A stretch of DNA of 26,956 bases, from IMG/VR virus record IMGVR_UViG_3300046665_000377, positions 1 to 26,956 of that record; one strand, written 5' to 3'. Under the pieces are notes generated by a model. It did not search any database. It was not told the origin of the DNA and was given only the letters and a program-made list of their open reading frames with translations. This DNA comes from a virus. The translations under genes were made by a program, and so were the position numbers. Below are positions 1 to 26,956 of this stretch, in pieces. Within the stretch, counting starts at the first letter, position 1, and every line of letters starts with the position of its first letter.

Positions 1-33
1 CGTAAACGTCTTAGTGTAATTACTAGTAGCCAT
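1..33 (-). CDS. 5' end of a gene, probably tail tube (partial)
   Basis: Only the first 11 codons lie in the window (MATSNYTKTFT), running off its left edge. The ATG at 33-31 has a strong ribosome binding site, AAGGAGG, about 9 bases upstream, so the start is well supported. It lies about 20 bases downstream of the tail sheath stop. In contractile-tailed phages the tube gene usually follows the sheath gene, so tail tube is the natural guess, but that rests on position only because too little sequence is visible for a family call. Confidence 0.55.
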   Translation of the reverse strand, partial: MATSNYTKTFT

Positions 34-52
34 TCTCTATTTCCTCCTTATA

Positions 53-1654
53 TTAGAGTAGCGGACGGAGACTTACGTCCACAGCAATTTTGCGAGTCTC
101 GAATGCAGGAACGATTTGCAGGGAGATCTTAGTAGCACCGATTACGTTCTGACCACGCTCTTGAATGATCGTGAACTGGAAGTCAGTGATAGCGCCTGCG
201 CCCTTCATTGCAGTCAATCCAGATTGGATTGCAGAGCTCAGAGCGTTACGTTGTGGGATACCAGAAGGTTCGCCTACGAACGGATCAGCAATCTCGCGAA
301 CCAAGTTAATAGCAGCATGAGCGATACGAAGCGTCGAGAGACGAGTAAAGTCAGATGCGTTAACTTGACCACCTACAACAATGTCAGGAGCGGAAGTGAT
401 TCCGTCAGTAACATATACAGCACCATTTTTCAGGCGGAAGGATACGTACTTAGCACCAGACAGAGCGTTCAATTGACGGAGCGACAGGTTGTAGTTCATT
501 CCGATGATACCGCCAACTTGTTTGTTGGTTGGAGCGGACTCAGGGTTAAGAGTAGATACCAATGCTACGTATGTAACAACACCGTTTGCATAGTAAGTTG
601 TGTTCTTACCAGGAACGCTGTAACCAAGTTCAGGGCCAGCAATTACGGAAACGTGACCGCTGTAGCTGTTGTTCAGAGCAACAAGGCGATCAACGTTAGA
701 CTTAACGTCACCCAGACCGTTTGTTGTAGGAGCAGATACACCGAGGAAACCTTTAACCGTATTGTGGTTGATTGTTTGGTCTTCGCAGTAGTCTTTCAGA
801 AGCTCTGCAAAGTTACCAACGTAGATCGTACCTTGCTCGTGACGACCTTTAGTAGCAACCAGATCAGTAGTACCAAGATGCAGAACAGTATTAGCTGTAC
901 CTGTACTCTTAACTGTGAACTGTACGTCACCAAGGATTACGAGCTTACCATCTTCAAGGATTGCTTTGAAACCAGGAAGAGTAGCGTCAGTCAGTTCAGT
1001 GTTGATGTCAGCAACCAGATCGTCCAAAGTTTTAGCAGTGGAACCATCATAGTTTTTAACAGTCAGTGTCAGCGGTTTGTCTACACCAGTGTTGATAGTC
1101 AGACCAGAAGTGCCAGCAGCAATGTTTACTGGGTATCCCAGAACATCTTCACTGGATACGGAGAATGCGTATTTAACAACGCCGCCTACGCCAGGGAAGT
1201 TCTCTTGGTCTTCAGGGTTAGTGAAGTCGGAAGCTTGAAGTACGCCAGTTTCTTTGTCGGCAACTAGGTCTTTCAGAACCACATTGTCTACAGAGAAGTC
1301 AGCCAACCGACCGAACAGTGCCTCCTGAAGTTTTAAGAATGCGCTTTTTGTTTTAGCCGCATCGTCTGCGCCTTCGCCGTTCAGAGACATAAGGTATGTA
1401 CGACGGTTACCGCCTTCGAATGCTGCTTTCCATGCTGCTACAATCGGGTTAACTGTACCGTTTTTGTCCGTGTAGTCACCGAAGTAAGCAATAGCATCAG
1501 AGGACTGACGGACAAGTACTGGGTCAGTAGGTGCGCCCGTTTTCGTGCAAGCGCCAACGATAAGCATGCTCTCTGTTGTGCCGTCTTCTGGCAGGATCAA
1601 GTTACCATCAGCTAGAGATACCTCGATGCCTGGGAGATTCGGATAAGATGACAT
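53..1654 (-). CDS. Tail sheath protein (first of two sheath-like genes)
   Basis: A 533-aa protein that should polymerise around the tail tube and contract during DNA injection. The N-terminus (YPNLPGIEV) and the C-terminal segment, with IPQRNALSSAIQSGLTAMKG followed by VPAFETRKIAVDVSLRPLL, match the general pattern of contractile sheath proteins: a conserved C-terminal core plus a variable middle insertion, here a Thr/Gly/Val-rich part at roughly residues 150-290. Length is normal for phage sheaths. The ATG start has AAAGGAGG about 9 bases upstream. It follows the 209-aa gene by 15 bases and precedes the tube candidate, the normal sheath-tube order. This is probably the main sheath, because the other sheath-like gene is further from the tube and more divergent. 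Confidence 0.85.
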   Translation of the reverse strand: MSSYPNLPGIEVSLADGNLILPEDGTTESMLIVGACTKTGAPTDPVLVRQSSDAIAYFGDYTDKNGTVNPIVAAWKAAFEGGNRRTYLMSLNGEGADDAAKTKSAFLKLQEALFGRLADFSVDNVVLKDLVADKETGVLQASDFTNPEDQENFPGVGGVVKYAFSVSSEDVLGYPVNIAAGTSGLTINTGVDKPLTLTVKNYDGSTAKTLDDLVADINTELTDATLPGFKAILEDGKLVILGDVQFTVKSTGTANTVLHLGTTDLVATKGRHEQGTIYVGNFAELLKDYCEDQTINHNTVKGFLGVSAPTTNGLGDVKSNVDRLVALNNSYSGHVSVIAGPELGYSVPGKNTTYYANGVVTYVALVSTLNPESAPTNKQVGGIIGMNYNLSLRQLNALSGAKYVSFRLKNGAVYVTDGITSAPDIVVGGQVNASDFTRLSTLRIAHAAINLVREIADPFVGEPSGIPQRNALSSAIQSGLTAMKGAGAITDFQFTIIQERGQNVIGATKISLQIVPAFETRKIAVDVSLRPLL

Positions 1655-1669
1655 TGAAAATTTCCTCCT

Positions 1670-2299
1670 TTATTTTGATCTAAAGTCTATTGCTTCTTTA
1701 TGTTGATCTTGGTCATCTTCCAAGCTAGCACCAACGCTTACTCGTCCGATAACCTCCTTGATCACAGCAGTAGGGATAACGACTTGCTTCTCTAGTGTTA
1801 CTAGGAACTTAAATGCACGAGTAACTGCTTTGTCATCCATTCTTGGAGCCTGAAACGGCGGAGCCATCTCTAGGAAAGTCAGTTGTCGTACACCTTGTTG
1901 CATGAAGTATCCTGTGTAGATCATCATGAACTCTTCAAATCTTTCACATAGTGCATTTAAAGCACCATTGTTGTCTGCCCAGCAACTAAACTCTAATGTG
2001 TAGTCGAATAGTTGGGCATAGATGTTCAGCGCTTCGGCTTCTCCATCAATCGGTTGATCAAGGTTTAGGGTTTGACGGAATCGAGCTTTAATCTCTTTCG
2101 TCTCTTTACCTACAGTACCAGGAACTTTAGATAGAAGGGAGTATGTGACCATGGGCAACTCAATGTGCTTAGGATCTCTACCATTAGGGCCAACCTCCGT
2201 AAAGGTTCCCCAGTCGCTTCCCCATGCTGACTTGAGTAGTCGGTGCATCAGATCTGTGAAGTCGTCTATGCTTGCAGATCGCTCAGCTTGCAGTCTCAC
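1670..2299 (-). CDS. Tail/neck protein between the two sheath-like genes
   Basis: A 209-aa protein of unknown family. The N-terminal half is mixed alpha/beta (DFTDLMHRLLKSAWG; PMVTYSLLSKVPGTVGKETK), and a central part carries ALNALCERFEEFMMIYTGYF. The start is GTG overlapping the upstream gene's stop codon as TAGTG, with GAGGTGATC upstream, so the two genes are translationally coupled. Size and position after the neck genes and before the main sheath suit a tail completion (terminator) or neck protein. That assignment is inferred from position; no diagnostic motif is visible. Confidence 0.55.
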   Translation of the reverse strand: MRLQAERSASIDDFTDLMHRLLKSAWGSDWGTFTEVGPNGRDPKHIELPMVTYSLLSKVPGTVGKETKEIKARFRQTLNLDQPIDGEAEALNIYAQLFDYTLEFSCWADNNGALNALCERFEEFMMIYTGYFMQQGVRQLTFLEMAPPFQAPRMDDKAVTRAFKFLVTLEKQVVIPTAVIKEVIGRVSVGASLEDDQDQHKEAIDFRSK

Positions 2300-3843
2300 T
2301 AGATGATCACCTCTCTATTCAGTGGCATGTCCACAGTAGTTGTAACGCTATCCACATAGGATAATGGAACGTAAGAGATCTTAATACTAACCTCTTGTCC
2401 ATAGAGTGAATAGTCTACCTGCAACTCATAATTGCGGATTAACTTATCTTCCTCTACCAATGCTTTAAGAACGTTATACAATCCTGTGTCGAGATTCTTT
2501 CTACTAATAGCAGTAGATGTCCCACCTATAAACTCATCAAGATACTCTGTCACTCTCTTCGTAAGTATGTGAGAAACTCTCACTACACTAGGATTCTTGA
2601 GCAGAGAGTTGGCTTTTTTGCCAACCGCTGTGATGGCTTGGTAGGGAACAACACCTCGGCGGATAGAACTCACAATAGATATATAACCATTAGCCAGCAA
2701 AGAATCAATCTTTTCTTTCGAGAATTCATAATTTACCCTCGATAATCCTATAAATCCTTTGTTTGTCATGCTAGTTTCTACTGTAAGGTAAGCTTGGAGC
2801 GCTGCATAAGCATATGCCATACTCAGTGGCTCAGGAGTTGCAGAGAACACAGAAGAATTCGTGATGTCTCCGATTACAACTTGAACATAAGAATAGTGGC
2901 TTGCTACAACCTTCGCTTCTTCTACTCCAACCTCAGCAAGACCAGCAGGCTTATTTGTAGGAGACATAGAGATTAGGCTGACGTACTTATCGGCAACAGC
3001 TTGATCTGTTACATCAAAGATCGGGCTAACACCTACAACTCCAATCGATCCATTGTTTAGCTCTGTACTTTTCTTAAGACAGAACCGACCTAGGATGTTA
3101 GTGAAGTCTCCTCCATCATCATGAAACATATCCACTAGACAGATAACCCCAAACTGTAGCTCAGACAAATCACTATTAGGATTGTAGTTCTCCTGATCTT
3201 CAGGATCGTCTCCAAATAATGCCTGATTAAGCCTTTCCTTTAAGGAAGCAATGATAGGAGTGATATCTTGGCTACTACCACGAATAGGAATAAGATCTGA
3301 TTCACTGTCTCCACCCTGTAGAGTGAAGCTTACTGTGTTCTCATCATTAAAGGTAGACATATTGAAACCATCTACTAGTACCGATGCTGTAAACTCAAGT
3401 ATTCCAAACTCTGCATCTATATTGATAGCATCAACTAATAGATTAGAAGAAGGATAAGAGGAGAAGAAGTAGTGTCGCGCCGTTCCATCTGAACCAGTAA
3501 TGGTCATCTTGTCAGGGCCACAATCAAACTTAACAGCATTGTATAGATCGCTAGCGGCTATAGAAGAGAACTTGATTATGTCTACCCCATCATAGCTTAG
3601 GGTTGCTGTGGCATAAGCACCATTGATGCGGTACATAATGATCCTTGTTTGCCCTGTCTTTCTAGCAAGCTTATATGCCATTGAGAGAGGGCTAGCGCCA
3701 AGGATGTCATCTACTTGGTAGTTATCATTAAAGACGAAGGGAACGTACGCTGGGCCGTCTAGCGCAGTACCTACAAGCACTAGTGCAGACTCAGGGTTAG
3801 TTACTGAGCTATTCAGTATTTGAAAATGCGATTTCGTAGCCAC
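2299..3843 (-). CDS. Second tail sheath-like protein
   Basis: A 514-aa protein with sheath-like organisation but clearly different sequence from the other sheath. The N-terminal part (ESALVLVGTALDGPAYVPF, then SMAYKLARKTGQTRIIMYRI) resembles the sheath opening in which a glycine-rich strand is followed by the helix that scans a gene-product ring. The C-terminal part (YNVLKALVEEDKLIRNYELQ followed by VSIKISYVPLSYVDSVTTTV) resembles the conserved sheath core. It starts with GTG in a TAGTG overlap with the upstream Cys-rich neck gene, preceded by GGGAGGG. It may build a specialised sheath segment or collar or be an inactive paralogue. The sheath-like call rests on pattern, not on alignment. Confidence 0.65.
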   Translation of the reverse strand: MATKSHFQILNSSVTNPESALVLVGTALDGPAYVPFVFNDNYQVDDILGASPLSMAYKLARKTGQTRIIMYRINGAYATATLSYDGVDIIKFSSIAASDLYNAVKFDCGPDKMTITGSDGTARHYFFSSYPSSNLLVDAINIDAEFGILEFTASVLVDGFNMSTFNDENTVSFTLQGGDSESDLIPIRGSSQDITPIIASLKERLNQALFGDDPEDQENYNPNSDLSELQFGVICLVDMFHDDGGDFTNILGRFCLKKSTELNNGSIGVVGVSPIFDVTDQAVADKYVSLISMSPTNKPAGLAEVGVEEAKVVASHYSYVQVVIGDITNSSVFSATPEPLSMAYAYAALQAYLTVETSMTNKGFIGLSRVNYEFSKEKIDSLLANGYISIVSSIRRGVVPYQAITAVGKKANSLLKNPSVVRVSHILTKRVTEYLDEFIGGTSTAISRKNLDTGLYNVLKALVEEDKLIRNYELQVDYSLYGQEVSIKISYVPLSYVDSVTTTVDMPLNREVII

Positions 3844-4373
3844 TAGGTAGTCCCTCCCTCTCTAATGATCTCATAGTTTTTGATTCCATTCGAGTTAGCG
3901 ATTCTAATCCCACGGATCTTACTCTCAATAGGTCTACCTTCACAGTAAGCCTTTTGATAAGTAGGAAGTCCTTGTTCAAATCGTTTAACATCAATGTAGT
4001 TGATCTCGAATAATTCCCCATCACCATAGATAGGTTTTCCCGTCGGTGACCAATCTACTTCCAAGATCAGATCGCCTAGGCTAAGTTTAACATCTACTTT
4101 ACAGTAGAATGCTTTAGCTGAGGAACTCATATCCCCGATGGCGAGATCTCCAATTGCCCTTGGTAGAGTCTGTGGAATAGTTGCAACCTCACTGCGCACA
4201 GTATGCTTCTCGATAACAGGAACACTTCCTATACCAAAGCATACTGGGCAGTCACGGGATGCCTCTTGTTCTTTTTCACTCCAGCAAGAACAGCGTAGAT
4301 TCGTACTTTGACGAACAATGAGTGCGTTACTACCGAACTCTTTAAGTAGCTGTTCGAAGTCGTCTCTAAGCAT
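3843..4373 (-). CDS. Cys-rich head-tail connector (neck) candidate
   Basis: A 176-aa protein with an N-terminal four-Cys cluster: CSC at residues 28-30 and CPVC at 42-45, followed by FGIGS. This CxC-CxxC arrangement is a likely zinc site and is typical of a class of small phage neck or head-closure proteins. The remainder is beta-rich (VDVKLSLGDLILEVDWSPTG). The ATG is 19 bases after the Ig-domain gene, with GAAGG-type spacing upstream. It ends in a TAGTG overlap with the second sheath-like gene, so it is co-translated with tail genes. The function is inferred from motif and position. Confidence 0.6.
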   Translation of the reverse strand: MLRDDFEQLLKEFGSNALIVRQSTNLRCSCWSEKEQEASRDCPVCFGIGSVPVIEKHTVRSEVATIPQTLPRAIGDLAIGDMSSSAKAFYCKVDVKLSLGDLILEVDWSPTGKPIYGDGELFEINYIDVKRFEQGLPTYQKAYCEGRPIESKIRGIRIANSNGIKNYEIIREGGTT

Positions 4374-4391
4374 CTGCCTCGCCTACCTTCC

Positions 4392-5957
4392 TTAAGCGTC
4401 AATATCTTTCAGTTCAGAACGTGTGAAGTAATCTGGATATTCCTCAACCGCTTCACCACGAACAACTGTAGTAGGTTTAGCGTAACCTCTATTGTGGTGA
4501 CCATGCAACTCATCTAGCCAAGGTTTTATACGTTCTTTAAATCCAGCTAGAACTTGACCAGGACTAAACTGAGCTCGGCTATTATCAATAGTTAGATCGC
4601 CTAGGACACGCATAGTTCCTACTGTAGCAGTCTTCTCAAGGACAGCAGCCATCAAGAGATCATAGGATGTTTGAGCACGAACATATTCATTCATGTATCG
4701 TGGGACAGCAGCTATAATCGCTTCTTCAGTAAGACCTTGTGCACTGATCACAGTATCTAGTGCCGTCTGACTAGTAACCTGCATATAAGAATACAGAGTT
4801 TTATCAGGGATACTGCTAAGCACTGCTTTCAGATCTTGCTTAATCATATCTGGGTTACCATACAATGGATAGTAAGTTGAGGTAAACGACCAGAAGTAAG
4901 CATCTCCTAATGTATTACCATCTGTATCCTTGATCGACTCTCTCAGAATGATCGTATACTCAGCATTATTCTCCAAGTCTTGTGTGTCAATCGTTAGAGA
5001 TAGTAGATTAGCTTGTGGCACACTATCAATGAGGAATGGGATACCATTAGATGGAGAGTATTCTGTTAGCAGATCGATGAAGCTCAGTGTCGCTGGCTTA
5101 TCTTTCTTGAGAATATATACTGTCTGGTTAGAGATTGTACTCATGTCTAAGTTGGCAGAGAATAGAACCTTTACCGTATTAGGTAAGACATGCACTGCAT
5201 TCGCCTTAGGGTAAGTATCAATCACTTCAATAGAAGCATATCCACCACTTGACCCACCAGATCCAGTGCCTCCACCTGTAGTTGCCGCAGGTTCAATCTC
5301 GAATTGAAACTGTGCCCATTCTCCTGCTTCATCTTCAATGTATGCCTGTGCATAAGCATAGTACACATTAGGTGGTAGGTGCCTCGATACGGCGATGGAA
5401 GTAAGGACTGGGTCTTGTATCGAATCTGTCGCCAAAGGCCACACAACGGCTCCTGCGTCGTCTACGGGGGTAAGATTACTAGTGCTCACCGCTACTCGAT
5501 AAGAGAGGTCTTTGCTAGTGTCGAATTGGTCAGGTTGTAACCATGATAGAGTCAGATGGCCATTATCATTTACTACCTTCAGATTCTTCGGAGCAGAGAT
5601 CAATACATTAGATGTAGTTGTAAACTCATACCGTTTAGTCTCAGGCAGTGTCTTCGCCACAACCGTCTTAACACCATTCTCACCACCAAGAACAGAGAAT
5701 TGATACTGTGTTCCAGTCTCTAGTGGAACACTAGGTTGTAGTGTTGCTTTACGATAGGTACGATCATAAGAAACAGTAGACAAGATAGCTTCTCCATTCA
5801 CCTTGCGGAGTAATAGAGTTCCAGAGTTAATCGTATCTGCATCCATGTCAGTTCCAAAGCGAACAGAGACACCGTTGTTTACAGGTACACTCTGCTCGTT
5901 ATGTGCAGGGCTCACTTCTACGATGAGAAACGTATTGTTATATACCAATGACTTCAC
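4392..5957 (-). CDS. Ig/FN3-domain virion protein (neck or head fibre candidate)
   Basis: A 521-aa protein with a clear modular layout. Residues about 13-115 form a Big_5-type Ig-like domain (VSPAHNEQSVPVNNGVSVRF, ending YEFTTTS). About 120-222 looks like fibronectin type III (APKNLKVVNDNGHLTLSW). A Gly/Ser linker lies at 226-240, and a second Big_5-like domain at 243-361 ends FWSFTST. The last 160 residues are helical and non-Ig (LTEEAIIAAVPRYMNEYVRA, then WLDELHGHHNRGY). Ig-like domains on virions commonly bind carbohydrate or decorate the surface. The start is uncertain: the GTG at 5957 has no well-spaced ribosome binding site, while a TTG three codons later has GGGGTGA about 6 bases ahead of it. 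A terminator-like hairpin lies just upstream. Confidence 0.65.
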   Translation of the reverse strand: MKSLVYNNTFLIVEVSPAHNEQSVPVNNGVSVRFGTDMDADTINSGTLLLRKVNGEAILSTVSYDRTYRKATLQPSVPLETGTQYQFSVLGGENGVKTVVAKTLPETKRYEFTTTSNVLISAPKNLKVVNDNGHLTLSWLQPDQFDTSKDLSYRVAVSTSNLTPVDDAGAVVWPLATDSIQDPVLTSIAVSRHLPPNVYYAYAQAYIEDEAGEWAQFQFEIEPAATTGGGTGSGGSSGGYASIEVIDTYPKANAVHVLPNTVKVLFSANLDMSTISNQTVYILKKDKPATLSFIDLLTEYSPSNGIPFLIDSVPQANLLSLTIDTQDLENNAEYTIILRESIKDTDGNTLGDAYFWSFTSTYYPLYGNPDMIKQDLKAVLSSIPDKTLYSYMQVTSQTALDTVISAQGLTEEAIIAAVPRYMNEYVRAQTSYDLLMAAVLEKTATVGTMRVLGDLTIDNSRAQFSPGQVLAGFKERIKPWLDELHGHHNRGYAKPTTVVRGEAVEEYPDYFTRSELKDIDA

Positions 5958-5968
5958 CCCACTTTAAC

Positions 5969-5997
5969 TTAAAAATAGGGCAGGTTACCCCGCCCTT
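5969..5997 (-). terminator. Hairpin terminator after the 111-aa gene
   Basis: The minus-strand RNA forms a 7-bp GC-rich stem (GGGCGGG paired with CCTGCCC, one GU pair) closed by a GUAA tetraloop, followed by TATTTTTAA. It sits between the stop of the 111-aa gene and the start of the Ig-domain gene. It is a plausible rho-independent terminator, perhaps leaky, since genes on both sides belong to the same structural block. Confidence 0.65.
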
Positions 5998-6003
5998 TCG
6001 TGA

Positions 6004-6339
6004 TTACTTCGATACCTTCTTAGTACCTTTCGATTTAGGAGCTTCTACCGCAGGCTCAGAGACTTCCTCTTGAACTTCCTCAGTTACGAGAGCCTCTTCC
6101 TTAGGAGCCTCTACAACAGGCTTCTCAGCCGTTACAGGAGCTTGCTCAGGAAGCTGTCCTTCTAGTAACATGAGGATGTGCAGACGAACGGCTTTACGAA
6201 TACCATCAAGATTAGTGCCTTCAGCGATTTCGTATGGATAGATTGCGGAAGCTTTGCTCTTCTCGAAGTTAATACCACTTACTTCATCATAGAAAGCGTC
6301 CTTTATATACCAAGGGGATACTGCTACCTTCAATGCCAT
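6004..6339 (-). CDS. Small structural protein with acidic Pro/Glu/Val tail
   Basis: A 111-aa protein of unknown family. Residues 1-60 look folded (MALKVAVSPWYIKDAFYDEV). Residues about 62-100 are a low-complexity Glu/Pro/Val/Ala tail, and the last ten residues are Lys-rich. AAGGAGG precedes the ATG at about 9 bases. It sits between the capsid gene cluster and the neck genes with a stem-loop on each side. The small folded head plus charged tail would suit a head-associated or head-tail joining protein, but that is only inference from position. Confidence 0.55.
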   Translation of the reverse strand: MALKVAVSPWYIKDAFYDEVSGINFEKSKASAIYPYEIAEGTNLDGIRKAVRLHILMLLEGQLPEQAPVTAEKPVVEAPKEEALVTEEVQEEVSEPAVEAPKSKGTKKVSK

Positions 6340-6366
6340 TTGTTTTTCCTCCTTATAATAAGAGAA

Positions 6367-6387
6367 GCCCCCACTTACGTGGTGGGC
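6367..6387 (-). terminator. Stem-loop after the 113-aa gene
   Basis: The minus-strand RNA has GCCC(A)CCAC paired with GTGGGGGC around a GUAA loop, followed by TTCTCTTATTATAA just before the next gene's ribosome binding site. The tail is U-rich but interrupted, so this may be a weak terminator or a processing/stability hairpin. Confidence 0.5.
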
Positions 6388-6396
6388 TCGTTGGGC

Positions 6397-6738
6397 TTAG
6401 TTTTGGCTAAGATTAATCATTCCAGTGAAGCTTAATGGTGATGATGCTGGGTTCTTAGGTGTAGGATCTGGGTTGTGATAAATGATAGTAAAAGTAGTGT
6501 ACTCGTTGCCATACGTACTAATAGGTCTACCGTACAACTCTTCACCTTCATTAAGATAGATCTTTGTCCAGGCTGGTATGCTTGTGTATTGATAGGAATC
6601 CGTTACGTACTCAATAGTTCCAAATGCAACAGTTCCACCGAAACTAACATATCCTCCTCCAGTTACACCAGTTGCGATAACCGATGCACTCTTGGTAGCA
6701 TTACCTGCAAGTTTTACAACTTGAACTTTCACACTCAT
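6397..6738 (-). CDS. Small virion protein downstream of major capsid
   Basis: A protein of 113 aa from the ATG at 6738. It is predicted beta-rich, with many Thr, Val, Ser, Gly and Tyr residues (VVKLAGNATKSASVIATGVT). No catalytic motif is visible. GGAGG lies only 2 bases before this ATG. A GTG two codons in (6732) has better spacing, about 8 bases, and could be the true start. An upstream GTG at 6747 lacks a ribosome binding site. Being directly downstream of the major capsid gene and all-beta, it could be a capsid decoration or head-completion protein. Confidence 0.55.
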   Translation of the reverse strand: MSVKVQVVKLAGNATKSASVIATGVTGGGYVSFGGTVAFGTIEYVTDSYQYTSIPAWTKIYLNEGEELYGRPISTYGNEYTTFTIIYHNPDPTPKNPASSPLSFTGMINLSQN

Positions 6739-6759
6739 TACCTCCACTTTCTAGTATAA

Positions 6760-6787
6760 AGTAGAAGCCCGCCCTTTCGAGCGGGCC
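6760..6787 (-). terminator. Hairpin after the major capsid gene
   Basis: The minus-strand RNA forms a 6-bp stem GCCCGC / GCGGGC with loop TCGAAAGG, followed by TTCTACTTTATA. It lies 23 bases after the major capsid stop. The U tract is broken by AC, so it may terminate only partly or stabilise the 3' end of the abundant capsid message. Confidence 0.55.
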
Positions 6788-6809
6788 TCTTAGTGACTAG
6801 GCAACTAGA

Positions 6810-7943
6810 TTAGATTTGATCCTTCTTAGCTTTAAGCGTCGCAGCAGTAGCGTTCGGGGATCCATCCACGTTGGTACCGAGGTAGTCAACAGGCATTGGA
6901 AGTCCTGGTTCGAACGTGCGCTCTGGAGCTGGCCAAGTTTTTGCGTACGAGATGTTACGCGCTACAGCGATACCAAGACCACCGTAGAGGATACCTACAC
7001 CATAACGCTCTTTCAATTTCAGCGTTTGGATGTCGCGAAGCGGATCGTCGAATTGCTCTGTGGAGATTTCATCTTTCACAAGCAGTACGCCGATGTTGTT
7101 GCGGTCAAGTACGTAGAAGTCAAATTTCTTCGAAGCAGCGTCGAACGGTACGAATGGCGAGAAGATAATGTTCAGGCCGAGCGAGTTGTTCGCGTTAAAC
7201 TCACGAGGATCTTTGAAGTATTGACCTTGACCGAAAGCAGCGATGTCGTTTTCCATCAACATTGCGTTCTTAGCGAACAGTGCCCAAGTCAGTGGGTGCA
7301 TGATGATATCAGTTGGTGTGAAACCAGCAGACATGATGGAAACAGCCATGTCGATCATATCTTCAGCAGTCAATGTGCCATTGTAGTTACCGTCGAAACC
7401 GCGACCAGTTGGGTAGCCGTCTTGACCAAGAGCATACTTACCAGCATCGAACACAACGTGACCGTGTTTGTTGAACTCTTCGAAGATAACTTCTTCTTTC
7501 TTACGAGCCAGCGCACGACCAGCAGCACGAAGGTGAAGACCAATTACATCCCATTGGGAGTCGGAGATCATTTCGTCAGTGATTTGTACTTTAAGACCGT
7601 ACTTCTTCACTTTAACGGATACCGATTGATCCATACCTTGTGTTGCGATGTTCAGCAGTTGGTTAGGGTATTCTTGACCTTCGCCAATTTCGAATGCACG
7701 GATAGCGCCGAATTGGATGAATTCCATCGAACGGCCCTCGTTCAATTGAACGCGTTGGAAGAACTGGGATGCGAGGTACAATGGCTCAGCAGCCTCTACT
7801 ACTACTTGCGAGATTACCTTAGGGATCAAGATGTTTGCATCAGCAGTAGTAAGAGCCTCGCTAACGTTCACACGAGCATCACGGTTCTTACGGCCTTCAA
7901 AAGACATCATCTTGGAATATTGTTCTACTAATTCCATAGTCAT
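6810..7943 (-). CDS. Major capsid protein, HK97 fold
   Basis: A 377-aa protein, the expected size for an HK97-type major head protein that builds the icosahedral shell. Supporting segments are an early helical arm (ALTTADANILIPKVISQVVV), the strand/helix region FIQFGAIRAFEIGEG, the A-domain-like DMIDMAVSIMSAGFTPTDII followed by MHPLTWALFAKNAM, and the late LKLKERYGVGILYGGLGIAV. It follows the protease-scaffold and 422-aa genes, the standard head assembly order. AAGGAGG lies about 10 bases before the ATG; a second ATG follows two codons later. A stem-loop lies on each side of the gene, consistent with separate control of a highly expressed message. Confidence 0.88.
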   Translation of the reverse strand: MTMELVEQYSKMMSFEGRKNRDARVNVSEALTTADANILIPKVISQVVVEAAEPLYLASQFFQRVQLNEGRSMEFIQFGAIRAFEIGEGQEYPNQLLNIATQGMDQSVSVKVKKYGLKVQITDEMISDSQWDVIGLHLRAAGRALARKKEEVIFEEFNKHGHVVFDAGKYALGQDGYPTGRGFDGNYNGTLTAEDMIDMAVSIMSAGFTPTDIIMHPLTWALFAKNAMLMENDIAAFGQGQYFKDPREFNANNSLGLNIIFSPFVPFDAASKKFDFYVLDRNNIGVLLVKDEISTEQFDDPLRDIQTLKLKERYGVGILYGGLGIAVARNISYAKTWPAPERTFEPGLPMPVDYLGTNVDGSPNATAATLKAKKDQI

Positions 7944-7976
7944 TAGCGTTTTTCCTCCTTATATGTGGTGTGGGAG

Positions 7977-7992
7977 GAGGGCTTTCGCCCTC
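7977..7992 (-). other. GAAA-tetraloop stem-loop before the capsid gene
   Basis: The minus-strand RNA contains GAGGGC-GAAA-GCCCTC, a perfect 6-bp stem with a GNRA loop, between the 422-aa gene and the major capsid gene. No U tract follows (it continues CTCCCACACC), so it does not look like an intrinsic terminator. A role in mRNA stability or processing is more likely. Confidence 0.5.
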
Positions 7993-8007
7993 TCTGCCCG
8001 TGCTAGA

Positions 8008-9276
8008 TTATTTTTGGAGCAAGATACGTACTGCACCTACAGCGCCTGCATGATCCCACTCAGTAGGAACGCCAGCGATAGGGTCAACGATCAGCTTCAG
8101 ATCAAGAGCGATGTTGTTGTATGTTTGACCAGCTTCGAGGTAGACAACAACAGTGTTGTTTGTGTAGTCGAAGTGAACGTCAGTGTGAGTTGTAGCTCCC
8201 ACTTTAACAACAACAGCGTTTTGCTCAACGCGATCAATTGTGCCACGAAGCTTGATGAAGATTGCGTTGTTGCGAGTATCAGCAGCAACTACAGCGTCAG
8301 CATCAGTTGTACCAGTGTTCGTGATAGTCACGTTACCAGATACAGTAACTGCTTCGATCAGACCGTCGTTATTCGATGTAACATCATAGATGTCAGCGAT
8401 CGAAACGCCAGTACGAACAGCTTTCGACTTGAAGTAACCATCAGTCAGGAATGGAATACCTTTGTTAGTCGCAGGAAGCAACAGATCTTCGAAAGTACCT
8501 TTCCAAGAGCTAAGTGCCCAAGGGTATCCGAATGGATAAGCACCAGCATCACCAGCAGTAGGGTTGTCGTAAGTAACTGCACCGTTCTTACCAGGGGATG
8601 GAGCGTACGAAGCGGCTTTCAGGAATGCCTCAAGCTCTTCGATTTTCGTATCCATGTAGTAAGCAAGCAAACCAGCAGGTGGCAATTCTTTTTCAACTGC
8701 CCAAGCTTGACCTACGATAGTCAACGGATCGTCAGTACCAGGGATAAACTTCGTGAAGTTACCATTAGCGCCAACTTTAACGTAGTCACCGTGAGTAAGA
8801 GCTTGTTTAGTCGAACCGTATACAGCACCGAATTGCATAGCGTTTGCAAAGCCGTTTGCTACTACCAAGTCAGCTGCAGCATCTACGCCAGATCCAGCTT
8901 CGAAGAATGGAAGCTCAATGTATTGACGAGTGATGATTGTTGGTTGGTTACCAGAGAAACGGTCGCGTTTGCGCTCGTACAGGTTGTGATGGTTGACACC
9001 GAAAGTTTTCAGAGTACCAGAAGCAGCCGTTTTAATAGCTGGTTGGTTACGGGAAGTTTCGTAGTCATACTCAATACCTGCGAACTCAACTGCTTTACCT
9101 TTTGCGATAACAACGTTTTGGTTGCCTTCTGGGCCGTAGAAGTAGTTGAACTTAACTGCTTCGTTCTTCGATACGATGAACTTTTCAGAAGGTGCATTGC
9201 CTTCGGAAACTACTAGGCCAGTGTGTGTCTTACCTTTGAAGTCCAAGCTACCTTGAACACCAGGGAATAATGCCAT
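8008..9276 (-). CDS. Probable head protein upstream of major capsid (decoration candidate)
   Basis: A 422-aa protein I do not recognise as a named family. It is beta-rich, with a Thr/Val/Asp-rich C-terminal third (EAVTVSGNVTITNTGTTDAD; TNNTVVVYLEAGQTYNN) suggesting a beta-sandwich, and an N-terminal part with FKGKTHTGLVVSEGNAPSEK. Its place between the prohead protease-scaffold gene and the major capsid gene is where many phages encode a capsid decoration or stabilisation protein. AAAGGAGG stands about 10 bases before the ATG, suggesting high expression. A second shell protein or a head fibre is possible. Confidence 0.55.
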   Translation of the reverse strand: MALFPGVQGSLDFKGKTHTGLVVSEGNAPSEKFIVSKNEAVKFNYFYGPEGNQNVVIAKGKAVEFAGIEYDYETSRNQPAIKTAASGTLKTFGVNHHNLYERKRDRFSGNQPTIITRQYIELPFFEAGSGVDAAADLVVANGFANAMQFGAVYGSTKQALTHGDYVKVGANGNFTKFIPGTDDPLTIVGQAWAVEKELPPAGLLAYYMDTKIEELEAFLKAASYAPSPGKNGAVTYDNPTAGDAGAYPFGYPWALSSWKGTFEDLLLPATNKGIPFLTDGYFKSKAVRTGVSIADIYDVTSNNDGLIEAVTVSGNVTITNTGTTDADAVVAADTRNNAIFIKLRGTIDRVEQNAVVVKVGATTHTDVHFDYTNNTVVVYLEAGQTYNNIALDLKLIVDPIAGVPTEWDHAGAVGAVRILLQK

Positions 9277-9305
9277 GAGTTGATATCCTCCTTTAGTTAA
9301 TTAGA

Positions 9306-10724
9306 TTACTTACGTCTTGCCAATCCAGGACCTGTGAACAGACCTTTCAAAGCTTCTTCCTTTGTCAGTTGAACGACTGGGGAAGTTGGATTCTCCTTAC
9401 CGTCTTGGATCGTTGCACTTACAGGGTTTTCAACCTTTTCAACTGTGCGTTGAGGTTTAACTCCTGTTGCTGCTTCAGATAATAGATCAATGAGGGAATC
9501 TTTAAGGGAATCAGATGAACGTGCGATATGTTGTTCCAGGGCTTCCTCACGGTTAGAAACCTTACCAAGTACAACCTTTAGATCAACAACACGTTCTGCT
9601 GTAGCCTTGTGCATTTGACTAGACAGTTCGCCATTTTGATCTAGCAAACCTTGTCTTTCAGCTTCAAAGCCTTCGACAGTCGTCTTAAGTTCAGCTACTT
9701 GAGCTTCTGCTGTTTCTTTACCAGCAGTAGCTTCAGCGAGTGCGCTATCTTTCTCTGCGATTGCTGCGTCTTTCTCAGTTACTTGAGTGTTCAAGCCTTC
9801 GATAGTTGCATCTTTCTCAGCGATAGTAGCGTTAGCTGTTGTTAATTGCTCTTCCAGCCCTTGCTTCTCAGCAGTTAATGTTTCTACTGTTTGAGTAAGC
9901 TCGGCTACCTGTGCTTGTAATTCAGCTTCAGTTGGCAACGTACTCGGATCTCCTTTCTGTTCCGTCGTGGGAAGCAACCCAGCATCTTTAGCAGACTCTT
10001 GTGTTACTAGCCACTCCGTTGATATTTTGCTTAAATCGATGTAGTTCTCGCCCGTCTTAGCAAATGCTTCAGCCGTTTGAATCTCACCGACATTCACAAC
10101 CATTGCATCTTGGTCGGCAGGAACGTTTACCCAGCTTAGTTCATCGAACCAAACTTGACCGATGATCCACTCGCAAGTGATACCATCGTACGCCTCACCT
10201 TTTTGGTGACCACACCATCCTTCTTCGATGATGTCAGTCCCGCAAATACTACATACAGCAGAATCTGTAGTAGCACCAATACTCACTGTCATTAATCGTC
10301 CGTCTAGGATACTCTGAACTGCTTTCGCATCAGTGATCTTTGGAATGACGATAATGCCTTCTCTACCAGCTTTCGTTTCGCTTGTGTAGATTGCGTTATG
10401 TACTCGACCAGTAGCGTCGGTATTGGTATCGTGATTGTAGATAACTGGTTTAGCATAAGGATACAACCAGCTATACACACCACTCTTAGCAAGTGGGTCA
10501 CCCCTTAGCTTGTCTGCCAAGTACCTAGTGTTGTTTCTAGTTCTGCCTGCGTGGATAGCTTCGATTCTCGGAAGCAAGAAACGTCCGTTCTTATCTTCCT
10601 GAGCTTCGGTGAAAGCTTTTCCGCTAGGAGTTAGAATGTTAGGCTTAACTGTGGTAGATTCGCCGATCTTGCGGGGATCGTAGTCAAGACCTTTCCACTT
10701 TAACGTGTTCAAGTTAACCTGCAC
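9306..10724 (-). CDS. Prohead maturation protease fused to coiled-coil scaffold
   Basis: A 472-aa protein. Residues about 1-215 look like an S78/U35-type prohead protease: His98 in YNHD followed by ATGRV, Ser148 in LMTVSIGA, and the conserved trailing motif ELSWVNVPAD (195-204). A zinc-knuckle-like insert follows the catalytic Ser: C158, C161, C171, H173. Residues about 265-375 form a long coiled coil with EKDAxIxE-type repeats, typical of internal scaffold that is degraded after shell assembly, and the C-terminus ends in a short basic tail. The start is ambiguous: the GTG at 10724 directly abuts GGGAGG, while a TTG four codons later (10712) has more usual spacing. The gene overlaps the portal gene's end by 11 bases. 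Confidence 0.8.
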   Translation of the reverse strand: MQVNLNTLKWKGLDYDPRKIGESTTVKPNILTPSGKAFTEAQEDKNGRFLLPRIEAIHAGRTRNNTRYLADKLRGDPLAKSGVYSWLYPYAKPVIYNHDTNTDATGRVHNAIYTSETKAGREGIIVIPKITDAKAVQSILDGRLMTVSIGATTDSAVCSICGTDIIEEGWCGHQKGEAYDGITCEWIIGQVWFDELSWVNVPADQDAMVVNVGEIQTAEAFAKTGENYIDLSKISTEWLVTQESAKDAGLLPTTEQKGDPSTLPTEAELQAQVAELTQTVETLTAEKQGLEEQLTTANATIAEKDATIEGLNTQVTEKDAAIAEKDSALAEATAGKETAEAQVAELKTTVEGFEAERQGLLDQNGELSSQMHKATAERVVDLKVVLGKVSNREEALEQHIARSSDSLKDSLIDLLSEAATGVKPQRTVEKVENPVSATIQDGKENPTSPVVQLTKEEALKGLFTGPGLARRK

Positions 10725-12903
10725 CTCCCTCGCTAGAGTTGATATTCAGTTGTATAGTACAGGTGCAATTCGGATGATGAGGTGGAATCGCATCTAGTAA
10801 ACTATCACTGTTCAAGTCTACCGAATCCTTAGCTTTCTCAACACAGCTTAGGCACTCAGGGTTATCGTTGTAAACAGCAACACTTTCCAGCTTTGCTGCT
10901 TTCGCTACTAAAGCTAACCCATAATTGTACGTTCTGTAAAGCTCTGTTTTTGAAATAAATTGGATTCTGTAGGAATTTGAGTTGAAAGCACCAGTAATGA
11001 GTGAGATTCTCTCCACTGTATCCTCGTTTTCGATCGCTTTAAGGATCAAATCCCGCATGTCATTCGCTAGACGGTCAGTGAAAGAGGATGCTATCTTCTT
11101 CACTTTATCTAGTTGGAGATAAGTATCGTTGCTCAGGTTCGTACCATTCACAGCTGCTCTACCGTGGGAAAGCCCTAAATAGAAAGCTTGTGTCAGATTG
11201 TTCTCGATCTGAGATCGCAATGTTTGTTTAGCTAGGTGGATTACGAAAGCTTGAATCTGCTCCTTGCTTTTCCCCTGCTTAGTCATCGCGACAACGTCAT
11301 CTCTGAATGCGTTCCAAGTTTTTTGGAGGCTCTCAGTCGTACTAGTAATTCTCAATTCAGAAAGAAGATTAACCCTTTGGGTATCCTCCGTCAATACCTT
11401 AGAAGAAAATTCTTCTTCAATAATGATAGATTCGTCTTCAACACCCTCTTCAACAGCGCTACTGCTCCGTTTTGGGTTGCCTGGAGACGTTTTCTTACCG
11501 TTCTGGTTAGCTGGCTGATCCTTATTGGAGCCTGCGTTGTTAGCTGCATCGGTCGATGCTGAAGCTGCCGCAGAAGCCTCTGCTGTTTGAACAGCGATAG
11601 GAATCGTCACCATGTTGAAGTATAGACGACCTTCATCTGTAACGGGATCAAGTCCCATGAGTGCTCGTAGTTCTTCATGAGTAACAGCATTCTGAACGAA
11701 TAGCTGAACAGCATGATTCTCTTTCTTGATCTTCGCATCAAGCTCGATCTCAGCAAACTCGAAGAGAACTTCATCATCAACATTGATTACTGGGTCAAAT
11801 CCACCTTCAAAGAGAAGCTCATTAACTATCTTCAATTGAATCACATTGCGGAAGATGGCTTGGAACTCTTTTACTCCATCGATCATCTCAGCAGATAGGT
11901 TGTCCGCAGTACCACGGTTAGCTGTGTCACCAATACCCATTACGATATCAGATACAGCAAGACCAGAGAATACACGCTGACGGAAGTAGAGAAGATAAGG
12001 GTTGGCATCTAGCGCCGCACCACCATTAGATACAACGGAGATATTATGACGCTCAGGAACAACGATGCCGCCGTCCATAGGCATATCACGAATAGCTTCA
12101 CGGATATCCTCGATCTCTTCATCTGTCGCTTCAAACCCAGGCTTATCGATACCTACTTGGTACTGATAGAGAGGGAATAGATTACGATAGACAAGTCTAG
12201 CTACGTTCTCTTCGATTTGACGAAGCATCTTAACGTCATCAAGCACAGGGAAGATATATGGGATACCATAGGCTCTACCACGAGGTTTCTTATAAGCAAA
12301 GTGAATCATGTCCTCGACTTTAATATCGATGGATGACCCGCCGCCTACGTCCTGCTGGAACTTGAGGATCTTACCTGTCTCATCACGAGAGATATTGATT
12401 GTTGTTGGAGGCAGAACAAAGTAACCTGCTACAGGTTGATTTCCTGTATAACCTACGGCTTTAACACCTGCTACTGATCCACCAGATTTCTGTCTAGCTT
12501 TAACAACGAAAGCATTACCATACAGAACTAAGTCCATTGCGATTTCTCTAAAGAAGTCGTCAGTAGACTTATCCGTAGCTTCTTCCATAAGCTTAAGACG
12601 CATCCAGATGTACTCCGTTGCAGCTTCGTTCTTACCTGAGAAATCCCAGCCTTCCTTGAGGATAAGCTCGGCATACTTGTTTACTGCTCTTGTAATGTAA
12701 GAGTCAGTGTTGTAGGCACGGGTGATCTCATCAAGATCGACGGATGACGATTCAAACTCACCACCGCCACTACCTTTGAGAGCCTGACCTACTTTCTTGA
12801 TCTGCACTTTCTTCGGATCACGTTTAGCGCCAGAGGCTTCCGCCACAGGTGTAGTGGAAGTCCCCCAGCGATTAGTGAGCCACTCTCTAGCTTTATCGAA
12901 CAT
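10714..12903 (-). CDS. Portal protein with MuF-like C-terminal domain
   Basis: A 729-aa fusion. Residues about 55-430 match phage portal proteins (AYNTDSYITRAVNKYAELIL; KPRGRAYGIPYIFPVLDDVK; SGLAVSDIVMGIG; RGTADNLSAEMI). The portal ring is the DNA entry channel and motor docking site. Residues about 435-500 are an Ala/Ser/Asn/Gln-rich then acidic linker. Residues about 520-729 resemble the MuF minor head protein: a helical region, SKTELYRTYNYGLA, then C684xxC687 and the PPHHPNCTCTI motif (C713, C715). MuF is usually a separate gene, so the fusion is notable. The ATG has GGAG 5 bases upstream and follows the phosphoesterase stop by 17 bases. Confidence 0.82.
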   Translation of the reverse strand: MFDKAREWLTNRWGTSTTPVAEASGAKRDPKKVQIKKVGQALKGSGGGEFESSSVDLDEITRAYNTDSYITRAVNKYAELILKEGWDFSGKNEAATEYIWMRLKLMEEATDKSTDDFFREIAMDLVLYGNAFVVKARQKSGGSVAGVKAVGYTGNQPVAGYFVLPPTTINISRDETGKILKFQQDVGGGSSIDIKVEDMIHFAYKKPRGRAYGIPYIFPVLDDVKMLRQIEENVARLVYRNLFPLYQYQVGIDKPGFEATDEEIEDIREAIRDMPMDGGIVVPERHNISVVSNGGAALDANPYLLYFRQRVFSGLAVSDIVMGIGDTANRGTADNLSAEMIDGVKEFQAIFRNVIQLKIVNELLFEGGFDPVINVDDEVLFEFAEIELDAKIKKENHAVQLFVQNAVTHEELRALMGLDPVTDEGRLYFNMVTIPIAVQTAEASAAASASTDAANNAGSNKDQPANQNGKKTSPGNPKRSSSAVEEGVEDESIIIEEEFSSKVLTEDTQRVNLLSELRITSTTESLQKTWNAFRDDVVAMTKQGKSKEQIQAFVIHLAKQTLRSQIENNLTQAFYLGLSHGRAAVNGTNLSNDTYLQLDKVKKIASSFTDRLANDMRDLILKAIENEDTVERISLITGAFNSNSYRIQFISKTELYRTYNYGLALVAKAAKLESVAVYNDNPECLSCVEKAKDSVDLNSDSLLDAIPPHHPNCTCTIQLNINSSEGGAG

Positions 12904-12920
12904 GACTCTCCATCACTTCC

Positions 12921-13802
12921 TTAGATAATGACTCTGACATCCTTCTTATCAGGCCGTAGTTCGATTCTCGAAAGACCTGTGATAGATGGAGCTAGGCCTT
13001 TCATCTCTGCATATCCGCCCCAGTATTCCATGAACGATCCACCTACTACATATGTACGGATGTATGGCTCAAGGAAATCTTCGTTGCCCATAACGTATAC
13101 GACGTCTTTGTGAGATTGAAGACCATGAGTGTGACCACTGAAGTAAAGGTCAGCAATAGGTACGACAGAGTTCAGCTTCTCAGCCGATTTAGTTTTAGAA
13201 GCAGATGTGCTTCCGCCGCCAGCACCATGGAAGGCAACGATTTTATAGGAGATGTTATTCACAACGACATTGAAGAATCCTTGGTAGCCAAAGTATGGTA
13301 CGCCCAGCTTGTCAGCTAGCAATTCCATTGGATTGATACCGATCATTTGGTAGACACGTTCTTCATGGTTGCCTGGGCCAACGCCGAGGATCTTGCCAGC
13401 ATCAGCTAGTGGTTTGAGGATTTGGTACAGCGCATTCAATTGCTCAGGGATATTAGCTTCTTCTTCAAACATACCTGCCCCTACGCTAACCTTAGTTGCT
13501 GTTTCTGCGAGATCACCATTAAGAATGGTAACGCAATTAGGTGTTCTTAGAATGTATTCACAAAATGCCTTGAAGTAAGGTACATTGGAGTGACGACTTC
13601 CAAGATGCACGTCAGTAATAGGAATAATAATAAGTCCATCTTTCTCAAATCCTTCGCCATTGAATTCATACTTAAGTATTTTCTTTCCTTGGCGTTTGTT
13701 GGAGTCTCGAACTTGATAGAACGTTTCCAAGGATTTTTCTACTGGCACTGGTGTAATCCCCATTTTCGACAGTACCACTTGCATTTGGTTTTCAATAGAC
13801 AT
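12921..13802 (-). CDS. Calcineurin-like metallophosphoesterase
   Basis: A 293-aa protein with the complete metallophosphoesterase signature: D64xH66 (ITDVHLG), G96D97 (NGDLAE), G144NHE147, H192 (AFHGAG) and G223HTH226. These residues bind two metal ions in enzymes that hydrolyse phosphate esters or nucleic acids. The order and spacing are intact, so it should be active. The substrate cannot be read from sequence. It lies between the 480-aa unknown gene and the portal, with spacers of only 14 and 17 bases, and so is co-expressed with packaging genes. GGGGAG lies about 8 bases before the ATG. DNA or nucleotide processing during packaging is possible; a virion-associated role is an alternative. 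Confidence 0.85.
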   Translation of the reverse strand: MSIENQMQVVLSKMGITPVPVEKSLETFYQVRDSNKRQGKKILKYEFNGEGFEKDGLIIIPITDVHLGSRHSNVPYFKAFCEYILRTPNCVTILNGDLAETATKVSVGAGMFEEEANIPEQLNALYQILKPLADAGKILGVGPGNHEERVYQMIGINPMELLADKLGVPYFGYQGFFNVVVNNISYKIVAFHGAGGGSTSASKTKSAEKLNSVVPIADLYFSGHTHGLQSHKDVVYVMGNEDFLEPYIRTYVVGGSFMEYWGGYAEMKGLAPSITGLSRIELRPDKKDVRVII

Positions 13803-13816
13803 TGAATACTCTCCCC

Positions 13817-15259
13817 TTATTCAGATAGTCCCTCTTGTTTAATGAACTCCTGCAACCATTCCGCTAGGTTAGCCTTTGGTGGCCAACTTGCTGTTCCCGT
13901 GTAGGAGATCAATCGATCTATAATATTGTAAAATTGCCTTGCCGAATCTTTATCCACCAGCATATTGAGCTTTTCCGATCTGAGATCAGTATCTAGTGAA
14001 TGTATCTTGTAGAAGTCACTAGATTGTTCAGTATACAGGCTGTCTGCTTGAGTCAGGCTACCTACGATATGTTCAGCAACTTCATTGAACGTAGCATCCT
14101 CTGTTGGAGCATCTAGTACGTTAATCGCATCATAGATGTCACCGAACACTTCGTTTCGTAAATGAACACCTTTAACCAGCGATTTGTTGACGTTGGTTTT
14201 GACTTGATTACTAGCTAATCCGCGCAGATTCTCTTTCGCGCTATCTGTTGCTTCAATCTTACCGTCGATAGACAGCTTCAATAATGCCTGTACCTTACGT
14301 AACCCATTTTGGGCTTGCTGTCCAGAAGAATATTGCTGTATTAGGCTATAGAGCGTGTTATAAACCGTTCCTTGGTAGGGGCTGTAGTCAGAATAAGCTA
14401 CAATCGAGTTCACCAATGGTTCAACGTTATCAACCTTAGATTGTACTAGAGAGGAGATCTCATTCTTACTATAGAGTCTACGCTTGATGTCACGAAGCGG
14501 AGTGTATGTGCTATAGAAATCAGCACGAGCATTGTAGTACTCGTCGGTTTCCCGCGCATTAATCTTCGCTAGTCGCATCTCAGAAGCTGATGCCTGATTG
14601 GATGCACGTAGTGCAAGGAACTTATCGATCATTGCTTGCTCGGCACTAGTGATAGTAGCCAGTACAGCATCATCGATGGTATTCCCCGCAGGTAGTTCAC
14701 TAGAATCTACGAACTGTAGGAACAGTCCCTTCTTAATGAACTCTAGTATCGACTCCCAATCCTGTGTCATTTCGACAACGTCAGGATAAAGCTCACCTAC
14801 TAAACTTCCATTTACGTCAGCCTGATAGCTTTCGTAGATGTCTGTTAGGATAATTTTCTCATGGGAATCCTCGGAAAGCAATGCTTTTTTATACAGATCG
14901 AAAGAAATAGTTCCATTAGACACGTCTCCACCTAGCGTCTGAGCTGCCTCAGTTACTAGATCGATGTGTTTAACAGGAATAGTTGCGGAAACATTCTTTA
15001 ATAGATCCTCAAATTCAGCCTTAATATCATTAAGAGAGTCTAGTATAGCTACTGACCCTGTCCACGTATTAGCTGTATTAGGAACGACCAGAGGTCTGAC
15101 CGAAGCTTCGAGATTATCCAAGCTGATATTACTAGCCGCTGTATAAGGAGTACTGTTAATAACAGGCTTTGTATATTCAAGATTAGGTCGGTAGTTAATC
15201 TCATTCCGTTCTTGCTGTGTATCAATCCCTGAACCGTTTATCTGTTTAATATCCTCCAC
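13817..15259 (-). CDS. Unrecognised 480-aa protein between terminase and phosphoesterase
   Basis: A mostly helical protein with no motif I can name. The reading frame is open to 15343, but the upstream part lacks a ribosome binding site. The GTG at 15259 follows AAGGTGGGTGAT and gives MEDIKQINGSG, so I prefer it. Long predicted helices include SAEQAMIDKFLALRASNQAS and VYNTLYSLIQQYSSGQQAQN. No signal peptide or membrane segment is visible. Its place between large terminase and portal suggests a packaging, portal-associated or internal head role. It is separated from the terminase stop by about 200 bases of odd sequence described separately. Confidence 0.55.
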   Translation of the reverse strand: MEDIKQINGSGIDTQQERNEINYRPNLEYTKPVINSTPYTAASNISLDNLEASVRPLVVPNTANTWTGSVAILDSLNDIKAEFEDLLKNVSATIPVKHIDLVTEAAQTLGGDVSNGTISFDLYKKALLSEDSHEKIILTDIYESYQADVNGSLVGELYPDVVEMTQDWESILEFIKKGLFLQFVDSSELPAGNTIDDAVLATITSAEQAMIDKFLALRASNQASASEMRLAKINARETDEYYNARADFYSTYTPLRDIKRRLYSKNEISSLVQSKVDNVEPLVNSIVAYSDYSPYQGTVYNTLYSLIQQYSSGQQAQNGLRKVQALLKLSIDGKIEATDSAKENLRGLASNQVKTNVNKSLVKGVHLRNEVFGDIYDAINVLDAPTEDATFNEVAEHIVGSLTQADSLYTEQSSDFYKIHSLDTDLRSEKLNMLVDKDSARQFYNIIDRLISYTGTASWPPKANLAEWLQEFIKQEGLSE

Positions 15260-15459
15260 GGTATCACCCACCTTATCAATGTATAAAAAAATGGCAACGA
15301 ACCTACGAGGAGGGGAGGAGTAGCCCCGCAGGTCGCTGCACAAGGGAGAGGGAGGGATTTGGTCTTACGACCATGGCAAGGGGAATATCGAAGGGGAGGG
15401 GAGGCTCCCAATCAACTATTTGCAGATTAACCCTTTGCCTATCCCCCGTCAACAATAAA
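15260..15459. other. 200-base gap with C/T-rich tracts and a GUAA hairpin
   Basis: The stretch between the large terminase stop and the 480-aa gene is the only sizeable gap in the packaging genes. The minus-strand RNA has three pyrimidine tracts (plus-strand purine runs near 15308-15322, 15342-15356 and 15389-15405). It also has a hairpin TGGTC-GTAA-GACCA (15360-15373) and one copy of a 31-base repeat (15424-15454). An open frame ending at 15303 could give about 50 residues from a TTG near 15450, but it has no good ribosome binding site and a codon use (CCC, CTC, TCC) unlike its neighbours, so I do not call a gene. Confidence 0.4.
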
Positions 15460-17247
15460 TTACCAGCCTCGTCTACCAGGATTATTGTTTCTACCTGTTC
15501 CTCTAGAACCCCACGTATCGAGCTTATCGCCCTTGTCTTTCTTCTTCGACCAACCGAGTGAAACCTTACGCAATGGACGTGGTCCAGGCTCATCCCAGTC
15601 ATCTTTTGTTGTCTTGCTTTCACTCTTGAACATGGACTGTATTGCTTTCAATGGATCAACAAATTTCATATTAGCACTCCCAAACGCCTTAGCGACATCG
15701 ATCTGATGGATTGTTTCAGCTACTTCAGGCATTTCAATAATAAAAGCTAACAGCGAAAGCATCATTGCATCTAAAGCATGCTCATCATCACTAGAGTATG
15801 TAGGCTCACCAGTCTTAGGAGACACTCTCTCAACCGTGTAGTTGGTCATCTGACGAGCGATAGTCTCATCTACTTCCCTACTAGGTATACGCAATGTACC
15901 GCGCTCTAAGAGCATTGTCGTCTGGCTAACCATGAACGGTTTGATTGGTTTCTTCTCAAAGACACGGCTAATTGGATCTCGCACTTCATGCGAAGAACCT
16001 AGGTGTATACCTTTAACCTTGTTGCCAATACGTTTACGTAACATCTCAATCTGGTACTCACCCGCACCTCGGTCAGGGTAAATGAATCGAGGATTGTAGA
16101 TTGCGTCAAGTTCAACGACCTTTTCTACTGCTTTATCGTAGGTAAAATCACCTTTAGGAATCTCGATACGGTTAATAACACGGAATCGACCCTTACCTTC
16201 AATAAGGTTGTCTGAATGTCGCTTCTCATCGAATGGATCCCATTGAGTAACAACAATTTGTGTTGCCGCACCAAACTTATCCCAGTCAATACCGATTGTG
16301 ATCGGGCTATCATGACGAGGACGATCCATGAATGCATATGGTGTGTCAGATGCTTCGTCGATGTAATCCTTATTGAATACACCGATCATCTCTGTACCGA
16401 ACTCTGCAAGTACCTCGTGCTCATAAGCAACTTGGGTATACATACCACGAAGCTCTTGTTCCAGTGATGGGCTCCACTCAGGGTTGACCATCGTTGGGAA
16501 GTAGAACTCAGCCCAGCCTTTAGCACTTGCCCTGTTGTAGTCAGCTAGGTTGTAGTCTGCTTTCTTTCTGTCATACTTGATCGCAACTTCATCTCCGAGA
16601 TCTTGCATGCTCGTAGCATGCGGGAAGTTTCTAAACTTTTGCTCTGTGCAAAGCTTAAAGAACATACCACGACGACCAGTAGGTGTAGATGCAACCATTA
16701 CACCGATACGTTGTGGAGCCTCAAGAGAGATCGCATAGATCGTCTCAAAGTCCTTATCAGTCATATAGTCAACTTCGTCCATGTACAGCCAGTCAGCTTT
16801 TTGACCACGGAGAGATCCACCCTCTGCGCCAGAACGTGTACCAGCGGTGAACAGTTTGATCTTAGAACCATTTTTGAACGTGATGATGTATGGATTACGG
16901 GTCATTCCGACGATACTGTCAGCAAGGGCTGGGTTATTATCGATAAACTCTTTAAGCTGGTCGAAGATCAGACGAGCTTGGTTATCGTAAGGAGTCGCAA
17001 CAACGCATGTCGCACCGCGAGGGACTTTCCCACCATTACATGTGAATGACACCCATAGCATATGCGCACACATAGTCCATGTCTTGCCAATACGTCGCCC
17101 ACATCGCAATACTTTACGATTGTGAGGATGTCGTAATATCTCAGCCTGATACCAGCGAGGGGCGGTACCCAAATGATGGGTCGCCCACTTGACTGGATCA
17201 GAGAAGATTTCTAGCATCTCTTGGTCATGTCTAGTAAACTTAGTCAT
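15460..17247 (-). CDS. terL: Terminase large subunit (packaging ATPase and nuclease)
   Basis: A 595-aa motor protein that docks on the portal, pumps DNA into the prohead and cuts concatemers. The ATPase domain has an adenine-binding WYQAEILRH segment, a Walker A variant CGRRIGKTW (49-57) and a Walker B WLYMDE (153-158). The coupling motif is ASTPTGRRG (186-194). The nuclease domain shows D321/D323 (IGIDWDKFG), D392 (IYPDRGAGE) and the SDDEHALDAM block at 486-495. The frame extends upstream to 17319, but the ATG at 17247 has AAGGATGAGG ahead of it and overlaps the upstream gene's stop by 8 bases (ATGACTAA), so it is the likely start. The C-terminal tail (about 540-595) is Lys/Arg/Gly-rich and probably flexible. 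Confidence 0.92.
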   Translation of the reverse strand: MTKFTRHDQEMLEIFSDPVKWATHHLGTAPRWYQAEILRHPHNRKVLRCGRRIGKTWTMCAHMLWVSFTCNGGKVPRGATCVVATPYDNQARLIFDQLKEFIDNNPALADSIVGMTRNPYIITFKNGSKIKLFTAGTRSGAEGGSLRGQKADWLYMDEVDYMTDKDFETIYAISLEAPQRIGVMVASTPTGRRGMFFKLCTEQKFRNFPHATSMQDLGDEVAIKYDRKKADYNLADYNRASAKGWAEFYFPTMVNPEWSPSLEQELRGMYTQVAYEHEVLAEFGTEMIGVFNKDYIDEASDTPYAFMDRPRHDSPITIGIDWDKFGAATQIVVTQWDPFDEKRHSDNLIEGKGRFRVINRIEIPKGDFTYDKAVEKVVELDAIYNPRFIYPDRGAGEYQIEMLRKRIGNKVKGIHLGSSHEVRDPISRVFEKKPIKPFMVSQTTMLLERGTLRIPSREVDETIARQMTNYTVERVSPKTGEPTYSSDDEHALDAMMLSLLAFIIEMPEVAETIHQIDVAKAFGSANMKFVDPLKAIQSMFKSESKTTKDDWDEPGPRPLRKVSLGWSKKKDKGDKLDTWGSRGTGRNNNPGRRGW

Positions 17248-17422
17248 TGTCCTCATCCTTTTTAGAGAAGCATACAGGACACATTGGAACCAGATCCTTG
17301 CGTACAAAGAGGATTCCATGAACTAGACATGTGACCTTGTGATTCTCCTTTTCTTGTCTCTCTTTAAATTCCTCGTATTGCCGCTCGTACTCCAGAGTTC
17401 TCTTCCCTTTTTTGATAGCCAT
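17240..17422 (-). CDS. 60-aa zinc-knuckle protein overlapping terminase
   Basis: A small highly charged protein. Residues 1-28 form a Lys/Arg/Glu-rich helix (RTLEYERQYEEFKERQEKEN). It then has C32xxH35 and, after 12 residues, C48xxC51, a plausible zinc-binding site, and an acidic end (KKDEDND). GAGGGGAT lies 4-5 bases before the ATG. Its end overlaps the start of the large terminase by 8 bases, so the two are translationally coupled. It could be a terminase accessory or DNA-binding partner. The family is not recognised. Confidence 0.6.
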   Translation of the reverse strand: MAIKKGKRTLEYERQYEEFKERQEKENHKVTCLVHGILFVRKDLVPMCPVCFSKKDEDND

Positions 17423-17424
17423 AG

Positions 17425-17985
17425 TTATCCCCTCTGGAAGCTGTTAGACATAAGTCTAGCTTCTCCACCCAGTACAGAACGGGCATTCATTTTGGAACCT
17501 TGGATAGCTTCAACCGCCGCTTGACGCATTGTTAATGCACGACGAGTGTCTTGGTAGTTTCCACCGAAGTTCGGCAGGTATTGTTGGTTCCACCATTGTT
17601 CCTTTTGGCGTTTCCAGTTATAGATGCCTTCATATACAGCAGGAGCCGCTTTGCCAAGTTCCATTGCACCCATTACCCATGGTGCAGTTGTCCAGAGCAT
17701 ACCCGTGAACGCACCTTTAACCGCAGCTGTTCCGAAATCATCACCAGACTTCATGTTCAGCGCAGTATCGATTACCATACCAGCAGCAAAACCACCAGTC
17801 TTGAGCTTGTTAGCGATCTTTGATCCGCCTTTTTGAGTAAAGTTCATCTCTTGACCGTGCTCAAGTGCTCCACGCCAAGGATTTGTTTCTTTGAGTGGAT
17901 CTGCTTTTGGATAGTACATATTCTCGGAAGCTCTCATCCTGTCATCCATATAGGACTGCTTCCATGAGTGCCAATTCGTTGTCAT
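17425..17985 (-). CDS. Gly/Ala-rich small protein 1 (186 aa)
   Basis: Unrecognised family. The N-terminal 50 residues are polar and aromatic (NWHSWKQSYMDDRMRASENM). Residues 64-118 form a long Gly/Ala-rich hydrophobic stretch with glycines at helical spacing (GGFAAGMVIDTALN; TAAVKGAFTGMLW). The C-terminal part is basic and aromatic (YNWKRQKEQWWNQQ) and ends SFQRG. The segment around GAFTGMLW resembles GAFKGAVGW in the 199-aa neighbour, hinting at distant relationship. Such composition is seen in membrane-inserting or pore-forming helices, so a role as an internal ejection protein or membrane-active factor is possible. It ends 3 bases from the zinc-knuckle gene. Confidence 0.55.
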   Translation of the reverse strand: MTTNWHSWKQSYMDDRMRASENMYYPKADPLKETNPWRGALEHGQEMNFTQKGGSKIANKLKTGGFAAGMVIDTALNMKSGDDFGTAAVKGAFTGMLWTTAPWVMGAMELGKAAPAVYEGIYNWKRQKEQWWNQQYLPNFGGNYQDTRRALTMRQAAVEAIQGSKMNARSVLGGEARLMSNSFQRG

Positions 17986-17989
17986 CTAA

Positions 17990-18376
17990 TTACCCCCTTC
18001 TCATAGCATTAAGACCGAAGACCATGCCTCCGCTTGCCCCCAGAGTAGGTGCTTTAGACCCACCCACGCCATCGTAGCTATGGATCGGTGCTTCGTTCTC
18101 ATATTCAATCTGACCTGGAACAGGTTTTGCATGTACTTGAAGAGACTTTGTATAAGCATACGCTCCTGCGGCACCAAACGCGGCTACATTAGTTAGAGCT
18201 GTAGGCTTATAACCCAAGTATCCGTTGGAGAAATGGGGATCAGTCTTCTTAATTAACGAATTCTTAACACCACTAACGACTGCCTTATCGACAGGATCAT
18301 GAACCTTATTGATATACTTCATGGCTCCCATCTTAAGGTCAACCGCTCCTCTAGCTAAGCCACCAAACAGACCCAT
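17990..18376 (-). CDS. Gly/Ala-rich small protein 2 (128 aa)
   Basis: Unrecognised family. The N-terminus is GLFGGLARGAVDLKMGAMK, amphipathic with repeated Gly/Ala. Residues about 58-78 (TALTNVAAFGAAGAYAYTK) form a short hydrophobic segment that could span or insert in a membrane. The C-terminus (GGMVFGLNAMRRG) ends in RG like the 186-aa neighbour. AAGGAGGG lies about 7 bases before the ATG. It is tightly packed between two proteins of similar composition, which suggests a shared function, perhaps inside the head. Confidence 0.55.
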   Translation of the reverse strand: MGLFGGLARGAVDLKMGAMKYINKVHDPVDKAVVSGVKNSLIKKTDPHFSNGYLGYKPTALTNVAAFGAAGAYAYTKSLQVHAKPVPGQIEYENEAPIHSYDGVGGSKAPTLGASGGMVFGLNAMRRG

Positions 18377-18388
18377 CTAGATCCCTCC

Positions 18389-18988
18389 TTATTTAGATTT
18401 CATGATGCCTTGTGCGGCTACATGATCTTTCTTAGCTTGCATAATGGCTTTAACTTGCTTACTTACACCAGTGAATGCGCCATTTTTAGACAATGGGTTC
18501 ATACTCATATGGTCTGTAGCATGACCAGCCATACGGTATGCTGACCAACCTACTGCACCTTTAAAAGCACCGTCTTTAGCACCAGCCCAAAAGCTTCCGC
18601 CTTGTGCCCATTCTGCTGTACCACCGATAGCAGCGCCGCCAACTGCACCACGAAGTGCATGCTTACCAGCTTGCTTAGCAATACCCATTCCATCTCCGAA
18701 CTTACTAGTGAGGTTACTACCCATACCGCCTAGTACGTTACGAACAATACCTTTGTTAGGGTCATATCCTGCAGCCATTGCAGAAGCTGCACTTGTTGCA
18801 GGAGCAGTAGGCGTAGGAGGCAAAGCAGGGCCATGCATCTGACGTGGACCAACAAAGTCCGCATCATGTTCATGAGGAACCCTTGTAGACCCAGCTCCTT
18901 TGTTAGCTGCATTCTGATATACTTTAGCATTCTTATTCTTTCTAGCTAGTCTTTTGGCTTCTTTTAAAGCCTGACTTATCTTAGGCAC
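18389..18988 (-). CDS. Gly/Ala-rich small protein 3 (199 aa)
   Basis: Unrecognised family. Residues 1-30 are strongly basic (KEAKRLARKNKNAKVY). Residues 53-72 are a Pro/Thr/Ala-rich linker. Residues about 113-157 are a glycine-zipper-like stretch (GAVGGAAIGGTAEWAQGG then FWAGAKDGAFKGAVGW). The C-terminus is a basic helix (VSKQVKAIMQAKKDHVAAQG). The GTG start is supported by AAGGAG about 10 bases upstream. The basic ends could bind DNA and the glycine-zipper could insert in membranes, a combination seen in some ejected internal proteins. That function is inference. Confidence 0.55.
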   Translation of the reverse strand: MPKISQALKEAKRLARKNKNAKVYQNAANKGAGSTRVPHEHDADFVGPRQMHGPALPPTPTAPATSAASAMAAGYDPNKGIVRNVLGGMGSNLTSKFGDGMGIAKQAGKHALRGAVGGAAIGGTAEWAQGGSFWAGAKDGAFKGAVGWSAYRMAGHATDHMSMNPLSKNGAFTGVSKQVKAIMQAKKDHVAAQGIMKSK

Positions 18989-19002
18989 TAGAGATCATCT
19001 CC

Positions 19003-19683
19003 TTATTGGAATTTTGCATTACCCATCTTGTGGTGACCAATGCGGTCATCCCACATATCCATAACAAGCTGTCCCATAGGTTGATGCTTGTTATAACCGA
19101 ACATTTCCGACATCGTCTTCTTATCCCTGCGTGTTTTCTTGTCCATCGCTAGGTCAGCATCACGTTGCATCCGTTCTGTTTCCTTATTCCGTTCAAGCTT
19201 ACTACCCACACCAATCAACGCAGTGGCTCCAATGAATGCGCCAACCCCTGCTGTAAGCCATCCCGCTCTACCTGCATGAACCTTTGCCTTATCAATGAAT
19301 TTCTCTACATCAATATGGTTAGAGGTCTCTACTATCTTACCTACAGAGACTCCCGCTCCTTTATCTAGGAACTCGCTGATTTGATTACTATGGTTCTTGA
19401 TGATGTAGTTAACAGCAGACTCTGCGCCGATAGCTACTCCCGCGTCTTTGGTAACATCCATGATTGTACTAATAGTGCTTTGGTCTTTGGGATGGCTAGT
19501 AGCTAGACCATAGAGACCGCCAACTACACCAGCGACAGCGGCTCTATGTTTGAATGGCATAGCTGAGTATGTTCGGTAGGAATCTTTAAGCTCGGATGTT
19601 ACAGTGGATTTAAAAGAGGGAGTAATGAGATCGGTAGAAGTCTGCTGTCCACTAAGCTTCAGATCACCTAGATCGTGACTCAT
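19003..19683 (-). CDS. Small protein 4 with two Gly/Ala hydrophobic segments (226 aa)
   Basis: Unrecognised family. Two hydrophobic glycine-rich segments are visible at about residues 47-62 (RAAVAGVVGGLYGLA) and 139-160 (RAGWLTAGVGAFIGATALIG), separated by a mixed helical region. A highly charged stretch follows (KLERNKETERMQRDADLAMD; KKTRRDKK) and then a His/Met-rich end. This could be a two-pass membrane protein or an internal virion protein that inserts on ejection. The ATG overlaps the upstream stop as TAATG with GGTGAT 5 bases ahead, so translation is coupled to the small-terminase candidate. Confidence 0.55.
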   Translation of the reverse strand: MSHDLGDLKLSGQQTSTDLITPSFKSTVTSELKDSYRTYSAMPFKHRAAVAGVVGGLYGLATSHPKDQSTISTIMDVTKDAGVAIGAESAVNYIIKNHSNQISEFLDKGAGVSVGKIVETSNHIDVEKFIDKAKVHAGRAGWLTAGVGAFIGATALIGVGSKLERNKETERMQRDADLAMDKKTRRDKKTMSEMFGYNKHQPMGQLVMDMWDDRIGHHKMGNAKFQ

Positions 19684-20360
19684 TATTCATCACCGTCTTC
19701 TGGTGTTACATCAATAATGGTTGCTCCTTGCATTGCTGCGGCTTGAGCCATAAGTTGAGATGCATAAGTGGATGGATCAAGTTGAATCGTGAGCTTGTCA
19801 CCAGCTTTATCCTTACGAGTAGAGTGAAGTAATTGAAGTACGTCATGACGTTTCTTCAGAAGCTTCTCTTTGTACTCAACCGCTTTATGAATGGCTGGGT
19901 TTTGAATCTCATCGCCTTCTTCAGTGACATGCGTTGTAATCATCTGAATGAAGTCGCCATCGATAGCCAATTTGTTATCTGCACGAGCTAGCTGTACATC
20001 TAAGTCAATTAGATCTTTAACCAGCGTCATATCGATAATATTCTCTTGGTCTACATCCAGTTCTTTTGTGTAAGCTTGGAACTTAGTGAGGATATGACTG
20101 ATCTCAATTGGGCAACGTTCACCTTCTGGGTGCTCATCCACTGCATACAATGGACAAGTATCGCTATATGCGCATCCTTCTCCACGACATACCATTGGAA
20201 TAGACGCATAAAGACCATGCTTAACACGTTGTCTAGTAATAGACTTAGTGATTGCCTTCTTAACTTTGTCTGAAGAACCCCAAGCATCAGGAAGCTCAAC
20301 ACCCATAAGATCATCGATGTGCTCTGATTTTGGCACTATGTATTTATCGTTATCTGACAT
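19683..20360 (-). CDS. Small terminase candidate with Cys4 cluster
   Basis: A protein of 225 aa from the ATG at 20360, which has AAGGAG about 8 bases upstream; the open frame runs on to 20474 without a ribosome binding site. Residues 58-83 hold C58-x4-C63-x5-C69-x13-C83 (MVCRGEGCAYSDTCPL, then GERCPIE), a likely zinc or iron-sulphur site. The following helical region (LVKDLIDLDVQLARADNKLA, IDGDFIQMI, then NPAIHKAVEYKEKLLKKRHD) resembles the general layout of P27-type small terminases, which recognise DNA for packaging. It is the first gene of the late block but is separated from terL by five genes. The terminase call is tentative. Confidence 0.45.
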   Translation of the reverse strand: MSDNDKYIVPKSEHIDDLMGVELPDAWGSSDKVKKAITKSITRQRVKHGLYASIPMVCRGEGCAYSDTCPLYAVDEHPEGERCPIEISHILTKFQAYTKELDVDQENIIDMTLVKDLIDLDVQLARADNKLAIDGDFIQMITTHVTEEGDEIQNPAIHKAVEYKEKLLKKRHDVLQLLHSTRKDKAGDKLTIQLDPSTYASQLMAQAAAMQGATIIDVTPEDGDE

Positions 20361-20463
20361 TCTGCGTTCTCCTTCCCTGAAAATAATAAAAAGCCAGAAC
20401 ACCTTACCCATGTAAGAGGCATCCCAGCTTGAGAAAGGATTATGGGTAGAGTTTCTCACCCGT

Positions 20464-20492
20464 ACCATAACCAATTAGCACCTATTTTTCAA
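20464..20492 (-). promoter_or_regulatory. Sigma-A-type promoter for the late/structural block
   Basis: On the minus strand, TTGAAA (20492-20487) and TATGGT (20469-20464) are separated by exactly 17 bases. Transcription would begin near 20457, about 95 bases before the small-terminase candidate. An inverted repeat TTATGG / CCATAA with an inner GGT-GAG stem (20440-20470) overlaps the -10 and start point and could be an operator or the first hairpin of the leader. Confidence 0.5.
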
Positions 20493-20499
20493 TATAAAT

Positions 20500-20684
20500 A
20501 AATACTAAGAGAAGCCTATCTCTCTCGACCCACGTCTCTCGTTCCACTTGGGAGTCCACCGTGTTTAGGAGATAGCCTTCTCTTAATATGGGAGCTGCGT
20601 TTTTTATAGAAGTGATTATTAGATCTTATCTATCTGTCATCTTCTATAGCCGAAGGCAAGCGACGGGGAGCTCCCAAACCCGTC
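20500..20684. other. Non-coding element with nested long inverted repeats
   Basis: There is no gene between 20361 and 20684. Inside it, 20507-20522 pairs with 20569-20584 (16 bp, one mismatch). TGGGAGCT at 20589-20596 pairs with AGCTCCCA at 20669-20676. Enclosed by that pair, 20605-20615 pairs with 20637-20648 (11 bp, one bulge), capped by TAGAT-ctt-ATCTA. GACGGG (20662-20667) can also pair with CCCGTC (20679-20684), whose loop contains AGCTCCCA, so a pseudoknot or alternative fold is possible. It could be a structured RNA, a packaging site or a cruciform regulatory site. The strand is undetermined. Confidence 0.55.
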
Positions 20685-21587
20685 TTATTTGTTGTTGTGG
20701 GCTAATAATTTGTATAGATTGATTAGTCCCGCACCATACTCAGTGTCTTTCCCGTCTGCACCAAGGTCTACCGACTTAGCTGTAAGCATCTGCATAATGA
20801 TCTCAGGCGTAGCCTTCTGACCCATCTTACGGCAAAGGGATTGAATGATTGCTACACAACCTGCAACCATTGGCGTAGCCATGGAAGTACCAGATAGCTT
20901 AGCGTAGCTTTGGTTCTTATATGTAGAGTAGATCTGAACCCCAGGGGCTGCAACATCAACCTCAGAACCAAAGTTCGAGAAGTCCGCTTTATCAAAGCCA
21001 GCATCAACTGCTCCTACAGCAATTACTTCATCATAAGCAGCAGGCCAACCACAGTGAGTGTGTTCATTACCACTAGCCGCTACTAGGATAATACCTGCTT
21101 GTCTTGCTCGCTTAATAGCGTCGTGAAGGATCGGTCCAGGATCTCCACTAGTTCCTAGTGACATAGAGGCAATATCAATGCCATTCGCTATGCACCAGTC
21201 TAATCCATCTGCAATGGCTTGCATGCCACCAGATCCATTGTCACCCATTACCTTAACTGCGTAGAGTTCTACGGCAGGAGCCACTCCCACAACACCAATT
21301 CCATTATCAGAAGCACCGATAATACCAGCGCAGTGCGTTCCATGTCCTTGACGGTCTTCGTAGTCTCCTCTGTCGGAGGAACTAAAATTAGCGCCACCTT
21401 TAAGGTTAGCCACGAGATCAGGGTGACTACGGTCAATACCAGTATCAAGTATTGCAACTTTGAGTCCTTCTCCCTTTGTTGTACCCCATAGCATAGGAGC
21501 CTGTACGACATTAACGCCCCAATCAATGGTCTGTTGTACTTCTTTCGTCACGAACTGAGGTTCGCTAGCGTATAAATGGAATTCCAA
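20685..21587 (-). CDS. Intracellular subtilisin-like serine protease (S8)
   Basis: A 300-aa protein with an intact catalytic triad: D48 in AILDTGID, H82 in GHGTHCAG, S235 in SGTSMATPM, with oxyanion N174 in ASGNEH. There is no signal peptide, and only about 35 residues precede the catalytic core. This and the segment NVVQAPMLWG resemble Bacillus intracellular subtilisins (ISP) rather than secreted ones. A short N-terminal extension (FHLYASEPQFV) may act like the inhibitory propeptide of ISPs. The start is TTG at 21587, supported by AAGGAGG 9 bases upstream. It is downstream of a terminator and upstream of the structured region. It probably acts in the infected cytoplasm on host or virion proteins; the target is unknown. 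Confidence 0.88.
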   Translation of the reverse strand: MEFHLYASEPQFVTKEVQQTIDWGVNVVQAPMLWGTTKGEGLKVAILDTGIDRSHPDLVANLKGGANFSSSDRGDYEDRQGHGTHCAGIIGASDNGIGVVGVAPAVELYAVKVMGDNGSGGMQAIADGLDWCIANGIDIASMSLGTSGDPGPILHDAIKRARQAGIILVAASGNEHTHCGWPAAYDEVIAVGAVDAGFDKADFSNFGSEVDVAAPGVQIYSTYKNQSYAKLSGTSMATPMVAGCVAIIQSLCRKMGQKATPEIIMQMLTAKSVDLGADGKDTEYGAGLINLYKLLAHNNK

Positions 21588-21640
21588 TTCTATCGACCTC
21601 CTTATTATACTAGAAGAATAACCTTTAGCAAAGAGTAGGT

Positions 21641-21677
21641 CAATAAAAGAAAAAGCCCACTCCTGAGTAGAGTGAGC
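21641..21677 (-). terminator. Rho-independent terminator after the NHL-type gene
   Basis: The minus-strand RNA forms GCTCACTC paired with GAGTGGGC (8 bp, one GU) around a 7-base loop, followed by TTTTTCTTTTATT. This is a strong canonical terminator about 45 bases after the stop of the propeller gene and separates it from the subtilisin gene. Confidence 0.85.
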
Positions 21678-21720
21678 TGAGATTATGTACCACCAATTCC
21701 ATTACTAACCGTTCCATTGT

Positions 21721-22755
21721 CTAGTGTACTAGAGAGTACGGCTTTCTGTCAATCCATAGCTTACGTATCGTGTTATTTTCTTTATCAGCGAAAATGTAGC
21801 CACTTCCATCCCATGAGAAGTTCGTGGGATCATGCATCTCTACTTCATCCCCTATTCCATCTACATAGCCACTAACCGATCCTGCTACTACGTCATTCTC
21901 GTTCGTGCGGTGAGTATGGTTAGGTACTGATCGAATAACTGGTTTAAGCTTGTCTTTTGCAATAGAGTAATACAGTGTTTTATCTTCATCTATCCATGCG
22001 TCTAGTATTTGACCCTCATTCGTGTCAACGAACGTCATTGACTGCCTTGGGAAGTACTTTTCATAGTAGATTTGCCCGCCCTCTGTAGCCACTAGAATGC
22101 CGTCTGGGAGCGCTTCAAAGTTCGTAGGGTTACCTAGGAAGGTTGGCTCAAGCAATTCGCTTACAGTGCCACTCTGGAGGTCGTAGTGAGCGAATCCATA
22201 GGTTCCTCCACTTGATTTACTCCACATCATAAAGACTAGATCATCTTGGTACTTTTCCATGCGGTAGATGTAGTAATATCCATGGCTCTTCATCCACTTT
22301 ACTACGTTAGTCATCTCAGTCACGCGATCACCAATGACTTTATAGGCATGATCCTTGGAGGCGAAATATACTACACCATTAGTGACCGCGAGTCCTGATG
22401 TAAAGAAGTCTGCCTCACGACGAGTCACCTTATTCGTACTCATATCCACTAGTGTAGTATTTCTCTTTCCATCCCAATATCTAAGCTTCGTATTCTGAGT
22501 ATCTCCGTCTAGGAAGTATACTCTCTTGCCAGATGCAACAGGGAATCTAGGATGGTCTGTAGTGTACGTTCCTTGCCCCGCAGTGCCTGTTCCTACAATA
22601 GTGGATACTTGACTATACTCTCCACTAGACACGACCTGTGCGTCAATTCCAGAGGCGTAGGCATGATCAGCCACTATACATGCCACTAGGATAGAGGCTA
22701 GGATCATAAACAGCTTATTTTTTCTTCTCAAACTATCACGTTTCTCATTTATCAT
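21721..22755 (-). CDS. Exported NHL-type beta-propeller protein
   Basis: A protein of 344 aa from the ATG at 22755, chosen because AAGGAG lies 9 bases upstream; the open frame reaches 22803 without support. The N-terminus is a signal peptide: basic RRKNK, hydrophobic LFMILASILVACIVA, and a likely cleavage site AYA-SG near residue 34. The LVAC at 23-26 also fits a lipobox, so a lipoprotein is possible. The mature part begins VSTIVGTGTAGQG and ends with the classic NHL pattern: SGYVDGIGDEVEMHDPTNFS, then GYIFADKENNTIRKLW. In between are repeated VYFxxxD-type strands. NHL propellers bind proteins or ligands. An exported one could act at the host surface, for example in superinfection exclusion. 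The role is inferred. Confidence 0.75.
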   Translation of the reverse strand: MINEKRDSLRRKNKLFMILASILVACIVADHAYASGIDAQVVSSGEYSQVSTIVGTGTAGQGTYTTDHPRFPVASGKRVYFLDGDTQNTKLRYWDGKRNTTLVDMSTNKVTRREADFFTSGLAVTNGVVYFASKDHAYKVIGDRVTEMTNVVKWMKSHGYYYIYRMEKYQDDLVFMMWSKSSGGTYGFAHYDLQSGTVSELLEPTFLGNPTNFEALPDGILVATEGGQIYYEKYFPRQSMTFVDTNEGQILDAWIDEDKTLYYSIAKDKLKPVIRSVPNHTHRTNENDVVAGSVSGYVDGIGDEVEMHDPTNFSWDGSGYIFADKENNTIRKLWIDRKPYSLVH

Positions 22756-22774
22756 TATTTTCATCTCCTTATCT

Positions 22775-22781
22775 ATAGTAT
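22775..22781 (-). promoter_or_regulatory. Possible -10 element for the NHL-type gene
   Basis: The minus strand reads GGGTATACTATAG just upstream of the gene's ribosome binding site, giving a good -10 (TATACT). The expected -35 position (GTATGT) is poor, so the promoter may need an activator or share control with the overlapping divergent promoter. Confidence 0.3.
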
Positions 22782-22796
22782 ACCCAGGAAAGTCCA

Positions 22797-22824
22797 TTGA
22801 CATACCATGACTATATGGTACAAT
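22797..22824 (+). promoter_or_regulatory. Sigma-A promoter with internal palindromic operator
   Basis: TTGACA (22797-22802), a 16-base spacer and TACAAT (22819-22824) form a near-consensus promoter firing rightward into the 68-aa gene. The spacer and first -10 bases carry an inverted repeat TACCAT-gactat-ATGGTA (22803-22820). A protein bound there would block RNA polymerase, so this is a candidate operator. A ribbon-helix-helix protein is encoded 450 bases downstream. Confidence 0.7.
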
Positions 22825-22856
22825 AGAGATAAGAGATTGGTAAAGGGGAGAGACTA

Positions 22857-23063
22857 ATGGGATACATAACGTACAACATCCATTATGGACATGGTGAAGT
22901 ATGGACTGAGACTCGTGTCTTCAATGAACTATTTGATATGATGCGTTTAACTAGCCAAGAGTTTTTATCTTCTCTTGCAGAAGAGTATCAAGCCGAATAC
23001 GTGCATGTTGAGTCACTGTACGTCAATGGACAAGAAGTAGGAGCTGAGGCTCTTTGTGTGTAG
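22857..23063 (+). CDS. Small unknown protein (68 aa)
   Basis: First gene of the rightward module, with AAAGGGGAGAG about 7 bases before the ATG and a strong promoter about 35 bases upstream. The protein is acidic and contains one clear helical stretch (ETRVFNELFDMMRLTSQEFL). I see no known motif, signal peptide or membrane segment. Early expression and small size fit a host-takeover or regulatory protein, but nothing in the sequence shows which. Confidence 0.6.
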   Translation: MGYITYNIHYGHGEVWTETRVFNELFDMMRLTSQEFLSSLAEEYQAEYVHVESLYVNGQEVGAEALCV

Positions 23064-23093
23064 AGAAACCTACTTCTAGTCTATATCGTCAAA

Positions 23094-23175
23094 CTCAGGT
23101 AAAACCTGAGGTAGTACGTACTATTAAGTGGGGATCTATAGCTTGGCTAGTGATAAAGATCGTACTAGAGCTATA
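23094..23175 (+). other. Intergenic hairpins and palindrome
   Basis: The 206-base gap between the 68-aa gene and the ribbon-helix-helix gene holds three features. CTCAGGT-AAA-ACCTGAG (23094-23110) is a perfect 7-bp hairpin. TAGTACGTACTA (23112-23123) is a perfect 12-bp palindrome. An imperfect hairpin lies at 23137-23175, in which TATAGCT pairs with AGCTATA and an inner CTAGT with ACTAG. The first lacks a clean U tract. These could be operators, attenuator-like structures or a small RNA. Confidence 0.45.
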
Positions 23176-23206
23176 TGATTTACAGAATAGTAAAACTTAG
23201 AAAACA

Positions 23207-23235
23207 TTTAGAATAGTAGACAGTAAGACTATACT
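23207..23235 (+). promoter_or_regulatory. Probable promoter for the ribbon-helix-helix gene
   Basis: TTTAGA (23207-23212), a 17-base spacer and TATACT (23230-23235) give a reasonable sigma-A promoter ending about 30 bases before the next start codon. The -35 matches four of six consensus bases. Confidence 0.45.
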
Positions 23236-23269
23236 GGCGTATTCTATAGGAAAGGGACTAAACAAACTC

Positions 23270-23461
23270 ATGGGTAAAAAAGACCTTAAACACAGAACGC
23301 AATTCACGAGCACCTTAAAGATTCAACTATATGAGGATATTCAAAAACTCTCTAACGAGACCCAAATCCCCATCTCACGTCTCCTAGACATGGCAGTAAC
23401 AGATTTTCTGCAAGATCACTATGGACAAGTGAATAAAGCAAAGAATATCTGGCCAGACTAG
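23270..23461 (+). CDS. Ribbon-helix-helix DNA-binding protein (63 aa)
   Basis: The sequence HRTQFTSTLKIQLYEDIQKL, then SNETQIPISRLLDMAVTDFL, fits the ribbon-helix-helix fold (CopG/Arc/MetJ class): a short beta strand followed by two helices with the turn at QIPISRL. These proteins dimerise and bind palindromic operators through the strand. Length is typical. The ATG follows AGGAAAGGG at a rather long distance of about 14 bases, so initiation may be weak. Its place in the early module makes it a candidate regulator of the nearby palindromes (22803-22820 and 23112-23123). Confidence 0.65.
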   Translation: MGKKDLKHRTQFTSTLKIQLYEDIQKLSNETQIPISRLLDMAVTDFLQDHYGQVNKAKNIWPD

Positions 23462-23530
23462 AGACTAAGGTGTTTAACTATAACTTTCTGTGTGTAAGAA
23501 AATATCAGACAACAGAAGGAGGAATTAGTC

Positions 23531-24079
23531 ATGGGAACTATGGCGAAAGAGATCAAGAAACTAAGAGGAAGAGATACCTATCTAGCGGTACAAGAAGATA
23601 TGGATCGATTCATGAAAGCTAAGGGTTATCAACACTCTGCTGATAACAACACAGAGTTTCTCAAGCAACTGTACTATGGTGTAGACAGAATACTTCAGTA
23701 TGTACAGGAACAAGATCAAAAGATAGAGAAATTGCTCTCGAATCTGTATGAATTACCTGCTACTCCACGCGGGTCACGTAACGTCAAGGTACGTCGTCAT
23801 ACACCTACACCTCAACAAGAGCTAGCTAAAGCTCTACATCTAATAGAGAATAATCGTGATCACAACGGTCGCATTACGTGGCGTAAAGTTTCTGATCCGA
23901 AGAAACTGATCTTTGCATACTTACGCAAGGCAGAATCAGAAGGTATAGACATTGAAAAGACTATGGAGGTACAAGAGATTCCTACCTACCGTCGAGTGTT
24001 TCAATACATTGTCTATAACCTAGGATCATGGAAAGACGTTGTAGAAGAATATAAACAAGCAAAGGGAGCCCTTCATTAG
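23531..24079 (+). CDS. Possible DNA-binding protein with HNH-repeat-like C-terminus (182 aa)
   Basis: AAGGAGGAATT precedes the ATG (GAAGGAGG, about 9 bases). The N-terminal half is helical and probably coiled-coil (about residues 40-75: TEFLKQLYYGVDRILQYVQE). A basic linker follows (RGSRNVKVRRHTP). The C-terminal 90 residues contain ELAKALHLIENNRDHNGRIT, and a later part with YRRVFQYIVYNLGSWKDVVE resembles the repeat found next to homing nucleases (a helix ending in a GSW motif that binds DNA). No nuclease motif is present. A DNA-binding regulator is the best guess; confidence in the family is low, but the gene itself is well supported. Confidence 0.5.
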   Translation: MGTMAKEIKKLRGRDTYLAVQEDMDRFMKAKGYQHSADNNTEFLKQLYYGVDRILQYVQEQDQKIEKLLSNLYELPATPRGSRNVKVRRHTPTPQQELAKALHLIENNRDHNGRITWRKVSDPKKLIFAYLRKAESEGIDIEKTMEVQEIPTYRRVFQYIVYNLGSWKDVVEEYKQAKGALH

Positions 24080-24097
24080 GAGGCTCCCCTTTTTTTA
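24061..24097. terminator. Bidirectional terminator between convergent genes
   Basis: GGGAGCC (24064-24070) and GGCTCCC (24082-24088) form a perfect 7-bp stem around an 11-base loop that includes the plus-strand gene's TAG. The plus-strand RNA continues CTTTTTTT, a strong terminator. The minus strand of the same hairpin ends in TTTGCTTGTTT and could terminate the SASP gene, whose stop codon is at 24095-24097. Confidence 0.85.
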
Positions 24098-24295
24098 TCT
24101 ACGTCCCGATAAGCTTTGTTCTGCAATCTGTACAAGGCGTTTAGTAATGTTTCCCCCGATTTGTCCTACTTCACGAGTAGTCAGGTTTCCATTGTAGCCT
24201 TGGTTAAGGTCTATCCCTAATTCACTTGCGATTTCATACTTCATTCGATCGATAGCGGCTGTTGCTTGTGGTACTATGAGTGTTCCTCTAGTCAT
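24095..24295 (-). CDS. Alpha/beta-type small acid-soluble spore protein (SASP)
   Basis: A protein of 66 aa from the ATG at 24295, preceded by GGAGGTG at 9 bases; an in-frame GTG at 24307 overlaps that ribosome binding site and is unlikely. The two family signatures are both present: AIDRMKYEIASELGIDL (14-30), which includes the YEIASE region recognised by the germination protease GPR, and GQIGGNITKRLVQIAEQSL (44-62). In spores these proteins coat DNA, force an A-like form and protect against UV and heat. Length is normal (60-75). A phage copy could protect phage DNA in a spore or interfere with sporulation or host DNA. It lies between a homing endonuclease terminator and a shared convergent terminator. 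Confidence 0.9.
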   Translation of the reverse strand: MTRGTLIVPQATAAIDRMKYEIASELGIDLNQGYNGNLTTREVGQIGGNITKRLVQIAEQSLSGRR

Positions 24296-24348
24296 TATGT
24301 ATGTCACCTCCGATCTACTCTTATGTTCCCCTATCTAATACCGAATAT

Positions 24349-24379
24349 TCCCTATAGGGACTCGAAATTTTGAAATTTT
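24349..24379. promoter_or_regulatory. Palindrome and direct repeat upstream of the SASP gene
   Basis: TCCCTATAGGGA (24349-24360) is a perfect 12-bp palindrome. Next to it are two tandem copies of GAAATTTT (24364-24371 and 24372-24379). Both lie 55-85 bases upstream of the SASP start. No convincing promoter hexamers could be assigned, so these are regulatory candidates only. Confidence 0.4.
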
Positions 24380-24399
24380 TCCAGGCGCTAGTTATGTGA

Positions 24400-24435
24400 T
24401 AAAGAAAAAGGGTGCAGCTTTGGATTAGCCCACCC
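24400..24435 (-). terminator. Terminator after the homing endonuclease
   Basis: The minus-strand RNA forms GGGTGGGCT paired with AGCTGCACCC (9 bp, one bulged G), followed by TTTTTCTTT. The TAA stop lies inside the stem. It isolates the endonuclease transcript from the SASP gene downstream. Confidence 0.8.
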
Positions 24436-25096
24436 GTTGTTTTATGGAGTCATAGAACTCCTTCTTACGCTTCATATAGATAGTAGCATCAGTATACATG
24501 AGTTCATACAACCGCTTAGTGTCATGTACATAGTAACGCATCTGATAATAAGATGTAGCACCTTCAACTAATCCCGTTCTATTCCTCTGCACTAGGGAAA
24601 CTGTAGCTTCTCTTAAACCTAACTGGAATAATTTGTCTCTTAGCCCTTGAGCGAACTGTTCACTTCCTGTAGTGAATCCACTAACTAGTCTAGTCTTCAC
24701 GCCCTTATGTAGCTCAGATGTGAAATGTCCATTACCGTCAAAGTACCCTCGTATAAAGTGAGTGACATACGGCTCTGGTATTTGGGGAAAAGTTTTTGTT
24801 TTTGTTTTGGCTACAGTAACTCCTAGCTCCATTAGTCTGTTGCCCATATGAGTGTTACAAATTACAAGTGAGTAGTAAGGTGAACGTACTGCACTAGTCC
24901 TCACGTTGATCTTGTGTTCCGATTCCATTACATGTTTTAGGGTTTCAATAACCTCCAGATCCGTACTACCGAAGATTAGCATAGGATACTTACCCTTATT
25001 CAAAGATAAACAACCATCCGCATAAATAAAACCAAGAACATACGCCATTTGCTCCGACCACTGATCGAAGAACTCTACGTTAACTTTCTTTGTCAT
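24425..25096 (-). CDS. Free-standing LAGLIDADG homing endonuclease
   Basis: A 223-aa protein with two LAGLIDADG-type helices: AYVLGFIYADG (18-28) and HFIRGYFDGNG (113-123). Each ends in the acidic residue (D27 and D120/N122 region) that coordinates metal. Two motifs in one chain fit a monomeric enzyme that cuts a long DNA site and spreads its own gene. It has its own promoter and terminator and is not inside an interrupted host gene, so it looks free-standing. AGGAGG lies 9 bases before the ATG. The N in GYFDGNG departs from the usual second Asp/Glu and could reduce activity. Confidence 0.85.
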   Translation of the reverse strand: MTKKVNVEFFDQWSEQMAYVLGFIYADGCLSLNKGKYPMLIFGSTDLEVIETLKHVMESEHKINVRTSAVRSPYYSLVICNTHMGNRLMELGVTVAKTKTKTFPQIPEPYVTHFIRGYFDGNGHFTSELHKGVKTRLVSGFTTGSEQFAQGLRDKLFQLGLREATVSLVQRNRTGLVEGATSYYQMRYYVHDTKRLYELMYTDATIYMKRKKEFYDSIKQRVG

Positions 25097-25116
25097 CTCT
25101 ATCGCCTCCTATCACT

Positions 25117-25145
25117 ATAGTAATCTAGTTTCCTATTACCGTCAA
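25117..25145 (-). promoter_or_regulatory. Promoter of the homing endonuclease gene
   Basis: On the minus strand TTGACG (25145-25140), a 17-base spacer and TACTAT (25122-25117) form a good sigma-A promoter just upstream of the gene's AGGAGG. The leader would be very short. It stands back-to-back with a possible plus-strand promoter at about 25169-25196. Confidence 0.6.
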
Positions 25146-25149
25146 CCCC

Positions 25150-25198
25150 CTCTATAGAGCGCTTTGGATTGCAGAATCCAAGCGGCAAGGTATATATA
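25150..25198 (+). promoter_or_regulatory. Operator-like palindrome, hairpin and possible promoter
   Basis: CTCTATAGAG (25150-25159) is a 10-bp palindrome. It is followed by an inverted repeat CGCT(T)TGGATT-gcag-AATCCAAGCG (25160-25184; 10 bp, one bulge) and then TATATATAT. TTGCAG at 25169 with TATATA 16-18 bases on could be a weak rightward promoter for the metallopeptidase module. The hairpin covers the -35. Confidence 0.35.
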
Positions 25199-25279
25199 TG
25201 TGATTTGCTGTGGATTCCTAACGAGGCCACGGGTGGTCTGACAGCTCAACAAGGAGCGAGACTGAGAGGAGCATGCACA

Positions 25280-25744
25280 ATGTTAACAATGATTGATGAG
25301 AAAGCAGTACAACTAGAGAAACATGCGCTTGAAAATGATTGTGAATTAAAGGTAGTAGATATGGTACGTATATTCAATGATGTACCTGTATACCTAGTAG
25401 AGATGGAAGGATTCGTATTTGCTGGCTATGTACCTGTAGTAGATGTATACATGGTAGGTAAGGACTTCTTTACATTCTTTAATGAAGAAGAACAACAAGC
25501 TGTACTATACCATGAGGAAGGACATCGTGTGCATGGTGATGTAGATACCACTGAGTATGAGGACTACCTAGCAGATGAGATAGCTGCTGATGCATATGCT
25601 GTATCCAAGGGGTATGGGCATGTCATGGTAGACATACTCACTAAGTCCTTTGAGTATCAGGCTAGTATGGTAGATGAGGTACCACCATACGTACAGGATC
25701 TACTAGATGCTAGGGTAGCAGCCATGCTGAAGGGAGGTGAATAA
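25280..25744 (+). CDS. HEXXH zinc metallopeptidase-like protein
   Basis: The zinc motif HEEGH (residues 78-82) is followed by an acidic segment LADEIAADAYA (98-108) that can supply the third ligand (E100 or D104), as in small cytosolic metallopeptidases. The protein is 154 aa from the ATG at 25280, chosen because GAGAGGAG lies 8 bases upstream. The frame extends to a TTG at 25169, but that part lacks a ribosome binding site and crosses a hairpin. There is no signal peptide, so it should act in the cytoplasm, perhaps cutting a host regulator as IrrE-type enzymes do; the target is unknown. Codon use favours GTA, CTA and TAC. It ends KGGE, whose codons form the next gene's ribosome binding site. 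Confidence 0.7.
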   Translation: MLTMIDEKAVQLEKHALENDCELKVVDMVRIFNDVPVYLVEMEGFVFAGYVPVVDVYMVGKDFFTFFNEEEQQAVLYHEEGHRVHGDVDTTEYEDYLADEIAADAYAVSKGYGHVMVDILTKSFEYQASMVDEVPPYVQDLLDARVAAMLKGGE

Positions 25745-25746
25745 GC

Positions 25747-25953
25747 ATGGAAGCACGGTTATTTAAGCTAGCTAATAATGGTCTACTACCACACGTAGAG
25801 CTAGGGTATAGCAATACTACTACACTAGGTAGGCCTGTAGTAGAAGGACAGCGCATACAGCTACACTATATAGGTGGGCTAATGTATACGTATGAGGTAC
25901 TAGCTGTAGCTATGGGTATAGCAGTACTACTACTAGTAGAGGAGGCAGTATAG
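25747..25953 (+). CDS. Small unknown protein (68 aa) with hydrophobic C-terminus
   Basis: GGGAGGTGAATAAGC stands before the ATG; the ribosome binding site lies inside the end of the metallopeptidase gene, whose stop is 2 bases away. The C-terminal 22 residues are hydrophobic (YEVLAVAMGIAVLLLVEEAV), possibly a membrane anchor or a buried strand. From codon 7 onward the gene contains no TT dinucleotide, using GTA, CTA, ACT and GGT almost exclusively. No family is recognised. Confidence 0.55.
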   Translation: MEARLFKLANNGLLPHVELGYSNTTTLGRPVVEGQRIQLHYIGGLMYTYEVLAVAMGIAVLLLVEEAV

Positions 25954-25956
25954 GGC

Positions 25957-26199
25957 ATGGTAGTAATCAACCTAGAACAACAGAAACACATCAAGATGGT
26001 ACGTAGAATACGGCAATGCATGACATCTGCTACACAGTGCATGGGTAGTGGTAATGAGGGTGGCTATGCACACTGGACTAAGAAAGCTAATATGCTTAGG
26101 CATGACCTAGGTAAGGGGCTAGGCTATGGTAAGGGTACTACTATACACCTTATAGAGGGTAGTACTACACAGATTAAGGTAGAGGAGATAGGTATATGA
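25957..26199 (+). CDS. Small basic protein (80 aa)
   Basis: GAGGAGG lies about 11 bases before the ATG, 3 bases after the preceding stop. It is basic with a helical start (NLEQQKHIKMVRRIRQCMTS) and a glycine-rich middle (GSGNEGGYAHW; GKGLGYGKG). The N-terminal half shares the TT-free composition of its neighbour. The end overlaps the next ORF as ATGA. Function unknown; the basic charge would allow nucleic acid binding. Confidence 0.55.
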   Translation: MVVINLEQQKHIKMVRRIRQCMTSATQCMGSGNEGGYAHWTKKANMLRHDLGKGLGYGKGTTIHLIEGSTTQIKVEEIGI

Positions 26200-26315
26200 G
26201 CTTTATTGATTTCTGTCAGTTCATCTTTAAGAAGTATCCGCATATGGATGGCAATCAGCTTCTTGCTATGTGCGAGGTAGCGTATAAAGAGATTCAAGAA
26301 GAAGAGCAAATGTAG
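26196..26315 (+). CDS. Micro-protein (39 aa)
   Basis: ATG at 26196 overlaps the preceding stop (ATGA), with AGAGGAG 8 bases upstream. The product is MSFIDFCQFIFKKYPHMDGN then QLLAMCEVAYKEIQEEEQM: an aromatic N-terminus and an acidic helical end. Base composition returns to normal here, with many TT. No family is recognised; the coupling and ribosome binding site support translation. Confidence 0.55.
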   Translation: MSFIDFCQFIFKKYPHMDGNQLLAMCEVAYKEIQEEEQM

Positions 26316-26345
26316 TATCTACCTTACTGAAGGGAGGTGAAAAAC

Positions 26346-26435
26346 ATGGCTAAGACAGAACTCGACATCAAGAAAGTACTTAGTCAACTAGGAATCAAAG
26401 TAGACGCAAACATGATTATCAAACAAAAACGTTAA
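26346..26435 (+). CDS. Micro-protein (29 aa)
   Basis: A very strong ribosome binding site, AAGGGAGGTGA, lies about 6 bases before the ATG. The product (MAKTELDIKKVLSQLGIKVD then ANMIIKQKR) is a short basic amphipathic helix. It is too short for a family call. The 15 bases CTGAAGGGAGGTGAA upstream are identical to those before the gene at 25747. The next gene starts 14 bases after the stop, so it fits the operon. Confidence 0.45.
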   Translation: MAKTELDIKKVLSQLGIKVDANMIIKQKR

Positions 26436-26449
26436 AGGAGAGTTCGCAA

Positions 26450-26677
26450 GTGCCTAGTCGTTATTCTATTCGCTCTATTATGGCAATGTTTCAATTGAAA
26501 GAGGATCATATCTGGGATGCCATTGAATGTGGAGACATCATGGTGGTTGCACCTAATGGTGTAGATATGATGGATGTAGTTAACTGTTATACGAATAAAG
26601 AAGGAGTTCAATTCCTGCGTACTATCAGTCAGGCAGCTGTGGCAGTGGAAACTATTCTAAACCAATTGGAGGAATAA
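26450..26677 (+). CDS. Small unknown protein (75 aa)
   Basis: GTG start at 26450 with AAAGGAG 9 bases upstream. The sequence RYSIRSIMAMFQLKEDHIWD, then AIECGDIMVVAPNGVDMMDV, looks like a small alpha/beta protein with a helix pair at the start that could be a helix-turn-helix-like or MerR-like DNA-binding unit, followed by a helical tail (RTISQAAVAVETILNQLEE). The resemblance is weak. It is packed between micro-genes with short spacers, so it belongs to the same rightward operon. Confidence 0.55.
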   Translation: MPSRYSIRSIMAMFQLKEDHIWDAIECGDIMVVAPNGVDMMDVVNCYTNKEGVQFLRTISQAAVAVETILNQLEE

Positions 26678-26680
26678 TCT

Positions 26681-26956
26681 ATGTCAACTGTTAATGTTCT
26701 GGATTGTGCTTATTGTGGTCGTAAGGATGCTATGCTTTCCGTGGTAGAAGGCAAAGGGGTATGTGAACACTGTAAGTTTGTTGTTACTGAAGCTAATATC
26801 ATTCGTCGTGGTATTGCCCGCGTTGTCAATGTTGTAGAGAAAGGCTTGGTTAATCTGCACAATCGCATCATGAATAGCTCGTTAATTGTAAACTCTGCTG
26901 AGGAGGTGATTAAACAACGCTTTGAAACATGTATGGCTATGCGCGAGGCAACTAGA
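26681..26956 (+). CDS. Zinc-ribbon protein (partial, runs off the window)
   Basis: ATG at 26681 with TTGGAGGAATAATCT ahead, GGAGG about 8 bases upstream. The open frame continues for 92 codons to the window end without a stop. CAYCG (residues 9-13) and CEHCK (33-37) form a CxxC-x20-CxxC zinc ribbon separated by KDAMLSVVEGKGV. Helical sequence follows (NIIRRGIARVVNVVEKGLVN). Zinc ribbons of this kind are common in small phage nucleic-acid or protein-binding factors. The gene starts 3 bases after the previous stop. Confidence 0.65.
   Translation, partial: MSTVNVLDCAYCGRKDAMLSVVEGKGVCEHCKFVVTEANIIRRGIARVVNVVEKGLVNLHNRIMNSSLIVNSAEEVIKQRFETCMAMREATR

Follow-up and report, generated by a model that had tools for sequence, protein, structure and literature searches.

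The window analyzed here, which spans a whole virus record (26,956 bases), encodes a TerL that is 60% identical to the TerL of Bacillus phage vB_BauM_KLEB27-3. The portal, tail-sheath, and subtilisin-like protease genes lie in line along the - strand. The late operon, which carries TerL and begins with gene S, has a hairpin element at its head (Table 1). Between the stop codon of the protease gene and the start of S at 20360 no plausible gene was found, and the region 20500-20684 is thus gene-free, as the first-pass annotation had described it. The position that the annotation gave to this region, at the late operon, was also supported. Relatives were located via TerL and S. The intergenic region was present in L004, L005/L028, L031/L070, L032, L077 (where it is identical in L078-L081), and KLEB27-3 (L002), and the relatives compared are few and of common ancestry.

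Table 1. Coordinates of the genes and of the proposed RNA and promoter features in the window.
Feature	Position	Strand	Remarks
Subtilisin-like protease gene	20685-21587	-	Upstream of the hairpin element; stop codon 20685-20687
GC hairpin GACGGG(11-nt loop)CCCGTC with T-rich tract, candidate intrinsic terminator	20662-20696	+	Ends over the protease stop codon
Mini-hairpin GCC-GAA-GGC	20649-20657	+	Identical in L031, L032, L077, L005, and L002
Hairpin B, directly 5' of GCCGAAGGC	20605-20648	+	Inverted repeat; R1 match
Segment complementary to loop 20669-20676 (proposed pseudoknot)	20589-20596		Present, unconserved
Hairpin A, 88 nt	20502-20589	+ (candidate strand)	Long stem, internal loop CTCTCGA/TTTAGGA, inner CACG/CGTG helix
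Putative late promoter and putative two-state leader upstream of S	20383-20492	-	Conserved in six genomes
Putative late promoter TTGAAA, 17 nt, TATGGT, in the conserved motif TGGTTAYGGTR	20464-20492	-	Sequence motif
Putative antiterminator 5' strand of the late leader	20442-20456	-	Pairing compared with shuffles; two-sided changes
Putative late-leader terminator hairpin	20393-20428	-	3' arm 20393-20411 common to the antiterminator; followed by T tract 20380-20392
Gene S, first gene of the late operon	19683-20360	-	Conserved cysteines

Two further features of the genomes were observed. In L002, L005, L006, L010, L012, L014, L015, and L017, an insert of ~0.8-1.2 kb, possibly an intein or an intron, splits TerL near residue 79, at the Walker A motif; the TerL of the window and that of L004 carry no insert at this site. 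The window also contains a LAGLIDADG homing-endonuclease-like gene (24425-25096, - strand).

All inverted repeats that had been claimed for 20500-20684 are present at the sequence level. They comprise 20502-20522/20569-20589 (21 nt, 90%), 20605-20612/20641-20648 (8/8), and 20662-20667/20679-20684 (6/6, read directly), and there is an extra complementarity between 20548-20562 and 20663-20677 (80%). Three maximal exact arms of at least 8 nt were observed compared with 0.25 expected from dinucleotide shuffles, 1 in 200 of which was as high. Fold z-scores over 201 nt were -5.4 (+ strand) and -3.7 (- strand). A coarse scan of 207 stretches of 185 nt sampled from the window (12 mononucleotide shuffles, fixed standard deviation) placed the region at the top for the + strand and in second place for the - strand. 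In the same coarse scan, 23011-23195 was the second-strongest folding stretch of the window with both strands combined. A small + strand gene ends within this stretch, which extends into the intergenic space that follows, and palindromic repeats are visible there by eye.

The same order of parts, namely a hairpin, then GCCGAAGGC, then the GC hairpin with its T-tract, all on the strand opposite to the late genes, is common to L031, L032, L077, and L005. In an alignment of the element from four relatives, which was padded by hand, two-sided changes were observed in 15 of 26 pairs and 96% of the cells were paired; none of 500 shuffles was as high, and slid alignments were 38-49% paired. The hand padding of alignments A8 and A11 followed the proposed structures and biases them in favor of these structures. 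Hairpin A and the hairpin of L004 are both 88 nt long and align without gaps, with 51 identical positions, a nearly identical internal loop, and five outer-stem pairs that changed on both sides, and therefore their homology is clear. The stem letters change by pairs, and the internal loop and GCCGAAGGC are constant. Since the stem sequence turns over with its pairing kept, the element probably functions as a folded strand, and this strand is probably RNA. Compensatory changes in relatives, the test named beforehand for a structured non-coding region, support that claim.

The covariance model of the hairpin element, R1, found one strong site per genome, solely at this locus, in the records of L005, L070, L077, and L080. 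Only chance-level matches were obtained in the other records searched, including those of the complete KLEB27-3, L012, L014, L015, and L039. In the window, R1 matched 20609-20658 on the + strand with 14.3 bits (E of ~1 in 261 kb), the best match outside the training loci, and hairpin A scored 14.5 bits with the filters off. Hairpin A is only weakly linked to the R1 family, because R1 gave no significant match in L004. Judged by position and by GCCGAAGGC, the window element is likely a homolog of the R1 family, and by score this homology is weak. KLEB27-3 retains just GCCGAAGGC and the T-rich tail of the element.

The first-pass annotation had also suggested a packaging or recognition site upstream of a small-terminase candidate. 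A pac or cos site that is recognized or cut as DNA beside the terminase genes would suit an element at the head of the TerL-carrying operon, and it would suit the single strong model match per genome in the phages that have the element. However, it is the pairing and not the stem sequence that is conserved, R1 finds nothing above chance in KLEB27-3 or the L012, L014, L015, and L039 records despite their related TerL or S, S closely follows another gene in L012 and L015, and S is not recognizable as a TerS. Because the stem sequence turns over and R1 did not find the element in relatives with a similar TerL, we regard a packaging site as very unlikely. S itself belongs to no family found and has a conserved cysteine motif. 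Its structure model is all-helical and of low confidence (mean pLDDT 53.8, which is insufficient for a fold search). The position of S and this low-confidence helical model agree with the small-terminase candidate, but no similarity to small terminases was detectable, and on the former two grounds S is possibly a small terminase.

An H-type pseudoknot or a two-state switch had been proposed within 20500-20684, through pairing of 20589-20596 with the hairpin loop 20669-20676. This complementarity is exact (8/8), and ~1% of the region shuffles contain the complement of an 8-mer from this loop, before allowing for the choice of loop. Against such a pairing, it is not conserved in the homologous terminator hairpins of the relatives: L031 and L077 have loops of 3-4 nt with no partner, and in L005 the match is 4 nt only. 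The conserved loop pairing with compensatory changes that would define an H-type pseudoknot was not found among these relatives, and we consider the proposed interaction highly improbable.

The GC hairpin of the window has a 6 bp stem and an 11-nt loop. On the + strand, the T-tract that follows it scored 4.36, compared with a window-wide 99th percentile of 4.04. A GC-rich hairpin followed by a U-tract, the arrangement of an intrinsic terminator, was found on the + strand in each of the five genomes that have the GC hairpin (the window, L031, L032, L077, and L005), with T-tract scores of 4.4-5.3; the tail in L002 is weaker (2.8). These signals suggest that the GC hairpin is probably an intrinsic terminator on the strand opposite the late genes. 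L031 has two small genes, predicted to encode membrane proteins, that lead into the element from the side of the late promoter, and reading frames like these are visible in the sequences of L077 and L005. A hairpin like the covarying one with the constant internal loop is present in the window and L004 without reverse membrane-protein genes. In L070, small reverse-strand membrane-protein genes (SFGQTFWIVYELK / SFLQTLWIIIEIK) separate the hairpin element from the late promoter (L070:3755-4152, - strand). In the window, none of the promoter-like sites that could drive a + strand transcript scored well. The wobble pairs of the hairpin element fall on both strands in the four-relative and L004 alignments, and they leave the strand undecided.

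The hairpins may also be read in the late sense, as the 3' end of the protease transcript and a forward terminator that shields the late promoter from transcription arriving from upstream. A strong late-sense U-tract also follows the main hairpin in L031, L032, and L077, the better sigma-A-like promoters beside the element in L004 and L005 face the late direction and point into it, and a hairpin with a late-sense T-run can be seen by eye upstream of the late promoter also in L002, L004, and L012. However, the late-sense tail is weak in the window (2.95), L004 (3.56), and L005 (3.71) relative to the 99th percentile given above, the opposite-strand tail is strong in every genome with the GC hairpin, and a conserved internal loop is not required for simple termination. 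This makes termination in the late sense rather doubtful to us. The best reading, with a chance of being right that we take to be about even, is a + strand terminator, which is perhaps one half of a bidirectional one.

A two-state switch did not hold up within 20500-20684, but one is suggested next door. The clearest candidate two-state RNA, the late leader on the - strand at 20383-20457, lies ~40-120 bases outside that region. Upstream of the leader, the motif TGGTTAYGGTR with a -35-like hexamer 17-18 nt before it forms a promoter-like sequence in seven genomes (L004 has CGGTTATGGTA), and the same arrangement was read directly in L012. A pattern scan for the promoter plus terminator found no further phage and gave two chance matches.

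The leader combines an intrinsic terminator before the first gene with a mutually exclusive antiterminator that shares one arm with it, as in attenuators. The terminator helix has 11 pairs, which are 100% paired in six genomes, and its constant G-U wobbles on the - strand would fit an arm that has to pair with two partners. The U-tract scored 4.8-5.5 in 7/7 leaders, and the terminator motif occurs once, upstream of S, in each of the four genomes having it. The antiterminator pairing was better than that of shuffled 5' parts in all six genomes (p of 0.0005-0.026); since the genomes are related, a combined p provides no independent evidence. In a hand-padded alignment, three pairs of the antiterminator helix showed two-sided changes. 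The antiterminator is more stable than the terminator in L031, L032, L077, and L005, and the two are close in the window and L004. No sensor domain was recognized in the leader, which gave no aptamer, leader-peptide, or T-box match, and pairing in trans between the hairpin element and the leader was overall no better than in shuffles. The mutually exclusive helices kept in six genomes point to a two-state on/off switch in the late leader.

Database searches gave no known identity for these elements. No match to any of 4227 Rfam families reached the gathering threshold in the window, and sub-threshold matches appeared only at a relaxed E-value. Yfr10 was rejected with 22 bits against a cut-off of 43, a score that reflects merely two hairpins and a U-run. 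A T-box was considered because CAGGGUGCUUCCGAC slightly resembles a T-box sequence, and it was rejected since the topology differs and there is no Rfam match. DNA similarity in annotated phages was limited to short chance matches. A pattern scan of viral contigs with GCCGAAGGC gave 25 matches, of which only those in the L031 and L032 contigs are real, the rest being unrelated sequence. The profile search of genome contigs with S and TerL found none.

Whether the region is a conserved folded RNA element that punctuates transcription immediately before the late promoter and adjoins a switchable late leader is, in our judgment, an evenly balanced question. This model builds on the structure, its conservation, and the promoter- and terminator-like signals, and from these we infer the transcription, the direction of the hairpin RNA, and the switching. 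In the model, a transcript opposite to the late genes would end at the GC hairpin terminator; it would be the mRNA of the small membrane proteins in some relatives and a short RNA in the window. The upstream hairpin would be the stable 3' part of this transcript or a protein-binding site. The late promoter would fire on the - strand into a leader that folds as a terminator or as an antiterminator with the same 3' arm, so that read-through into the late operon could be switched. The candidate triggers of the switch are a protein, a small molecule, or a modification of the polymerase. More tentatively, and with clearly less confidence than in the model, the element may represent a new family of phage ncRNA of ~110-185 nt, which lies on the strand opposite the late operon, has its own terminator, and has an attenuator of the late operon as its genomic partner; two RNA devices within 320 nt of control region would then time the structural genes of a large Bacillus-type phage.

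The turn-on of structural genes in large Bacillus-type phages appears little described in the literature searched. The conserved putative promoter and the terminator/antiterminator leader directly behind it offer a defined control point that can be tested, and the neighboring hairpins are candidates for an RNA family that Rfam lacks. The prohead RNA (pRNA) of phi29 is a structured phage RNA, and it was considered because packaging genes adjoin the element; unlike it, the element has no Rfam match and no conserved loop-loop pairing. With structured mRNA 3' ends and convergent terminators, the locus shares a GC hairpin and U-tract that would close a counter-oriented transcript, and the reverse genes of L031 run into it. 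It differs from them in an extra covarying hairpin, the constant internal loop, and the GCCGAAGGC mini-hairpin. The leader resembles attenuators and riboswitch expression platforms in its promoter, short leader, exclusive helices sharing one arm, U-tract, and operon. However, a phage late operon would be controlled here, no aptamer, leader peptide, or T-box is matched, and antiterminator strand 1 and terminator strand 2 would compete for strand 3. In phage lambda, an early terminator lies at once downstream of the late promoter pR' and is passed by Q antitermination to express the late genes. The window has a similar layout, with one putative late promoter and then an immediate terminator that would have to be passed for late-gene expression, whereas an RNA antiterminator helix is conserved in the group of the window, unlike in lambda.

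Follow-up and report, generated by a model that had tools for sequence, protein, structure and literature searches.

An insulated alpha/beta-type SASP gene in a probable jumbo-phage fragment related to Bacillus phage vB_BauM_KLEB27-3

Genes for SASPs have been annotated in phages for years. According to a review, sspC of SPbeta encodes an alpha/beta SASP that is under SigG control and increases the UV resistance of spores (PMC8270828), the authors of the CampHawk study presume that phage DNA is protected by the SASP of that phage (PMC3868849), and the trapping of phage genomes in spores has been described (PMC9429907). SASP made in vegetative bacteria is reported to block both replication and transcription (PMC8538823). 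The words SASP and acid-soluble do not occur in the main text of a study that surveyed gut phages for sporulation genes (PMC10294663), and among the literature matches listed no open paper deals with a SASP of a jumbo phage or of a Paenibacillus phage, yet phage G is annotated with one. The SASP described here has matches in 62 of 50,697 phage records, including those of SPbeta, phi3T, SPO1, CampHawk and phage G; it is a further, somewhat unusual example, and carries a known kind of phage gene into a poorly described jumbo lineage.

The closest described proteins each share only part of the picture. SspC of SPbeta (2Z3X) is also a phage-borne alpha/beta SASP, about 48% identical to the new protein and encoded by a single gene that runs counter to its neighbours, but it has no GYNG-type insertion, has a sigma-G promoter and belongs to a temperate phage of another kind. 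The SASPs of SPO1 (gp34.25) and CampHawk are likewise products of a lone gene opposite to its neighbours in a large phage, with no sigma-G promoter detected, but they are 46% identical, carry a long C-terminal tail and come from an unrelated phage family. Phage G gp417 is the SASP of a jumbo phage, again with no sigma-G promoter detected, but is 39% identical and from another phage lineage. Paenibacillus and Cohnella hosts, P. whitsoniae and P. albiflavus among them, have SASPs that are 58–75% identical and share the GYNG-type insertion; unlike the phage gene, the host genes are chromosomal, and most have a clear sigma-G promoter about 30 nt before the start.

The window, by which we mean the whole stretch of DNA analyzed, is a virus record of 26,956 bases and a fragment of a genome. 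It is probably a piece of a jumbo phage related to Bacillus phage vB_BauM_KLEB27-3, judging from its structural genes. KLEB27-3 is the closest named phage, with related terminase and capsid proteins (Table 1), shared genes at the SASP junction and an annotated gene order of terminase, portal, protease and capsid that is also the order in the window, where the portal is assigned by PHROG only. A further relative, IMGVR_UViG_3300042922_000643 (251,543 bases; hereafter G002), has terminase and capsid proteins 65% and 80% identical to those of the window. Long relatives span 217–264 kb, and a DNA-level search of positions 14000–26956 against the phage collection returned no match. The label 'myophage' rests mainly on KLEB27-3, since the tail-sheath match in the window is weak. 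Integrase genes occur in two of nine records (G013 and G015) and ParA-type genes in none of the nine. A Paenibacillaceae-like host is suggested by the SASP itself: the best 80 of 427 genome matches are mainly from Paenibacillaceae, and within these 80 the nearest host SASPs are those of Paenibacillus and Cohnella. No match to the window terminase was found in the genome contigs searched or in any of 30 genomes around P. whitsoniae; the latter search was run without a positive control, and its empty outcome therefore carries no weight.

Table 1. Positions of the SASP gene, its flanking elements and other features discussed in the text
Feature	Coordinates	Strand	Evidence
Major capsid protein	6810–7943	minus	PF25209, E 2.2e-21; 74% identical to KLEB27-3
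Terminase large subunit	15460–17319	minus	phrog_2, E 1.1e-37; 60% identical to KLEB27-3
Subtilase	20685–21587	minus	Peptidase_S8, E 4.6e-60
360-aa protein	21721–22803	minus	Unassigned in Pfam and PHROG; conserved at the G002, G004 and KLEB27-3 junctions
Ribbon-helix-helix (RHH) protein, 63 aa	23270–23461	plus	PF12651, E 1.7e-9; junction homologues in G002, G004 and KLEB27-3
182-aa protein, conserved neighbour of the SASP	23531–24079	plus	No Pfam or PHROG family; homologue adjoins the SASP in G002
Convergent terminator between the SASP and 182-aa genes	24064–24096 (hairpin 24064–24088, then T run)	plus	-15.8 kcal/mol, z -2.83
Alpha/beta-type SASP gene, 66 aa, ATG start	24095–24295	minus	PF00269, E 8.3e-26; 2Z3X, E 1.6e-12; sequence
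Shine-Dalgarno of the SASP gene	24307–24311 (GGAGG, 24311–24307)	minus	Sequence
Weak sigma-G-like elements, abnormal 20-nt spacer	24319–24350 (GAATA, 24350–24346; CATAAGA, 24325–24319)	minus	p 0.039, only at spacers 15–20
Terminator hairpin ending the upstream endonuclease-like gene and insulating the SASP gene	24410–24435	minus	-12.1 kcal/mol, z -2.28, T-rich tail
LAGLIDADG_3 homing-endonuclease-like gene, free-standing	24425–25096	minus	PF14528, E 1.6e-12; phrog_4645
Sigma-A-like promoter of the endonuclease-like gene	25145–25117	minus	Promoter scan

On sequence comparison, the window protein can be assigned firmly to the alpha/beta-type SASPs. It scores 90.2 bits in a profile search with PF00269 (cut-off 22), aligning to profile positions 3–59 of 59, matches phrog_10367 (function not given; E 5.7e-21) and has SspC of the SspC–DNA complex as its sole match among PDB sequences. 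Its frame is the only SASP match within the window. The ORF listing gives this frame as 24095–24307 with a GTG start codon; we prefer the ATG at 24295, because the GTG lies inside the Shine-Dalgarno sequence and the ATG follows 11 nt past GGAGG. The segment KYEIASELGI fits, by regular expression, the pattern that we take to be SASP signature 1. Within it is the GPR cleavage region with EIA, described as the site at which GPR cuts SASPs (PMC8452069).

The host sample comprises the nearest sequences found, 80 loci (the best 80 of 427 matches), which a hand count divides into 73 loci of Paenibacillus or Cohnella and 7 of Clostridia or unnamed Bacillota MAGs. Among the 65 distinct host SASPs that they encode, 27 columns are conserved at a threshold of at least 90% identity; the window SASP keeps 24 of these columns, the G002 SASP 22 and SspC 20. 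The three departures in the window protein (N4G, L15I and Q17R) are each present in one or more of the 65 hosts, and the host-conserved residues that it retains include the GG-x-x-x-K block. Judged by conservation, it is to all appearances an ordinary SASP. The first-pass annotation had placed an alpha/beta SASP here, starting from the same ATG and with both signatures and the GPR region intact, and is borne out for the family, the start, signature 1 and the GPR region; the loss of DNA-contact residues that it named as a possible refutation, judged by residue conservation, is not seen.

The SASP gene forms an insulated one-gene unit between two terminator hairpins. The upstream hairpin is followed on the minus strand by the T-rich tail CTTTTTCTTT. 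The downstream hairpin, when folded on the minus strand, has an energy of -17.9 kcal/mol (z -2.45) and is followed only by TTTG, and hence is convergent, with a better fit to the plus-strand gene. With hairpins on both sides, the promoter, if there is one, would lie within about 110 bases before the ATG. Similar orientations are seen in other phages: in eight annotated records, among which those of SPbeta type and of SPO1 type are related to each other, the strand changes from the SASP to the following gene in seven and to the preceding gene in six. A cruder count, based on mechanical ORF calls for 61 distinct viral SASPs, finds a convergent downstream neighbour in 44 of 58, with three having no neighbour.

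The same arrangement is found in G002, where the SASP (71% identical over 58 aa by tblastn) occupies the same junction, points the same way and adjoins the same neighbour. Homologues of the 182-aa, RHH and 360-aa proteins (39%, 53% and 42% identical) lie beside it in the same order and orientation, and a similar convergent hairpin is visible by eye at the same place between the SASP and 182-aa genes. A pattern scan of viral contigs for the 182-aa protein returned no relative, though G002 has one, and so must have missed it. The G002 locus differs in having a sigma-G-type promoter, a Bro-N-type gene upstream of the SASP and no adjoining endonuclease gene. The endonuclease-like gene has no match in the equivalent stretches of G002 and of a second relative, the 43,959-base fragment G004, which marks this apparently inserted gene beside the SASP as the lineage-specific element at the locus.

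Over 59 codons, the window and G002 SASP genes differ with pS 0.78 and pN 0.25, dS being saturated. The low pN relative to pS, together with the shared locus in a diverged phage, indicates that the SASP gene is old at this site and under selection. Of the picture drawn in the first-pass annotation, the tight borders and the hairpin on each side therefore stand, although the downstream hairpin is convergent and a simple terminator scan of the window reports neither, whereas the proposal of a recently acquired cargo unit is not supported, in view of the synteny with G002 and the pS/pN divergence. The comparison with hosts that it recommended yields conserved columns in the alignment, but the tree leaves the place of the window SASP unfixed: with 70 columns and 103 rows (65 distinct host proteins from 80 loci and 37 viral ones included), a clade of window and G002 gives p-AU 0.34, which neither supports nor rejects it. 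Six viral sequences that were truncated, chimeric-looking or odd (L052, L069, L071, L080, L124 and L009) were left out of the tree, as were SPbeta-type rows beyond five and L002. The last of these (IMGVR_UViG_2791355221_000001) is a 103-kb 'virus' record that may be a Paenibacillus ferrarius provirus or include host DNA; since its SASP, which does not differ from the P. ferrarius one (L159), may be host DNA within or next to a provirus, we dropped the record as evidence.

The gene is patchily distributed among relatives. The junctions of KLEB27-3 and G004 contain the RHH and 360-aa genes but no homologue of the 182-aa protein, and no SASP was found in the whole 216,671-base KLEB27-3 record, which has SpoVS in that region instead, or in the G004 fragment. 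Among 21 records picked by capsid or terminase, a count from which the short terminase records L029–L032 were left out, two have a SASP (G002 and G008), most of these records being fragments in which absence is weak evidence. The G008 SASP is probably a separate gain, given its low identity (46%) and its distance from the G008 capsid gene.

The question of when the gene is expressed was approached through its promoter. The sigma-G consensus consists of GHATR and CATNHTA. A matrix was trained on those host upstream regions, 63 out of 80, that conform to this consensus; this makes the host scores circular but not those of the phages or the window. By this measure, a sigma-G-type promoter is clearly present before host SASP genes, with a (circular) median of 17.9 bits. 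The G002 SASP has one too, TTGTATAA-17-AAATGCTAT, placed 29 nt before the ATG at a host-like distance; its 14.6 bits were matched by none of 300 shuffles and, in a repeat run, by at most 1 of 200. SPbeta (17.2 bits), phi3T (16.9) and BSTP5 (16.8) are, like G002, at or below about 1% of shuffles. No sigma-G promoter was detected before the SASPs of SPO1 (-5.7 bits), CampHawk (-7.6) and phage G (1.1), and the region upstream of the window SASP contains none at the normal spacer of 17–18 (2.1 bits, p 0.39–0.40). Rescans of the window against 2000 shuffles gave p 0.40, 0.18 with distance limits and 0.039 when spacers of 15–20 were allowed; the last value, one of three tries, belongs to the GAATA/CATAAGA pair in Table 1, which we do not count as a promoter. 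Neither two patterns nor inspection by eye revealed a promoter motif that the SASP upstream region has in common with other genes of the window, and Rfam gave no match. Across 61 distinct viral SASP upstream regions, 28 reach a sigma-G score of at least 10 with p <0.01, about three-quarters of these 28 being SPbeta-type copies by our own count. The scores thus divide phage SASPs into a sigma-G class and a class without such a promoter.

Starting from the observed family membership, conservation, synteny with G002 and insulation, we hold with moderate confidence that the window encodes a functional alpha/beta SASP that would derive from a Paenibacillaceae-like host SASP, sits insulated in a jumbo-type phage, and would join the forespore SASPs and protect DNA until cleaved by GPR. 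Its most likely function would be to coat forespore DNA, a trapped phage genome included, in infected cells that sporulate. A cell that is infected or carries the phage would sporulate with the phage genome ending in the forespore, where the phage SASP would add to the SASP pool of the spore. Coating through the minor groove, as expected from the family, would shift the DNA toward an A-like form and shield it from UV and chemical damage; on germination, GPR would cleave the phage SASP at EIA and the DNA would become readable again. If a trapped phage genome does benefit, the phage would be guarding its DNA in the spore with its own protein, which bears on whether phages gain from spore trapping.

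This forespore role is favored by the intact family match and GPR region, the retained columns, the excess of pS over pN and the G002 synteny, and also by the sigma-G promoters of G002 and SPbeta sspC, by the described trapping of phage genomes in spores (PMC9429907) and by the SpoVS genes near the region in G002 and KLEB27-3. Against it stands the window's own upstream region, with no sigma-G promoter at normal spacing. Forespore timing of the window gene, suggested by the promoter in G002, is accordingly less firm than its family assignment. In addition, the four Paenibacillaceae genomes searched have 6–10 PF00269 matches each, so that one more copy from a phage may add little.

The SpoVS gene of G002 (L210:1492-1755), about 6 kb from the SASP, and that annotated in KLEB27-3 (OM634661 214832-215098) both lie close to one and the same end of the structural module. 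SpoVS is present in 3 of 13 records, the third (G023) being a record chosen by its SASP; none is found in the window, which stops 2.6 kb past the SASP. The family also matches the non-sporulating control genomes Thermus, Deinobacterium and Thermotoga, and SpoVS alone therefore does not equal sporulation.

The main rival to forespore expression is expression in the lytic phase. SASP would then be made during vegetative infection from a phage-specific promoter, and would either coat and silence host DNA or shield and compact replicating phage DNA. The window, SPO1, CampHawk and phage G, none with a detectable sigma-G promoter, are consistent with this, and the last three suggest that phage SASPs need not act in sporulation. 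The arrest of replication and transcription by vegetative SASP (PMC8538823) and the protection presumed for CampHawk DNA (PMC3868849) point the same way. However, the window promoter scan also lists no minus-strand sigma-70-like site in the gap that separates the upstream terminator from the SASP gene, phage replication would itself be blocked by an unspecific DNA coat, and the syntenic G002 gene has a forespore promoter. We regard lytic expression as a tentative possibility.

A more elaborate scenario, which we consider unlikely, would combine the two. The jumbo lineage would possess a spore-survival kit (the SASP, with SpoVS nearby in relatives) that lets its genome travel in spores, and the SASP would have moved from sigma-G to another programme, making G002 and the window a before-and-after pair in the change from a spore protein to a lytic or packaging protein. 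Whichever reading applies, this pair, with the same locus lacking a forespore promoter in one phage and having it in the other, is the point of real interest, and the timing is directly testable.

It is distinctly unlikely that the SASP is a passenger, a captured host gene now with no working promoter or effect. Neither a sigma-G nor a sigma-70-like promoter was found for it, and two of the four genomes or fragments with the RHH junction have no SASP in the record (G004 and KLEB27-3), implying that it is dispensable in the lineage; but the open frame, good ribosome-binding site and conserved columns, with pN far below pS and the same locus kept in two diverged phages, all argue for function. 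An effect on host sporulation other than DNA protection, for example on spore maturation or outgrowth through SASP dose, has precedents in the reported influence of C. difficile SASPs on spore formation (PMC8452069) and in phage sigma factors that reduce spore yield (PMC10294663, PMC9429907), but is highly improbable here, as no result of our analysis favors it and the protein appears ordinary by conservation.

Beyond viruses, 83 plasmid records in PLSDB match the window SASP, 61 of them from Priestia and some in multiple copies, and SASP genes thus travel on plasmids too. In the structural-gene half of the window, the subtilase gene (Table 1) has promoter-like and terminator-like flanks of its own.
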